A stretch of 64,000 nucleotides of DNA from Lachnospiraceae bacterium AB2028 (lineage in GTDB: Bacteria > Bacillota > Clostridia > Lachnospirales > Lachnospiraceae). Within the stretch, counting starts at the first letter, position 1. The number at the start of each line of letters is the position of its first letter. The stretch is taken from positions 186,001-250,000 of the forward strand of contig JHYJ01000008.1 in assembly GCA_000621425.1 (NCBI GenBank), written 5' to 3'. Both the position numbers and the translations under genes were made by a program. The notes beneath the pieces are model-generated. The model worked only from the letters and a program-made list of their open reading frames with translations, made no database searches and was not told where the DNA came from. Shown here piece after piece: positions 1-64,000 of the stretch.

Positions 1-850
1 TGCTGGCTTCCTCCTGGGGGCTGGGGCCGTATTTTACGCTGCCTATGGCTTTTTCCGCCTGTCTGATATCCTTTACCATCCGGGCAAATTCCGCCGGTTC
101 CATTGAAAAATGGGAATCGGCAGTCTCTATGGTACGGTCAAGGCATATATGCTTTTCAATGATGCGTCCGCCTAATGCCACTGCCGTAACAGCTCCCACT
201 GAACCTGCGGAATGATCCGACAGTCCCACTGTCACACCAAAACGTTCACCGATATCCTGCATGGTTTTTAAATTCATCTGATCCGTTATCGCAGGATAGG
301 CACTGGCGCATCTCAGCAGAGCCAGTTCATTATTTCCGGTAGAACGCACAGCCTCTACTGCATCTTCTATCTCGGAAAGCGTTGCCATTCCGGTGCTCAT
401 GATCATGGGCTTTCCCTTTGATGCCGTATACTTTATAAGGGGAATATCAACAAGCTCAAAGGATGCGATCTTATAGAACTCCACTCCCAGGTCTTCAAGG
501 TAATCCACGGAAGTATTGTCGAAGGGCGTAGAGAAGAAATCTATGCCTGCATCCTCAGCCTCTTTTTTTAACTCTGCATGCCACTCCCAGGGAGTATAGG
601 CCCTTTTGTAAAGGTCATGGAAATTCTCACCGTCCCAGGCACTTCCGTTAATACAGAAATACTTATTACGGCAGTCAATGGTAATGGTATCCGCAGTGTA
701 AGTCTGAAGCTTTATGCAGTCCGCACCGGCATCCGCTGCAGCATGCACGATCTTCTTTGCTGTCTCAAGACTGCCGGCATGGTTCCCCGACATTTCAGCA
801 ATTATGTATGTAGGATGATCGATATCAATTATCCTGTTTCGTATCTTCAT
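1..850 (-). CDS. pseI: Pseudaminic acid synthase PseI, N-terminal part (runs off the window)
   Basis: The reading frame is open from the ATG at 850 to the window edge, so about 283 residues are visible and the C-terminus, including any SAF (antifreeze-like) domain, is outside. The enzyme condenses a 2,4-diacetamido-trideoxyhexose with phosphoenolpyruvate to give pseudaminic acid, a nonulosonic acid used to glycosylate flagellin. The NeuB-type TIM barrel shows IAEMSGNHAGS near residue 16, KLQTYTADT near 47, FFSTPFD, YKIASFEL, MSTGMA and GLSDHS. The KLQTYT and EMSGNH forms and the YTPWEWHAEL segment favour PseI over sialic acid synthase NeuB. A good ribosome site (GAAGGAAG) precedes the start. 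It begins only 27 bases after the ribH stop, so it may be read from the rib operon. Legionaminic acid synthase is the main alternative. Confidence 0.88.
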   Translation of the reverse strand, partial: MKIRNRIIDIDHPTYIIAEMSGNHAGSLETAKKIVHAAADAGADCIKLQTYTADTITIDCRNKYFCINGSAWDGENFHDLYKRAYTPWEWHAELKKEAEDAGIDFFSTPFDNTSVDYLEDLGVEFYKIASFELVDIPLIKYTASKGKPMIMSTGMATLSEIEDAVEAVRSTGNNELALLRCASAYPAITDQMNLKTMQDIGERFGVTVGLSDHSAGSVGAVTAVALGGRIIEKHICLDRTIETADSHFSMEPAEFARMVKDIRQAEKAIGSVKYGPSPQEEAS

Positions 851-877
851 TGAATCTTCCTTCTTTGTACCGGAATA

Positions 878-1351
878 TTACATCTGCCTCATAAGGTTTA
901 CCATCTCAACAGCACTGAGCGCACAGTCATAGCCCTTGTTTCCTGCCTTGCTTCCTGCCCTTGCGATAGCCTGCTCGATATTATCTGTGGTAACCACACC
1001 GAAAAGTACAGGTACCTCTGTCTCAAGTCCTGCCTGGGCGATACCCTTTGCTGCTTCATTGCATACAAGGTCATAGTGGGAAGTCTGTCCCCTGATCACT
1101 GCACCAAGGCAGATAACTGCATCATATTTTCCGGACTTTGCCATCTTCTTGGCTATCACGGGAAGCTCGAATGCGCCGGGCACCCATGCTGCAGTAATAT
1201 TTTCCTCCGCTACGCCATGACGCACAAGGCCGTCAACAGCGCCACCAAGCAACTTGTTTACGATTATCTCGTTAAACCTTGATGCAACGATGCCTACCTT
1301 CATTCCCTCGGGTGCTACAACTTTTCCTTCAAGCAGATTGATTTCTTTCAT
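878..1351 (-). CDS. ribH: 6,7-dimethyl-8-ribityllumazine synthase
   Basis: This cytoplasmic enzyme joins 5-amino-6-ribitylaminouracil and 3,4-dihydroxy-2-butanone 4-phosphate to form the lumazine precursor of riboflavin. The product is 157 residues, the usual length. Visible family motifs are [14 protein letters not shown] near the N-terminus, [20 protein letters not shown] with the catalytic histidine, and FGVVTTDN. An upstream in-frame ATG exists at 1414, but the ATG at 1351 follows an AGGAG ribosome site (1361-1367) and gives the normal N-terminus MKEINLLEG. It is the last rib gene, 65 bases after ribBA. Confidence 0.95.
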
Positions 1352-1416
1352 TTCTTTTTCCTCCTGATAATTAATTGCAATTTTACAGCTTAATATTTCA
1401 TACGTTAAGTTCAATC

Positions 1417-2643
1417 TTATACTTTGATCTCATTAAATATATGCCCCATCCTGGTCTTCTTGGTCTTAAGGTAATTCTCATCATACTTTTGGGGCGGTAT
1501 CTCAATGGGTACCCTTTCCTTTATGTCCAGGCCAAAATCAGATAGACCGTAAACCTTGTCCGGATTGTTGGTCATAAGCCGCAAGCTCTTTGCCCCTAAG
1601 TCCTTAAGTATCTGTGCACCAACCCAGTACTCGCGAAGGTCAGGTGCGAAACCGAGCTTTACATTAGCTTCAACAGTATCGTACCCCTGCTCCTGAAGTG
1701 CATAGGCCTTTATTTTATTTATGAGTCCTATGCCCCTGCCTTCCTGCCTCATGTATAATACTATGCCCCTGCCGGCATTTTCTATCATCTCTAAAGATTT
1801 TTTAAGCTGCAGCCCGCAGTCACATCTGTATGAACCGAAAGTATCTCCGGTAAGACATTCTGAGTGAACCCTGCAAAGCACATCTTCTCCGTCGCCTATC
1901 TCTCCCTTTACCAGTGCTACATGGTGTTCGCCGGTTATGTCATTAATATAGCCGTACATTTTGAAATTGCCATGCTCGGTAGGGAGCAGCGCCTCCGCCT
2001 CTCGGACCACATGCTTGTCATTTATGCGGCAGTAATCCTGAAGATCCTTAATGGTAATGAAAGTCAGCCCGTATTTATCGGCTAACTTCCAGAGTCCCGG
2101 AGTCCTCAGCATGGTACCGTCCTCGTCCATTACCTCGCAGCACACGCCGCATTCCGTAAGCCCTGCTAAACGTAACAGATCAACAGTTGCCTCTGTGTGT
2201 CCATTTCTTACCAGTACACCGCCCCGTCTTGCAGTAAGCGGAAATACATGTCCGGGACGCCTTAAGTCCGTGGGCTTGGTATCAGGATCCGCACACTTCA
2301 TCATAGTAAACGAACGCTCAGCCGCACTAATGCCTGTAGTGGTATCAATATGGTCAACGGAAACCGTAAAAGCTGTCTGATGGTTATCTGTATTCTCCGC
2401 AACCATAGGGGGCAGCCCTAAACGTGCAGCTGTCTCTATGCTCATGGGGGTACAGATAAGTCCCCTTGCTTCCTTTGCCATCATATTTATATTTTCCTGA
2501 GTGGCAAATTCAGCAGCGCATATCATATCACCTTCATTCTCACGGTCCTCATCATCGGTGACAAGTATGATCTTTCCCGCACGAAGATCGGCAATCGCCT
2601 GCTCTATAGTCCCATACTTGTGTTCATTTTTTTCTTCAGACAT
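1417..2643 (-). CDS. ribBA: Bifunctional 3,4-dihydroxy-2-butanone-4-phosphate synthase / GTP cyclohydrolase II
   Basis: The 408-residue protein makes both starting precursors of riboflavin. The N-terminal RibB half carries the acidic [11 protein letters not shown] loop, RPGHVFPL and [11 protein letters not shown]. The C-terminal RibA half has the zinc ligands in [18 protein letters not shown] and the GTP-site segment RQEGRGIGL. The start at 2643 is chosen because GGGAGGA lies just before it, inside the extension that would begin at 2661. It sits 14 bases after the ribE stop, so the genes are co-transcribed from the FMN riboswitch promoter. Both halves look intact. Confidence 0.96.
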
Positions 2644-2657
2644 TTTTCTTCCTCCCG

Positions 2658-3314
2658 TCAAAATCCGTTATCCCTAAGGAAATCCAGTGTAATTGAACCG
2701 CCGCTTTCTGACGTATCCGACGCATTTCTAAGCCCCATCATTTTTGCCACATACTTGCCGATGACATCAGTTTCTATATTTATGATGTCCCCGGGTTTCC
2801 TGAGATACAGGGTAGTTGCTTCCTGGGTATGTGGAATTATACTCACCTTGAAATCATTGTTACTAACCGCAGCCACCGTAAGGCTTATGCCGTCCAATGC
2901 AACAGATCCTTTTTCCACTATATAATCAAGCAATGACTTATCTGCTTCTATGGTAAACCATATTGCATTCTCTTCCCTTACTACAGATGAAATCCGGCCT
3001 GTCCCGTCTATATGTCCGGAAACTATGTGCCCCCCAAATCTCCCATCAGCTGCCATAGCCCGCTCTAAGTTGCATCTGTCACCGCTTTTTAATTTTCCTA
3101 AACTGCTTCTCCTTACAGTTTCAGCCATGACATCAGCAGTAAAACCATCGTCTGACAGGAACGTCACCGTCAGGCAGACACCATTGACCGCAATACTGTC
3201 TCCTATCTTTGTTCCTACGGTTACAACTCCGGCCTTTATGGAAATAGTCCCGGATGTTCCCTGTAGGCTGATATTATTTACTGTTCCTATCTCTTCAACC
3301 AGCCCCGTAAACAT
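2658..3314 (-). CDS. ribE: Riboflavin synthase, alpha chain
   Basis: The enzyme dismutates two lumazine molecules into riboflavin. The 218 residues form two lumazine-binding barrels. The first starts [12 protein letters not shown] and has AVNGVCLTV. The second has [13 protein letters not shown] and ALDGISLTV, followed by [11 protein letters not shown]. The ATG directly follows the ribD stop codon (TAA then ATG), so translation is probably coupled. The C-terminal tail is somewhat longer than usual and is rich in serine and glycine. Confidence 0.95.
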
Positions 3315-4424
3315 TTAATCCTTCTTTCTCTTGTATGTAATGCAGACATCATCATCTATTTGTTTTATATCTGCTATAACAAACTCCCATGCGTCTGAAG
3401 GAAGTTCCACTCCTTCACCGGCCACCGGGGATTTTGCAGCACCACCAAATATCTTTGGTGCCATAAAGACTCTTAATTCATTAACACAGCCTGACTTCAA
3501 TATGCTGTAATTAAGCGTCCCGCCACCTTCAACTAAGATGCTGTCTACACCTTCTTCTCCCAGATCATGCATGAGCGCCTTTATATCTGCTTTTCCGTTT
3601 TCACCGGGCTTTATCAGCACCCTGCATCCGGCAGTTTCCAGTTCCTCAGCTTTCCTTTTGTCATAATCCTTATTTCCGCTTACGATAATCGTATCAATAT
3701 CATTGGCGGTGCGAACAATCTGAGAATCCATCGGAATCCGCAGATTGTCATCACAGATTATCCTTATGGGATTCCTGCCATTTTCCATCCTGCAATTAAG
3801 CAGGGGATCATCAGCAAGAACAGTCCCTATTCCGGCCATTATACCCATGCAGGCATGACGCAGCTCATGAACTATTTTCCGAGAACTTTCCCCGCTTATC
3901 CACTTTGATGCACCGGTTACCGTTGCAATCTTGCCATCAGCAGTCATCGCATACTTCATGACAACGTAAGGAGTTTTAGTAGTTATATAGTGGAAGAATA
4001 CAGGGTTAATAGCATCACATTCATCCCGTAACACATCCTCCGTTACTTCGATGCCGGCATCACGTAGTATCTGATTGCCCTTTCCTGCTACAAGGGGATT
4101 AGGATCCCTTGATCCAACTACTACCCGGCTTATACCGCTTTCAATAACAGCTTCTGTACATGGCGGCTGTTTGCCATGATGACAGCAGGGTTCAAGCGTA
4201 CAGTATAATGTTGCACCTGCCGCAGATTCCTTAAGTGCCGCTATGGCATTCCGTTCAGCATGCTTTTCGCCATACTTTGCGTGCCACCCTTCAGCTATGA
4301 TACGGTCATCCTTAACAATGACTGCACCTACCATGGGATTGGGATGGCACCAGCCTTCGCCGCGTTTCGCAAGCTCGATGGCACGTCTCATGTATTTTTC
4401 GTCAACACTTCTCTGATCCGACAT
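3315..4424 (-). CDS. ribD: Bifunctional pyrimidine deaminase/reductase RibD
   Basis: The 369-residue enzyme performs the second and third steps of riboflavin synthesis. The deaminase domain (residues about 8-150) has HPNPMVGAVIV, the zinc HAE motif in EKHAERNA, and PCCHHGKQPPC with the two zinc cysteines. The reductase domain follows, with MKYAMTADGKIA, TGASKWISG and ILVEGGGTLNYS. It is first in the operon. Its start codon lies six bases after an AGGGG ribosome site that is buried in the riboswitch stem at 4427-4453, which suggests direct control of translation by FMN. Confidence 0.96.
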   Translation of the reverse strand: MSDQRSVDEKYMRRAIELAKRGEGWCHPNPMVGAVIVKDDRIIAEGWHAKYGEKHAERNAIAALKESAAGATLYCTLEPCCHHGKQPPCTEAVIESGISRVVVGSRDPNPLVAGKGNQILRDAGIEVTEDVLRDECDAINPVFFHYITTKTPYVVMKYAMTADGKIATVTGASKWISGESSRKIVHELRHACMGIMAGIGTVLADDPLLNCRMENGRNPIRIICDDNLRIPMDSQIVRTANDIDTIIVSGNKDYDKRKAEELETAGCRVLIKPGENGKADIKALMHDLGEEGVDSILVEGGGTLNYSILKSGCVNELRVFMAPKIFGGAAKSPVAGEGVELPSDAWEFVIADIKQIDDDVCITYKRKKD

Positions 4425-4426
4425 AA

Positions 4427-4453
4427 AAATCCCCTGAGAGCCTCAGGGGATTT
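4427..4453 (-). terminator. Riboswitch expression platform stem: RBS sequestor and possible terminator
   Basis: A perfect 12-base-pair stem (4427-4438 with 4442-4453) has a three-base loop. On the minus strand its 3' arm contains CUCAGGGGAU, which includes the only good ribosome site for ribD. The arm is followed by UUUUU and then the AUG. The stem therefore looks able both to block ribosome binding and to terminate transcription. This is seen in sequence; the switching mechanism is inferred. Confidence 0.7.
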
Positions 4454-4510
4454 AATGTTTAAACCGATGCCAAATGCCAGGATCAATATCCTGCCTTTCA
4501 CACCATCAAA

Positions 4511-4536
4511 TTCCGCAGCATATACTCTGCTGCGAA
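4511..4536 (-). other. Hairpin between the FMN aptamer and the expression platform
   Basis: TTCGCAGCA and TGCTGCGGAA pair on the minus strand around a short loop. It lies just after the aptamer and before the RBS-sequestering stem, so it may be part of the switching path or a spacer. Confidence 0.45.
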
Positions 4537-4540
4537 TCTC

Positions 4541-4706
4541 TCATGCCTCTTCCATCCGGACTATACCGTCGGCTCCGGAGTCTCACCGGATCCTACCATC
4601 GTGAACCAGATCATTCTCTGCGTTCCGTCAGGTGTTGCGGGCTTAGGAGCTGCAGCCTGACCACAGTCCCTTACCGCCGATAGGGAATTTCACCCATCCC
4701 TGAAGC
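4541..4706 (-). promoter_or_regulatory. FMN riboswitch (RFN element)
   Basis: Read on the minus strand, the element starts CTTCAGGGATGGGTGAAATT and continues with CCCTATCGGCGGTAAGG. It ends with GAGACTCCGGAGCCGACGG, TATAGTCCGGATGGAAGAG. These are the conserved RFN segments. It lies directly upstream of ribDEBAH, so FMN would repress the operon. Confidence 0.95.
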
Positions 4707-4728
4707 TATTCAATTTGTAAAAATTCTC

Positions 4729-4745
4729 ATCCGCATCAGGCGGAT
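4729..4745 (-). terminator. Weak hairpin after rpoC
   Basis: ATCCGC and GCGGAT pair around a five-base loop, and the minus strand continues with GAGAATTTTT. It lies 14 bases after the rpoC stop and just before the FMN riboswitch. The six-pair stem and short U-run suggest a weak intrinsic terminator at best. No convincing rib promoter is visible nearby, so partial readthrough from rpoC is possible. Confidence 0.4.
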
Positions 4746-4758
4746 AACTTTTTGCAGA

Positions 4759-7700
4759 TTACTCTTCGCTGTCGCCTACGAGTACGGAAACGTTTTCCGC
4801 TACAGCACCTGCGCCTTCAGAAACAGCCTCAGCATCTGATACATCAACATCCTCACGCTGTGCGAAATCAACCGCATCATCGTCATTCTGTTCTTCCTCG
4901 ATGCTGTCAACATCAAGTCTTACATCACGATACATCTTAGTTCCTGTACCGGCAGGTATAAGCTTACCGCAGATAACGTTCTCCTTCAGACCTCTTAAAT
5001 GATCAACCTTGCCCTTAATAGCAGCATCTGTCAGCATCCTCGGTGTTTCCTGGAAAGATGCGGCTGACAGGAAGGAATCGGTAGCAAGAGCAGCCTTGGT
5101 GATACCAAGAACTATATCTGATGCAACGATAAGATTCTTTCCTTCTGCTGCAAGTGCTTCGTTCTTTTCCTCGATATCAAGTCTGTCAACCATTGTACCG
5201 AGAATTGTATCGGAATCACCCGGATCCTCGATGATCTGCTTTCTGAGCATCTGTCTGATGATGATCTCGATATGTTTATCTGCAAGATCAACACCCTGGA
5301 GACCGTAAACCTTCTGAACCTCACGGATCAGATAGTTCTCAACAGCATTTATCTTCTTGATCTGGAGCAGGTCATGAGGGTTAATTGAACCCTGTGTCAG
5401 CTGATCACCAGCCTCTATTACCTGACCATCTTTTACCTTTATGGAAGCACCGAAAGGAATATCGTATTCCTTCTCTGCATCCTCGCCCTTAACAACAAGC
5501 TTACGCTTAACGCTTCCGTCCTCGCCCTGCTTGTCTTCCTGTATCTCTACAGTACCTGATATAGCGGAGATGATCGCATTACCCTTAGGATTACGTGCCT
5601 CGAAAAGCTCTTCTACTCGGGGAAGACCCATGGTGATATCGTTACCTGCGACACCACCGGAGTGGAAGGTTCTCATGGTAAGCTGTGTACCGGGCTCACC
5701 GATGGACTGCGCTGCTATGATACCAACAGCTTCACCTACCTGAACAGGCTCACCTGTTGCCATGTTTGCGCCGTAGCACTTAGCACATATACCGAACTTA
5801 CACTTACATGTAAGTATTGAACGGATCTTCACTGAAGTAGCGCCGGAGTTGATGATAGCCTCTGCACGCTTAGGTGTGATCATGTGGTTAGCCTTAACGA
5901 TCAGGTTACCATTCTCATCCTTCACATCCTCAGCTGCAAATCTTCCGCGGATACGGTTCTCAAGACTCTCAACTACTTCCTTACCGTCTACCAGACCCTC
6001 TACAGTAAATCCGGGAATATCCTTCTTACCCTCTACGCAGTCAGTCTCCCTGATGATAAGCTCATGAGCAACGTCAACCATTCGTCTGGTAAGGTAACCG
6101 GAGTCAGCGGTACGAAGAGCGGTATCGGAAAGACCTTTACGAGCTCCGTGTGCTGAAATGAAGTACTCCAGAACGTCCAGACCTTCACGGAAGTTGGACT
6201 TAACGGGAAGCTCAATGGTACGACCCTGGGTATCACCCATCAGTCCACGCATACCTGCAAGCTGTTTCATCTGCTGCTTGGAACCACGGGCACCGGAGTC
6301 AGCCATCATACGGATGTTGTTGATAGCATCAAGACCGTTCATCATCTCATCTGTAAGGAGAGCATCGGCCTCGTTCCAAATATCAATAACTTCTTTATGA
6401 CGCTCTTCATCTGTAGAGCATCCCATACGATACTTTCTGGTGATCTCATCAACCTTCTTCTGAGCCTCATCCAGTATAGCGGTCTTAGCTTCAGGAACGA
6501 TGATATCAGATATGGAAACTGTCATCGCTGCCTTGGTTGAATACTTGTAACCTATAGCCTTGATACGGTCAAGCACTTCAGCGGTCTTTGTTGCACCGTG
6601 AGTATTAATAACCTTCTCAAGGATCTTCTTGAGCATCTTCTTGTCAACCAGGAAGTCTATCTCAGGAAGAAGGTATGAGGTAGGATCCTCGTCAGTTCTC
6701 TTTATAAAGCCAAGATCCTGAGGAAGAATCTCGTTGAAAAGAAGTCTTCCCAGTGAAGTATCAACCATATCTGCAACTACACTGCCGTCAGCCATGGTCT
6801 TCTCCATACGAACCTTGATAGGCGCATGAAGAGAAAGAACACCATTCTCATAAGCAAGTATAGCTTCGTTCATATTGCGATAGCTGTTACCTTCGCCCAG
6901 CACATTGTCTGCCCTGAACCAGCCGTTGTACTTCTTCTGATATGCCTTTAACTCATCCGGATCTTCCGGTGCTGCAGGAAGGTCCTTTCCTGTACGGATC
7001 TGTGTAAGGTAGTAAATACCAAGTACCATATCCTGTGAAGGAACGGCAACAGGCGCACCGTCTGAAGGCTTAAGCAGATTGTTAGGAGAGAGCAGCATGA
7101 ATCTGCACTCAGCCTGTGCCTCTACGGAAAGGGGAAGATGGATAGCCATCTGGTCTCCGTCGAAGTCAGCATTGAACGCCGTACATACAAGGGGATGAAG
7201 CTTAATATCCTTACCTTCTACAAGAACGGGTTCAAACGCCTGGATACTAAGTCTGTGAAGAGTAGGAGCACGGTTCAGCATAACAGGATGCTCACTGATA
7301 ACATCTTCAAGTACATCCCACACTGCGTCCTGCTGACGCTCAACCATCTTCTTAGCATTCTTTATGTTCTTTGCAAGATCCCTGCTTACAAGCTCTTTCA
7401 TAACGAAGGGCTTGAAAAGCTCGATTGCCATTTCCTTAGGCAGACCGCACTGATAGATCTTAAGCTCGGGACCTACGACGATAACTGAACGTCCGGAATA
7501 GTCCACACGCTTACCGAGAAGGTTCTGACGGAAACGTCCGCTCTTACCTTTAAGCATCTCGGAAAGTGACTTAAGTGCACGGTTTCCGGGGCCCGTTACA
7601 GTACGTCCCCTTCTTCCGTTATCAATAAGTGCATCAACAGCTTCCTGAAGCATACGTTTCTCGTTCTTTACGATGATCTCAGGAGCCTGAATCTCCTTAA

Positions 7701-8559
7701 GCTTCTGAAGTCTGTTGTTACGGTTTATTATCCTTCTGTACAGATCGTTAAGGTCGGATGTTGCGAAACGTCCGCCATCAAGCTGTACCATAGGACGAAG
7801 ATCGGGGGGCATAACCGGAATGGTATCAAGTATCATCCACTCAGGCTTATTCTTTGACTCCCTGAATGCCTCAACTATCTCAAGACGCTTAGCGATCTTG
7901 GTACCCTTCTGGCCCTTTGCACCATCTTCAGCAAGTTCGTTCTTAAGCTCTTCTGCAAGAGCGTCAAGATCAAGATCCTGAAGCAGAGTCTTGATAGCCT
8001 CTGCACCCATGCCAACTTTGAAGTCGTAACCGAACTTTTCCCTTGCTTCCTGGTACTCATGCTCAGTAAGAACCTGCTTGAAGTGAAGATCACTGTTTGC
8101 AGGATCAAGTACTATGTATGATGCAAAATAAAGAACTTTCTCAAGCACCTTGGGTGTAAGATCCAAAAGCAGGCACATATACTTAGGATTACCCTTGTAA
8201 TACCAGATATGTGAAACAGGTGCAGCAAGCTCAATACGTCCCATACGCTCACGACGTACAGAAGCCTTTGTAACTTCTACTCCACACTTGTCGCAGATAA
8301 CACCCTTATAACGGATCCTGCGATACTTTCCGCAGTGGCACTCCCAATCCTTGCTGGGTCCGAAGATCTTCTCTGCAAAGAGACCGTCAGCCTCGGGCTT
8401 GTATGTACGATAGTTAATGGTCTCAGGCTTGGTAACAACACCAACCTCGGGATCATTATTTCTCGTGGACCATGCCCTGATCTTCTCAGGTGAAGCCAGC
8501 TTTATATGAATTGAATCAAATGCAACCGGCTGGTACTCTATATTCCTTGTCTCAGACAT
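4759..8559 (-). CDS. rpoC: DNA-directed RNA polymerase subunit beta'
   Basis: The 1266-residue protein is the catalytic clamp subunit of RNA polymerase. It shows the N-terminal zinc ribbon ([20 protein letters not shown]), the active-site magnesium loop [14 protein letters not shown], the bridge-helix region [12 protein letters not shown], and a second zinc cluster in [11 protein letters not shown]. Length and layout fit Firmicutes beta' without large insertions, and the C-terminal tail is acidic. An AAGGAG ribosome site precedes the ATG. It lies 53 bases after rpoB and is co-transcribed with it. Confidence 0.98.
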
Positions 8560-8612
8560 TTTGAATACTCCTTTCGCTCAGGTGACCTTTAGATACTTTA
8601 AGTCTCAAAAGA

Positions 8613-11600
8613 TCACTCATCCTCCTGTGAATCACCTACAAAGCTGTAATCCTCGGCCGCACCACTGAGTTCAGCCTCATCCTCAAGTATGTCTCCTGAA
8701 CTCTCATCCAGGGTACCCTTGCTGAAACCGTCTTTATAATCTTCAGTGTCGCTCTGATTATTGCCATTCAATTCCATGCGGAATTCGTTGTCATTGTAAT
8801 CCACATTTTCCTTGAGTTCGATCTCGTTGCCTTTCTCATCCAGCACGCTGACATCAAGAGCCAGTGACTGTAATTCCTTAAGCATAACCTTGAAGGACTC
8901 AGGGATACCGGGCAGAGGCAGGTTCTGTCCCTTAACGATAGCCTCGTATGTCTTAACACGTCCTACAACGTCATCAGACTTAACGGTAAGCATTTCCTGC
9001 AGAGTATAAGCTGCACCGTAAGCTTCCAGCGCCCAAACTTCCATTTCTCCGAAACGCTGTCCGCCGAACTGTGCCTTACCGCCGAGAGGCTGCTGTGTAA
9101 CAAGTGAGTACGGTCCGGTAGAACGGGCATGTATCTTATCGTCTACCAGATGGTGGAGTTTCAGATAATGCATGTGTCCAATGGTAACAGGTCCGTCAAA
9201 ATACTCACCGGTACGACCATCGCGAAGTCTTACCTTACCGTCTCTGGAAATAGGTACACCCTTCCAGAGCTTTCTGTGATCCTTGTTCTTCTCGAGATAC
9301 TCCATAACCTCAGGAAGGAGTTCAGCCTTATGTTTCTTCTCGAACTCACTCCACTCAAGATTTACATAGTCATTAGCAAGATCAAGAGTATCCATGATGT
9401 CATTCTCGTTAGCACCGTCAAAGACAGGTGTTGAGATGTTGAAACCAAGTGCTCTTGCAGCCAGGGAGAGATGTATCTCAAGCACCTGACCTATATTCAT
9501 ACGGGAAGGAACGCCCAGAGGATTCAGCACGATATCCAGAGGACGACCGTTGGGCAGATAAGGCATATCCTCTACAGGAAGTACTCTGGAAACGACACCC
9601 TTGTTACCGTGACGTCCGGACATCTTATCACCAACAGAAATCTTTCTCTTCTGTGCTATGTAAATACGAACCTTCTTAAGCACGCCCGCATTAAGCTCGG
9701 AATCTCCTTCTTCCTTGGAGAATACCTTGGCATCTACAACGACACCATATTCACCGTGAGGTACACGAAGTGATGTATCACGGATCTCACGTGCCTTATC
9801 GCTGAAGATTACACGAAGGAGCTTTTCTTCAGGAGTAAGATCAGTCTCGCCCTTAGGTGTAACCTTACCTACCAGGATATCACCGGCACGAACCTCTGCA
9901 CCGATACGGATGATACCTGACTCATCCAGATCCTTAAGGGCATCATCGCCGACACCGGGAATATCACGGGTGATCTCCTCGTCGCCAAGCTTGGTCTGTC
10001 TTGCCTCTACTTCATGCTCTTCAATATGTACTGATGTATAAACATCTTCTTTAACAAGACGCTCACTGAGAAGTACAGCATCCTCGTAGTTGTAACCTTC
10101 CCAGGTCATGAAACCGATGAGCGGGTTTCTTCCGAGACCAAGCTCACCTTCATGTGTGGAAGGACCGTCAGCTATAACCTGACCATCAGCTACATGGTCG
10201 CCAGTCAGAACGATAGGTTTCTGGTTGTAGCATGTGGACTGGTTACTTCTCATGAACTTCTGGATGGTATAATCTATAACCTTACCATCATCATCACTCT
10301 TTATCTTTACAAGATCGGATGCTACATAGGTAACAGTTCCGGCCTTCTTAGCCACAACGCAGACACCGGAGTCAACTGCTGCCTTTGTCTCGATACCGGT
10401 ACCTATAACAGGTGCATCGGTGAAGAGAAGCGGCACTGCCTGACGCTGCATGTTACATCCCATGAGAGCACGGGTTGTATCGTCATTCTCAAGGAAAGGA
10501 ATGAGCGCAGCTGATACAGAGAAGACCATCTTAGGTGATACGTCCATGTAATCATAGATCTCACGAGGATAAGCCTGAATCTCTGTACGATATCTTCCGG
10601 CAACGTTCTTATTTACAAAGTGGCCCTTTTCATCAAGCTTTTCATTAGCCTGAGCTACATGATAGTTATCTTCCTCATCTGCTGTCATGTATACAACTTC
10701 ATCAGTAACCACAGGGTTGGCAGGATCCTTCTTATTGATTTTTCTGTAAGGAACCTCTATGAAACCGTATTCATTAATCCTTGCATAAGAAGCAAGTGAG
10801 TTGATAAGTCCGATGTTAGGACCTTCGGGAGTCTCGATAGGACACATACGGCCGTAGTGGGTATAGTGTACATCTCGAACTTCGAATCCGGCACGTTCTC
10901 TTGAGAGACCGCCGGGACCCAGTGCGGAGAGACGTCTCTTGTGAGTAAGCTCTGACAAAGGGTTGTTCTGGTCCATGAACTGTGACAGCTGTGAGGAACC
11001 GAAGAATTCCTTAAGGGCTGCCTGCACGGGCTTGATATTTATAAGGCTCTGGGGAGAAATCTCCTCAGTAGCGTTTGCATCATGTGTAGTCATACGCTCC
11101 CTGACTACTCTCTCCATCCTGCTAAGACCTATACGGTACTGGTTCTGAAGAAGCTCACCAACCGCACGGATACGTCTGTTTCCAAGATGGTCGATATCGT
11201 CATCATTACCGATGCCATACTCTATAGCAAGATTGTAGTTAACTGATGCAAGTACATCACACTGTGTAATGTGCTTAGGAATCAGGTCGTGTATATTACG
11301 TGCAATTGCACTTTCAAGCTGTTCAGGCTTGTCGCTGTACTCTCTTATGAGTCTTCTGAGAGCAGGCCAGTAAACTCTTTCCTTAATGCCAAGCTTTTCA
11401 GCATCGATATCGAGCCACTCCTCAATATCAACCATCTGGTTGGAAAGAACCTTTACGTTCCTTGTATCTGTTCTGATTACAACGCTCTCAACTGCAGCAT
11501 CCTGAATTGTATCAGCAAGCTGCTCATCAACAACTGTACCAGCCTTAGCGATTATCTCGCCTGTGAAAGGATTCATTGCATCCTCTGCCAGTACATGGCC

Positions 11601-12470
11601 GCTTATACGGTTACGAAGAGCAAGCTTCTTATTGAACTTAAATCTGCCTACCCTTGCAAGGTCGTATCTCTTGGGATCAAAGAAAGTATCATCAACATAC
11701 TTCTTTGCAACTTCTACCTTGAAAGGCTCGCCGGGACGTACCTTACCGTAAAGCTCCTTGAGACCGCTCTCATAAGATGTAGCGATATCTTTTGCAAATG
11801 AAGCCATAAGCTTAGGCTCATCACCGAAAGTCTCAATGATCTGCTCATTGCTGCCAAGTCCCAATGAGCGAAGAAGTACGGTAATAGGCATCTTCTTATT
11901 ACGGTCTACCTTAACATAGAAGACATCGTTTGAATCAGTCTCGTATTCAAGCCATGCTCCGCGGTTAGGGATAACCTGTGTAGAATAAAGCTTCTTACCG
12001 GTCTTATCTCTGGAAATAGTATAGTAAATACCAGGGGAACGAACGAGCTGGCTGACAACTACACGCTCAGCGCCGTTTATAACGAATGTTCCGGTGTCCG
12101 TCATAAGAGGGAAGTTACCCATGAAGATCTCATGTTCCCTGATCTGATCGGTCTCTTTGTTGTAAAGTCTTACTTTGACCTTGAGAGGTGCCTCATAAGT
12201 AAGGTCTCTCTCTTTGCATTCCTTGATGTTGTGCTTGATCTCATCCTTGGCAAGATAGAAATCAACAAACTCCAGGCTTAATTTTTCACCGTGATCCTTG
12301 ATTGGAGAAATATCATCAAAAGCTTCTCTCAGTCCTTCTTTAAGAAACCACTGATAAGAATCCTTCTGAACCTCGATGAGATTAGGCATATCCTGCACTT
12401 CTCTCCTGCGCTGAAAGCTCATTCGCATCGAGTTTCCATGTACAATGGGTCTAATTCTGTTTTTTTCCAT
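8613..12470 (-). CDS. rpoB: DNA-directed RNA polymerase subunit beta
   Basis: The 1285-residue subunit forms much of the RNA polymerase active cleft. The rifampicin-binding segment reads [20 protein letters not shown], the sensitive wild-type form. Further conserved parts include [24 protein letters not shown], and [15 protein letters not shown] near the C-terminus. The acidic C-terminal extension (last about 60 residues) is typical of some Clostridia. The ATG at 12470 is preferred over the GTG at 12482 because GGGGTGA lies nine bases before it. The promoter is at 12569-12597. Confidence 0.98.
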
Positions 12471-12568
12471 TCTGACATTCACCCCGTCTGTTAGATTGTT
12501 TACGCTACCTCGTCATAAAGACATGCAAGGGCATAATACACCCATCACATCATAATGACGCATTTTCC

Positions 12569-12597
12569 ATAATATCATTTTGGGAATTCTAAGTCAA
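12569..12597 (-). promoter_or_regulatory. Sigma-A promoter of rpoB-rpoC
   Basis: On the minus strand TTGACT (12592-12597) and TATTAT (12569-12574) are separated by 17 bases. The sequence upstream (12600-12630) is very AT-rich and resembles an UP element. The leader to rpoB is about 90 bases. Confidence 0.85.
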
Positions 12598-12601
12598 TAA
12601 G

Positions 12602-12628
12602 AAATTTTACTTTTTGAAGTAAATTTTT
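12602..12628. repeat. AT-rich inverted repeat upstream of the rpoB promoter
   Basis: AAATTTTAC and GTAAATTTT form an inverted repeat around TTTTTGAA, immediately upstream of the rpoB -35 box. It may be an UP element or an operator. Function is unknown. Confidence 0.35.
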
Positions 12629-12648
12629 ACAAGAAATGAACCGGGATG

Positions 12649-12668
12649 TTATGCAAGTTTACATAACA
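12649..12668. repeat. Inverted repeat GTTATG-N8-CATAAC between rplL and the rpoB promoter
   Basis: A perfect 6-base inverted repeat with an 8-base spacer lies between the rplL terminator and the rpoB promoter. It could be a regulator binding site, but nothing else supports that. Confidence 0.25.
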
Positions 12669-12691
12669 CGATTATTGTTAAAAACAATAAA

Positions 12692-12718
12692 GAGGAAGTG
12701 CCGTTTCGACACTTCCTC
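12692..12718 (-). terminator. Intrinsic terminator after rplL
   Basis: GAGGAAGTG and CACTTCCTC form a nine-pair stem with a nine-base loop, followed on the minus strand by TTTATTGTTTTT. It lies 20 bases after the rplL stop. Confidence 0.85.
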
Positions 12719-12738
12719 CAAATTGATCTAATAGCAAA

Positions 12739-13113
12739 TTACTTAAGAGTAACAGTAGCGCCAGCCTCTTCGAGCTTCTTCTTGATGTCCTCAGCCTCTT
12801 CCTTAGAAGCGCCTTCCTTAACCATCTTAGGTGCGCCCTCAACCATCTCCTTGGACTCCTTGAGACCAAGACCTGTGATTGCACGAACAACCTTGATAAC
12901 TTCCATCTTCTTCTCACCGAAGCTTGTAAGCTCAACGTCGAACTCAGTCTTCTCTTCAGCTGCTGCTGCACCTGCACCTGCTGCTGCTACAACAACACCA
13001 GCTGCTGCGGATACGCCAAACTCTTCCTCGCAAGCCTTAACCAGCTCGTTTAACTCAAGAACGGAAAGCTCTTTAACTGCATCAATAATTTCCTGTGTGG
13101 ATAACTTTGCCAT
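12739..13113 (-). CDS. rplL: 50S ribosomal protein L7/L12
   Basis: The 124-residue protein is the mobile stalk subunit that recruits translation factors. The N-terminal dimerisation helix is followed by an alanine-rich hinge (residues about 35-52). The C-terminal factor-binding domain has [20 protein letters not shown] and [10 protein letters not shown]. It is preceded by AGGAGG and follows rplJ in the same unit. Confidence 0.97.
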
Positions 13114-13181
13114 TTTATTTTCCTCCTAATTAGATTTGCAGAAATAATTCTGCCTGTTGTTTGTTTTTAACTAAGCCGCAA

Positions 13182-13742
13182 TTAAGCCTCTGTTGTTTCT
13201 GTAGCTTCTGCGGGTGCTGCAGCTTCTTCTGCAGGAGCTGCTGCGCTCTCGCCTGATGCGCCGCCTTTCTCGGCAAGCTGATTCATAACGCGAGCAAAAT
13301 TTGTGATCGGGCTCTGCAGTGATCCGAGCAGCTTTGAAAGAAGCTCGTCCCTTGAAGGGATCTCTGCGATAGGCACAATGCCTGCTGCATCATAAACAGT
13401 ACCATCTACAATACCAGCCTTAACCTCAAGAGCAGGTGCCTTCTTTGCGAATTTAACCAGTACTCTTGCTGCTGCGGTAGCATCATCCTTAGATACTGCC
13501 AGTGCGCTGGGGCCCTCGAGATACTTTGTCAGCTCCTCACAGGGTGTTCCCTGGAAAGCACGTACCATCATGGTGTTCTTGTATACCTTATAAGTAACAC
13601 CTTCAGCACGAAGCAGTCTGCGGAGCTCAGTATCCTGAGCAACGGTAAGACCTCTGTGGTCTACCAGCACAACGCTTGCTGCATCCCCTATCACGCCGGA
13701 GATTTCTTCAACCACCGGTGCTTTAAGTTCAACCTTTGCCAT
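13182..13742 (-). CDS. rplJ: 50S ribosomal protein L10
   Basis: The 186-residue protein anchors the L7/L12 stalk to 23S rRNA. It has the conserved VLVDHRGLTVAQDTELR segment, YKVYKNTM and LEGPSALAV. The C-terminal 20 residues form an alanine/glutamate-rich extension that is longer than in Bacillus subtilis. An AGGAGG site precedes the ATG. Transcription starts at 13942-13970 and passes through the L10 leader, where L10 probably represses its own operon. Confidence 0.96.
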   Translation of the reverse strand: MAKVELKAPVVEEISGVIGDAASVVLVDHRGLTVAQDTELRRLLRAEGVTYKVYKNTMMVRAFQGTPCEELTKYLEGPSALAVSKDDATAAARVLVKFAKKAPALEVKAGIVDGTVYDAAGIVPIAEIPSRDELLSKLLGSLQSPITNFARVMNQLAEKGGASGESAAAPAEEAAAPAEATETTEA

Positions 13743-13802
13743 CTTTCTACCTCCTTATAGATTTTGTAGCCAAATCTGAGGAGTCATTGAATGCTATAAA
13801 AA

Positions 13803-13823
13803 ACTCCGGTGCGAGACCGGAGT
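13803..13823 (-). terminator. Attenuator terminator in the L10 leader
   Basis: ACTCCGGT and ACCGGAGT pair around a five-base loop, followed by six U on the minus strand (13798-13803). It lies between the rplJ promoter and rplJ, so it works as an attenuator, not as an operon end. Confidence 0.85.
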
Positions 13824-13938
13824 AAGTTCATTCGAAAATGTAAAACATTAACTGACTTCTCCTCGGCAGGCCGGATGATAAATCATCTCGTTGCGGGTCT
13901 ACCCGCCTGCTGTCTTCGGCATGTCTTTACAGACGAAA
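13824..13938 (-). promoter_or_regulatory. Ribosomal protein L10 leader (L10-L12 autoregulatory RNA)
   Basis: About 115 bases of leader lie between the promoter and the attenuator stem. They contain the CCTGCCGAGG segment (around 13861-13872) and a GGCGGGTAGACCCGC hairpin. Position, the conserved segment and the following attenuator match the Firmicutes L10 leader, to which the L10-L12 complex binds. Confidence 0.8.
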
Positions 13939-13941
13939 AAT

Positions 13942-13970
13942 ATATTACCATCTGCAATTCTTGGTGTCAA
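13942..13970 (-). promoter_or_regulatory. Sigma-A promoter of rplJ-rplL
   Basis: A perfect TTGACA (13965-13970) and TAATAT (13942-13947) are separated by 17 bases on the minus strand. Confidence 0.9.
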
Positions 13971-14058
13971 GGATTTTTTAGCGCAATTTTTCCTGCAAAT
14001 CCGATAAACTGCTCATTATAGATTTTCGAGCTTGTTCACAGCGCGATATTGCATACCA

Positions 14059-15396
14059 TCACTTAGGCGTCACATAGCCTTCTTCATCAATATTCACATT
14101 AGGCGATATTGAACGCATATAATCCAACAGCCTGTCTGCATCAGCACCGTCCAGTTTCTTAACAGTACAGCCGCTCTGAAGGCAGGGAATAAACTTAAGT
14201 CCTGCAAGTTCACCATCCTTCATTTCCAGCTCTATCATACAGCTGTCCAGTGTCTTGGAGTTGAACCAGAAGTTGCCCATGCTGTATACCACCGGCACTC
14301 CATCCACATAATCGATAGGCTGTAAAATATGGGGATGTGCGCCTATGATACAATCGGCACCGGCGTCAATGAACTGAGGCAGCTGCTCAGCCTCGCACCA
14401 GTCAGGATTCACTTCCTTCTCCGTTCCCCAGTGAATAAAAAGTATTACGTAGTCGCTGTTTTCTTTAGCTTCTCTTATAGCAGCCAGAGTCGGTTCGATA
14501 TCAGCATATGAACGCAACATTCCCGGACTGTCGGCAGTCGCTCCTTTTGAATGTGGCGTTCCCATTCTTTCTATCTGTGAGGCAGCCACGATAGCCACTT
14601 TGTAATCATCCATATAAAGGTAAAGCGGCCTTGATGCTTCCTCGAGATTCATACCACCGCCCACATGCGGGATTTCATTTTCTTCCATAACTTCAAGCGT
14701 ATCAAGAAACGCAGCCTCACCATAATCGAAAGCATGATTATTAGCCACAGACGCAGCATCAACACCCATGCCCTTCATATATTCAATAGCCTCCAGCGGC
14801 GCCCTAAAGGTGTAGGTCTTGTTCGCCGCAGGCGAACCTTCATCCGAATAAGGGAATTCATTGTTCACCATCATGAAGTCCACGTTGTTCATTTCATCCA
14901 GAAGGCCATTCTTTACGCAGCTGTTCAGATCGAAACCGGTCTGCCTGAAATGGTTATATATCGCATAGTTAGGATCAAAGAGAATATCACCAACAAATCC
15001 AAGGGTATATACTCCATCCGGATTGCTTTCAGTCTCTTCCACCACCATTTCCATAGTAAGCGCAGGATTTCCATCCTTTATAGCCTGAAGCATTTCCTGA
15101 CGCTCCTGCTCAGCCTTTAACAACTCATCCTCCTCGGAAAGAGTATCATCAGAAACCGTACCGGCATCAGCACCACCGAGCCCTGCAAGATCCACTGTTG
15201 CATTCTCACTCACAGCATTCTCTGTTCCGTCGCCTTCCGCGGACGTCTCTTCATTTCCATCCGCATTAGCCGGCTGTGCGGCAGCCTCCGTATTGGTATT
15301 CACATTTTTCCGGCTATTCATGACATACAGCATTACGCCGCCTGCTGCCATCACCAGGGTAAGCGCCACTATAAAAATCAATAAATACTTTTTCAT
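14059..15396 (-). CDS. CapA-family membrane-anchored metallophosphatase-like protein
   Basis: The 445-residue protein starts with a cytoplasmic KK and one hydrophobic helix (residues 4-25), then a low-complexity Asn/Ala/Glu-rich linker (about 30-130). The outer domain belongs to the PGA_cap/CapA calcineurin-like fold: GFVGDILFD, NNEFPYSDEG, SVANNHAFDYGE, HWGTE, IIGAHPHILQP and VVYSMGNFWF. CapA proteins are linked to poly-gamma-glutamate capsule, but no capB or capC lies nearby, so the substrate is unknown and a cell-envelope role is inferred. It has its own extended -10 promoter (15450-15458) and interrupts the usual rplA-rplJ junction. Confidence 0.85.
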   Translation of the reverse strand: MKKYLLIFIVALTLVMAAGGVMLYVMNSRKNVNTNTEAAAQPANADGNEETSAEGDGTENAVSENATVDLAGLGGADAGTVSDDTLSEEDELLKAEQERQEMLQAIKDGNPALTMEMVVEETESNPDGVYTLGFVGDILFDPNYAIYNHFRQTGFDLNSCVKNGLLDEMNNVDFMMVNNEFPYSDEGSPAANKTYTFRAPLEAIEYMKGMGVDAASVANNHAFDYGEAAFLDTLEVMEENEIPHVGGGMNLEEASRPLYLYMDDYKVAIVAASQIERMGTPHSKGATADSPGMLRSYADIEPTLAAIREAKENSDYVILFIHWGTEKEVNPDWCEAEQLPQFIDAGADCIIGAHPHILQPIDYVDGVPVVYSMGNFWFNSKTLDSCMIELEMKDGELAGLKFIPCLQSGCTVKKLDGADADRLLDYMRSISPNVNIDEEGYVTPK

Positions 15397-15449
15397 AAAA
15401 TCTTCCTCATTGGAAATAATTTAGAATATTACATTTTCACACGACAGAC

Positions 15450-15458
15450 ATTATAACA
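15450..15458 (-). promoter_or_regulatory. Extended -10 promoter of the capA-like gene
   Basis: TGTTATAAT on the minus strand is a perfect extended -10. No clear -35 box is present. It lies downstream of the rplA terminator and 54 bases before the ATG. Confidence 0.6.
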
Positions 15459-15503
15459 GATATGAACTTTTATTCCATCGGAATAATAGCAAAAAACAAA
15501 CAA

Positions 15504-15531
15504 AAACCTGCCGGCTTTCACCGACAGGTTT
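15504..15531 (-). terminator. Intrinsic terminator after rplA
   Basis: An 11-pair stem with one mismatch (15504-15514 with 15521-15531) is followed by a U-rich tract TTTTTGTTTGTTTTTT on the minus strand. It ends the rpmG-rplA unit. Confidence 0.85.
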
Positions 15532-15577
15532 CATTAATTTTGTTATCTTGGATTGCCACTTTCGCAGCGCACCCTTA

Positions 15578-16267
15578 TTAATACTTAGCAGTGCTTACTC
15601 TTACACCAGGGCCCATTGTTGTAGCAAGGGTGATGCTCTTTAAGTACTGACCCTTAAGTGATGAGGGCTTAGCCTTTACGATAGCTTCCATGAAAGCATC
15701 AAAGTTCTGTGTAAGCTGCTCTGTGCTGAAAGATGCCTTTCCGATAGGGCAGTGGATGATGTTAGCCTTGTCAAGTCTGTACTCAATCTTACCGGCTTTG
15801 ATATCATTAACAGCCTTTGTAACATCCATAGTAACTGTTCCAGCCTTAGGGTTAGGCATGAGACCCTTAGGTCCGAGTACCTTACCGAGACGACCTACAA
15901 CACCCATCATGTCAGGTGTAGCAACGACAACGTCGAAATCAAGCCATCCGTCGTTCTGGATCTTCGGGATCAGCTCCTCGCCGCCTACGTGATCAGCTCC
16001 AGCTGCTTCAGCCTCAGCGATCTTGTCGCCCTTAGCGAATACAAGTACACGTACAGTCTTACCGGTACCGTTAGGGAGTACTACAGCGCCGCGGATCTGC
16101 TGCTCTGCGTGACGTCCGTCACATCCGGTTCTGATGTGTACCTCTACGGTCTCATCAAATTTTGCAGTTGCTGTCTTCTTGACAGTCTCAATAGCTTCTA
16201 CTGAATCAAACAGTGTTGCGCGGTCATACTGAGAAAGTGCCGCATTATATTTCTTTCCGTGTTTCAT
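15578..16267 (-). CDS. rplA: 50S ribosomal protein L1
   Basis: The 229-residue protein forms the L1 stalk and probably represses its own operon. Conserved parts are [43 protein letters not shown] and [17 protein letters not shown] site precedes the ATG. It follows rplK by 16 bases. Confidence 0.97.
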
Positions 16268-16283
16268 TTATCTGCACCTCCCC

Positions 16284-16709
16284 TTATTCTTCTACCGTAA
16301 CACCCATGCTTCTGCATGTGCCTGCGATCATTGACATTGCTGCTTCAAGAGATGCTGCATTGAGATCCGGCATCTTGAGCTCAGCGATCTCTTTGATCTT
16401 ATCCTTAGAAATTGTAGCAACCTTGTTCTTGTTAGGTTCGCCGGATGCTTTCTTCAGATTGCAAGCCTTCTTGATAAGTACAGCTGCAGGGGGAGTCTTT
16501 GTAATAAACGAAAAGGTCCTGTCTGCATAAACTGTGATGACAACCGGGATGATCAGATCACCCTGATCAGCTGTCTTTGCGTTGAACTGCTTTGTGAATT
16601 CAACGATGTTGACTCCGTGCTGACCAAGAGCGGGACCCACGGGGGGTGCCGGAGTTGCTTTGCCGGCCGGAATCTGTAACTTAATGTAGCCTTCAACTTT
16701 CTTTGCCAT
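16284..16709 (-). CDS. rplK: 50S ribosomal protein L11
   Basis: The 141-residue protein of the GTPase-associated centre shows the N-terminal signature [20 protein letters not shown] and [12 protein letters not shown]. The C-terminal RNA-binding domain includes [19 protein letters not shown]. It is preceded by AGGAGG and by a leader hairpin (16733-16771). Confidence 0.97.
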
Positions 16710-16732
16710 TTTGGCTTCCTCCTATAAATAAA

Positions 16733-16771
16733 GTGGTAATGTCGCAAGCCGCTTATGCGACCTGCTCCCAC
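16733..16771 (-). promoter_or_regulatory. Leader structure before rplK, probable L1 autoregulatory site
   Basis: On the minus strand GTGG pairs with CCAC, and inside this GTCGCA pairs with TGCGAC. The segments GTGGGAGCAG and GACATTACCAC resemble the structure found before rplK in other Firmicutes, where L1 is thought to bind the L11-L1 message. The assignment is from memory of that pattern and is moderate. Confidence 0.5.
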
Positions 16772-16811
16772 GAAGGGACAAAATAAAATCTAATAAACCA
16801 AACTAAATTTA

Positions 16812-17483
16812 TTAGTCAAGTTTCTTAACCTGGGAGAAACTGATCTCAACAGGCGTCTCCATACCAAACATCTCGACCATGATTGTTGCGGTCTGCTTGT
16901 TCTCGTCGATCTTGGTGACCTTTCCGACAGTATCCTTCCAGGGACCGTCTATTACCATAATGGTATCGTCCACTGCAAAATCTGCCTTTACTACTCTCTC
17001 CTGCTCCAGAGAATCCTTCTCTGCCTCGTCGAGGGGTACAGGTTTGGATCCTGGTCCTACGAAACCGGTAACACCTCTGGTATTTCTTACTACATACCAT
17101 GCATCGTTATCATCGGCATCCATCTGGATAAGCACATAACCGGGGAAAACTTTACGCTGAACCTTCTTCTTACCGGTAGACTTTACTTCCATTACTTCCT
17201 GGGTAGGAACCTGGATCTCAAGTATCTTATCCTCAAGATGACGGTTTCTTATAGCTTTCTCGATATTGAGCTTTACCTTATTCTCATAACCGGAATATGT
17301 ATGGATTACATACCATCCCATGCCTCGGCCGCTCTTGTTTTCGCTCGCTCCGATGTCCTGATCCTCTATAGCGCGGACTTCTTCTTCCGATGCTACAACA
17401 GCAGGAGTATAAGCCTCGCCGCTTACTTCCGTATCATCTGCCAGCAGTGCCTTAAGCTCTGCCATACGCTTAATCTTTGCCAT
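16812..17483 (-). CDS. nusG: Transcription termination/antitermination protein NusG
   Basis: The 223-residue elongation factor binds RNA polymerase through its NGN domain (GWYVIHTYSGYENKVK, FPGYVLIQMD, VRNTRGVTGFVG) and has a C-terminal KOW domain (DGPWKDTVGKVTKID). The ATG at 17483 is chosen because AAAGGG lies upstream and a start at 17546 would overlap secE. About 50 acidic residues precede the NGN domain. This extension is absent in many NusG proteins, so an internal start close to GMGWYV is a lesser alternative. Confidence 0.95.
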   Translation of the reverse strand: MAKIKRMAELKALLADDTEVSGEAYTPAVVASEEEVRAIEDQDIGASENKSGRGMGWYVIHTYSGYENKVKLNIEKAIRNRHLEDKILEIQVPTQEVMEVKSTGKKKVQRKVFPGYVLIQMDADDNDAWYVVRNTRGVTGFVGPGSKPVPLDEAEKDSLEQERVVKADFAVDDTIMVIDGPWKDTVGKVTKIDENKQTATIMVEMFGMETPVEISFSQVKKLD

Positions 17484-17524
17484 TATTGAGATAACCCTTT
17501 CATTAATTCGTGAAAAACACCGGT

Positions 17525-17761
17525 CTATTGCAGTTTTATAAGCCAATCTATACCATACTTGAATATCATATCAAGTAAAGCAATCAAGCCGGCAAGTACC
17601 ACACTGGTGGTAACAACTGCAATTGACTGTTTAGTGAGTGCTTCCTTATCAGGCCATGTAATCTTCTTGAATTCCTGCTTCACACCCTTCATGAAACTGA
17701 CTTTTTTCTTGCCTTTTTTTTCCTTCTTGGGTGCGGAGTCTTTCTTTTCTTCTTCTGCCAT
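17525..17761 (-). CDS. secE: Preprotein translocase subunit SecE
   Basis: The 78-residue protein has a highly charged lysine-rich N-terminus, the amphipathic segment KQEFKKITWPDKEAL typical of SecE, and one membrane helix (about residues 46-68). It clamps SecY in the translocon. The ATG at 17761 follows GGAG by eight bases. It lies between rpmG and nusG, the standard order. Confidence 0.94.
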   Translation of the reverse strand: MAEEEKKDSAPKKEKKGKKKVSFMKGVKQEFKKITWPDKEALTKQSIAVVTTSVVLAGLIALLDMIFKYGIDWLIKLQ

Positions 17762-17791
17762 AGTCAAATCTCCATAGCACGATAGTGCGGA

Positions 17792-17941
17792 TTACTTAGT
17801 CTCCTTGTGGGCTGTATGCGCCTTGCAGAAAGGGCAGTACTTCTTGGTCTCGATCCTCTCGGGATGAGCCTTCTTATCCTTTGTTGTATCGTAGTTGCGA
17901 CGCTTGCATTCTGTACAAGCAAGAGTAATTCTGGTACGCAT
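17792..17941 (-). CDS. rpmG: 50S ribosomal protein L33 (zinc-binding form)
   Basis: The 49-codon gene begins [17 protein letters not shown] and ends HKETK. It keeps both cysteine pairs, CTEC and CPFC, so it is the zinc-binding C+ form. A GGAGGAAG site precedes the ATG at 17941. It is first in the rpmG-secE-nusG-rplK-rplA unit. Confidence 0.95.
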
Positions 17942-17977
17942 TTTGTCTTCCTCCTAATTGCATATATCACAAAAAAA

Positions 17978-17992
17978 AGAGCCGTTCGCTCT
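17978..17992 (-). terminator. Terminator-like hairpin at the 5' end of the rpmG transcript
   Basis: AGAGC and GCTCT pair around a five-base loop, followed by eight U on the minus strand. The promoter at 18003-18031 would start transcription near 17996, so the hairpin would be almost the first part of the RNA. Confidence 0.5.
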
Positions 17993-18002
17993 CAGCAAAA
18001 GA

Positions 18003-18031
18003 AATATACCACGCCCCTTCCCCTTTGTCAA
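18003..18031 (-). promoter_or_regulatory. Sigma-A promoter of rpmG-secE-nusG-rplK-rplA
   Basis: TTGACA (18026-18031) and TATATT (18003-18008) are separated by 17 bases on the minus strand. Confidence 0.9.
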
Positions 18032-18100
18032 CAGCAAATTGGCAAAGGGGCTGTGATTCCATAAAAAAGGTATAAAAAATAACAGCTTTTATGGCAAAAA

Positions 18101-18109
18101 TGATATACT
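18101..18109 (+). promoter_or_regulatory. Extended -10 promoter of the TlpA-like lipoprotein gene
   Basis: TGATATACT fits an extended -10 and lies 32 bases before the ATG. The -35 region is poor. Confidence 0.5.
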
Positions 18110-18140
18110 AGGATGACAATCAACAGAAGGGAGAGAACAT

Positions 18141-19556
18141 ATGAAAAAACAATTGATACGCGGACTGTCGCTTTTAACGGCAGGTATACTGCTTGCCGGC
18201 TGTACAGGACAGGGAAGTAATCAGCAGGAAAACAACGGCACATCAGATGAGCCGGCTTCGCAGGCACAGACAGCGGAGGCTTCAGATTCTGCATACAGCG
18301 TGCTGGTTGTAGATGAAAGCGATAACCCCGTTCCCGGAGTAACGGTACAGTTCTGCGATGATACCACATGTAATCTTGGCACCACCGATGACAGCGGCGT
18401 GGCAGTTTTTGAAACCGAGGCTCCCGGCGTATTTACCGTTCACATGCTGGACGTGCCGGAAGGTTATGCAGAGGATGAAACAGAATATGTTACAGAAGAT
18501 ACCTACGGCCAGATCAAGGTTGTATTAAAAAGTTCTTCAGCCCCGGAAAGCAATGCAGAAAAACAGGTTCTGGCGGAAACGGGATTTGAAATCGTACTGC
18601 CGGAAAAGATGCAAGATCTTCATGGCACTTTATCCTGGATCGAATATACCGAAGAAGAAGGTGTTGCTTTTGCACGCCTGGATTATATCGGCAGAACCCC
18701 GGAGGAAAATGCGGAGTATGAAAGACGGTATGAGGAAGCCCTTGATAACCGTGATAATGAAGAGCTTGTTAATGAGTTTATCGCATATATGGAAGAATAT
18801 GATAATACAATTAACACGATATTTTTCTACGTATGTGCAGTCAATAACGGAGAAAGCATAGATGAAATACTTAACAGAGCTCCGGAAGAGATAGCTCTTA
18901 GTGAGTATATAGGCGATACACTTGATTTAGGAAAAAAAGGAGATTATCAGTATTATCTTTTAGCAGTAGATCAGGATAAACTATTCAGCCTTGCCTATGC
19001 TTCGGAAGATGAAATTCCCGTTCCCGAAAAAGAGATTGCAGATGAATATGCCTCTCTTAAAAGCGTTGACATAAATGAGTTTGCAAAAGGGATCACCCTG
19101 ATCGAGGCAAAACCGGTAAATCCTCTTGCAGTGGGTGACGTAGTCGAATTTGAAGGGACGGATTTTGAAGGAAATGCAGTCAGCAGCAAAGATTTATTTG
19201 CAGGCCGCAAATTAACAATGGTCAACCTCTGGGGAACCTGGTGCCACTGGTGCGTGGAAGAACTGCCGGACCTTGAAGCATACAGCAAAGATCTTGAAGA
19301 ACAGGGATGCCACCTTATCGGGGTCTGCCAGGACGGCGTAAAGAAAAAAGACAAGGCTCAGGAGCTGCTTAGTGAAGCCGGCGTTACTTATACGAATGTG
19401 ATCATTGAAGACTATGAAGCAACATTCCCGAAGGTAAGCGGATACCCTACTACATATATTGTTGACGGCAACGGAGTTATTGTAAGCATTATAGAGGGAG
19501 CTGATTTTGACGGATACAAGACAGCCGTAGAGGAAGCACTGAAATCCGCAAATTAA
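18141..19556 (+). CDS. Lipoprotein with a beta-sandwich domain and a C-terminal TlpA-like thioredoxin domain
   Basis: The 471-residue protein has a lipoprotein signal peptide with lipobox LLAGC (Cys about 21). Residues about 52-125 look like a carboxypeptidase-regulatory or SpaA-like beta-sandwich (VLVVDESDNPVPGVTVQF). Residues about 130-330 are not recognised. The C-terminal domain (about 335-470) is a redoxin of the TlpA/ResA type with the active site WGTWCHWC, then a YPTTYIVDGNG strand with the cis-proline. It would act outside the membrane as a thiol-disulfide oxidoreductase. It converges on the membrane ferredoxin-TlpA gene, which shares this chemistry. Confidence 0.85.
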   Translation: MKKQLIRGLSLLTAGILLAGCTGQGSNQQENNGTSDEPASQAQTAEASDSAYSVLVVDESDNPVPGVTVQFCDDTTCNLGTTDDSGVAVFETEAPGVFTVHMLDVPEGYAEDETEYVTEDTYGQIKVVLKSSSAPESNAEKQVLAETGFEIVLPEKMQDLHGTLSWIEYTEEEGVAFARLDYIGRTPEENAEYERRYEEALDNRDNEELVNEFIAYMEEYDNTINTIFFYVCAVNNGESIDEILNRAPEEIALSEYIGDTLDLGKKGDYQYYLLAVDQDKLFSLAYASEDEIPVPEKEIADEYASLKSVDINEFAKGITLIEAKPVNPLAVGDVVEFEGTDFEGNAVSSKDLFAGRKLTMVNLWGTWCHWCVEELPDLEAYSKDLEEQGCHLIGVCQDGVKKKDKAQELLSEAGVTYTNVIIEDYEATFPKVSGYPTTYIVDGNGVIVSIIEGADFDGYKTAVEEALKSAN

Positions 19557-19595
19557 GAATCATCTAAAAGAAACATTGAATGAATAAGCATTAAA

Positions 19596-19625
19596 AAAGG
19601 CCTGTCCCGCAAAGGGCAGGCCTTT
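19596..19625. terminator. Bidirectional intrinsic terminator between convergent genes
   Basis: AAAGGCCTG and CAGGCCTTT pair, with an inner CCC/GGG, one bulged T and a five-base loop. U-rich tracts flank both sides (TTTCTT on plus, TTTTTT on minus). It would end both the plus-strand lipoprotein gene and the minus-strand ferredoxin-TlpA gene. Confidence 0.85.
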
Positions 19626-19686
19626 CTTATAGCAAGCAGTTTTTCTAATTTTGCTTGCCATAAACGCTCCGTGAAGATGCTATATT

Positions 19687-21219
19687 CTATTCAGCTGCTG
19701 CAGCTTCTTCGTAATAGCTTTCAAGCATTTCTTTTGTAACGCTTCCGCGGTGGTTCTCTACAACGACACCGTTTTTGTCAATGACGATCGTCTGCGGCAT
19801 TGCCGTTGTTCCTCCGACTTTATCCCATACAATTGTCGGTTCTTTTTCATCGATTGCAAAGGGAATGGTCCATCCTTTTTCCGCAATGAAAGGTTCCACT
19901 TCCTTTGTTACAAGAGGGTGATGAACGGCAAGCAGCACTGTGTCATCGGCATGAGTTTCGGCAAATTCACAGAAATAAGGAAGCTCCTCCACACAGGGAC
20001 CGCAATAGGTTGCCCAGAGATTGATGACGACAATCTTTCCTCTGCATTCATTCAGGTGGAAGGTGCTTCCGTCTACGCAGGTAATCGTAAAGTCTTCCAG
20101 TATCTCTCCGGGTTCATAGCCAATAGTCTGCGCACCGGCATCAGCGGAAGGTGAGTCTCCGACATTTGCAGCCGTCAGATTTCCGTTTTCATTTACAGAC
20201 GGTTCAATAATGTTAAACCACAAAAGCGCAAATACCAGTATGACAGCGGCAACGCCCCAGACAACTGCAGAAACCGTCCTGCGTTTCTTCAATACTTCTG
20301 TCCGTTCCTCGTCACGCAGTGCTTTTGTCCTGACTTCATTTTCCTTAAGGACGATTTTCCCGGCCTTCAGGGAAAGGGCACCCTGAGGACAGACATCGAC
20401 ACATTTTCCGCACTGGATGCATTCATGATCGCTTACATGCAGGACATCCATCTGGCATTTTTTAACACAAAGTCCACAGTTGTTGCATGCACCCACGTCC
20501 GTTTTTACACCTATTAAGCAGAATCTGTTAAACAGACCGTAAATCGCACCAAGCGGGCATACAAAACGGCAGAAACCGCGATAAACAAAAATGCAGGCCA
20601 GAACCAGAGCCGTTAATATAACGAATTTTCTCGTAAAATATACGCCAAGCATTCCGTATAAGGAATCATTGGCCGTATTGGACAGAAGACCGATGGCACC
20701 TTCAAATGTTCCGGCGGGACAGATGTATTTGCAGAAGCCCGGAACGGTCATGCCTTCAGAAAAGCCCATATAGAGGGGAATAAAAATCGCAAAAACAGCT
20801 AAAAACACATATTTCAGGTAAGACAGGATCCTTGTAACTTTGCTTTTTTTAAGCTTCGGTGTGGGGATCTTGTGGAGGAGCTCCTGAAAAAGCCCCAGCG
20901 GGCAGATCCAGCCGCAGATGGTACGTCCGGCAATGAGCCCGTAAAGGAGCAGGATTCCGAATACGTAAAATCCCGCACGGTCATGCGCGGTTGCCAGCGC
21001 CGCCTGAAGGGACCCCAAAGGACACGCCCCCACGGCTCCCGGACAGGAATAACAGTTGAAACCCGGAACACAGGCATATTTTGCCTTGCCGGTATAGATT
21101 TCACCCTTGATAAAACCTTTTAAGTAGGCATTGTATAAAAGGGCAGCATACAGCTGAACAAGTTTTCTTTTTGACGGTCTGATCTTTTCCCAGATATTCT
21201 TCACCCTAAGCCCACGCAT
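19687..21219 (-). CDS. Membrane-bound 4Fe-4S protein fused to a C-terminal TlpA-like thioredoxin
   Basis: The 510-residue protein begins with a NapH/YccM-like membrane region (residues about 20-220). Its several helices carry loops with CxxxCP motifs (CGWICPLGLFQE, CKYICPAG, CRFVCPLGAIYG). Two ferredoxin-type cluster motifs follow (CNNCGLCVKKC and CIQCGKCVDVCP). After another helix (about 305-325) comes a TlpA-like domain with WATYCGPCVEELP. The order suggests electrons pass from iron-sulfur clusters across the membrane to an outer thiol. The start overlaps the upstream gene by 19 bases; a GTG at 21204 is an alternative. It is co-transcribed with the CXXC gene at 21201-21656. Confidence 0.88.
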   Translation of the reverse strand: MRGLRVKNIWEKIRPSKRKLVQLYAALLYNAYLKGFIKGEIYTGKAKYACVPGFNCYSCPGAVGACPLGSLQAALATAHDRAGFYVFGILLLYGLIAGRTICGWICPLGLFQELLHKIPTPKLKKSKVTRILSYLKYVFLAVFAIFIPLYMGFSEGMTVPGFCKYICPAGTFEGAIGLLSNTANDSLYGMLGVYFTRKFVILTALVLACIFVYRGFCRFVCPLGAIYGLFNRFCLIGVKTDVGACNNCGLCVKKCQMDVLHVSDHECIQCGKCVDVCPQGALSLKAGKIVLKENEVRTKALRDEERTEVLKKRRTVSAVVWGVAAVILVFALLWFNIIEPSVNENGNLTAANVGDSPSADAGAQTIGYEPGEILEDFTITCVDGSTFHLNECRGKIVVINLWATYCGPCVEELPYFCEFAETHADDTVLLAVHHPLVTKEVEPFIAEKGWTIPFAIDEKEPTIVWDKVGGTTAMPQTIVIDKNGVVVENHRGSVTKEMLESYYEEAAAAE

Positions 21220-21656
21220 TCCGTGCAGATAGTGATTGCTTTATAAAGCGTATCACGTGCACTTCCGTTTACAATACCGATTATTATCAAAGCGACGGCT
21301 GCAGCCAAAACCACGCAGCGTGTTATAGTGAGTATCGTATTTTTCCTTTTTCCTGAAGCTTCATCATCCGCCGGATTCTTCTTCATTTCGATACTTTTCG
21401 CCGGCTTGTCCTGATCCTCATCACGGATACCTGCCAGAATCCCGACTAAAGCCATGATGCCGGTTGCAATGGTAAGAAGGATAAAAGGCAGCATATATTT
21501 CCCGACAATTTCCCGAGAATAGATCCACGCTGTCGGATCTGCAGCTTTAGCAGCAATTCCCTGAGTATAGATAACAAGAGCGCAGACAGCAGGATATGCC
21601 ATAGTCAGAAAACAAAGGACCGATTGAATCATCAAGAATACTTTCTTTTTTTTCAT
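21201..21656 (-). CDS. Membrane protein with C-terminal CD1871A-type CXXC motif
   Basis: The 151-residue protein has two N-terminal membrane helices (about 8-30 and 52-78), a charged cytoplasmic loop, and a third helix (about 108-130). The tail GSARDTLYKAITICTECVGLG resembles the small CD1871A family of CXXC proteins, which are usually free-standing. Here it looks fused to an extra two-helix part. Position before the ferredoxin-TlpA gene suggests a role in the same redox relay. The function itself is unknown. Confidence 0.75.
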   Translation of the reverse strand: MKKKKVFLMIQSVLCFLTMAYPAVCALVIYTQGIAAKAADPTAWIYSREIVGKYMLPFILLTIATGIMALVGILAGIRDEDQDKPAKSIEMKKNPADDEASGKRKNTILTITRCVVLAAAVALIIIGIVNGSARDTLYKAITICTECVGLG

Positions 21657-21674
21657 TACATCACCCTTCCCCGT

Positions 21675-21704
21675 ATACTATTTATGAAATATGTTTTCTT
21701 TCAA
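21675..21704 (-). promoter_or_regulatory. Possible sigma-A promoter close to the CXXC membrane protein gene
   Basis: TTGAAA (21699-21704) and TAGTAT (21675-21680) are 18 bases apart on the minus strand. The start would be about 10 bases before the ATG, so this may be a secondary promoter. Confidence 0.35.
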
Positions 21705-21765
21705 AATCCGTGTGCATCCATGAGGAACTGTTGTAGTAAGCAGAATCATATATTTCACTTATATT

Positions 21766-21843
21766 AACTTCCCACTAACTGAACAAGATAGAACGGCACT
21801 CGCAACTGCACCGGAACAGTCACGATGCGGGAAGTTTCAGTTA
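21766..21843 (-). ncRNA. Structured leader RNA candidate with permuted helices
   Basis: On the minus strand the order is UAACUGAA, AACUUCCC, a 12-pair hairpin with one bulged A (21796-21828), then UUCAGUUA and GGGAAGUU. The two outer pairs are in pseudoknot order and probably cannot form at the same time because only two bases join the last segments. It lies about 110 bases upstream of the CXXC/ferredoxin-TlpA operon, just after a possible extended -10. I do not recognise a known riboswitch class. Confidence 0.45.
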
Positions 21844-21853
21844 CTTATTGTAA

Positions 21854-21862
21854 TTTATAACA
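21854..21862 (-). promoter_or_regulatory. Possible extended -10 promoter ahead of the structured leader
   Basis: TGTTATAAA on the minus strand would start transcription near 21847, immediately before the permuted-helix element. No good -35 box is seen. Confidence 0.35.
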
Positions 21863-21901
21863 CTCACAGATTGATTATAAATTATTATGATGACATGGTC
21901 A

Positions 21902-21933
21902 AAAAATCTTCCGCCCACTGGCAGCAGATTTTT
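21902..21933. terminator. Bidirectional terminator-like hairpin in a divergent intergenic region
   Basis: AAAAATCT and AGATTTTT pair, with an inner GCC/GGC. Both strands end in U-runs. The flanking genes diverge, so there is no obvious coding transcript for it to end. The remaining bases of this 559-base gap hold the features listed here and no recognisable gene. Confidence 0.4.
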
Positions 21934-22057
21934 CAGTTAACATAACATTTTCATTGCATAATCGCCCTCTAAATATAGTAGAGAAAAGACTGCGAAAGCA
22001 TACATTTAGTGCCCCGAAAAAGGTCGGAAATTTTCTTCAAAAAGCCCTGAAAAGCCC

Positions 22058-22086
22058 TTGAATGCTTGATTTTTTCGTGATATGAT
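22058..22086 (+). promoter_or_regulatory. Sigma-A promoter of the FliD-like gene
   Basis: TTGAAT (22058-22063) and TATGAT (22081-22086) are separated by 17 bases. The leader is about 120 bases. Confidence 0.75.
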
Positions 22087-22115
22087 TGTAGTAACTATAA
22101 AAAGGACAAATCTGC

Positions 22116-22187
22116 CTGCTGCATTGTTTTTACTTCCGGTTATGGATTTCCGGAGAATGCGGCAGCCGGTGCAGGAAGTACCACCGG
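22116..22187 (+). promoter_or_regulatory. Structured leader of the FliD-like gene
   Basis: CTGCTGCATT (22116-22125) pairs with AATGCGGCAG (22156-22165) over ten pairs with one G-U. A second stem CCGGT/ACCGG (22166-22170 with 22183-22187) follows. The ribosome site AGGAGGGG comes after it and is free in this fold. Confidence 0.45.
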
Positions 22188-22213
22188 TTCATCAAGGAAG
22201 AAAGGAGGGGTAG
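22142..22213 (+). CDS. Possible upstream open reading frame before the FliD-like gene
   Basis: A 23-codon frame starts at the ATG at 22142 and stops at TAG 22211-22213, two bases before the main ATG. It has no good ribosome site of its own and its peptide (MDFRRMRQPV...) is not recognised. It may be chance, or it may couple translation to the main gene. Confidence 0.2.
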   Translation: MDFRRMRQPVQEVPPVHQGRKEG

Positions 22214-22215
22214 AT

Positions 22216-23553
22216 ATGGCCATTAATTCTGCTATATACAGCAACGTCTATAATTACTACCGGTCTGAGCTGACGCCCCGATCTTCTTCGCGTTTTGATT
22301 CGCACAAGAAAAAGGATCTCCAGGATGTTTATAAGAGCATTGTAAATATCAGTAAGGATGAACCTGTATTTCTTCTTGACCGTTCCAAAGAACTGGAAGA
22401 CTACACTATACACATGAAAGAAAACGCTCTGGCGTTTTCCAATAATGTATCGTCCATCATCGGATCAGCTGACGGTGAGCTCTTTACCGGACAGACAGCC
22501 TACTCTTCTGATCCGGATTCTGTCGAGGTTACGGGATTTACACAGAAGACCACTGAGCAGGCCGCAGACAGCGAAGTATCCGCAGACACCGCTAATACCC
22601 AGTATGAACTGTCAGTAAAGCAGCTCGCCAGCTGCCAGGAAAATACCGGCAAATTCTTAGACAAGATTGATTCCGATCTGCCAGGTGGGAACTACTCCTT
22701 CGATGTAAGCACTGCCACTTCAACGTACGAGTTGCAGTTCACGATTTCCGACGGCGATACCAATTATGATATACAGCGCCGCATGGCGAGACTTATTAAC
22801 AACTTTAATCTCGGACTTAATGCCGAGGTTGTTGAAAATTCCAATGCCGAATCAGCACTTGTCATACGCTCTAATTCTTCCGGTGATAGGGAATCTGCCG
22901 GTGGCCACTTTATCATTTCTGATGACAATACCAGCCAGCAGGCCGGCATAGTGGATTATTTCGGAATAGGCGAGGTCACCGCTCACGGTCGGAACGCAAT
23001 ATATGAAGTCAATGGTGTGGAACATTCTTCTGCTGTCAATGATGTTTCTTTGGACGGGGTATTTAATGTTTCGCTAAAAGAGACCACCCCTGATGGCAAA
23101 CCTGTTACTATCGGTTTCAAGCCCGACTACGAGGCAGTTAAGGACAATATCATTTCCCTTGCAGGATCCTACAATGATTTTCTCCGTGCTACTGCTGAGT
23201 ATGTGGATGTTCAGCCACGCACCAACCTGTTTGTTGCCGACATGAAGAATAACAGCAGGTACTACACTTCTACTCTTGAAGATATGGGTGTTACCCAAAA
23301 CGATGACGGCACATTATCAGTTGATGCGGAGAAACTTTCCGAGGCACTCAAGAATGATGACAGGACTGAAGACCTTGATACTTTGAAGAATTTTACAAAA
23401 TTTGCCCTGCGTAAAGCAAAGGGCATACAGCTGAATCCTATGGACTATGTGGACAAGCGGATCGTGGCATACAAGAATCCCACTACTGCCCACTATGCAA
23501 ATCCTTATGTAACCAGCGCATACAGCGGCATGTTATTCAATTCCTACATGTGA
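22216..23553 (+). CDS. FliD-like flagellar protein (divergent filament-cap relative)
   Basis: The 445-residue protein starts without a signal peptide. Residues about 130-330 resemble the FliD family: a SVKQLAS-type N-terminal segment, IQRRMARLINNFNLGLNAEV, and the C-terminal pattern YEVNGVEHSSAVNDVSLDGV. The last part has EDMGVTQNDDGTLSVDAEKL, typical of FliD. It lacks the usual hydrophobic N-terminal start and C-terminal NSQSS-type tail of true FliD, and a second, canonical FliD C-terminus lies at 63693-64000. A role as accessory cap or hook-associated protein is inferred. Its stop overlaps the convergent gene at 23533. Confidence 0.65.
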   Translation: MAINSAIYSNVYNYYRSELTPRSSSRFDSHKKKDLQDVYKSIVNISKDEPVFLLDRSKELEDYTIHMKENALAFSNNVSSIIGSADGELFTGQTAYSSDPDSVEVTGFTQKTTEQAADSEVSADTANTQYELSVKQLASCQENTGKFLDKIDSDLPGGNYSFDVSTATSTYELQFTISDGDTNYDIQRRMARLINNFNLGLNAEVVENSNAESALVIRSNSSGDRESAGGHFIISDDNTSQQAGIVDYFGIGEVTAHGRNAIYEVNGVEHSSAVNDVSLDGVFNVSLKETTPDGKPVTIGFKPDYEAVKDNIISLAGSYNDFLRATAEYVDVQPRTNLFVADMKNNSRYYTSTLEDMGVTQNDDGTLSVDAEKLSEALKNDDRTEDLDTLKNFTKFALRKAKGIQLNPMDYVDKRIVAYKNPTTAHYANPYVTSAYSGMLFNSYM

Positions 23554-24627
23554 TGCCCTGTATTTATATTCAGCTGCAATATTAAGAGCCTGTTCTCTCA
23601 TAGCCGGATCTAATCCGGCTATTTTTTCGTATACATGGGCAAGCATTTCCAACGGAATCCTTCCGGCAGACTCTACGCTGAGAACTGCCTCCGTCTCTTC
23701 GGATGCATTCATGAACCACACACTTGCTTCTTCAAGAAAAGATGATGCTGATTTAAGATCCCCGCTTTTTTCACTTTCGCAGGCAGCATCAAAATAATAC
23801 AGTCCCAACTCCGTACAAACTTCCGCAACAGGCATAGTGCTTATATTCTTAAGACTCCATCGGAAGAAATCATCACGCCTCCCCGCAAGTCTTGAGCCTT
23901 TCGCAAGCACACAGCAGCACTCAGCCTTAAGTCTGCTGTCAGCATTTGGCGAATGCATGGCCATGTCAAAATAATCATATGCCTTTTTTAAATCTGCCGT
24001 ATCACCTGAAAGCATCAGCTCCGTTGCATACATATTGTGAATGCGCCTTGACAAGAGCTGCCCTTCTTCAAGCTCTGAAACCATTTTTTCAAAAATCCGG
24101 AAATCCCTTTTCTGATGAGCGCTTATAGGCATGTGCAGGATCTCAACATCACTGTCAAATACCACAGGATCAAGGCGCACTTCCTCATGCACCGGCTCTA
24201 TCCAGGTAAATTCCCTAAGTCGTTTATAAAGTTTCGGCCGCAGATCCCGCTCATAATTCTCTGTAGTTTTAAACTCATGCCGGTTGATATACCACATCTG
24301 GACAATCTCTATCTCGGGCAGCATGGCTTCCTTCAATATCTTAAACTGCTCACGATTTGCCTCGTCCAGCACTTCGTCAGCATCTGCGGAATATATATAA
24401 TCACAGCTTGCCTTTGAAAAGGCAAAATTCCTGGCCGCTGCAAAATCATCTATCCACTCAAAATCATAAACCTTGTCAGTATACTTATACGCAATCTCCT
24501 TCGTCCTGTCAGTAGACCCGGTATCAACGATGATGATCTCATCACATACGGGGGCAAAGCCCTCAAGGCAGCGTTCCAGAACCGCTTCTTCATTTTTTAC
24601 TATTGCGCAAAAACTGACTGTGATCAT
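23533..24627 (-). CDS. Family 2 glycosyltransferase with C-terminal helical repeats
   Basis: The 364-residue protein has a GT-A domain in residues 1-220: SFCAIVKNEEAVLERCL, VDTGSTDRTKEIA, WIDDFAAARNFAF and the DXD-type YSADADE. The rest (about 200-364) looks like TPR-type helices. It resembles the SunS/WaaE type of cytoplasmic transferase that adds a sugar to lipid or protein acceptors. Its ATG overlaps the stop of the O-antigen-ligase-like gene (ATGA), so the two are translationally coupled. The acceptor is not known. Confidence 0.85.
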   Translation of the reverse strand: MITVSFCAIVKNEEAVLERCLEGFAPVCDEIIIVDTGSTDRTKEIAYKYTDKVYDFEWIDDFAAARNFAFSKASCDYIYSADADEVLDEANREQFKILKEAMLPEIEIVQMWYINRHEFKTTENYERDLRPKLYKRLREFTWIEPVHEEVRLDPVVFDSDVEILHMPISAHQKRDFRIFEKMVSELEEGQLLSRRIHNMYATELMLSGDTADLKKAYDYFDMAMHSPNADSRLKAECCCVLAKGSRLAGRRDDFFRWSLKNISTMPVAEVCTELGLYYFDAACESEKSGDLKSASSFLEEASVWFMNASEETEAVLSVESAGRIPLEMLAHVYEKIAGLDPAMREQALNIAAEYKYRASHVGIE

Positions 24628-26312
24628 TTCGAGCTATCCCCCTGCTCCGCATTATCTGTCTTAACCACACGAACCATCATAATGCATATTCCCATAATAA
24701 TGAAAATCTCCGGTGTACATATGCACTGCTGATAGCAGAAGAAATTATGTCCTATGTATGCAGGTATTGCTGCCATAAAAGCAACCACTGCCGGCTCTTT
24801 CCGGGCAATCTTCATACTCTCCCTGAAGGCAGTAATGAATATACCCAGATACGCTACCAATCCAAGTACTCCTTCAGTGATCAGCATGTTAAGAAACTCG
24901 TTATGTGCGCAAGCCAGTTGCTGTCCGTGCCAGTATGTGGACACATCTTCATAACAATACTTATTCATTGCCACCGCAAAACAGTCAGGACCTATTCCCA
25001 CAAGTATGTCCTTTATCGAAGCATGAGTGAAAGCCCTGGCCGCCATCCGCCAGTTAAATCCCCTGTGGTTTCCCCATTCATTCGTAAAATTAAAGAAATT
25101 GACATTATTTACTGCCCATTCTGCAGGAAGCTTGTGGTTGCTCACCAGCAGGATCATCATCAGCACGCCCCATATAACCAGTATCGCTGCGACGAGCGTT
25201 ACCCGCCAGATGATATCGCTGTACTTTGCGATATCAAATCCGTCAGTCTTTTTCACTTTTGTCTCTGCCCATGGTTTGTCAGCGCAAAGCACAAACCTGA
25301 AAACAGCATATGCGATGATCATCACTATAATGAGTATAAGCATTGGTGTCGATCTTGTCGCAAACTCAGTTATCTTTTCATCCCCGCTGATAAGATTTGG
25401 AGTACGTTCCGGGAAAAGCAACCGCATCCAGCCTATAACACGCATTGACAGAAGTCCGATGATCGCCATCTCTATGAAACGGTACATCTTTTCGTTGCTC
25501 TTTAATGAATAGCAGAAAAATACCATAAACATCAGCACAAAAGCCACATATGCACTATCTGAGTTAGTAACGGTCAACATTCCAAAGGATAACGCAACAA
25601 AAATCCCCGAGCATATCCGCATCCAAAGTCTGTCATCCTCCCAATAAAGGTACATGCCTATCGGAACAACAAGCACGGCATATGATGAAAACCACGTAGT
25701 CTGTCCCAGTGTACCTACGAATTTTTCTATTGATTCAGGGGCAACATTCACGTACATACCCATAGGATCAAAACCAAACCTCTGTAGTATTACCATCTGG
25801 AATATACCCGCAGCAGCCAGTACCGTAAGTCCAACTGTCCATGGGCTCCATACCCAGAACCTTGATACAAAGAAATAAATAAGCACAAAAAATACCTGGG
25901 TTAAAAAGCCCATGTTCCAGTTATCATAGCCCCAAAAAGCCATTGACTTATCTGATGCAAAAAGATAGCTGATCCAGCTAACAAAAAAATATGCCACCAC
26001 AAAACGATCCGGAAGAGTTGTATTCTTTACAGCCTCCAGAAAGCTTATTTTGTCACTATATACATAAACATAAAATATTCCGCCCAGTATCATGGCAGCA
26101 ATGCCGAAATACGAAAACCACTGGAAAAACAGGTACTTGGTTTCACCCATTGTAAAGTACTTGCCGGTTGGTGCAGTATCGTAGAACATCGGATAAATCA
26201 CCAGCATTACGAACACATAAAAAAACAGCACGATCTTCATTATATAATCCGCTGCTGACTGTGCCGGAGTTTTAGCCGGCTCTCTTCTTTTCGGCGCTTT
26301 ATTCTTTGCCAT
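24624..26312 (-). CDS. O-antigen ligase/polymerase-like membrane protein (Wzy_C family)
   Basis: The 562-residue protein has a basic N-terminus and about 12 membrane helices. The Wzy_C-type signature is in the last third: GFNWRMAARAF, then GIGPDCFAV, and AHNEFLNMLITEGVLGLVAY. Proteins of this fold polymerise glycan units or transfer them from undecaprenyl pyrophosphate outside the membrane. In a Gram-positive cell it would act on a wall or surface glycan. It is coupled to the family 2 transferase downstream. Confidence 0.8.
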   Translation of the reverse strand: MAKNKAPKRREPAKTPAQSAADYIMKIVLFFYVFVMLVIYPMFYDTAPTGKYFTMGETKYLFFQWFSYFGIAAMILGGIFYVYVYSDKISFLEAVKNTTLPDRFVVAYFFVSWISYLFASDKSMAFWGYDNWNMGFLTQVFFVLIYFFVSRFWVWSPWTVGLTVLAAAGIFQMVILQRFGFDPMGMYVNVAPESIEKFVGTLGQTTWFSSYAVLVVPIGMYLYWEDDRLWMRICSGIFVALSFGMLTVTNSDSAYVAFVLMFMVFFCYSLKSNEKMYRFIEMAIIGLLSMRVIGWMRLLFPERTPNLISGDEKITEFATRSTPMLILIIVMIIAYAVFRFVLCADKPWAETKVKKTDGFDIAKYSDIIWRVTLVAAILVIWGVLMMILLVSNHKLPAEWAVNNVNFFNFTNEWGNHRGFNWRMAARAFTHASIKDILVGIGPDCFAVAMNKYCYEDVSTYWHGQQLACAHNEFLNMLITEGVLGLVAYLGIFITAFRESMKIARKEPAVVAFMAAIPAYIGHNFFCYQQCICTPEIFIIMGICIMMVRVVKTDNAEQGDSSK

Positions 26313-26399
26313 TGTCTTTCACCTGATGCTTAAAAATCTTTCAAGCACGCTTTCTATTATATTAAGATCAACAGTATTCCCGCAGAAACCCCTACCCCA

Positions 26400-27089
26400 T
26401 CAGGTCATGTATTGCTCCATAAATACCCTTCGGCTCTTATCAAATGTCCATCGGTTATTTATGCTCTCATCATGCGCAACCCAGGGACGGCGCTGCTCAG
26501 GTACCACCACCTTGAATCCTGCTTTCCTGAATTCAAAACACTGGGCCATATCATAATAGTCCCAGCCTTCAAAAAGATCGTCTCTCCATGGTATATCCGT
26601 ACAGGTAACCAAAAGAAAACCTTCCGCTGCCTCCACTTCCGTAAGGCCGTCATCCGTCTTATATGAATACCCTGAAAAATTCACATTATCCCGATCCAGT
26701 TCATAGATATTTCCCACTCTGTCAGAATGCCAGGGCAGAGCATCCGGTGCAAGTTTCTTGCTACCTATCATGCCGATCATGCCGATCTTCTTATCAGTTG
26801 AAAAAATGGTAAGGATATCGTAAAGGAAATTAGGATTCAGCACAAAAACATCCTGATGCATATAAATCTTATACTTGGCGGTAGTTGATGTCATGCCGGT
26901 ATTGTAACCGGCCGCCATCCCGGGAATATCCCTTACAGGAAAAATCTCAACAGAATAGCCCTCAGGTATTTTAAGCCTGTTGATGTAAAAGGAAGCCTCA
27001 TTAAAATATGCCTCATTACTCACACAGATAATGAAACAGAATCCCTTTTTATCTTCATGCTTTTTTCCAAACAGATCCCTAAGTCCCAT
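26400..27089 (-). CDS. Glycosyltransferase of the StrF/GT2-like type
   Basis: The 229-residue protein has a small GT-A fold: FIICVSNEAYFNEA, GYSVEIFPVRDI, AAGYNTGM, the KYKIYMHQDVFV strand with a possible metal site, and a C-terminal GWDYYDMAQCFEFRKAGF. This matches proteins with the StrF domain found in glycan clusters. A GGGGAGAC ribosome site precedes the ATG. It lies 23 bases after the gene at 27113. The acceptor is unknown. Confidence 0.75.
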   Translation of the reverse strand: MGLRDLFGKKHEDKKGFCFIICVSNEAYFNEASFYINRLKIPEGYSVEIFPVRDIPGMAAGYNTGMTSTTAKYKIYMHQDVFVLNPNFLYDILTIFSTDKKIGMIGMIGSKKLAPDALPWHSDRVGNIYELDRDNVNFSGYSYKTDDGLTEVEAAEGFLLVTCTDIPWRDDLFEGWDYYDMAQCFEFRKAGFKVVVPEQRRPWVAHDESINNRWTFDKSRRVFMEQYMT

Positions 27090-27112
27090 CTGTCTCCCCT
27101 AATGATAATTAT

Positions 27113-27826
27113 CTACACAAACTTTGCCACCAGATCAGCACGCTTGGCCGCGATTGCCTCCTGTACCTCATCCTCGGTATGCTGCTCCAGGAATGCAGTT
27201 ATGAACAGTGCTTCATTTTTCCTGCCCACACTCCAGTACATATCTGCCACTGCAATGGTAACACGGTCCTTATTGCCCACAGGCATGTCGCACAAAAGCT
27301 GAGCGATAAGGAAAACCGACAATCCTTTTTCCCTTATATAACTAAACAGTCCCAGAACGTCCGGACCCGTAAATCCCATCTGCATCCTTCTGAAATAGAA
27401 GAGCAGGTTCATATACAGGCTGTGAAAATCATTTATATAATCGATGCAGTCATAAACTACTAAATTACTGTCTCCCGCAGAGCGCCCCGTTATACCTTCT
27501 TCGCCGCCCTTTTCGCACTCCATCATGTAAATAGGAATGGTCTCGGCAAAATAGTAAAGCTCCGAGTCGTACCCCATGACATTCTTGAATTCATCGGTAT
27601 TGCAGTAAGTCACAAGCTCATCATAAGCCTTGCGGCTGCGTTCCTGAAGTTTCTCGTTTATACGCCCCTTCACCACGCAAACAGCAGTATAGATGGCAGA
27701 TTTATTCTCTGCCCCTTCCGCGTAAAAACGGTCCGTATCAGCACGAAGGCGTGCAGCACCATCTACGGTGAATTCACCATGCTCGTCCTTATATTCAGAT
27801 AAATCCTCAGACGGAAGTATCAGCAT
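27113..27826 (-). CDS. Uncharacterised protein in the glycan cluster
   Basis: The 237-residue protein is not recognised. It is acidic and helical, with no signal peptide or membrane segment. The start at 27826 follows GGAG by eight bases; a longer GTG start at 27859 would lie over a hairpin. It shares a transcript with the StrF-like transferase at 26400. Confidence 0.55.
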   Translation of the reverse strand: MLILPSEDLSEYKDEHGEFTVDGAARLRADTDRFYAEGAENKSAIYTAVCVVKGRINEKLQERSRKAYDELVTYCNTDEFKNVMGYDSELYYFAETIPIYMMECEKGGEEGITGRSAGDSNLVVYDCIDYINDFHSLYMNLLFYFRRMQMGFTGPDVLGLFSYIREKGLSVFLIAQLLCDMPVGNKDRVTIAVADMYWSVGRKNEALFITAFLEQHTEDEVQEAIAAKRADLVAKFV

Positions 27827-27845
27827 CCGATAATCTCCACAAAAA

Positions 27846-27876
27846 AATAACTTTGGCACAAAAAACCAAAGTTATT
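27846..27876 (-). terminator. Intrinsic terminator before the uncharacterised gene at 27113
   Basis: AATAACTTTGG and CCAAAGTTATT form an 11-pair stem with a nine-base loop, and the minus strand continues with seven U. It would end the transcript from 27936-28394. A TATAAT (27874-27879) overlaps the upstream arm, so a new start may lie inside the hairpin. Confidence 0.75.
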
Positions 27877-27935
27877 ATACTACATTTTACGTCCTTATGC
27901 ACTTGGTTTTTTCACGAACCTATGCCACTTCCGTT

Positions 27936-28394
27936 TTACTGATCTGTCAGCACCTTCTCCGCATATGAGCAAAGCGGGATCACCCGCATTTTCCTCTTCT
28001 CAGCCGTTTCCACTACCTTATATACCAGGCGCTTGGCAATATCTTTGCCCCTGTAGTCAGGATTCACACCTGTATGAACTATGGTCCAGGCATCATCTGA
28101 AACATCATAAGAGCACTCGCCGATCTCCCTGTCGCCATCAAAAGCTATGCTCCGGTTTTCATCTTCGGAAAATACTACACGGATGTCATGATTATATACG
28201 CAGCTGAGCGCTCCCGAAGGGCATTTTGATATTGCACGCCACAACCTCGGATTCGACGTGGCATTCACATCTATCCAAGGGCGCTTGTTACGGTCAAAAG
28301 CCTGAGGCGCACCGTGCACGCACTCTTTCGCATGGCGGCACTTTTCGGAATCCCAGAAGACTGTTATGTCATTATTTTCATATATTCTGTGCAT
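27936..28394 (-). CDS. Fer4_19 iron-sulfur domain fused to a GNAT-type acetyltransferase domain
   Basis: The 152-residue protein starts with a divergent monocluster ferredoxin-like domain (residues about 10-70) with WDSEKCRHAKECVHG and ISKCPSGALSC. The C-terminal part (about 72-152) is a short Acetyltransf_CG-type GNAT: IGECSYDVSDDAWTIVHTGV and PDYRGKDIAKRLVYKVVE, with the CoA-binding RGKDIAK. Substrate and role are unknown. It lies 18 bases after a CgeB-type transferase gene. Confidence 0.75.
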   Translation of the reverse strand: MHRIYENNDITVFWDSEKCRHAKECVHGAPQAFDRNKRPWIDVNATSNPRLWRAISKCPSGALSCVYNHDIRVVFSEDENRSIAFDGDREIGECSYDVSDDAWTIVHTGVNPDYRGKDIAKRLVYKVVETAEKRKMRVIPLCSYAEKVLTDQ

Positions 28395-28411
28395 AAATCC
28401 TCACCCTTACC

Positions 28412-29596
28412 CTATAGCGTTGAATTCACCGTCCGTATCATCTCTGCAATCCTTGCATCGTAGGTATGCTCGGCTTTTGTACGCTCATACCCATGCAATG
28501 CAATAGCCTTCCGTTCCGCATCATGCTCAAGGTAATATCCGATCTTGTCGATAAGTTCCTCCTGCGATGTGAAATACTCCGTTTCCACTCCCGGCTCATA
28601 GAGTTCCGGCAGTTCCTCCTGCCAATTAGTCATCAAAAAGCCTCCGCAGCCGCATATGTCATACACGCGCAGCGACAGGCCTGTCGCAATTGGGCGCATA
28701 GTTATATTCAGATTGATCAGACTCTCGTGGAACACCAGCGGCATTTCGTTCTGTGAATTTACGCCCCCGTGATTTCTCACACCAGCCAGCTCATCGGTAT
28801 TGCTAAGCGTATAAAGGTCTACATCAAAATGTTCCGCCAGGGCATTCAACAAGCGCACTCTTTCCGTCTGCGCCAGTTCTGAACCGATAAAGGAATTGGC
28901 TATAAGATATTTCTGTGCAGCCTTATCTCCTTCGCATAGCGGCTGGTGCATATCCGGCACCAAAGGCTCCAGCTCCTTCATTAGTTCCTCAGTAAGCGAA
29001 CTTTCAATAAAATTAGCACCGTAAATCAAAAGCTGTGCTTCAACCAGGCCGCTTATATATCCCTTTGCAAAATCACTCAGACCTTTGATCTTTCTATAGG
29101 CGTTCTTTTCACTATACAGGGAACCCACAAATGATATCCCTGATGCAAATTTTTGCCGGTCAGAATCTGAAACGCTGCCAATAACCTTATCCCATCTGTC
29201 AGGATTCGTCGCAAGGGGAAGGTAAAATATCCCTTCCGGATTCCGTTCCCTGAAATACAAATACTGGGAACGGTCAAAGAGAAATACCCGGTTGCACTTA
29301 TTCTTTAACGATTTGGAAAACAAAGTCAGAACAGGAACGTCAACAGTCCAGCAGATGTATGGCACCTGCAACAGCTCACATATATCCGACAAAACAGGGA
29401 AAAAATTGATGGAAAAAACAAACAAAAAACTGTGATTCCGGATCAGTTCGGCAGTCTGCTCCGCCAGCTGCCCCTCCGAAAGATCATTACCGGAAACCTT
29501 AATATTTTTCTCCACCACAGTGATACCCAGCTTACCAAAAGCGGCTATCACATCAGGCTCACATATGGAATTATAACGGTAAAACAATATCTCCAC
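28412..29596 (-). CDS. CgeB/DUF3880-type glycosyltransferase (paralogue 1)
   Basis: The 394-residue protein is a GT-B-like transferase. The N-terminal half has VEILFYRYNSICEPDVI, FSINFFPVLSDIC, PYICWTVDVP and the RNPEGIFYLPLATN stretch. The C-terminal half has VDLYTLSN, NSQNEMPLVFHESLINLNIT, YDICGCGGFLMTNWQ and ELPELYEPGVETEYF. The GTG at 29596 is preferred because GGAG lies eight bases before it and paralogues begin with the same MKILxY segment. Three paralogues occur at 30793, 51714 and 59967. The family is linked to spore-surface and flagellar glycans. Donor and acceptor are unknown. Confidence 0.85.
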   Translation of the reverse strand: MEILFYRYNSICEPDVIAAFGKLGITVVEKNIKVSGNDLSEGQLAEQTAELIRNHSFLFVFSINFFPVLSDICELLQVPYICWTVDVPVLTLFSKSLKNKCNRVFLFDRSQYLYFRERNPEGIFYLPLATNPDRWDKVIGSVSDSDRQKFASGISFVGSLYSEKNAYRKIKGLSDFAKGYISGLVEAQLLIYGANFIESSLTEELMKELEPLVPDMHQPLCEGDKAAQKYLIANSFIGSELAQTERVRLLNALAEHFDVDLYTLSNTDELAGVRNHGGVNSQNEMPLVFHESLINLNITMRPIATGLSLRVYDICGCGGFLMTNWQEELPELYEPGVETEYFTSQEELIDKIGYYLEHDAERKAIALHGYERTKAEHTYDARIAEMIRTVNSTL

Positions 29597-29627
29597 GGCA
29601 GTCTCTCCATCAACAATCAATTAAAGA

Positions 29628-30629
29628 TCATATATCCGAATCCATTATATATTTCCAGAAAGTCCCTTGGGGATCGCTATCATCAGCTTTGTATGTCAGT
29701 TTATGAACATCACTCATTCCCTTTATCTGGTCCCATCTCTTATCTGTGTACTTGTTGAATAATTCATGCTGAAGTACATGACAAGGCTCATTACTAAACA
29801 TAGGAATGTTTCCATATTCCTCCGGAAACAATTTGCATGCCATAGTCATGAACAGATGCATGAAAAAATAATGCTTGGCTCTGTCCTCTTTTTGCCAGTA
29901 CGCGAAAAGCATTTCTTTCGTTGTTTCAAGCAGCATACTCTTCTTTTTAGACATCATGAACCAGTTATCGAAAATAATGAATTCACTTACGTTTCCTGCC
30001 CTGAACATGAACAGATCTTCCTGCTCCAGAAGTGGCACGATTCTTTCCGTTCCTGTTATCAATGCAGTTGAGTCAATCCATATGCCCCCCAGTTTTGTCA
30101 GGAGTTCCAGGCGGACAAGATCTGCGTAATGCGCCTTACTGATAGCTCCGCTTTTGTACTTATCCTGAATATATTCCGGAAGTTCTATATATTCGTTTAT
30201 ATTGCCATCATGCAAAACGACCACTTGTCGATCAAGTTTCGTTAATGACTGATAACAGCTTTTGACTATCTCCGGCGCGTTATCATACCCTTGAAACCAG
30301 CACCACCATATCGTATCTGCACAGGGGAGTGCCACATTCTGTTCAGAGTTGTTTCTGCAGCTCCTTCCTACCTCCATGTACTCACTTTCCAGATAACGGT
30401 ACATCAGAGAAATGGATCTTAAAAAGTCAAATTCTCTTAAGGCTTCCTTAGACTCCATATTCTTCAGAATGAGGAAAACCTCCATCTGAAAACGTTCATC
30501 TACGATTTCCGGATACTGTTCAACTATGGATGCTATCTTTTTCTGTACCTGGTCAGATTTCTTTTGCTCGATCAGATCCATACATGACGATAATTCACTG
30601 ACCAAATATTTTTCCTTATCCGAAAGCAT
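29628..30629 (-). CDS. Caps_synth / DXD-type glycosyltransferase
   Basis: The 333-residue protein has an N-terminal helical segment of about 85 residues, then a GT-A domain of the Caps_synth/Gly_transf_sug group: TIWWCWFQGYDNAPE, SKAHYADLVRLELL and GGIWIDSTALIT with the metal-binding Asp. Enzymes of this type add hexoses to polysaccharides. GAGG precedes the ATG by seven bases. It is first in a minus-strand group with the CgeB gene at 28412 and has its own promoter. Confidence 0.85.
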   Translation of the reverse strand: MLSDKEKYLVSELSSCMDLIEQKKSDQVQKKIASIVEQYPEIVDERFQMEVFLILKNMESKEALREFDFLRSISLMYRYLESEYMEVGRSCRNNSEQNVALPCADTIWWCWFQGYDNAPEIVKSCYQSLTKLDRQVVVLHDGNINEYIELPEYIQDKYKSGAISKAHYADLVRLELLTKLGGIWIDSTALITGTERIVPLLEQEDLFMFRAGNVSEFIIFDNWFMMSKKKSMLLETTKEMLFAYWQKEDRAKHYFFMHLFMTMACKLFPEEYGNIPMFSNEPCHVLQHELFNKYTDKRWDQIKGMSDVHKLTYKADDSDPQGTFWKYIMDSDI

Positions 30630-30688
30630 GAACGACCCTCACCATTTGTGTAATAGCCCGTCAACAACTACAATCGTAACTATAATCA

Positions 30689-30716
30689 ATTCTATCATAA
30701 TGTTTTTTATAAACAA
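30689..30716 (-). promoter_or_regulatory. Promoter of the Caps_synth-CgeB unit
   Basis: TTGTTT (30711-30716) and TAGAAT (30689-30694) are 16 bases apart on the minus strand. Confidence 0.5.
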
Positions 30717-30757
30717 ATCAAAATAAACCACATACTATGCAAAAGCCCTATTCATTC

Positions 30758-30766
30758 TGATATAAT
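30758..30766 (+). promoter_or_regulatory. Extended -10 promoter of the divergent CgeB gene
   Basis: TGATATAAT is a perfect extended -10, 26 bases before the ATG. The -35 is weak. Confidence 0.6.
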
Positions 30767-30792
30767 GAACAAAAAAGAAAGCAGGCAGACAT

Positions 30793-31980
30793 ATGAATAA
30801 TTATAAATGGCTTTTTTTCGGACAGCAGCTATCAGTTCATGAGGACATACTGTGGGGCGCAGTAGACAAGGGCTGGAATATTGAGCGCAGCGGCAGGCTT
30901 GTTCCCGACTGCGAATATACCGAAGAGGACCTGGAAGTTGTAAAAAAGGAACTTGAAAACTACAGCATAGCACTTACCATCAATTTCTCTGCTGTCGTTG
31001 CTGAGGCCTGCCACCTTTTAGGCCGTCCTTATGCCTGCTGGGTATACGACTGCCCCCAGAGAGCGCTCTACAGAAAGGAAGCCCTCTATGACGAAAATAT
31101 CATCTTTCATTTTGACAAAAAAGAAATAGCCCAACTGACCAGCCTCGGCATAAAGAACGTCCATTATCTGCCCCTGGCTGCAAATTTCTACAGGACAGCT
31201 ACCCTCAACATATCAGATTATGAAATAAAAAATATGCGAAGCGACATCTCGTTTGTTGGCAATCTGTACAACAACGCAGAGCTGACGTTGGCAATAGATA
31301 CGCTCAGCAAGCAATATCCAAATGAAAGCGCTGCGCTGAACGAATACATGGAATCCGGCCTACTGCACTGGAATAGCCGTTCAGCAGGTATCCCTGATGA
31401 TGATCCATTCATCAACATTTTCTTTAACAGCATGGACAAGACCAATATGGAATACTATCCCCATGCCACACCTGCTTTCTGGGTAAAGGGACTTCTTGCA
31501 AGAGAATTCACCCGCCGTGAAAGGTATGCTATCCTGACTGCACTGGCAAAAAAATTTAAAGCAGACATCTATACAAGCGATCCCGAAGCCGCAAAGGAAA
31601 TACCCATGCTTAAGGCTCACCCTTCTGTTGACTACGAAACCGGAATGTACAAAGTCTTCTTTGCATCCAAGCTGAATCTCAACATTACACTTAAATCAAT
31701 TGAAAGCGGTGTACCCCAGCGTATCTTTGACGTGATGAGCGTCGGCGGCTGCGTTATAACAAACTGGCAGCCGGAAATAGAAGAATTATTCAGGCCCGGC
31801 AAAGAAATACTATGCTACCATTCCATTGATGAACTCATGGATCTGACAAGCTTTTATCTTAATCATAACAAAGAAAGAACACGCATCGGCATAGCAGGCT
31901 ACCAGCATGCACAGAGAGAATACAACTATGGTGTTGCGGCCATGAAAATTGAAAAGATAGTCTCAGAATCTGTCGGTTAG
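30793..31980 (+). CDS. CgeB/DUF3880-type glycosyltransferase (paralogue 2)
   Basis: The 395-residue protein has the same layout as the gene at 28412: WLFFGQQLS, INFSAVVAEACHLL, PYACWVYDCPQ, NVHYLPLAAN, ADIYTSDP, YKVFFASKLNLNITLKSIES, VPQRIFDVMSVGGCVITNWQ and a C-terminal YQHAQREYNYGVA. It is transcribed alone, diverging from the Caps_synth gene. Its stop lies 19 bases from the convergent gene at 32000, with no terminator seen. Confidence 0.85.
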   Translation: MNNYKWLFFGQQLSVHEDILWGAVDKGWNIERSGRLVPDCEYTEEDLEVVKKELENYSIALTINFSAVVAEACHLLGRPYACWVYDCPQRALYRKEALYDENIIFHFDKKEIAQLTSLGIKNVHYLPLAANFYRTATLNISDYEIKNMRSDISFVGNLYNNAELTLAIDTLSKQYPNESAALNEYMESGLLHWNSRSAGIPDDDPFINIFFNSMDKTNMEYYPHATPAFWVKGLLAREFTRRERYAILTALAKKFKADIYTSDPEAAKEIPMLKAHPSVDYETGMYKVFFASKLNLNITLKSIESGVPQRIFDVMSVGGCVITNWQPEIEELFRPGKEILCYHSIDELMDLTSFYLNHNKERTRIGIAGYQHAQREYNYGVAAMKIEKIVSESVG

Positions 31981-31999
31981 TATCAAAATAAGCACTTGA

Positions 32000-34366
32000 T
32001 CATTCCCCCTCTGTCAGATAGAGCAGCTTACCTCCAGGCTTAACCAAAGTAGCAAATTTTGCCTTTGCATTTTCTGGGGAAACGAATCCGGGAGAATTCT
32101 CTGCCCCACCACCATAATCTATTATTCTTACAAACACATAATCAAACTGCGGCGGAATGCCACTTGCATCATCAGAAAGCAGTTTTGTTATATCCATCCC
32201 ATCATCTGAAGGATCATACTCAAAAATCGGCACATTTTTTACTGCATGTTTTATTTCAAGCGCAACAGCAGAGGTCCCACACACATACGCCTCTGGGAAA
32301 AGGAAGTTTACATGCGATAAGAAATTACCACTTCCACAATTGACCTCAAGAAGGGTGAAGTCCCTTTTTCTATCCGACCTTATTGAATTAATCGCACTAA
32401 GCTCAGATTTTAATATTATAGCCGCAACAAGATTATCATAGCCGTTCTTCTCAATACTATATCTATGATTTCTTTCAAGCGTTTCATTTATCTCAATCTG
32501 TGTTTTTTTATTAAAATTCACGCTTCCCTTGTGATATATAAAACTGTTATGCACAACTATCTGTCTGTAGCCTGCCTCATTTATTCTTACAGACAAATCA
32601 TCATCCTCAAAATAACCAGGTGAAAACGCCTCATCCAAACCACCAATCATGTCAATAACAGGACGCTTAATAATCATTGCGAAACCACACAGCCGGCTTT
32701 TCTCCTCGCATGGATTCTCCATATAAATATTATTTCGTTCAGCAAAATCAACTATTGCCGTTACATTCTCCGTCTTTAGCGATATCATCTGCTCATTCCC
32801 CGCATAAGACCCCATGCAGCCAGCTGCACCATTATCAAGGTCTCCATATAAACTATACCGCAACCAGAACAATGCATTATGTGTAAGCCTTGTATCATTG
32901 TTCAAAAGGAATATGTCATTGTCCGGGGATGAATATTGTATACAGCAATTGCATCCAGCTGGGAAACCCAGATTCTCATCGCAAAGCACCAGAGTTAAAT
33001 CATCGGAGATTTCCATAAGATAATCCCTGACAGAATCCGTAGATGCATTATCCGTTACCACCAACTCATACGAACCTGGTGCACAAGTAAATTTTATGCT
33101 CCTAATACACTCTTCCATATATAGTCTGCTATTATACGAAACAATACATATAGAAACCGGACGCACAGAAAAGTTAGATTCCTGTTTCAACTGCTCCATC
33201 CTAGCTTTATATTCAACTACCCGCTGTGCATCATCAGAGAGAAACGCCGCCTGTTCATAACAAAGATAAGCCTGATCCACATTACCTACACTGAACCTAT
33301 TTTCAGCAAGCGCCACAAGTACCCTATCCTCAGACAAATTCTTCGATGCACCTTCCACAGCGGTTTCCGTGGGATCGAGACCGTAACATCCCTTTGTGTC
33401 TCCCCAGACCTCTATGTAACCGCCATTAAACTCTTCCTGTGCAACTTCCAGCATCTTTCTTGCAGAAAGCTTTTTCTGATATTCCGGATTGTCGAAAAGA
33501 TTTTTATTATCCTCCCTTACAAACTGATTCTTTTCAAAGGATATGGCCTGGAAATCCTTAGCCAGCCACTCGTAATCCCTGTCACAGATCGTTTCTGGAT
33601 CAAAAAATTCCCCCCCCAGCCTGAATGAATGCCATTCACGAAGCTTATAATGATTCGGATCCGTAAATGCCACGTAGGTTCCATAGGTCTCAAATTCACT
33701 AAACCCACTGTCGCATATCTGCTCAGGTCTTATTGCGTGTATTATCTTTTCCCAGTATCTTGTACCAGGAATATTGTCATTTTCCTCAATCTTTGCAATA
33801 AGATCCTGCATTATAGCCTTATTAAAAAGCATATGTTCCGATATAAACGATCTGCCTATAATCTTTCTCATACCGGGAAGAATCTTTTCCAGTGTAGTAA
33901 AATACAGTGCATGGTACTCCTGCTTAACATCCAAATAGGGTAGTCCCGTCTCTTCCTGAAACATTGAAAATGGGGCGCATGGAATGGTATCACCATCCCA
34001 GACAAGATAGTACTCATCTTCACAGATACGCGAATACTCCATTTTAAGGAACTGCTGATAATACCAGCCCACGGCTCCCCGGGGAACAGGCTCACTTCCA
34101 AGCAACGGTTTCAAATGCTCGGCCATGCAGGCCCTTACGCTCTCAAACGTAAGCAGTTCATCCTCATGTACAAAACTCACATTACTGCCAAGTCCAGCCC
34201 TGTCCAGCTCATCCTCTATACCGTCACCGGATACAAAAAGCAGCCTGTCTGAAGGCATATTGGCCACCAATCTCTTATATTGATTTACAAGTCGTGGAAA
34301 ATCTTTTGGGGTAATTACAATTATTGTAGAATATTTCAATTTATCTTTATATACAGAGTCGCCCAT
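32000..34366 (-). CDS. Three-domain protein: DUF6492-like transferase, family 2 transferase and methyltransferase-like domain
   Basis: The 788-residue protein contains, in order, three parts. Residues 1-300 resemble DUF6492-type glycosyltransferases (STIIVITPKDFPRLVNQY, GWYYQQFLKMEYS, YLVWDGDTIPCAPF). A helical linker with a TPR-like repeat follows (330-395). Residues about 400-640 form a canonical GT2 (SICIVSYNSRLYMEECI, VTDNASTDSVRDYL, NLGFPAGCN, FLLNNDTRL, PGYFEDDDLSVRI). Residues about 665-788 look like a SAM-dependent methyltransferase (LLEVNCGSGNFLSHV). The C-terminal domain could be inactive. It follows rfbG by 13 bases and probably elongates the glycan containing that sugar. Confidence 0.8.
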   Translation of the reverse strand: MGDSVYKDKLKYSTIIVITPKDFPRLVNQYKRLVANMPSDRLLFVSGDGIEDELDRAGLGSNVSFVHEDELLTFESVRACMAEHLKPLLGSEPVPRGAVGWYYQQFLKMEYSRICEDEYYLVWDGDTIPCAPFSMFQEETGLPYLDVKQEYHALYFTTLEKILPGMRKIIGRSFISEHMLFNKAIMQDLIAKIEENDNIPGTRYWEKIIHAIRPEQICDSGFSEFETYGTYVAFTDPNHYKLREWHSFRLGGEFFDPETICDRDYEWLAKDFQAISFEKNQFVREDNKNLFDNPEYQKKLSARKMLEVAQEEFNGGYIEVWGDTKGCYGLDPTETAVEGASKNLSEDRVLVALAENRFSVGNVDQAYLCYEQAAFLSDDAQRVVEYKARMEQLKQESNFSVRPVSICIVSYNSRLYMEECIRSIKFTCAPGSYELVVTDNASTDSVRDYLMEISDDLTLVLCDENLGFPAGCNCCIQYSSPDNDIFLLNNDTRLTHNALFWLRYSLYGDLDNGAAGCMGSYAGNEQMISLKTENVTAIVDFAERNNIYMENPCEEKSRLCGFAMIIKRPVIDMIGGLDEAFSPGYFEDDDLSVRINEAGYRQIVVHNSFIYHKGSVNFNKKTQIEINETLERNHRYSIEKNGYDNLVAAIILKSELSAINSIRSDRKRDFTLLEVNCGSGNFLSHVNFLFPEAYVCGTSAVALEIKHAVKNVPIFEYDPSDDGMDITKLLSDDASGIPPQFDYVFVRIIDYGGGAENSPGFVSPENAKAKFATLVKPGGKLLYLTEGE

Positions 34367-34379
34367 TTATCTGCTCCCG

Positions 34380-35480
34380 TCATACCACACCATTACTGTA
34401 AAGAGAAATCTCCCGGTCCATTTCAGCCCGGATAACCTGTGAATCACCGCCGCCCAGCCATACTTTAGTCCAATTAACGGTCTCACTTATTGCGTCATTA
34501 ATATGCCATACCGGGTTCCATCCAAAAACTGACTTTATTTTTGAACAATCAAGCCGTAGGAAATTTGCCTCATGGGGCGCATTTTCCTCGGCCCGATCAA
34601 CCCAGTCTACCTTTTTATCAGCACCGCAGCTATTCCAAGAATCACAAAACATTGAAACAAGATTTCCTGTATTCACACAGTCACAGTCATCCGGTCCCAC
34701 ATTATAGTATCCGGCATAACTTCCATCTTTATACTGCGCTGCTGCAATCATCATATATGCAAATAGAGGCTCCAGCACATGCTGATACGGTCTTGTAGAA
34801 TATGGATTTCTCACATTTATCACTCCGTCTGTTGCTATCGCCCTTACACAGTCAGGAATGATACGGTCATTGCTGAAATCACCGCCACCGATCACGTTGC
34901 CGGCCCTGGCCGTAGACACTGCCACTCTTCCGTCAGTAAAAAATGAATTTTTATATGAATGGGTCACCAGTTCAGAGCACGATTTCGAATTGCTGTAGGG
35001 ATCGAAACCATCCAGTTCATCGCACTCCCTGTAGCCGTACTCCCACTCACGGTTTTTATAAACTTTATCTGTGGTAACATTAAGAAACGACCTGATGGAT
35101 GCGGTCTGTCTTACAGCTTCACAAATATTTACTGTTCCCATTACATTGGTGGAATAGGTCTTCACAGGATCCTTGTAGGAATCCCTGACTATCGGCTGTG
35201 CTGCCAGATGCAGGACTATTTCCGGTTTATGTTCATTGAAACTTTTCAGCAGGGCATCAAGGTCGCGGATATCAGCATAAATCTGATGCAGGCCTTTTTC
35301 TGATTCAAGATCTGCAATGACAAACAGTGACGGATCCGTAGGAGATTCAAGCGAATATCCTATAACCTCTGCCCCGAAGGAAAGAAGTATGTAGGTAAGC
35401 CACGCCCCTTTGAATCCCGTGTTTCCCGTCACGAGAACTTTCTTGTTACTATAAAAATCCTTTAACTCTGATATGTTCAA
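34380..35480 (-). CDS. rfbG: CDP-glucose 4,6-dehydratase
   Basis: The 366-residue extended SDR converts CDP-glucose to CDP-4-keto-6-deoxyglucose. It has the NAD motif VTGNTGFKGAW, VLHLAAQPIVRDSY, NVTTDKVYKN, the GYRECDELDG loop, and YSNSKSCSE in the catalytic YxxxK-like position. The start is a TTG with GGTGAG before it. It is the third gene of rfbF-rfbH-rfbG. The sequence is complete with no frameshift. Confidence 0.93.
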   Translation of the reverse strand: MNISELKDFYSNKKVLVTGNTGFKGAWLTYILLSFGAEVIGYSLESPTDPSLFVIADLESEKGLHQIYADIRDLDALLKSFNEHKPEIVLHLAAQPIVRDSYKDPVKTYSTNVMGTVNICEAVRQTASIRSFLNVTTDKVYKNREWEYGYRECDELDGFDPYSNSKSCSELVTHSYKNSFFTDGRVAVSTARAGNVIGGGDFSNDRIIPDCVRAIATDGVINVRNPYSTRPYQHVLEPLFAYMMIAAAQYKDGSYAGYYNVGPDDCDCVNTGNLVSMFCDSWNSCGADKKVDWVDRAEENAPHEANFLRLDCSKIKSVFGWNPVWHINDAISETVNWTKVWLGGGDSQVIRAEMDREISLYSNGVV

Positions 35481-35514
35481 ATTCTCACCGCCCCAATTTC
35501 TTCAATCGACATCT

Positions 35515-36861
35515 TTAAGAGAAAACCGCTGTGAGACACTTAACCATGTAGTCCATCTTTTCAGCCGTCATCCCCGGATATACACCTACCCAGAAAGCCT
35601 TCTCCATCACCCGATCCGTATTTTCAAGACTTCCCACTACACGGTATGCATCCGTCCCTCTGTATTCATCAAAACAAGGATGCTTTATCAGGTTACCGGA
35701 GAACAGCAGCCTCGTCTGAATATTATGAGCCTCCAGATATGCTGTTACTGCATTTCTTTCCTTACCCGCACTATCCTTGACCGTAAGCAGGAAACCGAAC
35801 CATGAAGGTGAGCTGTTCTCTGCTGCTTCAGGCAGAACAAGATATCTATCCAGCCCCTTTTCAATAAGTTGATTCCTGAAATACTCCCAGTTCTTCTTTC
35901 TCTTTTCAATAAACTCCGGGAACTTCTTAAGCTGCTCCACGCCAATGGCGGCCTGCATATCTGTAGCTTTCAGATTGTATCCGAAATGGCTGTATGTATA
36001 TTTGTGATCATAGCCCAATGGCAGTTCACCAAACTGTCTGTCAAATCTGTGGCCACAGACTCCGTCATGCCCGGACGGACAGATGCAGTCACGCCCCCAG
36101 TCACGATAGGATAGCAGCAGCCTGTGTAATACCGGATCATCTGTGTAGACAGCTCCGCCTTCGCCCATAGTCAGGTGATGCGGCGGATAGAAGCTTGATG
36201 TTCCTATATCTCCCCAAGTACCGGTATATTTAGTCACACCGTCAATGGTATACTCCGAACCCAGTGCATCACAGTTATCTTCCACCAGCCAGAGACCATG
36301 CTCATCACAGAACCTTTTCACAGCTGACAGATCAAAAGGATTTCCAAGAGTATGTGCTATCATAACAGCTTTTGTTTTAGGTGACAGTGCCGCCTCAAGC
36401 TGATCAACATCGATATTATACTGGGGTATGGTTATGTCCACGAATACCGGAACCGCACCATACTGAATGACGGGCGCAACAGTTGTAGGAAAACCGCAGG
36501 CCACTGTAATCACCTCATCACCGCGCTTAATACTCCTATCTCCCAGTTCAGGGGCTGTCAGCGCCATAAAAGCAAGAAGATTGGCAGACGAACCGCTGTT
36601 TACAATATGGGAATATTTAACGCATAAGAACTTTGACAAATCTTTTTCGAATTGATCTGAAAACCTTCCTGAGGTCAGCCAAAAATCAAGAGTCGCTTCC
36701 GTAAGGGCCTTCATCTCACATTCGTCAAAAACCCTTCCTGCATAGTTTATACGGTCGCCTTCCTTAAAACCTGTATCAGCAGTTTTGAATTCCCTGTAAT
36801 ACTCGCTGACCAGATCCAAAATCTCCTGTCTGGCTTCTTTTTCATCAGCCCATCTGTTCAT
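35515..36861 (-). CDS. rfbH: CDP-4-keto-6-deoxyglucose 3-dehydrase (RfbH/DdhC, E1)
   Basis: The 448-residue PMP- and [2Fe-2S]-dependent enzyme starts removal of the C3 hydroxyl to make 3,6-dideoxyhexoses. The site that binds PLP through lysine in relatives reads SFYPPHHLTMGEGG, with histidine in place of lysine, which is diagnostic of E1 dehydrases. Cysteines in RDWGRDCICPSGHDGVCG match the cluster loop. The ATG at 36861 follows GAGG by six bases; an ATG-like start at 36882 is less likely. The partner reductase (E3, DdhD/AscD) is not in the window. Confidence 0.93.
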   Translation of the reverse strand: MNRWADEKEARQEILDLVSEYYREFKTADTGFKEGDRINYAGRVFDECEMKALTEATLDFWLTSGRFSDQFEKDLSKFLCVKYSHIVNSGSSANLLAFMALTAPELGDRSIKRGDEVITVACGFPTTVAPVIQYGAVPVFVDITIPQYNIDVDQLEAALSPKTKAVMIAHTLGNPFDLSAVKRFCDEHGLWLVEDNCDALGSEYTIDGVTKYTGTWGDIGTSSFYPPHHLTMGEGGAVYTDDPVLHRLLLSYRDWGRDCICPSGHDGVCGHRFDRQFGELPLGYDHKYTYSHFGYNLKATDMQAAIGVEQLKKFPEFIEKRKKNWEYFRNQLIEKGLDRYLVLPEAAENSSPSWFGFLLTVKDSAGKERNAVTAYLEAHNIQTRLLFSGNLIKHPCFDEYRGTDAYRVVGSLENTDRVMEKAFWVGVYPGMTAEKMDYMVKCLTAVFS

Positions 36862-36904
36862 GTTCACCCTCACAATGCACAATTATCCATAACATCCTAT
36901 TTTA

Positions 36905-37681
36905 CTACTCCCACACCATCCAAGGTGCCCGTCCTTCCGCTATCAGCTCTTCAAGAACATTCTTTTGCCGTAGGGTATCCATGCACTGCCAAAATCCCTT
37001 ATGCTCATAAGACATCAGTTCACCTTCCTTGGCAAGTGCCTCAAGTGGCTCAGTTTCAAACGGGGTACTGTCTCCATCTATATAATCAATTACATCCCTG
37101 TTAAGCACCATAAACCCCGCATTTATGGGGTGGCCATCATTAACAAGTTTTTCCCTGAAAGAACGCACTACACCATTCTGCGCAATGTCAAGCACCCCCT
37201 TATCCTGTCTCTGTATAATTGAAGTAAGTGTTGCTTTCTTACCATGCGCATAATGAAAATCAAGAAGTTTCTTCAGATCCACATCACATACACCGTCACC
37301 GTATGTCATCATAAATGTATCTTCATCAATGTACTTCTTCACCCGTTTTATACGTCCACCTGTCATGGTATTGAGTCCGGTATCCACCACCGTAACCTTC
37401 CAAGGTTCAGTGTGCTTATCATGCACGTGCATCTTGTATTCTTGGGTCAGGTCAAATGTAATATCCGATGTATTGATAAAATAATCACGGAACCATTCCT
37501 TGATCTTGTTCTGCTTGTATCCCGCACAAATAATAAATTCGTTAAAACCATAGTGCGAATAGTATTTCATAATGTGCCAGATTATAGGCATACCGCCAAT
37601 CTCTATCATAGGTTTAGGCGTACGTTCAGACTCCTCTGATATCCTGGTACCTTCACCACCTGCTAGCAATACAACTTTCAT
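36905..37681 (-). CDS. rfbF: Glucose-1-phosphate cytidylyltransferase
   Basis: The 258-residue nucleotidyltransferase makes CDP-glucose from CTP and glucose 1-phosphate. It has VVLLAGGEGTRISEESERT with KPMIEIGG, MMTYGDGVCDVD, INAGFMVLN and KGFWQCMDTLRQKN. It is first in the rfbFHG unit, with a strong GAGGGGG site. Confidence 0.95.
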   Translation of the reverse strand: MKVVLLAGGEGTRISEESERTPKPMIEIGGMPIIWHIMKYYSHYGFNEFIICAGYKQNKIKEWFRDYFINTSDITFDLTQEYKMHVHDKHTEPWKVTVVDTGLNTMTGGRIKRVKKYIDEDTFMMTYGDGVCDVDLKKLLDFHYAHGKKATLTSIIQRQDKGVLDIAQNGVVRSFREKLVNDGHPINAGFMVLNRDVIDYIDGDSTPFETEPLEALAKEGELMSYEHKGFWQCMDTLRQKNVLEELIAEGRAPWMVWE

Positions 37682-37747
37682 ATAATCCCCCTCTTAACAC
37701 ATTTTCTCCGTGTTGTCTCGTATTTTATACTTTGATATTGTTTTATA

Positions 37748-37768
37748 CTCTTTATACTTCATTGTCAA
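37748..37768 (-). promoter_or_regulatory. Promoter of rfbF-rfbH-rfbG
   Basis: A perfect TTGACA (37763-37768) is followed on the minus strand by TATAAA at a spacing of 15 bases. Another weaker hexamer TAAAAC lies at a spacing of 17. The -35 is clear; the choice of -10 is uncertain. Confidence 0.5.
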
Positions 37769-37809
37769 CTATTCTAAGCCGGGTAGGATACAGCAAGACT
37801 GACTTATTT

Positions 37810-38763
37810 TCAACTTTCAAAAAAGAAATTAGTTTCCATTGTCTCATCAGTTATAGATTCTATTTTTTTCAATTCTCCATTATGCAGAACTTTACAACTG
37901 TACCCCAATTCTGACATATAACTAATTACCTCATTCGGATGGTAACCAAATCGCTTTGCATGTTTTCTTAATAATTCACAATAAACTAATGGTCTATACT
38001 CTAATAATGAATGCCTTGCTCCTTTTAACACATTTTTTTCATTTCCCTCAACATCTATCTTTATAAAATCCAGTCTTTTAATTCCGTGTTCATCTACAAA
38101 ATCATCTATTGTACTAACATCACATAAAATCCTATCTATATCAGTATTTCCTGTATATTTTCCACTTTCATCAGATTTTTTTCTATAAAAGGCATCTTCA
38201 TTTGCAATAAGTGATGCAGCCTCATTAGATGCCGGTACCCAGAACTCAAATTCTCCTTTTTTATCTGACATTCCAATATTGAATGGATGATAATTTTCAA
38301 AAATCACCCCATCCATATTCAATTTTGCATTACGTAATAAATTTCTATATGTAGATGGAACTGGTTCAAACAAATAAAAGTCTATATTTTTCTGCTTCAA
38401 ACAAAATTCCAAACTAAAAATACCTACATTTGCACCAACATCAAAAACAATGGCCCCTGTTTTTTCAGAAATATAATCACTTACAAATGCCATATCATCT
38501 TTTTCTGGATCTCCCTCCAACAGAATATCCGCTTCTGCTCGGCAAATAGACTGACAAAAATCAAAGAATAAGCTTACTCCACTAGTTTTCTTCAACACAA
38601 TTCCATCTTTTCTTATTTCTATAGATTGAACCTCTGGATTGTTTTCTACAATTTTTTGGATATCTGTCAGGATATGCGTATAATCATCCCTTGCAATCTC
38701 CCAATAAAGTTTTTTTTCAATCAGTCCATTTAAATACGCAGATCTTAATTCCTCTAATCTCAT
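37810..38763 (-). CDS. FkbM-family SAM-dependent methyltransferase
   Basis: The 317-residue protein has a helical N-terminal part of about 85 residues, then the FkbM core: IVFDVGANVGIFSLEFC, YLFEPVPSTYRNLLRNA, RLDFIKIDVEGNEKNVLKGA and VYCELLRKHAKRFGY. It would O-methylate a sugar. The gene is AT-rich (15 G+C in the 60 bases from 38101, compared with 28 in the 60 bases from 36001 in rfbH), which suggests a separate origin. It is the last gene of the long minus-strand operon that begins at 49288. Confidence 0.85.
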   Translation of the reverse strand: MRLEELRSAYLNGLIEKKLYWEIARDDYTHILTDIQKIVENNPEVQSIEIRKDGIVLKKTSGVSLFFDFCQSICRAEADILLEGDPEKDDMAFVSDYISEKTGAIVFDVGANVGIFSLEFCLKQKNIDFYLFEPVPSTYRNLLRNAKLNMDGVIFENYHPFNIGMSDKKGEFEFWVPASNEAASLIANEDAFYRKKSDESGKYTGNTDIDRILCDVSTIDDFVDEHGIKRLDFIKIDVEGNEKNVLKGARHSLLEYRPLVYCELLRKHAKRFGYHPNEVISYMSELGYSCKVLHNGELKKIESITDETMETNFFFES

Positions 38764-38860
38764 AACAACCTCTTTATTCTTTCATAATGACAAATTCAGA
38801 GACAATCTCTTTCACCAAACAGTAAACTCATATACACTCGAAAAATTATCTGATATTATT

Positions 38861-40126
38861 TTAGCCTCTCTGATGTTTTCCTTCAAAACATGTACACAAA
38901 AATTTACTATCCCATTTTTTTCCCTCAAACAGCAGTTTAGCAGCAATTGATGTACTATTACCAGTTGCAATCAAGTAAACACCATTACAGTCGTAATGTT
39001 TTATATCTTTTGTTTGCATTCCGCAAATTTCAATATTTCTGTTGTTATCGTAGACAGCTACTAATTCTGCCCTGGGATAATTGTCTGAAATATATTTATA
39101 TGTTTTTGCAGTAATTTGTGTTACTCCCCATAGCGCATATTTGAATACTGATGTATCAGAGCATACTTTTTTCAAGAAATCTTCTATCCACATCATCTCT
39201 AGATCCCTAAACGGGTAATAATTAATAGGTGTACTTGGAAGTAAATTCTCCACTTCGTTCTTTATAGGAACATTGTAAAATGCATTTTCTATAAGTTCAC
39301 AATCATGCTCTATTAACCGTTCCTTATATTTCTCAAATTCCACTACGGTCGGACTCCAGTCAATATTATTCCAATTATCCTTATCATAAATAGGAATGTA
39401 TCGATGAATCCACGAAAATGTCGAGGCATATTTCGTCGGTGCAAATATAACAGGAATCCCAAGAGCCATACAGGGACTAGCACAATGTAATCTAGATGTT
39501 ACAACTAAGCTTGCATTTTCTTTATATTCATTTAATACAGCTTGCGCATATTCTTCCCACGTCTCTCCATGAGTACATCCACCGCTAGAAAAAATCTGGT
39601 GGGACAATACTTTATACTCCATTTTATGCGGACAATTCTTAATTAGAGATTCATCGGCATCTACAAAATAAATACAATTACCTTTATTATGTCTTCTCGG
39701 AAAAGTTGCAGTTAGACAGCCGTGCAAATAAACGCGAATCCCAAGATTGCTTAGCATATCATATGTAAACTCATCTCTGCAACCAATTGGTTCATATTTC
39801 CTTAGATATTCTATTTCATCCTTCGTAAATTCACCACCTATGCAATGAATTCCAAGGAAAATAGGTCGAATTTTGTCAGAAAGAATTAATGGACGTTCCC
39901 CCCAAAATGGATTAAACCAAATGAAATTTATCGGAAGAAGCAATTCTTCCCCATCATATTCAAATAAATCGTAATATTCAATTCTAACGACATCTTCTTC
40001 TGGAATCCCTAATTTCTTATACAACTGCATAACCGCTAATAATTGTATTTGGTCTCCAATATTAATAACTCTATTGCCCTCAGGATTCATACTCCCATAT
40101 TCATTTATAACACATGCATATTTCAC
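38861..40126 (-). CDS. Polysaccharide pyruvyl transferase-like protein with a C-terminal Rossmann-like domain
   Basis: The 421-residue protein starts INIGDQIQLLAVMQLY and shows PS_pyruv_trans segments: FLGIHCIGGEFTKDEIEYL, EPIGCRDEFTYDMLSNLGI, LHGCLTATF and VVTSRLHCASPCMALGIPVIF. Such enzymes add pyruvate ketals to surface glycans or belong to related transferases. Residues about 330-421 form a second small domain (YALWGVTQITAKTYKYI, VAVYDNNRNIEI, VYLIATGNS) that looks nucleotide-binding. The GTG start follows GGAG and overlaps the radical SAM stop by one base. No substrate can be named. Confidence 0.75.
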   Translation of the reverse strand: MKYACVINEYGSMNPEGNRVINIGDQIQLLAVMQLYKKLGIPEEDVVRIEYYDLFEYDGEELLLPINFIWFNPFWGERPLILSDKIRPIFLGIHCIGGEFTKDEIEYLRKYEPIGCRDEFTYDMLSNLGIRVYLHGCLTATFPRRHNKGNCIYFVDADESLIKNCPHKMEYKVLSHQIFSSGGCTHGETWEEYAQAVLNEYKENASLVVTSRLHCASPCMALGIPVIFAPTKYASTFSWIHRYIPIYDKDNWNNIDWSPTVVEFEKYKERLIEHDCELIENAFYNVPIKNEVENLLPSTPINYYPFRDLEMMWIEDFLKKVCSDTSVFKYALWGVTQITAKTYKYISDNYPRAELVAVYDNNRNIEICGMQTKDIKHYDCNGVYLIATGNSTSIAAKLLFEGKKWDSKFLCTCFEGKHQRG

Positions 40127-41187
40127 TACTTATCTCCTTTTATATCAAAATTGTAGGAAAGCATATCCACTGTTATTTCTGAAACATCATCTTCTGGGCC
40201 GTCGCGCAATGGAATCTCACAGTTTCGACAAGCTTTCCACTTCATGCCCTTTGTTTTAAGCATATCACAGCGCAATTCATACATAGAGCTTGATTCCCAT
40301 AGTTCCTTCAAAGTGTGATCCATAACATTTCCAATCGACAGCTCCTTTAACCAATCTGCACAGCACACAATAACAGTTCCGTCATTTCTGATTGTTATAT
40401 GCGAAAACGGATATCTACAAGGACGCTTTTCATTAGTTTTTATAAAGTTTGAATCAAGACTTTTCTGATGTGCTTTTTCAGCCCCATCCTTATACATCCT
40501 ATCAAAAACATCAGTTTCATCCCCTATGCCTATCTGAAAAACTTCATCAATTCCAACTTCATCAGCAACAGCCTTATACTGATCTACAAACTGTTCATTT
40601 TCATCCGTATTTGCATCAAGCATTTTGGCATAAATCTTAGGATAAGCCACACCTTTACTATCACGATATTTTCTTAAGTATAAAAGATTATTCTTTATCT
40701 GCTGCGGAAGCACATCTGAATTCGTCACATATTTCATTCTGTCATTTTTTACTGAATATACAGAAAGTCGCAGTATATCAAGTCCATAATCAACAAGCTT
40801 CTCCGCTACACTCTTTGTCAATAAAGAACCATTTGTTGTAATCTCTATTGCATCACATATACCAAGTTCCTTAATTACTTTTACCATTTCACATATGTCA
40901 GGATTAACCAACGGTTCTCCCAGTGAATACAATTTTATTAGCTTTATTGGACAGCCTGTTTCCGAAACCCATGCTTTTATATCATCAACCGATTTTCTAA
41001 ACACATCATTATCCATGTTCTTCAACGGAAGTGCCCTTGGATCCGATTCATTATTTCCGTGAAAACACATAGCACACTTGAAGTTACATATATTTGTGGG
41101 TTCTATTGAGACACACAACGGCTGTTTTAACGGAATAGCATCCTTAAGTATAATCTTGCCACCAGCATGTATATTTTTTTGCAGCAT
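40126..41187 (-). CDS. Radical SAM/SPASM-domain protein
   Basis: The 353-residue protein has the CX3CX2C cluster in EPTNICNFKCAMC, a GEPLVNP segment and ITTNGSLL. The C-terminal SPASM region has CRYPF, IVCCADW and WKACRNCEIP. Relatives modify peptides or act on sugars and aminoglycosides. Within this operon a sugar dehydratase, epimerase or oxidase role is possible. The start follows AGGAGG and lies nine bases after the upstream epimerase gene. Confidence 0.85.
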   Translation of the reverse strand: MLQKNIHAGGKIILKDAIPLKQPLCVSIEPTNICNFKCAMCFHGNNESDPRALPLKNMDNDVFRKSVDDIKAWVSETGCPIKLIKLYSLGEPLVNPDICEMVKVIKELGICDAIEITTNGSLLTKSVAEKLVDYGLDILRLSVYSVKNDRMKYVTNSDVLPQQIKNNLLYLRKYRDSKGVAYPKIYAKMLDANTDENEQFVDQYKAVADEVGIDEVFQIGIGDETDVFDRMYKDGAEKAHQKSLDSNFIKTNEKRPCRYPFSHITIRNDGTVIVCCADWLKELSIGNVMDHTLKELWESSSMYELRCDMLKTKGMKWKACRNCEIPLRDGPEDDVSEITVDMLSYNFDIKGDK

Positions 41188-41196
41188 AACAACCTC

Positions 41197-42267
41197 CTAA
41201 TAATTTGTCACAAAAAAATTATATACCCGTGAAAAACCTTCTCGCACATCTACCATATGATTCCAGCCTAATCTAACGAGTTTTTCTTCTACAGGTTTAT
41301 TTGCAATATTTACCGTATCAGTTTGATAACTGTCATCGTTATGTCTTTCCCGAAAAACAACATTGACTTTATCCTTGGGCAGACTAGCGATTATTTCAGC
41401 AACACTTCTTATCTTCATCATTTGATCTGTATTAGTGACATTATAAGCCTCCCCTCCCTCTCCATTAAAAAGAATAAGAAAATATCCCGCCACAGCATCA
41501 CTTAAATAACAAAACGGCCTTTGGGCAAGCCCATCACTATGCAGAATAATATCCGTTCCGGATATTGCATTATTCATAAAGCTGGCAAAAGTTCGTGGAT
41601 CATTTTTTATATCCATAGTCGGGCCATAAGTATGTCCTATTCTTGCTATCAGAGTTCTAATGCCATATTCCCTGTTATATGCGGCCAGCATCGTTTCAGC
41701 CATTCGCCGACTCTCATTGTAGCAGCTATGAGGATCTAAAGGATCTACCCCTCCTACCGTCTCCTCTGTAATCAGCTCAACATTACCGACGCTGCCATAA
41801 ACATCACAGGTACTAAAAAACAAGAAACCTAATAGTCTCTCCCGATCACAGTTACAAAGCAGTTTGTATGTGCCAATCACACTCGGTTCAATAACCTCAA
41901 CAGGATTGGTACCATACATTCTGGGATTCGCTATTCCGGCTGCATGTATAATATAGTCCGCAATAATCTGCTTCGAATAACCAGCAGCCAAAATATCATC
42001 ACGCAGGAAAATAAAATAATCCCTGTCAAAATATTTTCCAAACCGTAACCGTGCCTTATTCTCATTTTTTCCCTGAGCAACGATATTTAAGGATATCCCC
42101 TTAATTTCTCTTAGATAGATTAGATAGTAAGCCATATAGGAGGCCAACATCCCATACGCCCCTGTTATCAGAACAGTTTTGCCATTTAAGCTGTCCCACT
42201 CATATCCTCTTGCGTATATTTCTTCCATATCCGAAAGAATAATTTTATTATTCAGAAAATCATCCAC
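41197..42267 (-). CDS. NAD-dependent epimerase/dehydratase (extended SDR)
   Basis: The 356-residue protein has VLITGAYGMLASYMAYYL, IIHAAGIANP, FFSTCDVYGS and YNESRRMAE with the YxxxR form in place of YxxxK. It also has ARIGHTYGP and QRPFCYLSDAV. The overall pattern is closest to UDP-glucuronate decarboxylase and dTDP-glucose dehydratase relatives, and the arginine in place of the usual lysine is unusual. The GTG start has a distant AGAGG. Function within a nucleotide-sugar pathway is inferred. Confidence 0.8.
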   Translation of the reverse strand: MDDFLNNKIILSDMEEIYARGYEWDSLNGKTVLITGAYGMLASYMAYYLIYLREIKGISLNIVAQGKNENKARLRFGKYFDRDYFIFLRDDILAAGYSKQIIADYIIHAAGIANPRMYGTNPVEVIEPSVIGTYKLLCNCDRERLLGFLFFSTCDVYGSVGNVELITEETVGGVDPLDPHSCYNESRRMAETMLAAYNREYGIRTLIARIGHTYGPTMDIKNDPRTFASFMNNAISGTDIILHSDGLAQRPFCYLSDAVAGYFLILFNGEGGEAYNVTNTDQMMKIRSVAEIIASLPKDKVNVVFRERHNDDSYQTDTVNIANKPVEEKLVRLGWNHMVDVREGFSRVYNFFVTNY

Positions 42268-42285
42268 GTTTATTATGTTATCCTC

Positions 42286-42735
42286 TTATTTTCTTTGTAT
42301 TAGTTCTATCCAGTTTCCTTCTGGATCAGTACAAAAACAGCAACTATTTCCATTCTTCATTATCTGAATATCTGTCTTCTGTTGACCGCCATTATCTATT
42401 ATTGCTCTGACAACAGCTTTAATATCATCCACGCCAAATGCTATATGTGCATTCCCAATAGTATATATCGGATGATCCTTGGGAAAATCTGATACTCCCG
42501 TATCAGTAAGTACTTTTACAAGTTCGATCATGTCACCCTGACCTTGTTTTTTTCCATATGGGGTCACCAGCTTTGATGTCATCAACTCAACTTTCATGCC
42601 CAGCAGTTCATCAAACAGCCTGCCACTGTCCCGCTCCATACTGCATATCGGGATCATCTCAAAAACAGTCCTATAAAAATTCTCCAACAAAACAATATCT
42701 GCAACATAAATCCCTGTATGTCTTATTGCTATCAT
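42286..42735 (-). CDS. VOC/glyoxalase-superfamily protein
   Basis: The 149-residue protein has two VOC beta-alpha-beta modules: RHTGIYVADIVLLENFYRTV and HIAFGVDDIKAVVRAI, ending CFCTDPEGNWIELIQ with the metal-ligand glutamate. It is similar in size to methylmalonyl-CoA epimerase and lactoylglutathione lyase. In this operon it might epimerise or isomerise an alpha-hydroxycarbonyl intermediate. It lies 12 bases after the SDR gene. Confidence 0.8.
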   Translation of the reverse strand: MIAIRHTGIYVADIVLLENFYRTVFEMIPICSMERDSGRLFDELLGMKVELMTSKLVTPYGKKQGQGDMIELVKVLTDTGVSDFPKDHPIYTIGNAHIAFGVDDIKAVVRAIIDNGGQQKTDIQIMKNGNSCCFCTDPEGNWIELIQRK

Positions 42736-42747
42736 ACTGCCATATCC

Positions 42748-43488
42748 TCATTTCAGTGACATTCCGCCGTCCACCGGGATCACGGCTCCGGTAATGTAAT
42801 TTGCATCTTCAGAAGCAAGGAAACGAATTACTTTTGCTATCTGTTCCGGTTTCGATATGTATCCCATCGGTATAACTCCATCAAATCTTGAAAAATCCCT
42901 GTTTTCAAAAATCTCTGTATCCACTATCCCCGGACAAACAACATTAACCCGGACATCAGGGGCATAATTCAATGCACAGAGCTTTGAGAATTTAATCAAA
43001 GCTGATTTAGAGGCACCGTACATATAATTTTTTGTCCCGCTTGTGAATATATCCAGCCCACTCACAGAAGCGTTATTTATAATACAACCCTTTCTTTCCT
43101 TCAGATCAATTATGAATTCCTTGGTCATCAGCATTGCACCATCTACGTTTGCCCTGAATGATGCTGTCCAGTCAGAATAATCTATATCCTCAAGGCTCTG
43201 CGTGATAAAAATCCCTGCATTGTTTACCAGGACATCAATTTTTATCGATTCGTTTTCAAGGCTGTTCTTTAGGCGTACCACATCTTCCGGAATAGAAATA
43301 TCACAGGACTCAAAAACAGCATTTCCTCCATTACTGCGGATTCTTTCAGCTATTTTTTCTCCACGCTCCCGATTTCTTCCTACAATAATAACCTTTGCAC
43401 CAGCCTCGGCGAAACACACAGCCGTTTCCCTTCCGATTCCCGATGTAGCTCCGGTAACAAGAACATTTTTCCCGCTAAATCCACTCAT
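42748..43488 (-). CDS. Short-chain dehydrogenase/reductase
   Basis: The 246-residue classical SDR has VLVTGATSGIGRETAV, NNAG, NNASVSG with the catalytic serine, and YMYGASKSALIKF with the YxxxK pair. It ends GAVIPVDGG. It follows the ThDP enzyme by three bases, so it may reduce that enzyme's keto product, as YerF does after YerE in yersiniose synthesis. That link is inferred. Confidence 0.88.
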   Translation of the reverse strand: MSGFSGKNVLVTGATSGIGRETAVCFAEAGAKVIIVGRNRERGEKIAERIRSNGGNAVFESCDISIPEDVVRLKNSLENESIKIDVLVNNAGIFITQSLEDIDYSDWTASFRANVDGAMLMTKEFIIDLKERKGCIINNASVSGLDIFTSGTKNYMYGASKSALIKFSKLCALNYAPDVRVNVVCPGIVDTEIFENRDFSRFDGVIPMGYISKPEQIAKVIRFLASEDANYITGAVIPVDGGMSLK

Positions 43489-43491
43489 AAA

Positions 43492-45321
43492 TCACTCCCC
43501 AACAAGATCAATAATCATATTTTTCTTCAGTTCTTCCCTTGGCAAAAACGGCGCCAGATCCTCTAACGGTGGAGAAACAAGCGTACCATCCGATAATCTT
43601 TTTGTTGCAGACTTTGGCTCAAAAATCTGCCCCTTATCACACATCACTTCGCATAAACAAAACGTCTCACTTTCAAACACAGCTACTATTTTTTCCCTAA
43701 GCTGCTCATTATTTTCTATGCGTACATAGGGGATACCGTATGCCCATGAAATCTTCTCAAAATCGGGGAAACCAAGATCCCGGCTTTCCGGTCCCACACC
43801 AACCAAACCATTGTGAAAAATATTATTCTGTGTCTGCCTTATCTGATGATAGCCCTCATTATTGATCACAAATATTTTGATCGGGAGCCTGTTGGTCACA
43901 ACCGTCTGCAACTCCTGTATATTCATCTGAATGCTTCCATCACCTTCGATACACACCGTCGTCCTGTAATCGTTGGCTATACAGGCCCCGATAGACGCAG
44001 GAAGCCCATACCCCATGGAAGAAAGTGCGCAGTTCATTATAAATCTCTGTCCCTTTCCTATGTAGTACGACTGACTGCCCACTACGCTTGCAGACCCGTT
44101 TGAAGCTACAGTAATATGCTCTTTTCCACACCCCCTGCTTAATTCGTCCATAAAGGAATAAACATTTGTCCTGCCGGTCTGTTCAAAATGCCTTTTCATC
44201 ACCACCGGATAAGCCGACTTCCAAGACTGACAGCGCTCAGACCAGTCCTTTCTCTTATCCGGATCAGCTGCATCTATCCGTTCAGAAAGAGCCTTCAAAA
44301 ACACTTTCGCATCGGAACATATCGGTAGATCTACTCTTATTGTGGGTTTCTTTAATTCATTCGGATCTATATCCACATCAACTACATAGGCCTGTCTTGC
44401 CCAGGTGTTCACATCATATCCTACCTGCAATATGCTCAGCCTGTTGCCCACTGCCAATATCATATCGCTGTTCTGGACCGCAAAGTTTCCGGCACGGTCT
44501 CCCATTGTTCCGCCACGACCCACGTAATGCTCATCATCCGTACTTATGAGATCAATGCTATCCCAGCACGTAACAACCGGCAGATTCAATTTCTTCACAA
44601 CATCATTGAATTCATCCATCGCTCCAGCTATCCGTATGCCATTCCCGGCATAGAACACCGGACGGTTTGATGTGTTTAATTTATCAATGACCATTTCCAC
44701 AGTTTCGATCAGTTTTTCAGGCTTTATTTCTGCTTCAGGATACTTATCATCATTCTCACTGATATCAAATCCCCGTAGAGACTCTTCTTCGATCCTGGCC
44801 CCCTGAACATCTACCGGTATATCAAGCCAACATGGCCCGGGACGTCCATTTGTTGCATAATAAAAAGCCTTTTCAAGGCAATACCGTATATCTGCGGGAT
44901 CATCAAGCATCTCCGCATATTTAGTCATATTCGAAACAGCAGAAATAATATCAAACTCCTGTCCACCTAATGTTCGAAGATCCAAGCCACTATTTTTGAT
45001 GGTAAGGGATCTTTTTACCTGACCGGAAAAGACAAGCATCGGTGTCGAATCCTGATAAGCCCCCGCCACACCATTTAATGCATTTATGCCTCCCGGTCCG
45101 CTGGTTACGCATAAGGCCGCCATTCTGTTATTAACTTTAGCATAGCCTTCTGCAGCCATGCTGCATGCCTGCTCATGGTGCTGATATACACAGTGCAAAC
45201 TTTCATTATGGCCAAAGCTGTCATTTAAATGCATTGCTCCACCGCCAACCACGGTAAAGACGGTCGTTATTCCATGCTCTATCAAAAATTTTGCTATATA
45301 GTCAGATACTTTGATCATCAT
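43492..45321 (-). CDS. Acetolactate-synthase-like thiamine diphosphate enzyme
   Basis: The 609-residue protein has the complete three-domain ThDP layout. The catalytic glutamate is in YQHHEQACSMAAEGYAK, followed by SGPGGINALNGVAGA, and the ThDP/magnesium motif runs from GDGSIQM to INNEGYH. It is not housekeeping IlvB, because it lies in a glycan operon without IlvN. YerE, which adds a two-carbon unit from pyruvate to CDP-3,6-dideoxy-4-ketohexose, is a close functional model, and rfbFGH next door would make that acceptor. ATG-TGA overlap with the kinase gene suggests coupling. Confidence 0.85.
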   Translation of the reverse strand: MMIKVSDYIAKFLIEHGITTVFTVVGGGAMHLNDSFGHNESLHCVYQHHEQACSMAAEGYAKVNNRMAALCVTSGPGGINALNGVAGAYQDSTPMLVFSGQVKRSLTIKNSGLDLRTLGGQEFDIISAVSNMTKYAEMLDDPADIRYCLEKAFYYATNGRPGPCWLDIPVDVQGARIEEESLRGFDISENDDKYPEAEIKPEKLIETVEMVIDKLNTSNRPVFYAGNGIRIAGAMDEFNDVVKKLNLPVVTCWDSIDLISTDDEHYVGRGGTMGDRAGNFAVQNSDMILAVGNRLSILQVGYDVNTWARQAYVVDVDIDPNELKKPTIRVDLPICSDAKVFLKALSERIDAADPDKRKDWSERCQSWKSAYPVVMKRHFEQTGRTNVYSFMDELSRGCGKEHITVASNGSASVVGSQSYYIGKGQRFIMNCALSSMGYGLPASIGACIANDYRTTVCIEGDGSIQMNIQELQTVVTNRLPIKIFVINNEGYHQIRQTQNNIFHNGLVGVGPESRDLGFPDFEKISWAYGIPYVRIENNEQLREKIVAVFESETFCLCEVMCDKGQIFEPKSATKRLSDGTLVSPPLEDLAPFLPREELKKNMIIDLVGE

Positions 45322-46613
45322 GCATTATCTCCCATAAAATAACCATCTGCATATCTGAGCAGGCCTTCCATAGTATCTCCGGTCGAATAAAGACTCTGGG
45401 CACCTTTATAATGACCACTTATTCCATCACGCAACTCTGTAAAACGTTCCGATACACCGCCGGAAAAAAGCACCTTCTTCACATTTTCACGTTCCGGCCA
45501 AATCCGGTCTGCCGCAGTGCAGAAATTTTCAGTCATCTGCATAATGACAGATGAAAACAGATTCGCCATAGTAAAGTTTCTTTCATCTATGTTCCCTATA
45601 CTGCCTTTTACACTGTCAGTGATCGCATTTTCAAAAAATCCCATATCAAGTTTCAGGAACCACTCATTATCTGCATTACACGAATCAAAAATCCCTCTCC
45701 AGATTTCCTCATCCCCGATATTAACATTGTATGTTTCAAGAACGCTCTTTATAAATCTGAAATACACATTTAACGCTCTTCCAGAGGGGATATGCGGAAT
45801 TGTCACCAGATATTTTCCATTAAAAAATGGCCGAAGCTGCCATTTTTCATCATAAGATATTTCACCGGATAATCTCGATACCTGTGCCCCCGTACCCATA
45901 TTAAACGAAATTGTATCCATACCGCTCAAGCCTGCCCCCAGAAGTGCCGCCTGCTGGTCACCGATTGCCGGTAAAGCGGTAACCTTTACATTATCAAGCA
46001 TAAACTCCGTTGCTTCAGATGATACCGTCGGGAAAAGCACATCCGTAGCACCTATATAGCTGATTATTCCAGAACTCCACTTTGAATCTGTTATATCATA
46101 CAAGCCTGTTGCTGCTGCATTTGTCGGATGAATCTTAGGATCCTTACCAGACAAAAATCTTATCAGATAATCCCCCAGAGTATAAAAATATATGTTGCCA
46201 TCATGTTTACAGTTATTCAGAAACCACGAAAGATTACTTGACGGCAGCCCCCCCCTAAATGGCATTCCTGTTCTGATTACCAGATCCTGTACTTCCGGGG
46301 CATTCAATAGAGACCTGTCTCCAAAGTCCGTCTGCCATGATATATAATCAGTAACAGGACTACCATCCTTATCAGTTATAACAAATCCGTGCATTTCATT
46401 TGAAATACAGAGTACACACTCATTAAGGCCGTCGCAAAACTCTGAAAGGATTTTTTCGACAGTTTCACACAGGTGTATTATCTTGTCAGTTGAAGACAGA
46501 GGATCAAGCGCTACCCCCGGTGCCTGTACCCTAATATTTCGTTCTTTTTTCCCATTTATGACCAGGGCTGCCTTTATAAAGCTGGCACCGCAATCAATTG
46601 TTATAATATTCAT
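45318..46613 (-). CDS. FGGY-family carbohydrate kinase, sedoheptulokinase-like
   Basis: The 431-residue kinase has the ATPase fold: IITIDCGASFIKAAL phosphate loop, CISNEMHGFVI, NAAATGLYDI, PAIGDQQAALLGAG, MGTGAQVSRL and the VLFSGGVSERF adenosine motif. NMGTGAQ and RPFFNGKYLVTIPHIPSGRA recall sedoheptulokinase more than xylulokinase, by eye only. It would phosphorylate a ketose, possibly supplying the cyclase gene just upstream. The start follows AAGG. Confidence 0.75.
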   Translation of the reverse strand: MNIITIDCGASFIKAALVINGKKERNIRVQAPGVALDPLSSTDKIIHLCETVEKILSEFCDGLNECVLCISNEMHGFVITDKDGSPVTDYISWQTDFGDRSLLNAPEVQDLVIRTGMPFRGGLPSSNLSWFLNNCKHDGNIYFYTLGDYLIRFLSGKDPKIHPTNAAATGLYDITDSKWSSGIISYIGATDVLFPTVSSEATEFMLDNVKVTALPAIGDQQAALLGAGLSGMDTISFNMGTGAQVSRLSGEISYDEKWQLRPFFNGKYLVTIPHIPSGRALNVYFRFIKSVLETYNVNIGDEEIWRGIFDSCNADNEWFLKLDMGFFENAITDSVKGSIGNIDERNFTMANLFSSVIMQMTENFCTAADRIWPERENVKKVLFSGGVSERFTELRDGISGHYKGAQSLYSTGDTMEGLLRYADGYFMGDNA

Positions 46614-47667
46614 TCGTTGACCTTAGATAATCCATGAAAACATTTTCCAGTTTCTGACCGATCTTGACCGGATGTACACACAGATGGCTTTTCCCATCAA
46701 GCAGAGCAAAATACAATGTATCGTTTCTTACTTTCTTGTCTTTTTTTATCATTTCAAACAGTCTTAACGGATCATCAACCACAATCTCATCCGTTAAGAA
46801 ACACGTCTTTATAGTTTCCTTTATTTCTAAATAATACGCCTCATCAATAAGCCCCTCTTTATAGGCTATATAGTTGGCCACATCGATTCCCCAGATTACT
46901 CCCTGGCCATGTGGGATTTCATTATGTGTGTACGCCTCCAACGCATGTCCGAACGTGTGCCCATAATTAAGAACACGCCTGTAATCAGATTCAAATTCAT
47001 CAGCCTCGATGACTTCCTTCTTTACTTCCAGACCCCTTTTAACATAATATTCAATGTTGTCACAGGGAATATATGATTTTTCCGATTTCAGTTCTTCATA
47101 AAAATCAGCGTAATTTGTAAGAGAAAACTTAAGAATCTCACCCCAGCCGTTCAGATAATCTCCGTGCGTTAAGGTATTAATAAAATGCGTGTCAATGAAT
47201 ATTTTTTTCGGAGGATAAAAAACACCAAGCTGATTTTTAACTTCACCGAGATTAATGCCACATTTTCCCCCTATGCAGGAATCGCACATTGAAAGCAGCG
47301 TTGTCGGGAAGAAAAACCAGTCCACATTTCGCAGAAACAGGTTTGCCGCAACGGTTGTAACATCCTGAGTAATTCCCCCGCCGAAACAGACTACCTTCCA
47401 GCTCTTCTGAACCGAAAGCGAACTCCAAAAACCGATTATTTCCATAACCGTTTCCATATTCTTCTTACTTTCAACAGGTTCCATTAAATAGATTCTGTCT
47501 TCCGGAACAACTGTAAATTGATCTTTGTATAATCCATATACATTTTTATCAATTACATAAACACATTTTTCTCCAAGTCCCTGTAGCACATCAGTAAAAT
47601 CCTTTACAAATTCCACCTCGTAATCATATAGACTTGATTTTATTTTTATGCAGTCATTGCCATTCAT
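46594..47667 (-). CDS. 3-dehydroquinate synthase-like sugar phosphate cyclase
   Basis: The 357-residue protein has the DHQS-fold NAD motif CFGGGITQDVTTVAANLF, PTTLLSMCDSCIGGKCGINL, LNGWGEILKFSLTNY, VLNYGHTFGHALEAYTHNE and KKDKKVRNDTLYFAL. The usual HGEAV is HGQGV, and GGGVIGD is GGGITQD, so it is not ordinary AroB. It may belong to the sugar phosphate cyclases that make cyclitols, such as 2-epi-5-epi-valiolone or 2-deoxy-scyllo-inosose, or be an unassigned clade. The ATG at 47667 is chosen for AGGGGGAAGG just before it. Confidence 0.8.
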   Translation of the reverse strand: MNGNDCIKIKSSLYDYEVEFVKDFTDVLQGLGEKCVYVIDKNVYGLYKDQFTVVPEDRIYLMEPVESKKNMETVMEIIGFWSSLSVQKSWKVVCFGGGITQDVTTVAANLFLRNVDWFFFPTTLLSMCDSCIGGKCGINLGEVKNQLGVFYPPKKIFIDTHFINTLTHGDYLNGWGEILKFSLTNYADFYEELKSEKSYIPCDNIEYYVKRGLEVKKEVIEADEFESDYRRVLNYGHTFGHALEAYTHNEIPHGQGVIWGIDVANYIAYKEGLIDEAYYLEIKETIKTCFLTDEIVVDDPLRLFEMIKKDKKVRNDTLYFALLDGKSHLCVHPVKIGQKLENVFMDYLRSTNEYYNN

Positions 47668-47677
47668 AGCCTTCCCC

Positions 47678-49288
47678 CTACTGAATTTCATAAATACTTT
47701 CTGTCAAAAAAGAAATTGACATTGAACCGACAACTGAATCATGAAACTCCCTGTACATCTCCTTTATCTCCTCATTCAACTCTTCCCACTTATTGTCAGG
47801 GTTCAGTGTCGGAAGATTCTCGTCTGCATAGCTTTCATTGTATTTCGTCTTAAAACCATCAAAGCCTGCAATATATACATCCGTAGCATTAAGTTTTTTC
47901 ATAAGCCTCAGGCATAGGATCATTGAGTTGTCAAAATGTTCCCATCCCCTTTTTATAACAAGGTTATAGTTGATTACCATTTCTCCGTCTTCTGCATTTG
48001 TTTTTATACAGGAAAGAAGGATTTTTCTCATGCCGCCAAACGTCTCCGGATAAGCACCTTTAGCATACTCATACCGGACTGTATTGGTAAAAAAGATATA
48101 GTCACAGTCGTATAGCTTATTGACGGCATTCACCTCAATCACGACAGGATTCTCTTCTTTAATAAACTTTCTTATCTTCTCATATTCCACGGATGCCGTT
48201 TTTCCAGGTGCCAATAACAGCACTTTCCTGTCTTTTACGGTATCCCGAAGCGAACTTATTACGGCATCATCATCAACTATTCTGCTCTGGTTTTCCAGGA
48301 ATTTCTGTTCCAGAAGATCATAATCATATTTCCTGCGTTCTTCTGCTGAAAGTGATTCGATCACGTTTCTCATGTCCCTGGCATTAGTCCGGTGGTTTGT
48401 AAGAAGATATGCAATATTATTCACATGGCACTGGTACAATCCTGCAATAAAATACGCCGTTGAGTATCCCCAGGTATATTCTTCATGGAATCTTTGCATA
48501 TATGTGTCAATGGCATCCATTATTGCATTCATGTCATAGCTGCCATGCTGCTTTCGGTTAAGATAGCTTGCCACCAGCTCTGTAGTAGCATTGCCTGCTC
48601 CTCTCCCCATCCCGCTAAGCGTTGCATCCACGATTATCGTTCTTTTATCTTTCATACTTTCAACAAAATGGATGCTAAGAGCAAAAGCCAGCTGCTGATT
48701 ATTATGTGAGTGGAATCCGATACTTATTTCTTCATCAAGATTATCATTAAGAATCTTTGTGATTCGGTCAAGATCATCAAAAAACATTGCTCCGAAAGTA
48801 TCCACAACCGACAAAGAGACCGGTTTGAACTCATTCATATCCCTCGCCAGTTCAACCAATTCATCATCAGAGTATGCCAGTGTATTCGCGGCCTGAAAAA
48901 GCACCTGGTATCCTTTTTCTTTGATCCTTCTTCCTACTTCTATTCCTTCGCGATGTTTTCCGTGCGGAAAAACCACTCTGACCGCATCAATCCCCTTACC
49001 GTTGTTCTGTGGCAGGACATCTGTGTCATATCTGTCCCAGTCTATCATTGCGCAATATAGTATTTTACTGGATTTATCTGTGTGATACGGCTCAATATCC
49101 GACGGAATATGAAAAAAAGACGAACCGTCCTTATGATCTGCGTTTTTTAACCACCCACACTCTATTATATCTACATGAGCATCCTGGAGCTTGGATATCA
49201 GCCCTCTTATAACGGGCGTCCCAAAATTAGATTCGGTAATATATGCACCATCACGAAGGGTGCAGTCTAAAAGCATTATTTTCCCCAT
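47678..49288 (-). CDS. HMGL-type aldolase with an added C-terminal domain
   Basis: The 536-residue protein starts with a DRE-TIM barrel: LLDCTLRDGAYIT, IIECGWL, VRVVFPHGKHREGIEVGRRI, VVDTFGAM, IGFHSHNNQQLAFA and DATLSGMGRGAGNA. These resemble 4-hydroxy-2-oxovalerate aldolase and HMG-CoA lyase. Residues about 350-536 form a second domain with VLLLAPGKTASVEYEKI, IFFTNTVRYEYA and VYIAGFDGF that I do not assign; it resembles DUF115-like or nucleotide-sugar binding folds. It is first in the ten-gene operon, with a GGGGAAGG site. Confidence 0.8.
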   Translation of the reverse strand: MGKIMLLDCTLRDGAYITESNFGTPVIRGLISKLQDAHVDIIECGWLKNADHKDGSSFFHIPSDIEPYHTDKSSKILYCAMIDWDRYDTDVLPQNNGKGIDAVRVVFPHGKHREGIEVGRRIKEKGYQVLFQAANTLAYSDDELVELARDMNEFKPVSLSVVDTFGAMFFDDLDRITKILNDNLDEEISIGFHSHNNQQLAFALSIHFVESMKDKRTIIVDATLSGMGRGAGNATTELVASYLNRKQHGSYDMNAIMDAIDTYMQRFHEEYTWGYSTAYFIAGLYQCHVNNIAYLLTNHRTNARDMRNVIESLSAEERRKYDYDLLEQKFLENQSRIVDDDAVISSLRDTVKDRKVLLLAPGKTASVEYEKIRKFIKEENPVVIEVNAVNKLYDCDYIFFTNTVRYEYAKGAYPETFGGMRKILLSCIKTNAEDGEMVINYNLVIKRGWEHFDNSMILCLRLMKKLNATDVYIAGFDGFKTKYNESYADENLPTLNPDNKWEELNEEIKEMYREFHDSVVGSMSISFLTESIYEIQ

Positions 49289-49322
49289 AACACCTTCCCC
49301 TAAAGCTTCAAACCACGATTAC

Positions 49323-49351
49323 ATTATATCAAATATTCCTTTTTCTGTATA
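49323..49351 (-). promoter_or_regulatory. Promoter of the aldolase-cyclase-kinase operon
   Basis: TATACA (49346-49351) and TATAAT (49323-49328) are 17 bases apart on the minus strand, and TGA precedes the -10 as an extended element. Confidence 0.7.
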
Positions 49352-49375
49352 ATTCTATATGCAAAAAACTCTTCT

Positions 49376-49404
49376 TTGACATATATCGGCTAAAAAAGTA
49401 AAAT
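49376..49404 (+). promoter_or_regulatory. Promoter of the divergent family A transferase gene
   Basis: A perfect TTGACA (49376-49381) and TAAAAT (49399-49404) are 17 bases apart. Confidence 0.8.
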
Positions 49405-49444
49405 AAATGATAATGAATCTATCACACTAAGCGAGGACATGATC

Positions 49445-50632
49445 ATGAAATACAGTCTTGCATGTTGTTATATGACCCATAATCACCCTGAGGTTATTGA
49501 AGAAATATTAAGCCGCTCTATAAAGGACTATGCAGATCACGGCATAGATATCTGCATCTGTGACGACAGTGATGATGACAAAACAGCCAATCTTATAAAA
49601 GATTATCAATCCCAAGGCTTTAATAATTTACACTACGTTGATTCACATAGAGCACTTGATGGATCCCACAAATACCTCCTTGTAATACAAGGAGATTTAC
49701 TTCCTAAAGAGTACGACTATATCTGGATTTCAAAAGATAGGGTATGCTTTAGTAGTTCATATCTTGACAAACTCTGTACAGAAATTGACGAAGGACATGA
49801 CATAATAATTGGAACAAATGAAGCACAAAGAGCTGACGTTGGGGTATGTGTGTGTCAAAAACAATATACAGACCCTACAGAATTCTACAGACTTTATGGA
49901 GCTCATTCCACTAATTGGGAAGCTTTGATATATAATAATAAAACCTTCCTAAAGCCTATCAATTTTGAGAACTATACCCAAATATATGGGTTCGGCAAGG
50001 GATGCAGCTTTATTCAGCCTATTGTTCTTTTCGCAAGACTTGCTGAAATGACTAAATGTTCTATACGTATTTCCAGATACGAATTAGGTGATCGATTCAT
50101 ATCCGAAAAGGCAGGTTCAAATTGGGGTGATGTAATGTTTTCACTTTGGATCGACCGTTGGGTAGCTACCAATTTTTCCCTGCCTAGCATTTATGACAAA
50201 TACAAAGCCGAAGTAATAAAATCTGAAACCAATCTTGCAGAATTATTCGGTTCCTTTGAACGTATGGTCGGATTTCATATGGCAAATCTATACAACAGGG
50301 AAATCTTCGAAAAATACCGTGATATGTGGCCATTTGTTACAGATATTCCGATTGATATACTAGAACTTATTGCGGATGGTGATTATAACAACGCTCTGAG
50401 GCGCACAATTGAAGACTTTGATAATTCTTTTGCAACCCATGACTTCAAGAGAGCCTGGTGGATTATAGCAGGAAATGCATGTTTAAAGGGATACTACGAT
50501 GCGACTACATACGGTCTTCTTGTAATGTGTTTTAATAAGTATAGAGAGAACATGCAGCTTATCGGTGCTTCCGCTGTATTTGACGGGGTCAGCTCTATAG
50601 ATGATTTAAAAAAGAAATATGGTGTAACCTGA
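49445..50632 (+). CDS. Family A glycosyltransferase-like protein of unknown specificity
   Basis: The 395-residue protein has a GT-A N-terminus (LACCYMTHNHPEVIEEIL, ICDDSDDDKTANLI, YDYIWISKDRVCF) and a long C-terminal part (about 200-395) of unknown fold. The ATG at 49445 is eight bases after GAGG; the ATG at 49439 would be too close. It stands alone on the plus strand. It does not match a named family strongly. Confidence 0.7.
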   Translation: MKYSLACCYMTHNHPEVIEEILSRSIKDYADHGIDICICDDSDDDKTANLIKDYQSQGFNNLHYVDSHRALDGSHKYLLVIQGDLLPKEYDYIWISKDRVCFSSSYLDKLCTEIDEGHDIIIGTNEAQRADVGVCVCQKQYTDPTEFYRLYGAHSTNWEALIYNNKTFLKPINFENYTQIYGFGKGCSFIQPIVLFARLAEMTKCSIRISRYELGDRFISEKAGSNWGDVMFSLWIDRWVATNFSLPSIYDKYKAEVIKSETNLAELFGSFERMVGFHMANLYNREIFEKYRDMWPFVTDIPIDILELIADGDYNNALRRTIEDFDNSFATHDFKRAWWIIAGNACLKGYYDATTYGLLVMCFNKYRENMQLIGASAVFDGVSSIDDLKKKYGVT

Positions 50633-50657
50633 TAAGTCCTTGTTGGTTAACGCCCCG

Positions 50658-51476
50658 TTACGCATCCACCAGAAGCTTATCCTCAATTTTCTTTACCAAT
50701 TCATAAGGATAGCCGCAGAAATCCACAATCTCTTCTACGCTCCTTCCATTACGGAGCATCTTCTCTATACTCTGCTCTATTCCCTCCTCAATACCTTCAT
50801 CCCTTGCATCCTGTATAACAGTCCACTCCTTCATATACTGTGTCCTCCATAACGCATTCTTTCTGCCCTTTTCTACCGCCTGTTCTATCTTTTGTGTCAA
50901 GCCACTGTCAGCTTGACCTCTCTCCACATATGTGTATAGCTTCTGCAATTCCTCCGGAAGATCTCCGCCCTGATAGCGGCAGTTGCAGAATATCTTCATC
51001 GTGCCATCCCCCAGCCTTAGATCCAGGCGCTCCTCACAACATTCCCTAAATGTGTACCTGCTTAGCCCCAATCCAAACGGATCAAATGTACAGATAAACA
51101 TCACGCTACTCTCTGGGAGTTTCCTATATGAATTACCCTTATCCATAAAATCAATGTCTATTGCCCCCTGATAATACCGGCTTCGCTTTGGAAGCTGATG
51201 AGATTCAACCGACCTATGGTTCAGATTTTCCATCTCAGCATCATATAACGATCCATTGTTATCTTCATTATAGACATCCAGTCGAATTGGCTTGCCGTCT
51301 ACCGTATAGCGAAACTCTCTCTGTGTCCGTACCTCCTTCAGTTCCCCTACAGGTTCCTGGAGCAGACATTCCAGCACTTCTCTGCACAGCTCCGGATCCT
51401 CCATTACCTTGCCGAACATGAAGTCGTCACAGAACCGCAGTTCCTCGTAATTCTTCATTACCCTCTTTTTTCTCAT
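50658..51476 (-). CDS. Rpn-family PD-(D/E)XK nuclease (putative transposase-like)
   Basis: The 272-residue protein belongs to the Rpn/T_den_put_tspse group: ELRFCDDFMFGKVMEDPELC, LLQEPVGELKEV, IRLDVYNEDNNGSLYDAEME (the D...ExE nuclease core), RSRYYQGAID and SVMFICTFDPFG. The C-terminal part has EGIEEGIEQSIEKMLRNGRS and a small helical end. AAGGAGGAG precedes the ATG at 51476. Such genes are often mobile or multicopy in Lachnospiraceae. It sits alone in the glycan island. Confidence 0.88.
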   Translation of the reverse strand: MRKKRVMKNYEELRFCDDFMFGKVMEDPELCREVLECLLQEPVGELKEVRTQREFRYTVDGKPIRLDVYNEDNNGSLYDAEMENLNHRSVESHQLPKRSRYYQGAIDIDFMDKGNSYRKLPESSVMFICTFDPFGLGLSRYTFRECCEERLDLRLGDGTMKIFCNCRYQGGDLPEELQKLYTYVERGQADSGLTQKIEQAVEKGRKNALWRTQYMKEWTVIQDARDEGIEEGIEQSIEKMLRNGRSVEEIVDFCGYPYELVKKIEDKLLVDA

Positions 51477-51657
51477 ATGAACTCCTCCTTTTTGATACCG
51501 GCAGGAGCTTAGAGATATAAAAGGGCACTTACCCCAGTCCATCCAATTCCTGCCTATAAATAAATGTGGTTATAAGCAAGAATTTTCGAACTGATTAAGA
51601 TCTGATCATAGAATACTATAAAATAAGTCTGATATACGAAAAGTTGCTTATGTTTGA

Positions 51658-51685
51658 ATTATAGCACGTTGAACCGTATTGTAAA
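51658..51685 (-). promoter_or_regulatory. Promoter ahead of the Rpn gene
   Basis: TTTACA (51680-51685) and TATAAT (51658-51663) are 16 bases apart on the minus strand, with TGC as an extended element. The leader would be about 175 bases with nothing recognisable in it. Confidence 0.65.
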
Positions 51686-51713
51686 GTGCGGTCTATGACA
51701 GCACACATCATCA

Positions 51714-52883
51714 TTAAACACTCTTCAGCATACTTTCCAGACGTTGCTGATATGTAAACTCTCTTCTGACTTTTTCATATCCTGCTTCGGCTATGCTGAT
51801 CCTTTCTGAATCATGTGACATATAATAGTCTGCCTTATCAAGAGCCTCTTCAACACTATTGTAAGTTGCTATTTCCACATCCAGCTTAAAAAATTCCTCT
51901 AATTCCGGTCTGAAGGGAGTCAACACAAATGAATTACAGCCCATAACATCAAGTATACGTAAAGGGATTCCGGAAACATTCCCCCTAAAAGTCGGGCATA
52001 GATTTATCTTGCTATTCTTGAAAACTAACGGCATTTCTGTGGCATAATCTACGGTCCCATGTACCCTGACATTTTCAAGCATTTTTTTCTCATCATCAGT
52101 TACCTTCTGGGTATACAGGTGAGTATCATATTTCTTTGATACCACTCTGAGAAGCAGCATACGATCAAGATGCGTCACATAGGTTGCCGTAGAATATATG
52201 AGCTGCTTCGTGGTAGGCCTTACACTATCCGGATAGTTCTCCGATATGGTACGTGACACTTCCGCTGCTATACCGTCCGTTATAAAATCCTTCAGCACAT
52301 ACTTATCATAGGACTTTAACTGTATGTCTGAAAGTGTCTTAAAGAAAAGTTTCTGCTCATCTGACATCATATTCATAAGCCCAGGCAGGGTAGAACTGTA
52401 CAGACTGCCCACAAGTGATATATCAGCTCTATACTTTGCGACGTCACGATCTGACACCTTTACAGAATCCCATTTTCCGGTATCAACCGCCAATGGCATA
52501 TAGTGAACCGTATCCAGTCCTTGACTTCGAAAATCCTCCACATCATCCCTTGAAAAAAAGAAGATATGGTTGGTTGAATAATCCATATATCTTGTATCCG
52601 GAATATTTGGTGGACTGTCGTATGACCACGCTATATATGGTACTTCTTTTTCGTGGCACACCTTGGCTATCAGCGGATGGAAGTTGGTTGTAAGAACACA
52701 ATCACAGTCTGTGTTTCCCAGCTCTTTTGAAAAACTCTCACAGAAACGGTCATTATTATAACGATCCGAAAGCTGCAGTACCTCATTTCTTGTTCTTTTG
52801 CACTCATGTCCCATGCGAAGAAGGTTCTTTTCAATATCATCATCCGTATATGATCCGAACCATGTATAAAGAAGTATTTTCAT
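51714..52883 (-). CDS. CgeB/DUF3880-type glycosyltransferase (paralogue 3)
   Basis: The 389-residue protein repeats the family layout: KILLYTWFGSYTDDDIEKNL, LTTNFHPLIAKVCH, PYIAWSYDSPPN, VHYMPLAVD, ISLVGSLYS, EMPLVFKNSKINLCPT and LRILDVMGCNSFVLTPF. The ATG at 52883 follows GGAGG by nine bases. It diverges from the DUF115 gene at 53058. It is shorter than paralogue 4 and has a less conserved middle. Confidence 0.85.
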   Translation of the reverse strand: MKILLYTWFGSYTDDDIEKNLLRMGHECKRTRNEVLQLSDRYNNDRFCESFSKELGNTDCDCVLTTNFHPLIAKVCHEKEVPYIAWSYDSPPNIPDTRYMDYSTNHIFFFSRDDVEDFRSQGLDTVHYMPLAVDTGKWDSVKVSDRDVAKYRADISLVGSLYSSTLPGLMNMMSDEQKLFFKTLSDIQLKSYDKYVLKDFITDGIAAEVSRTISENYPDSVRPTTKQLIYSTATYVTHLDRMLLLRVVSKKYDTHLYTQKVTDDEKKMLENVRVHGTVDYATEMPLVFKNSKINLCPTFRGNVSGIPLRILDVMGCNSFVLTPFRPELEEFFKLDVEIATYNSVEEALDKADYYMSHDSERISIAEAGYEKVRREFTYQQRLESMLKSV

Positions 52884-52941
52884 AATGTCATACCTCCATA
52901 ACATCTCAAAATGCTTACATTTTTACTCTACTTTATCAATC

Positions 52942-52971
52942 ATTTTACTATTTTTTCCACTTTTAAATCAA
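52942..52971 (-). promoter_or_regulatory. Promoter of CgeB paralogue 3
   Basis: TTGATT (52966-52971) and TAAAAT (52942-52947) are 18 bases apart on the minus strand. Confidence 0.5.
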
Positions 52972-53016
52972 GCAATCCATTCCACACCAACTCCCAATCA
53001 CTTCTAAAACTAACCC

Positions 53017-53045
53017 TTGAAAGCTATACTATAAGTGAGTATATT
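53017..53045 (+). promoter_or_regulatory. Promoter of the DUF115 gene
   Basis: TTGAAA (53017-53022) and TATATT (53040-53045) are 17 bases apart. The expected start point is only about six bases before the ATG at 53058. Confidence 0.65.
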
Positions 53046-53057
53046 ATAATTAAGTGT

Positions 53058-54824
53058 ATGGAAATAGATATTATTCAGAAAAACGAAGAAGCTTATTATA
53101 AGAAATATGGTATATCCCTTAGGGAACGTCTGCATTATGCAACAGAGCGTGGGGATATATCTGATGCGATGATTGCTTTCTATGATGACCAATTCAAAAA
53201 ATCTACTAAACTATGCAGGCTACTTGACGCATCGTGTGGAACCCAAAAGCTCATATGGCTCTTATGCGGATTTGCTGATGGAACCTATGTCCGTTTTTTT
53301 CTTGAACATATACCCCCAGCCACGAAAATCCTGCTTTACGAACCTGATGAAGCTTCTTTTTTGTACTGCTGCTGTATCAAAGATATCTCTGATATTATAA
53401 AAAATAATTCACTCTGCATTATTGTATATGACGAGAATAATCAAAACTGCCTGGACGACGCCTTAAAGAGAGAAATAAAACCTTATAACGTCGAACATAT
53501 CGGAGCGATGATAGCAATTGGCTACGAATCACTTTATAATGAAATATATGATGTAGTGCTTCATACCGTAAAAGTGATAGCCTCTTTTGCAAGCAACGAT
53601 ATCGCCAACACTCTTCGTTTTAAAGAAGATACCTGTCTGAATGAGCTTTTCTCTCTTTCCATAATCGCAGGAAATTATCTTGCAGAAGATTTCATAAAAA
53701 AACTCCCTACAAAAGACATTCCAATAATCATCGTGTCGGCCGGCCCCTCCCTAAATAACAATGTTACCATGCTCAGCCACGCCAAGGGAAGAGCACTGAT
53801 CATAGCCGTAAGCCACGCCGCAGGAACACTGCATTACAATGAAATAACACCTGACTTTGTAGCCGTATCAGATCCGCATCCTGAAGCAGATTTTATGCTG
53901 CATGACAAAGACAGAGTTTACCGACTGATAGTCTCATCAGCAGCAAGCAGAAAAGATCAGGCAGATTATAATGGAAAATTATTTTTTCACTCTTTTTCAA
54001 AGGAAACATTTCCATACGATTTTATTCAACGTATGGGTGACGAAGTCTCTACCGGATCCGTTGCAACTGATATTTTCAAATTATTCATAAATAACGGTTT
54101 TACCAGATTTATTCTTGTCGGTCAGGATCTGGCATACGGAGAAAAAGGTGAAACCCATTCCAACGGGAACGAAAAAAAACAAGTACCTGTCGGTGAAATA
54201 TATGTAAGAGGAGTCTGCGGCGAGAATGTAAGAACAAGAGATGACTGGCTTGGATTTAAATCATACTATGAACAACAGATCCTGACTCACCCTGAAATTA
54301 CAGTCATTGATGCCACTGAAGGAGGTGCATTTATTGAGGGAACCAAGTGTATGACTTTAGAACAAGCAATTGCAGATTTCTGCTATGAAAAATATGACAT
54401 AGCTGAATACTGTCATAATATAAACCTCGCCATATCATTCGAAGAAAACAAAAAAATAAAAAAAGACCTGCTCAACTATGCGAATACCATAAACCATTTC
54501 ACAGAGCTGGTAGAAAAAGCTATCGAACTTAATCTCCAAATACAAGGTGTTATGCTTGGAATATACGAACGAAACCACGATTTTGCTGACTGCTGCGCAT
54601 CCTATGATCACTTATACCATGAACTTCTTGACAACAAGACAGTCACTCTGATTTTCCGTTATATGTCTGAAGCGCTCACACAATATAATAAAAATGCTAT
54701 GGTTTACGAACAAACCCAAAATATGTATGGCAGACTAAAAGAAGAATTGGAATTATTCAAGGCATTTCAAGATAAACTACCAAAACTAAAGGACTACATC
54801 ATTAACCTGATGGTTTCTCCTTAA
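53058..54824 (+). CDS. DUF115 / motility accessory factor-type glycosyltransferase (large)
   Basis: The 588-residue protein has an N-terminal helical region (1-220) that includes YKKYGISLRERLHYA and FADGTYVRFFLEHI. The DUF115 core follows from about 225: IPIIIVSAGPSLNNN, IAVSHAAGTLHYNEITPDF, AVSDPH, STGSVATDIFKLF and ILVGQDLAYGEKGETHSNG. Maf proteins transfer nonulosonic acids or other sugars to flagellin. The C-terminal 150 residues are helical. Frame extension upstream to 52911 has no ribosome site and lies in the promoter. No ribosome site precedes 53058 either, so the message may be leaderless. Confidence 0.85.
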   Translation: MEIDIIQKNEEAYYKKYGISLRERLHYATERGDISDAMIAFYDDQFKKSTKLCRLLDASCGTQKLIWLLCGFADGTYVRFFLEHIPPATKILLYEPDEASFLYCCCIKDISDIIKNNSLCIIVYDENNQNCLDDALKREIKPYNVEHIGAMIAIGYESLYNEIYDVVLHTVKVIASFASNDIANTLRFKEDTCLNELFSLSIIAGNYLAEDFIKKLPTKDIPIIIVSAGPSLNNNVTMLSHAKGRALIIAVSHAAGTLHYNEITPDFVAVSDPHPEADFMLHDKDRVYRLIVSSAASRKDQADYNGKLFFHSFSKETFPYDFIQRMGDEVSTGSVATDIFKLFINNGFTRFILVGQDLAYGEKGETHSNGNEKKQVPVGEIYVRGVCGENVRTRDDWLGFKSYYEQQILTHPEITVIDATEGGAFIEGTKCMTLEQAIADFCYEKYDIAEYCHNINLAISFEENKKIKKDLLNYANTINHFTELVEKAIELNLQIQGVMLGIYERNHDFADCCASYDHLYHELLDNKTVTLIFRYMSEALTQYNKNAMVYEQTQNMYGRLKEELELFKAFQDKLPKLKDYIINLMVSP

Positions 54825-54838
54825 AAAAGACTATCACA

Positions 54839-56533
54839 CTACTGAATACGCTCCAGATCATCTTTTATACAGTAAACTCTATCTGCATAACTTATGCCAA
54901 CCTTCCTTCCACGCAAATCAGCTGATGTAATCCCTTTTTCCAATAAAAAACTCATCCGGTAAAGACATCCTTCTGGATCTATCCCCAAAATGCCCTCTTT
55001 CCACACACTGTCCCTCATCTGCTCATTTTCGATAGTCATAACAAAATCCGTACCAATATAGCTAATTCCATATGTGACCATATCAACATCTGAACATTCT
55101 GTTGCAGCATTCATCACGCGAAGAGCATCCCATTTCAACAGCCTTCCGCTATCCAAAAATATCACATTCTCAGATACAGTGTAGCCAAACGCTGTGGAAA
55201 CACACTCATCTTCACCTGTGTCTTCATCAGGATATAACAGACACACTGAATTTTCATATTCTCGCTCCGCCGCTACCAGCGTGGAAAGTAACTCTTTGTT
55301 CGTTGTCATAATGACAAAGATAACCCCGAGATGTCCTATTCCTATGGACTGGTCCCTAATGCACTCCCATAGTCGACCGATATACTCACTATCATCTCTT
55401 ACCGGAACTACTATGCTTATAAGTTTTTTATTGCTTTTTTGCTCAAATTCTGCTGACAACAGCGCATTTAGCCTGCTACGAGCCTCACCATAATCGTCTG
55501 CCAGTTCAAAATACTTCCTTGCTTTTAACTCATCACCAAGCGCATCATATATGCACCCGAGATTATATGATGGAATTTTATCTGAACTGCCCTCTATGCC
55601 AATCCTAGCTGCACCATATGCTCTATTGTAAAGTTCTATGGCGGTCTCCAGATTCCCCATCTTCATACAAGTATATCCTGCAAAGCAAAGGAAATCCGCA
55701 AATGAGCCATAATTAGGCAGTTCATTTTCAATAAGCTTCAGTGCCTCATCATACCTTCCCATATCAGTCAGAAGACAGCCCAAATGATGTATCATCGTAG
55801 CCCCATAATCAGCAGCTCTTTCCGGATCCAGCCTGTAGCCCTTTTCATAATATTCAAGAGCCTTTTCGGAATCATTAGCTAGTTCATAGCTCTGCCCAAT
55901 CTGATAATAGATATATGGATCATCAGAATTTCTTGACAATTCTTTAAACAGCAATTCATTATTTCGTTCTGCCTTTTCTTTTAGTTGCTGTTTTGTCCCG
56001 AAATACCCTTCGTGATATACGGTAAACGGGATAGGATAGCCGTAAAGCTTTCCCGCGTCCTTTTTTACAACCTGTTCGTGGATAATTCCCTCATACCGAT
56101 ACAGGCGTCTGTCAAAAAAACGCTCTACCCGGTCCACCAGTATACATTCACCACCGGAAGTACTGTTGCACCGATTCCTTCTTTCAATCCGGCCTATAGC
56201 TTCAGGGTACTTATCCCAATGCTGTTTTATCTCTTTTATATCTGCTTTTTCCGGAATTTCATCAGCATCTATGAAAAGAATCCTGTCATGTTCAGCTCTT
56301 CTCATTGCTTCATTTCTTGCAGCAGAAAAATCATCAATCCATTCAAAATATTCAACTCTTGCTCCAAAGTTCTGAGCTATCTCAACAGTCGAGTCCACTG
56401 AGCCGGTATCCAGAACAAGTATCTCATAGTCCTTTTCATCAGGCCTGCCAAACAACGAGATGAGACCTTTTAAGGATTTTTTGATGTTCTCCTCTTCATT
56501 TTTTGCTATATAACATACAGAAAAGTTATTCAT
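54839..56533 (-). CDS. Family 2 glycosyltransferase with TPRs and a second GT-A-like domain
   Basis: The 564-residue protein has a GT2 domain (1-215): VCYIAKNEEENIKKSLKGL, LDTGSVDSTVEIA, WIDDFSAARNEAM, LFIDADEIPEK. TPR-type repeats follow (about 205-370), including ALEYYEKGYRLDPERAADYG. A second GT-A-like domain (about 380-564) starts ISIVVPVRDDSEYIGRLWEC but lacks a clear DXD. It resembles the gene at 23533 with an extra C-terminal module. It lies 12 bases after the LicD gene, and no terminator separates it from the convergent DUF115 gene. Confidence 0.82.
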   Translation of the reverse strand: MNNFSVCYIAKNEEENIKKSLKGLISLFGRPDEKDYEILVLDTGSVDSTVEIAQNFGARVEYFEWIDDFSAARNEAMRRAEHDRILFIDADEIPEKADIKEIKQHWDKYPEAIGRIERRNRCNSTSGGECILVDRVERFFDRRLYRYEGIIHEQVVKKDAGKLYGYPIPFTVYHEGYFGTKQQLKEKAERNNELLFKELSRNSDDPYIYYQIGQSYELANDSEKALEYYEKGYRLDPERAADYGATMIHHLGCLLTDMGRYDEALKLIENELPNYGSFADFLCFAGYTCMKMGNLETAIELYNRAYGAARIGIEGSSDKIPSYNLGCIYDALGDELKARKYFELADDYGEARSRLNALLSAEFEQKSNKKLISIVVPVRDDSEYIGRLWECIRDQSIGIGHLGVIFVIMTTNKELLSTLVAAEREYENSVCLLYPDEDTGEDECVSTAFGYTVSENVIFLDSGRLLKWDALRVMNAATECSDVDMVTYGISYIGTDFVMTIENEQMRDSVWKEGILGIDPEGCLYRMSFLLEKGITSADLRGRKVGISYADRVYCIKDDLERIQ

Positions 56534-56545
56534 CCCATTCTCCGA

Positions 56546-57490
56546 TCATAAATTCTTATAAATTTCCGGGCAGTCTATCCCCATATTTTTCAGATCTCGC
56601 AGCATACGTGCATGTTCTGACTTGTAATACGGATATTCATGATCTCCGGGCATCCTCTTCGGTGTCATATAGTCATCACCGAATTCGGCAGTCAGAACTT
56701 CTGCGTAGTTTTTGGGACAAGGTAACTTTATACTCTCAAATTCCAGATAAACACATTCCGCAAACCATTCCTTATTAAATATCTTATGCGGTGACTGAGT
56801 ATAATACGACCACTCTGCAACAAAATCCGCATCTTCTTCATCATAGGTACCACCAAGTAGATCTGTAAGTCTCCATAACTGGTTTGGAATCTGCTTTTCT
56901 TCCACAGATTCAAATCCAAGCATAGATCTCAGCTGCTCATAAGTTTCTATTTTTTCTTTCCGAGATATTTCAGGCTTTACCCATTCCTGAGCCAGAACAT
57001 TGGCTGATACCATAACAGTACAAAGATCTTTTAACTGTTTTTTATCCCTAGGCACATAATTTAGTGTAAAAATATCTAACCCTGCCATGAAGGGAAACAT
57101 GTGGTATTTTTTCAGAAATTCTTCTCTTAAGCAATAATTCCTTGTATTAATCAGACGAAATGCAAGATTATTATATGTCTGGTCATTATGCGGAGATACA
57201 AACTCAAGTCCGGCAGTGATCAGTTCGGTAAGTGCTTCATCAATAAACCGCTCACGGTCTCCTCGCAGCATCCAAATGTCTATATCATCATCCCATGGAA
57301 TAAAACCTTTATGTCGCACTGCTCCCAGAAGAGTACCGTACCCAAGGAAATACCTTATAGCATGCCTGCGGCAGATTTCATCAAACCGCTCTAAAACCTC
57401 CATCTGCGCCGCTCGACAGCATTTCATCATTGCCGATACTTCAAAGCCATCTATTATTTCTTTTTTGAAATATTCTTTAGGATAATTCAT
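56546..57490 (-). CDS. LicD-family protein (phosphotransferase-like)
   Basis: The 314-residue protein has the LicD signature YFLGYGTLLGAVRHKGFIPW followed by DDDIDIWM and RFIDEALTEL, with later FPFMAGLDIFTLNYV. Family members transfer phosphocholine or similar groups onto surface glycans, and related proteins act on teichoic acids. Here it may add a phospho-substituent to the flagellar or surface glycan. It is first in a two-gene unit; the ribosome site is weak. Confidence 0.88.
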   Translation of the reverse strand: MNYPKEYFKKEIIDGFEVSAMMKCCRAAQMEVLERFDEICRRHAIRYFLGYGTLLGAVRHKGFIPWDDDIDIWMLRGDRERFIDEALTELITAGLEFVSPHNDQTYNNLAFRLINTRNYCLREEFLKKYHMFPFMAGLDIFTLNYVPRDKKQLKDLCTVMVSANVLAQEWVKPEISRKEKIETYEQLRSMLGFESVEEKQIPNQLWRLTDLLGGTYDEEDADFVAEWSYYTQSPHKIFNKEWFAECVYLEFESIKLPCPKNYAEVLTAEFGDDYMTPKRMPGDHEYPYYKSEHARMLRDLKNMGIDCPEIYKNL

Positions 57491-57535
57491 AATGACCCAC
57501 TACCGATTTATAAATTTTTTTCACACATAAATAAT

Positions 57536-57564
57536 ATAATACATTTTCTATTAATATATTACAA
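57536..57564 (-). promoter_or_regulatory. Promoter of the LicD-transferase unit
   Basis: TTGTAA (57559-57564) and TATTAT (57536-57541) are 17 bases apart on the minus strand. Confidence 0.55.
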
Positions 57565-57600
57565 ACAGAAATGCTAATTGAGATCTGTCACAACTAAGTA

Positions 57601-57628
57601 AAAGGGCTGTCCTTTCGGACAGCCCTTT
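57601..57628 (-). terminator. Intrinsic terminator after flagellin
   Basis: A perfect 12-pair stem AAAGGGCTGTCC/GGACAGCCCTTT is closed by a GAAA tetraloop on the minus strand. It lies 31 bases after the flagellin stop. The U-rich tail is short (TTTTACTT). Such a stable hairpin would also protect the message end. Confidence 0.85.
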
Positions 57629-57658
57629 CTTTGGTAGCTTTTTGAATTGATGGTAAAA

Positions 57659-58477
57659 TCAGCCAAGCAGTGAAAGTACGTTCTGGTTTGCCTGATTTGC
57701 CTGAGCGAGCATCGAAGTACCTGCCTGAGCCAGGATGTTGTTGTTCGAGAACGCAACCATCTCGGAAGCCATATCCGTATCACGGATCTGGGACTCAGCT
57801 GCTGTAGTATTCTCTACTACGTTGTCAAGGTTCTTGATAGTGTGCTCAAGTCTGTTCTGAACAGCACCGAGATCTGCTCTCTGTGAAGATACAGAAGCAA
57901 GTGCAGTCTTAATCATAGAGATAGCAGCCTGCGCATTAGAATTTGTAGCACCTGATACGGTAACGTTTGTGATACCGATAGTAGATGACTTCATAGCTGA
58001 AATGCTGATGCCGATGAACTGACCGGACTCTGCACCAACCTGAAGGTTCTTTCCTGTGAAAGATCCATCCAGAAGGTTCTTTTCATTGAAAGTAGTAGTG
58101 GAAGCTACACGATCAATTTCGCTTACCAGAGCCTGTACTTCCTGATCAAGATATCCACGGTCTGCAGATGTCATTGTATCGTTGGAAGCCTGGTTAGCCA
58201 GTGTGTTCATTCTCTGAAGCATATCATGAACTTCAGTAAGAGCACCTTCAGCTGTCTGTACGCAAGAAATACCATCCTGTGCGTTGCGGCTTGCCTGTGT
58301 TAAGCCCTTAACCTGACGACGCATCTTCTCGCTTATAGCAAGACCTGCTGCATCATCTGCTGCTCTGTTAACTCTGTAACCTGAAGATAACTTCTCGGTT
58401 GACTTAGCCTGAGAGCTGGTCGTGAGACCTAACATTCTGTTGCTGTTCATTGCTGTTAAATTGTGCTGTACTACCAT
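57659..58477 (-). CDS. hag: Flagellin
   Basis: The 272-residue filament subunit has the conserved N-terminal D0/D1 region ([54 protein letters not shown]) and the C-terminal region ([55 protein letters not shown]). The variable surface part is very short, near residues 145-200, and rich in serine, threonine and asparagine, so it is a likely glycosylation target. AAGGAGG precedes the ATG. Two promoters and a CsrA-type leader lie upstream. Confidence 0.97.
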
Positions 58478-58505
58478 AACTTTTTCCTCCTTGAAAATGT
58501 TTTAT

Positions 58506-58523
58506 TGCGACATCCTTATCGCA
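58506..58523 (-). promoter_or_regulatory. CsrA-type hairpin in the flagellin leader
   Basis: TGCGA and TCGCA pair around an eight-base loop TAAGGATG on the minus strand. The GGA is in the loop, and UAAGGAUGU matches the CsrA consensus CARGGAUGU at eight of nine positions. A second GGA lies in the ribosome site (58486-58492), which matches the two-site arrangement of the Bacillus hag leader. Confidence 0.65.
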
Positions 58524-58538
58524 GTTATTGTGTCTTGA

Positions 58539-58552
58539 GGTTCTCTCGAACC
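58539..58552 (-). other. Second hairpin in the flagellin leader
   Basis: GGTTC and GAACC pair around GAGA, a GNRA tetraloop, on the minus strand. It lies 15 bases upstream of the CsrA-type hairpin and may stabilise the 5' end. Confidence 0.55.
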
Positions 58553-58565
58553 CCTTGTATTAAAT

Positions 58566-58592
58566 ATATCGGAATTAACTCCCGATACTTAA
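58566..58592 (-). promoter_or_regulatory. Sigma-28 (SigD/FliA) promoter of flagellin
   Basis: TTAAGTAT (58585-58592), an 11-base spacer and TCCGATAT (58566-58573) on the minus strand match the sigma-28 pattern TAAAGTTT-N11-GCCGATAA at six of eight positions in each box. Confidence 0.85.
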
Positions 58593-58645
58593 TACCATTT
58601 TTAAAAATATTTTGAGAATTTTTTTCTCGACTACGCTACACCTAA

Positions 58646-58674
58646 ATATTACCAAAAAGAAAACGTTTTTTCAA
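58646..58674 (-). promoter_or_regulatory. Sigma-A promoter upstream of flagellin
   Basis: TTGAAA (58669-58674) and TAATAT (58646-58651) are 17 bases apart on the minus strand. The spacer contains the palindrome AAAACGTTTT, a possible operator. Confidence 0.6.
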
Positions 58675-58720
58675 GTTCTTTTTGGTGAAAATTTCCCCAA
58701 GTATCACTTTAACACTTAAA

Positions 58721-59758
58721 TCATAGTCCTATCCGCTTGATATCATCAGCCCATTGGAAGAAATGTTCTTTATCCATTCCCATATATACGCCATCTATTA
58801 TCAGCCTATGCAATTCCGGAAAGTCTTTGGCATTGTAATACTTATTATCACGCGGATCTGACACATGCTCAGCAGCAAACGCTCCCAGCAAACGGTATAG
58901 TTCATATGGCGGGGGGGCAAATCGTAGCACTATCACCTTCACAAATGCCAGTATACAGCTATAGAAGAATTCATACTCAATTTCTTCGTGGTATTCCAGC
59001 CAAAACCCTCTTGCAATCACATCCCGCCAAAGCATTGAATTGACAGTCAGCATATCGACATGATATCCGCCTTGTTTATTAAGCACGATAGAATTGTCAT
59101 TTACAAAATAATGGTAAAGCCTGATACCTGTGAAACACACCTTGCTTACGTAATAATTAATGATACTTCCCCAGTATATATCTTCATAAATCAGTCCTTC
59201 CGGGAAAAAGACGTCATTTTGTTCCAGAAACGCTTTACGTATAAGTTTGCTATATGCTACGAAAGGGATATCATTGCAACGCACCAAATTTTTTCGCTGT
59301 TGTACGTCGCATACATTTAATGCTTTTTCTTTTTTGGATGATTTACGTTCCTCGTCGGTAAAATAGTAGGCATCCTTATGGAAATCCCGTCCGGTCTCAC
59401 AGCAGACCATATCCAGACCTTCAATATCTGTTTTTTCGTACAACCTTTCCAGATAGTCCGGTTCCACCCAGTCATCAGCATCCACAAAGGCTACCCACTC
59501 ACCGGAAGCATATCCCATGCCGATATTTCTGGCAGCTCCCTGACGGCCGTTTGTTTCTGACCTAACTACTATCATATTCTCCGGATACTTCTGCTCCCAA
59601 TCAAGCAGCTTTTCTACAGTATTATCCGTAGAAGCATCATCAACGCATATAATCTCTACGCTTTCTATCCCGATGCTCTGTCCCACAATAGAATTCAGGC
59701 ACCTGTCAATATAAGCCGTGACATTGTAGCATGGAATAATAACACTTATTTTTATCAA
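58721..59758 (-). CDS. Family 2 glycosyltransferase
   Basis: The 345-residue protein has a classical GT2 domain: ISVIIPCYNVTAYIDRCLNS, ICVDDASTDNTVEKLLDWEQ, ETNGRQGAARNIGMGY, VAFVDADDWVEPDYLERLY and FFPEGLIYEDIYWGS. The C-terminal 130 residues are not assigned. The TTG at 59758 is chosen because GAGG lies six bases before it and the GT2 fold starts at once. The ATG-type frame at 59803 adds an unlikely N-terminus. It lies directly upstream of flagellin, so it may act on flagellin. Confidence 0.88.
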   Translation of the reverse strand: MIKISVIIPCYNVTAYIDRCLNSIVGQSIGIESVEIICVDDASTDNTVEKLLDWEQKYPENMIVVRSETNGRQGAARNIGMGYASGEWVAFVDADDWVEPDYLERLYEKTDIEGLDMVCCETGRDFHKDAYYFTDEERKSSKKEKALNVCDVQQRKNLVRCNDIPFVAYSKLIRKAFLEQNDVFFPEGLIYEDIYWGSIINYYVSKVCFTGIRLYHYFVNDNSIVLNKQGGYHVDMLTVNSMLWRDVIARGFWLEYHEEIEYEFFYSCILAFVKVIVLRFAPPPYELYRLLGAFAAEHVSDPRDNKYYNAKDFPELHRLIIDGVYMGMDKEHFFQWADDIKRIGL

Positions 59759-59849
59759 TTTACACCTCTGTTCTTTCGTATGATCTACCCGGTGTGTCCA
59801 CATTTATCTGTCTCTCTACATTTTATGACAATTTCGATTTTTCTTCCAC

Positions 59850-59855
59850 ATTATA
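59850..59855 (-). promoter_or_regulatory. Possible -10 box for the family 2 transferase
   Basis: TATAAT on the minus strand lies about 90 bases before the TTG. No good -35 box is seen. Confidence 0.3.
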
Positions 59856-59924
59856 TCTCTCCATCTTTTAGCATGAATATTGTATAATCTGAATAGTGCT
59901 CATAAAACACTTTGCCGGAATTCC

Positions 59925-59933
59925 TGTTATAAT
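59925..59933 (+). promoter_or_regulatory. Extended -10 promoter of CgeB paralogue 4
   Basis: TGTTATAAT is a perfect extended -10, 33 bases before the ATG at 59967. Confidence 0.6.
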
Positions 59934-59966
59934 GGATTAAGCAACGGCTATAGGAAAATTATTCAT

Positions 59967-61151
59967 ATGAAGATACTCACATTAAAATGGGACTGTTTCG
60001 GATACTCCCACATAAGAAAAGCCTTCAGCCTTGCCGGCTTTGATCTCTGTGAGATTGACTTTCCCACTAAGGAAGAAAGCACCAAAAACAGCGAAAAGCT
60101 TGCAAACATGGTTGTAAAGGCAATCCTTGATAACAAGGCTGATGCCGTTTTTTCCTTCAATTATTTTCCGGTAGCTGCAATAGCCGCCGCCGCTTGTAAG
60201 GTAAAATATATCTCCTGGACCTATGACAGTCCATATATTCTTTTATATTCAAAGACTATCGAGTTTCCCACAAATTACGCTTTCGTCTTTGACAAGAGTG
60301 AATACCTGAATCTCAGAAGCAAGGGAGCCGAAACCGTTTACTACCTTCCTATGGCTGCGGACACGGATTACTTTGACAGCATAGAGTTAACTGATCCTGA
60401 GAAGAATAAATACTCTGCAGACATCGCACTCATAGGCTCCATGTACACAGAGGCAAAACACAACCTGATCAGGCACTTTAATGGACTCGATGACTATAGT
60501 GCCGGGTATGTTGACGGCATCATGAGCATCCAGAAACAGATATATGGGGCTTCGATCCTTGAGAAAAGTCTCACACCCGAGATTATTAAAAACATCCAGA
60601 AGGTCTGCCCTATGTATGAAAGCGGCGACGGCATAGAAGACGCATCATGGGTACTGGCCAATTACTTTATTGCAAGAAAGCTTACATCCATGGAACGTCA
60701 GGAGCTGGTAGGCGCGCTTTCGCAAAAATACAGAGTTGCCCTCTACACCCCGGAAGAAACGCCCTTGCTTTCGCGTGTTGACAACAGAGGAACCGTAGAA
60801 TACTATAAGGATTCCCCCAAAGCAATAAAGTGTGCAAAAATAAATCTCAACATCACACTCCGCAGCATAATAAATGCCATCCCGCTTAGGGCATTCGACA
60901 TAATGGGCTGTGGCGGTTTCCTGCTCACCAACTATCAGGCTGACTTTGAGGATTATTTCATTCCCGGAACTGATTTTGTTTATTTTGAAAGCAAGGATGA
61001 TCTCATTGAAAAGGCCGGGTACTACCTGGAACACGAAGATGAACGCCGGGCCATAGCCGATTCCGGTTACCGTAAAGTAAAAGAAACACACAATTTTAAT
61101 GCCAGGGTAGAAGAAATGATAAATATTGCAGAAATGAATCCGACTTCATAA
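59967..61151 (+). CDS. CgeB/DUF3880-type glycosyltransferase (paralogue 4)
   Basis: The 394-residue protein has KILTLKWDCFGYSHIRKAF, FSFNYFPVAAIAAAA, KYISWTYDSPY, ETVYYLPMAADTDYF, ADIALIGSMYTE, VALYTPEE, SPKAIKCAKINLNITLRSI and RAFDIMGCGGFLLTNYQADF. The ATG at 59967 is chosen because it gives the family N-terminus and has AGGA upstream; a start at 59880 lies over the promoter. It precedes the DUF115 gene by 36 bases and is probably co-transcribed with it. Confidence 0.88.
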   Translation: MKILTLKWDCFGYSHIRKAFSLAGFDLCEIDFPTKEESTKNSEKLANMVVKAILDNKADAVFSFNYFPVAAIAAAACKVKYISWTYDSPYILLYSKTIEFPTNYAFVFDKSEYLNLRSKGAETVYYLPMAADTDYFDSIELTDPEKNKYSADIALIGSMYTEAKHNLIRHFNGLDDYSAGYVDGIMSIQKQIYGASILEKSLTPEIIKNIQKVCPMYESGDGIEDASWVLANYFIARKLTSMERQELVGALSQKYRVALYTPEETPLLSRVDNRGTVEYYKDSPKAIKCAKINLNITLRSIINAIPLRAFDIMGCGGFLLTNYQADFEDYFIPGTDFVYFESKDDLIEKAGYYLEHEDERRAIADSGYRKVKETHNFNARVEEMINIAEMNPTS

Positions 61152-61187
61152 TGCAAGTTAAACACAGTATAATCATCGGAGCAATAT

Positions 61188-62693
61188 ATGGAAAATATTA
61201 TCTTATTCAAAACCATAGACATATCCCAGGAAATCATCAGACAGATCCGATGTCAGGACTATCACGAAGCTGCACTGAATATAAAAATACTTTCAGATCA
61301 GATTCAGACCCTGCCTGAGGCGTTCTTTAATCCGGGGGATGGCAGTGATTCACTTTTTGCATGCATTAACGCCATGTCCGATGCGCTTGCCAACGGTGAT
61401 ATGATACTCTATGCCGATATATTGGAAGAATCCTTTATCCCGTTTATTAAGTCTCAGATCCCCCCTGCAGAAAGTATCAGCCTTAAAGACTACACATTAG
61501 AGCCTACGTCATCCGGCGCAATGACACTTTACTACAACGCCGGCAAAATATACCTGCACTCTAACTGTAATCCTATGGAAGAAGCAAGGCAGATGGTCGG
61601 TCTGTATTACGAGGAAAAATATTCGGAGTACGTTGTATTCGGGCTCGGACTCGGTTACCATATAAAAGCATTGGATGATGCATCCTTAGGCACTCTCCGT
61701 ATCAAAGTGTTCGAACCCCATGCGGAGCTGATGGAATATGTAAAGGCAAACGATGAATTCGGCCTCTTTTCCAATGACCATATCAAAATTTATGACGATC
61801 CTTCTTGTGCAGGCTTTTCAAAATGCCTTGGCAGCCGGAATACAGGCATTCTTTTCCACTACCCTTCACTGCTAAAAATCGCAGACCCCGGACAGAAAGC
61901 ATCCTTACGAAGATTCTATATGAGCTGGAACTCCTATTATCAGTTAAAAAAACGGCTCATGATCAATTTCAACAATAATATCAAAAACTGTCCACACAAT
62001 CTTTCTGAAATCAGGGATAGTTTTTCAAAAAAACGGACATATATTATAGCCGCAGGACCTTCACTTGACGGACGGCTTGAATACCTGAAGGAACAGGCCG
62101 AAAAAAATGACACCGTAATAGTCTGCGTTTCAACTGTCTTAAAGAAACTATTGGATCACGGAATAAAAGCTGATTATGTCATAGTAATGGACGCGCAGGA
62201 GAGAACCTATAGACATATCGAAGGAATTGAAGATTGCGATATTCCTATGATAATTGACTCAACGGCATACTGGCGCTTTGCAGCAGACTACACCGGTGAA
62301 AAATATATCGCACTCCAAAACGGATATCTGCCCGCCGAAGAGTTTGCCTCTAAAAATAGCTATCCCCTGTTTAATACCGGCGGCAGCGTCACCACTCTTG
62401 CAATAGACATCGCCCTACAGTTCGGCGCTAAAGAACTATATCTTGCAGGCGTCGATATGGCATACCTGGGCGGAAAAACCCACGCCAAGGGAACAATGGA
62501 TGAAAGTGATGTTTCCAGGGAAAAACTGATCAAAATAAAAGATGTAAACGGCGATACCGTTTACACCAGTGAACAATTATATTCATATTTAGCCTGGATA
62601 GAAAACCGGCTCACCCAGTCTCCGGATGTGAAAGTGTACAATCTTTCAGACTGCGGTGCTATGATAAAAGGAACATCAAAACCTACTTCTTAG
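61188..62693 (+). CDS. DUF115 / motility accessory factor-type glycosyltransferase
   Basis: The 501-residue protein carries the Maf core: YVVFGLGLGYHIKAL, IKVFEPHAELMEYV, RTYIIAAGPSLDGRLEYL, DTVIVCVSTVLKKLLDHGI, ADYVIVMDAQERTY, YPLFNTGGSVTTLAIDI, LAGVDMAYLGGKTHAKG. In Campylobacter, Aeromonas and Clostridium, Maf proteins transfer nonulosonic acids or other sugars to flagellin, and pseI at 1-850 would supply pseudaminic acid. It ends inside the convergent FliT-like gene (11-base overlap). Confidence 0.9.
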   Translation: MENIILFKTIDISQEIIRQIRCQDYHEAALNIKILSDQIQTLPEAFFNPGDGSDSLFACINAMSDALANGDMILYADILEESFIPFIKSQIPPAESISLKDYTLEPTSSGAMTLYYNAGKIYLHSNCNPMEEARQMVGLYYEEKYSEYVVFGLGLGYHIKALDDASLGTLRIKVFEPHAELMEYVKANDEFGLFSNDHIKIYDDPSCAGFSKCLGSRNTGILFHYPSLLKIADPGQKASLRRFYMSWNSYYQLKKRLMINFNNNIKNCPHNLSEIRDSFSKKRTYIIAAGPSLDGRLEYLKEQAEKNDTVIVCVSTVLKKLLDHGIKADYVIVMDAQERTYRHIEGIEDCDIPMIIDSTAYWRFAADYTGEKYIALQNGYLPAEEFASKNSYPLFNTGGSVTTLAIDIALQFGAKELYLAGVDMAYLGGKTHAKGTMDESDVSREKLIKIKDVNGDTVYTSEQLYSYLAWIENRLTQSPDVKVYNLSDCGAMIKGTSKPTS

Positions 62694-63159
62694 TATCCAT
62701 CAGCTGCGGATCTATCAGATTTATCTTGTTCATGGCATTGTAATACTTGCCGGTCACATTAATGGACTTTCTGTCATGCCTGATTTTCTGACGGCTTTCG
62801 TTTATTCGGTTTGTAACTAAATCCCTGTTGCGCAGCTCATCAGCCTGTATTGAAGTACTTAAAGACGTCACTTCACGGATCTGCTCCTGCAGTCGATTGA
62901 TTTCCGTCTTATACTTCGGTTTATTAGCCACCAGATCATCCTTTATCCGGTCGAACATGGCATTGAACGCGTCATCAAGGGCGTTAAGCTTATCGATCAG
63001 CCCCCCCTTCTCATCCAGCATCGCGTCAAAAGCTTTCCAGTCAGGATCTTCTTCCTGCATAGCCTTAGCCTGCTTTGCAGTACTTTCCTTTATGGATACA
63101 AGCACAGCCTTCTTCTGCTCCATATTCTCGATAAGTTGTTTCAGATACTGTTCGGTCAT
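62683..63159 (-). CDS. FliT/FlgN-like flagellar chaperone
   Basis: The 158-residue protein is highly charged and entirely helical, with heptad-like repeats (EQYLKQLIENMEQKKAVLVS, EKGGLIDKLNALDDAFNAMF, INRLQEQIREVTSLSTSIQ). This fits flagellar export chaperones placed after fliS in Clostridia. It probably binds FliD or hook-associated proteins. The family assignment rests on position and composition more than on motif. It follows fliS by 18 bases. Confidence 0.6.
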   Translation of the reverse strand: MTEQYLKQLIENMEQKKAVLVSIKESTAKQAKAMQEEDPDWKAFDAMLDEKGGLIDKLNALDDAFNAMFDRIKDDLVANKPKYKTEINRLQEQIREVTSLSTSIQADELRNRDLVTNRINESRQKIRHDRKSINVTGKYYNAMNKINLIDPQLMDTKK

Positions 63160-63177
63160 TTTTACCTTTCCGTTTTA

Positions 63178-63555
63178 TCATTCGCCCTGTTTAGCTCTCT
63201 TCATTACCTCTTTCCAGGTATCGCGCATGGAACGGATATGTTTAACCACTTCTTCCATGATTTCCTTGTCCTTGGTCATATTGGCCTCTACAAGCCTTCT
63301 CTCAAGGTACTCATATACCCTGTCAAAATCCTTTGCTACAGGATACTTGAAATCCAGGGTATTTCTGAATTCAGAAATAATATTCTGAACCTTTACGATA
63401 TTCCTATATGCCTTCTCAATATCATTTTCTTCTATAGCCTTTATTGCTATATTGCCAAACTTTATTGCTCCCTCATAAAGCATGAGCGTAAGTTCCGCCG
63501 GAGTAGCTGTTGCTATGGCATTGTTTTTGTACTGTTCGTAAGGATTCTTAACCAT
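63178..63555 (-). CDS. fliS: Flagellar export chaperone FliS
   Basis: The 125-residue protein has NPYEQYKNNAIATATPAELT, LMLYEGAIKFGNIAI, KAYRNIVKVQNIISEFRNTL and YEYLERRLVEAN, which are the FliS signatures. It holds flagellin unfolded for export. The start at 63555 is set by AAGGGG just before it; a 30-residue upstream extension from 63645 is unlikely. It is flanked by fliD and the FliT-like gene. Confidence 0.95.
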   Translation of the reverse strand: MVKNPYEQYKNNAIATATPAELTLMLYEGAIKFGNIAIKAIEENDIEKAYRNIVKVQNIISEFRNTLDFKYPVAKDFDRVYEYLERRLVEANMTKDKEIMEEVVKHIRSMRDTWKEVMKRAKQGE

Positions 63556-63589
63556 GTTGTACCCCTTTTTTATATTACTTATATTACAA

Positions 63590-63616
63590 ACGCCAAAACA
63601 TATACCGTTTTGACGT
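63590..63616 (-). terminator. Hairpin between fliD and fliS
   Basis: ACGTCAAAAC and GTTTTGGCGT pair over ten positions with one G-U and a seven-base loop on the minus strand, followed by TTTG. It may be a weak terminator or an mRNA-processing stem that sets different levels of fliD and fliS. Confidence 0.45.
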
Positions 63617-63631
63617 CCGCTATCTTTTATT

Positions 63632-63662
63632 ACGGCCATCTGCACACGGTACAGACGGCCGT
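63632..63662. other. Stable hairpin directly after fliD
   Basis: ACGGCCATCTG and CAGACGGCCGT pair over 11 positions with one mismatch and a nine-base loop. On the minus strand no U-run follows it. It lies 30 bases after the fliD stop and may protect the 3' end of fliD mRNA. Confidence 0.4.
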
Positions 63663-63692
63663 TTAATTTTATGTATTGTTCCTGCTTATCTA

Positions 63693-64000
63693 TCAGCCAC
63701 CGAGCATTCCCGTTACTGCGGAAGAACTGCCGTTTATCTTGGCAAGCGCAGTTTCCATTGATGCAAATCTGTCATACCACTTATCTTCTATCGCAGAGAT
63801 TTCATCCTCTATGGTCTCTATCTTCTTCTTCCAGTCAGTCTCATCAGATGCCAGCTGCTTATCATTATATACCTTGTATATACTGGACAGGCTGCTTGTT
63901 CCCATCTTCGCATAGAGGTTATTGTACATCTGAGCTGAAAACTGTGTAAAGAATTGGGTAACCTTCTCAGGATCTGTGGCAATCATGTTCTTAAGCTTAT
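63693..64000 (-). CDS. fliD: Flagellar filament capping protein FliD, C-terminal end (partial)
   Basis: The frame is open from the right window edge to the stop at 63693, so only the last about 102 residues are visible. They contain DPEKVTQFFTQFSAQMYNN, a charged helix, and the FliD C-terminal pattern EDKWYDRFASMETALAKING with the end SSSAVTGMLGG. FliD caps the filament. An internal Met at 63986 is not the true start. This gene, not the FliD-like one at 22216, looks like the canonical cap. Confidence 0.9.
   Translation of the reverse strand, partial: KLKNMIATDPEKVTQFFTQFSAQMYNNLYAKMGTSSLSSIYKVYNDKQLASDETDWKKKIETIEDEISAIEDKWYDRFASMETALAKINGSSSAVTGMLGG

Follow-up and report, generated by a model that had tools for sequence, protein, structure and literature searches.

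Organization of the locus

The window analyzed here is a 64,000-nucleotide stretch of a Lachnospiraceae bacterium AB2028 contig, and all positions refer to it. Ten open reading frames were found on the minus strand between positions 37810 and 49288, with the coordinates given in a first-pass annotation of this DNA, and each of its family assignments was backed by a Pfam match. In order along this strand, the genes encode an HMGL/DRE-TIM aldolase (ALD, 47678..49288; Pfam HMGL-like, with a 4-hydroxy-2-oxovalerate-aldolase fold), an AroB-like phospholyase/cyclase of the TIGR04425 kind (CYC, 46594..47691; DHQ_synthase), an FGGY-family sugar kinase (KIN, 45318..46613; FGGY_N), a YerE-like ThDP-dependent lyase (THDP, 43492..45321; TPP_enzyme N/M/C), a classical short-chain reductase (SDR, 42748..43488; adh_short), a glyoxalase-superfamily protein (VOC, 42286..42735; Glyoxalase), an extended SDR of the NAD-epimerase family (EPI, 41197..42267; Epimerase), an accessory radical SAM/SPASM protein (RSAM, 40126..41187; Radical_SAM and SPASM), a polysaccharide pyruvyl transferase family protein (PVT, 38861..40126; PS_pyruv_trans) and an FkbM methyltransferase (FKBM, 37810..38763; Methyltransf_21, GC 31%). 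The short-gap arrangement described earlier was observed from ALD to FKBM (gaps of -14, -20, -4, 3, 12, 18, 9, -1 and 97 bases), but the array does not end at the FkbM gene as had been stated. After a further 128 bases, rfbF (36905..37681), rfbH (35515..36882), rfbG (34380..35480) and a gene for a 788-residue glycosyltransferase (GT2 plus DUF6492; 32000..34366) continue on the same strand, separated by 22, 34 and 13 bases. A promoter-like site precedes ALD (49323..49351, minus strand; TATACA-17-TATAAT with TG, 10/12). The claim that it serves as the one promoter of the operon is not supported, since promoter-like matches in the region were no commoner than in shuffled sequence (46 versus 53.8, sd 7.7). 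A search of other genomes, proposed earlier as a check, found recurrence: the aldolase-cyclase-kinase-ThDP set is present in seven other genomes (G361, G723, G560, L015, L016, L017 and L022) at 40-68% identity, and the gene set is thus beyond a chance grouping.

CDP-sugar genes and the ThDP enzyme

RfbF, RfbG and RfbH form CDP-4-keto-3,6-dideoxy-D-glucose by established chemistry. Genes for all three are present at the locus and score over curated cut-offs: rfbF for glucose-1-phosphate cytidylyltransferase (TIGR02623, 362 bits, cut-off 300), rfbH for CDP-4-keto-6-deoxyglucose 3-dehydrase (NF011936, 702 bits, cut-off 423) and rfbG for CDP-glucose 4,6-dehydratase (TIGR02622, 423 bits, cut-off 278).

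THDP carries the ThDP motif EGDGS...INN and HHEQA in the region of the catalytic Glu. Its best PDB match was 8rph (CDG motif; E 5e-124), which we take, from its match to a description in a review, to be the YerE-like lyase JanthE; acetolactate synthases matched at about 1e-70. Identity was 37% to 8rph and 29% to Escherichia coli IlvI, and THDP together with 8rph split from IlvI at 100/99 support, on long branches that call for caution. Counting against a YerE-like assignment, THDP matched 5ahk, presumably PpYerE, at 1e-64, the same level as the acetolactate synthases. By sequence, THDP is nearer to the characterized YerE-like enzyme than to acetolactate synthase, and from the adjoining rfbFHG genes it is predicted to acylate CDP-4-keto-3,6-dideoxyglucose. 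The neighboring rfb genes and the YerE-like character of THDP, both overlooked by the first-pass annotation, would supply the backbone of the pathway. According to a published review, YerE-like enzymes couple a 2-oxo acid to this CDP-sugar, with pyruvate as donor for YerE and 4-hydroxy-2-oxo acids for ErwE, and one such enzyme of M. marinum serves caryophyllose (PMC12247030). The same review counts more than 200 predicted YerE-like enzymes, with the sugar structure missing for the vast majority (PMC12247030).

CYC is distinct from AroB and DOIS

The best NCBIfam match of CYC was TIGR04425 (AroB-related putative sugar phosphate phospholyase, cyclizing), a model labelled 'hypothetical equivalog', at 321 bits and therefore under its cut-off of 400; among six CYC relatives examined, three passed (L014, L023 and L033) and three failed (L015, L031 and L037). 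Assignment as AroB was rejected, based on a score of 233 bits against the aroB cut-off of 305 and placement of CYC in a clade apart from AroB (support 100/95). A second AroB-like gene of the same genome groups with Lachnospiraceae AroB, and because of this gene and the separate clade CYC is not the housekeeping AroB. Genomic context also differed, with THDP, ALD, KIN or rfbF/G/H detected at 0 of 55 AroB loci of the same scan (at the thresholds set).

CYC nevertheless resembles AroB in fold (predicted structure, pLDDT 93; TM 0.86) and in its active site. A set of 56 AroB sequences has 30 invariant positions; 28 of these are likewise invariant across 25 CYC rows, with G111 and G233 as the exceptions. 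The positions kept include E174, H234, H250, D126, K132, N142, R110, R227, N231, H238 and K309 (alignment numbering; add 11 for the 365-residue ORF), the roles of which are assumed from DHQS numbering. K177, presumably an active-site Lys of AroB, is nearly invariant (Lys in the window CYC, His in 4 of 25 relatives). R227 and N231, which we take to be substrate-side (carboxylate) residues, are invariant in 25/25 rows. The CYC fold also matches ValA and 2-deoxy-scyllo-inosose synthase (DOIS), and 2-epi-5-epi-valiolone synthase (EEVS, 4p53) shares this sugar phosphate cyclase fold, a likeness compared by fold alone. However, DOIS (2d2x) has G and E at the positions of R227 and N231, and in this CYC differs from DOIS.

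Aldolase, kinase, reductases and accessory proteins

By both sequence and fold, the best PDB matches of ALD were 3dxi (BVU_2661) and DmpG-type pyruvate aldolases, with which it shares the barrel fold and metal-site residues. D12, H192 and H194 (start Met left out of the numbering) are invariant in 12/12 sequences and presumably form the metal site, as in DmpG. ALD falls short of assignment as a 4-hydroxy-2-oxovalerate aldolase, as judged by a score of 79 bits against the cut-off of 286 and by the Tyr that, in ALD as in 3dxi, follows LRDG in place of the catalytic His of DmpG. It further differs from DmpG and 3dxi in carrying some 200 additional residues at its C-terminus, a domain for which no Pfam match was found in the window copy.

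KIN had been called sedoheptulokinase-like; no such match was found in NCBIfam, a library that may hold no dedicated model, and its matches were weak FGGY ones led by glycerol kinase (43 bits, cut-off 590). A GDQQ motif was present in 10 of 11 rows of the KIN cluster, window KIN included, and was not found in L016. For SDR, the best NCBIfam match was meso-2,3-butanediol dehydrogenase, below cut-off; at one related locus (L029) an SDR-type gene is placed between ALD and CYC. EPI belongs to a cluster (C8) that never shares a locus with a second cluster (C7). Reduction of the branch ketone, presumably the role of YerF, is transferred to both by gene context alone. Among 18 loci with both CYC and THDP (module loci), VOC was confined to the window, G361, G723 and G560; relatives of RSAM also occur in G361 and G560, and PVT had no relative among the other loci compared.

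Co-occurrence across related loci

The related loci were selected from the listed matches to CYC and do not count as independent samples. A gene forming a 2-oxo acid was present in 17 of the 18 CYC- and THDP-containing loci (14 HMGL aldolase, 1 NeuB and 2 HpaI) compared to 4 of 15 THDP loci without CYC (p 1e-4); the other 11 had none of the aldolase types sought. RfbH was found in 15/17 module genomes (14 over cut-off, with that of L020 partial and below it) versus 83/250 genomes of the family (p 8e-6 with two genomes common to both sets removed), and was not found in the genomes of G695 or L037. RfbG, its frequency counted in module genomes only, occurred in 14/17 and was undetected in G560, L020 and L036, such that rfbG or rfbH was present in 17/17 module genomes searched. 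Among the 18 loci, KIN was found in 10, a classical SDR in 15 and an extended SDR (EPI type, C7 type or that particular to L020) in 15; C7 was also found in 13 of 15 THDP loci without CYC.

KdsB/PseF-type cytidylyltransferases and NeuB are ulosonic acid enzymes. A gene for one or the other was present in 7 of 12 CYC-type loci with no YerE-like gene in the stretch compared (L023, L024, L027, L028, L031, L034 and L035). In L025, a KdsC-type ulosonate phosphatase, scoring over its subfamily cut-off, adjoins CYC. Of other loci with CYC and no THDP, L053 encodes HpaI and RfbH, and L019, L026, L030 and L038 had no ulosonate gene among the parts examined.

Proposed pathway and alternatives

This locus of a gut-type bacterium seems built for a rare branched sugar, with an AroB-resembling enzyme reused to shape the side branch, and the earlier proposal of one pathway for an unusual sugar is supported. 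Our preferred reading, with a probability of roughly 0.55, is that the operon and rfbFHG together make a sugar of the caryophyllose/erwiniose type, in which a CDP-activated 3,6-dideoxyhexose bears a long C4 branch. We infer the substrates, step order and product from the gene identities, co-occurrence and retained active-site residues. ALD would join pyruvate to an aldose to form a 3-deoxy-2-ulosonic acid, KIN would add a terminal phosphate to give a DAHP-like compound, CYC would catalyze transient oxidation followed by phosphate elimination in the manner of AroB, and SDR would reduce the ketone from the CYC step. The resulting 2-oxo acid donor, which for a C7 chain would be 3,7-dideoxyheptulosonate, would be decarboxylated by THDP and joined to C4 of the CDP-sugar, and EPI would reduce the branch ketone in a YerF-like role. 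An aldolase may be the source of the 4-hydroxy-2-oxo acids of ErwE. The FkbM, radical SAM, VOC and pyruvyl transferase proteins may decorate or reshape the product, which is probably destined for flagellin or another surface glycan. A 3,7-dideoxyheptulosonate donor would yield the 1,3,4,5-tetrahydroxyhexyl branch of M. marinum caryophyllose (PMC5706390). The locus resembles the yersiniose A, erwiniose and caryophyllose pathways in that genes for CDP-4-keto-3,6-dideoxyglucose lie next to those of a YerE-like lyase and of a reductase-type protein. Its array differs in also holding CYC, KIN and SDR, counterparts of which are not mentioned for those sugars in the literature covered.

More tentatively, an AroB-type enzyme may have been recruited from shikimate chemistry to edit phosphates of 3-deoxy-2-ulosonic acids for sugar branching. 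Acting with SDR, it would remove the terminal phosphate, and the product, an omega-deoxy ulosonate or perhaps a carbocycle, would then be joined by a YerE-like lyase to CDP-4-keto-3,6-dideoxyglucose; in other phyla, CMP-sugar loci would use the same SDR-CYC pair for ulosonate editing. The AroB-like step could leave either a deoxy chain or a carbocycle.

Against the preferred reading, AroB-type elimination from a DAHP-like substrate is normally followed by closure of the ring, and we know of no AroB-like enzyme that halts before the aldol step. Also counting against it are the scores of ALD and of the window CYC below their cut-offs, the Tyr of ALD, the His at K177 in some relatives, the uneven occurrence of KIN, SDR, rfbG and rfbH, and the CYC-type loci in which no ulosonate gene was seen. 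An unlikely alternative starts from the same CDP-sugar and ThDP coupling and has KIN and CYC act later, with the attached, phosphorylated branch ketone cyclized to an inositol-like cyclohexane ring, either pendant on the dideoxyhexose or fused with it, in the spirit of bradyrhizose and of caryose, a second such sugar. The coupled branch would be a 3-deoxy-2-ketose, the DAHP frame minus its carboxylate, and the nearly complete active site of CYC fits the usual ring closure. One carbocycle-fused sugar on record is bradyrhizose, a bicyclic ten-carbon sugar (PMC9912281) for which a candidate eleven-gene cluster including a dTDP-glucose 4,6-dehydratase was proposed (PMC4743980). Against cyclization after coupling, the residues read as carboxylate-side (R227 and N231) are invariant, the extended SDR would have no ketone to act on once the ring had closed on C1', although its gene is so common in these loci, and SDR and CYC are also found alongside ulosonate genes where the stretch compared has no ThDP gene. 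Less probable is that two separate pathways lie side by side, one of yersiniose type (rfbFGH, THDP and EPI, with pyruvate as donor) and the other comprising ALD, CYC and KIN. THDP matches (E <= 1e-130) are indeed common without CYC (104 of 397 family genomes versus 5 of 397 for CYC at 1e-60), and most THDP loci without CYC had no aldolase of the types sought; however, the 17 CYC- and THDP-containing loci with an aldolase-type gene in the same stretch span seven phyla, judged by record titles, and differ in gene order. Least probable is the original proposal that KIN phosphorylates a ketose, for example to sedoheptulose 7-phosphate, CYC converts the product to a C7 cyclitol and the other enzymes elaborate this, since, although the kinase adjoins an AroB-like cyclase whose fold matches DOIS and ValA, the CYC residues are like AroB and unlike DOIS (EEVS being compared by fold alone), KIN has no sedoheptulokinase match, and the rfb genes and YerE-like enzyme are left unexplained.

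The statement that no characterized pathway holds this whole set agrees with the literature searched, in which the gene combination had no match, but sources on YerE-like gene clusters, including primary papers on these and on longer donors, lie outside that search and an earlier report is possible. The building of long-branched and ring-fused bacterial sugars is a largely open field, and ThDP enzymes are sought-after biocatalysts for tertiary alcohols. If correct, the more tentative reading, with its recruitment from shikimate chemistry, would fill in the steps that lead to the methyl-ended branch in sugars of the caryophyllose type, and might do so for carbocycle-fused sugars. The sugar phosphate cyclase family would also gain a new branch if an AroB-type enzyme acted on a carboxylated substrate outside the shikimate pathway. 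The nested gene sets (rfb plus ThDP; plus aldolase; plus AroB-like enzyme and SDR; plus kinase) offer an ordered series of single-enzyme tests. Named isolates with the module include Butyrivibrio sp. MB2005 and Lachnospiraceae bacterium NC2004.

Genetic context of the gene set

A pathway to a 4-C-branched 3,6-dideoxyhexose was the preferred reading of the gene set. All ten genes were found as the first-pass annotation had described them, on the minus strand and in most cases with overlaps or gaps of a few bases, and the family named for each was confirmed by Pfam. The rfbF, rfbH and rfbG genes, each scoring over its own curated cut-off, were located 128 bases behind the FkbM gene, with a glycosyltransferase gene 13 bases beyond rfbG. 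Proteins of the RfbF, RfbG and RfbH families together form CDP-4-keto-3,6-dideoxy-D-glucose.

The ThDP-dependent lyase of the operon (THDP) was compared to PDB structures, and 8rph was by far its best solved relative. THDP shares 37% identity with 8rph vs. 29% with E. coli IlvI; these two sides were separated with a support of 100/99, with a long-branch warning. The 8rph chain carries CDG in place of GDG and was read as JanthE, a YerE-like lyase for which this motif is reported in the available portion of a review (PMC12247030). The same portion describes yersiniose A as the product formed when YerE joins CDP-4-keto-3,6-dideoxyglucose and pyruvate, ErwE as preferring 4-hydroxylated 2-oxo acids for erwiniose, and MMAR_2332 as the lyase for caryophyllose (PMC12247030). 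Since YerE-like enzymes use CDP-4-keto-3,6-dideoxyglucose and rfbFHG is adjacent, the acceptor of THDP appears to be encoded next door.

The association with rfb genes extended to other genomes carrying the module (the AroB-like cyclase CYC and THDP, with accompanying genes). RfbH was detected in 15 (14 over cut-off) of the 17 module genomes other than that of locus L029, compared to 83 of 250 family genomes; within the family alone the figures were 4 of 5 vs. 81 of 248 (Fisher p 0.045, kinship ignored). RfbG was detected in 14 of the 17, at least one of RfbG and RfbH in all 17, and both in 12. Genes and context together give good support to a frame of CDP sugar plus YerE-like coupling. Rhizobium sp. 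AC27/96 (L037, 6581-15388) carries this module with a different aldolase: RfbF, RfbG, HpaI, SDR, cyclase, epimerase and then THDP are ordered in one 9-kb stretch.

Distribution and layering of the module

An alignment of cyclases was used to scan a collection holding one genome per species (best 80 of at least 590 stretches), and relatives were also sought by whole-genome searches of the phylum (2 of 398 genomes) and family (5 of 397 at 1e-60), the window's own genome being in both counts. By this approach, CYC and a YerE-like gene were found together, within the stretch examined, in 18 distinct loci (the window, G361, G723 (=L018), G560, G772, G695, L015, L016, L017, L020, L021, L022, L025, L029, L032, L033, L036 and L037), assigned by record title to Bacillota, Spirochaetota, Nitrospirota, Verrucomicrobiota, Thermodesulfobacteriota, Pseudomonadota and Actinomycetota. 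In the 55 AroB loci of the same scan, which served as a control, THDP, the HMGL aldolase ALD, the FGGY kinase KIN, RfbF, RfbG and RfbH were detected in none at the thresholds set. The gene set is real, conserved and modular. Plasmids and phages, searched for relatives, gave matches below 60% identity, the level of AroB, and the one context opened had shikimate-type neighbours; THDP had no match in plasmids.

An enzyme of a 2-oxo-acid-forming family was encoded in 17 of the 18 loci (HMGL aldolase in 14, NeuB in L020, HpcH/HpaI aldolase in L036 and L037), the exception being L021, a 7.6-kb contig. G772 (L013) is likewise short (10 kb), and the contig end truncates its aldolase (26%, 104 bits). 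The comparison set consisted of 15 loci of Lachnospiraceae that carry a YerE-like gene but no CYC; they come from 15 of 104 matching genomes, most of these near the top in similarity, and contig ends truncate some of the loci. An aldolase was found in 4 of the 15 (queries HMGL, NeuB and HpaI only), an extended SDR of cluster C7 in 13 (three of the matches at 26-34%), and at least one rfb gene in 10 (counted at 49% identity or more). The cyclase is therefore nested within the aldolase-using kind, and the layers are a base of rfb, ThDP and extended SDR genes, to which an aldolase is added and then an SDR plus cyclase. The YerE-like gene was common in the family (104 of 397 genomes at E <= 1e-130) and the cyclase rare (5 of 397); together with the rfb and C7 genes at the sampled loci, the YerE-like matches hint that C4-branched dideoxy sugars are frequent in Lachnospiraceae.

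KIN was present in 10 of the 18 loci, all ten within one cyclase clade of 11 members, the eleventh being G772. Aldolase similarity tracked the kinase: identity to the window's HMGL aldolase was 56-65% in seven relatives with KIN vs. 26-32% in six without. This pattern would fit an aldolase that acts on free aldoses when the kinase takes the next step, and on aldose phosphates in loci that lack a kinase. The C-terminal domain of ALD (47678-48280, minus strand; about 200 residues) had no Pfam match for the window's copy and was present in all 12 sequences aligned.

The VOC and FkbM genes were found in the window, G361, G723 and G560 and were absent from the C7 loci. The same four loci encode EPI, an extended SDR of cluster C8 that also occurs in L036 and L037, and three of the four have the radical SAM gene; based on VOC, FkbM and EPI, these four loci probably share a further modification of the product. 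The pyruvyl transferase gene was found in the window only, among the loci compared. It and the FkbM gene (37810-40126) are far poorer in GC (34% and 31%, respectively) than the window (42.8%), which suggests that both arrived later. One gene past the upstream end of the operon, a weak match to a PD-(D/E)XK transposase family was noted (50658-51542, minus strand; 26.7 bits vs. a cut-off of 27.4).

Role of the AroB-like cyclase

The interesting part of the gene set is the role of its AroB-like enzyme. Structure prediction, also proposed by the first-pass annotation, gave a confident CYC model (pLDDT 93) with an AroB fold (TM 0.86). In 56 AroB sequences (L053 excluded), 30 positions do not vary; 28 of them were also invariant in 25 CYC relatives, the exceptions being two glycines. 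K177 is Lys in 55 of the 56 AroB sequences and in the window, and His in 4 of the 25 relatives. Also retained were R227 and N231 (numbered as in the alignment; positions in the 365-aa ORF are higher by 11), which we take to be the substrate-side R264 and N268 of DHQS. With the AroB-invariant residues kept, R227 and N231 foremost, the simplest inference from sequence is that the CYC substrate would be DAHP-like, a 3-deoxy-2-ulosonate with a terminal phosphate. A KdsC-type ulosonate phosphatase gene adjoins the cyclase in L025. The literature search on TIGR04425 returned nothing useful.

In the proposed route ALD, KIN, CYC, SDR, THDP and EPI would act in this order, and CYC would have to release phosphate while sparing the 2-oxo group from aldol closure, an AroB-type reaction for which we know of no precedent. 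This order was preferred as the only one found that gives each gene a substrate, uses the carboxylate-side residues and leaves a ketone for the extended SDR. Cyclisation after coupling, which would yield a carbocycle, is a possible alternative that fits less well than this order. The product expected from a C7 chain by the preferred order would match the caryophyllose branch of M. marinum, given as 1,3,4,5-tetrahydroxyhexyl in the available text of PMC5706390. The available portions of the literature on the M. marinum caryophyllose genes name neither an aldolase nor an AroB-like gene, and the AroB-like step is absent from the pathways named in the literature examined, as far as the available text extends. 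For aurantose only the review PMC12247030 was found, and for the R. palustris sugar nothing useful.

The first-pass annotation had instead suggested cyclisation of a phosphorylated ketose, as in C7 cyclitol pathways, beside a sedoheptulokinase-like kinase; a sedoheptulokinase and a C7 cyclitol were both set aside as unsupported. Where CYC has R227 and N231, 2-deoxy-scyllo-inosose synthase (DOIS) has G and E. The DOIS substrate has no carboxylate. In the cyclase tree DOIS was on a very long branch, and DOIS and L041 were not firmly placed.

That CYC is a second AroB, a grouping that the first-pass annotation had named, together with complementation of an aroB defect, as refuting its reading, was rejected on context and clade: CYC and its relatives formed one clade (100/95) apart from 19 AroB rows that included the genome's own copy. 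The tree used 20 of 57 rows labelled AroB; one of these, L053, belongs to the CYC clade by tree and by context (RfbH, SDR, CYC, HpaI), leaving the 19. Alignment and tree were built without L019, L029 (whose overlapping ORFs escaped the ORF caller), L035 (truncated) and L038, of which L019 and L038 are odd.

Surface glycans and related loci

The genome (3.48 Mb) encodes a flagellin near the operon (57659-58477), and several glycosyltransferase genes and a LicD-family gene surround the locus. In G560, FlgL-like and FliW-like genes (L012, 1172-3322), both below cut-off, lie about 4 kb from the module. These surroundings make a flagellar glycan a reasonable guess, but only a guess, for the destination of the product. 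A second surface-sugar pathway near the operon is represented by PseI, pseudaminic acid synthase, at the window edge (2-850, minus strand; 403 bits vs. a cut-off of 340).

Twelve CYC-type loci had no THDP in the stretch examined (L019, L023, L024, L026, L027, L028, L030, L031, L034, L035, L038, which is doubtful, and L053). Ulosonic acid pathway families were encoded in seven, namely a KdsB-like cytidylyltransferase in L024, L027, L035 and L023 (the last by Pfam CTP_transf_3 only), a PseF-like cytidylyltransferase below cut-off in L028 and L031, and NeuB in L034; these seven agree with an ulosonate substrate. L053 has RfbH and HpaI, and no ulosonic acid gene was seen in the parts of L019, L026, L030 and L038 looked at. 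In L019 the cyclase relative (7633-8946; 48%) is contained in an ORF of 437 aa that has additional sequence at its N-terminal side, and its surroundings hold no query gene, suggesting a chimera or odd fusion. In L023, L024, L027, L034 and L035, all from other phyla, an SDR-cyclase pair was found with a SIS isomerase, KdsB-like transferase or NeuB, and with a 2-hydroxyacid dehydrogenase in four of the five, apparently representing another, unnamed ulosonic acid pathway.
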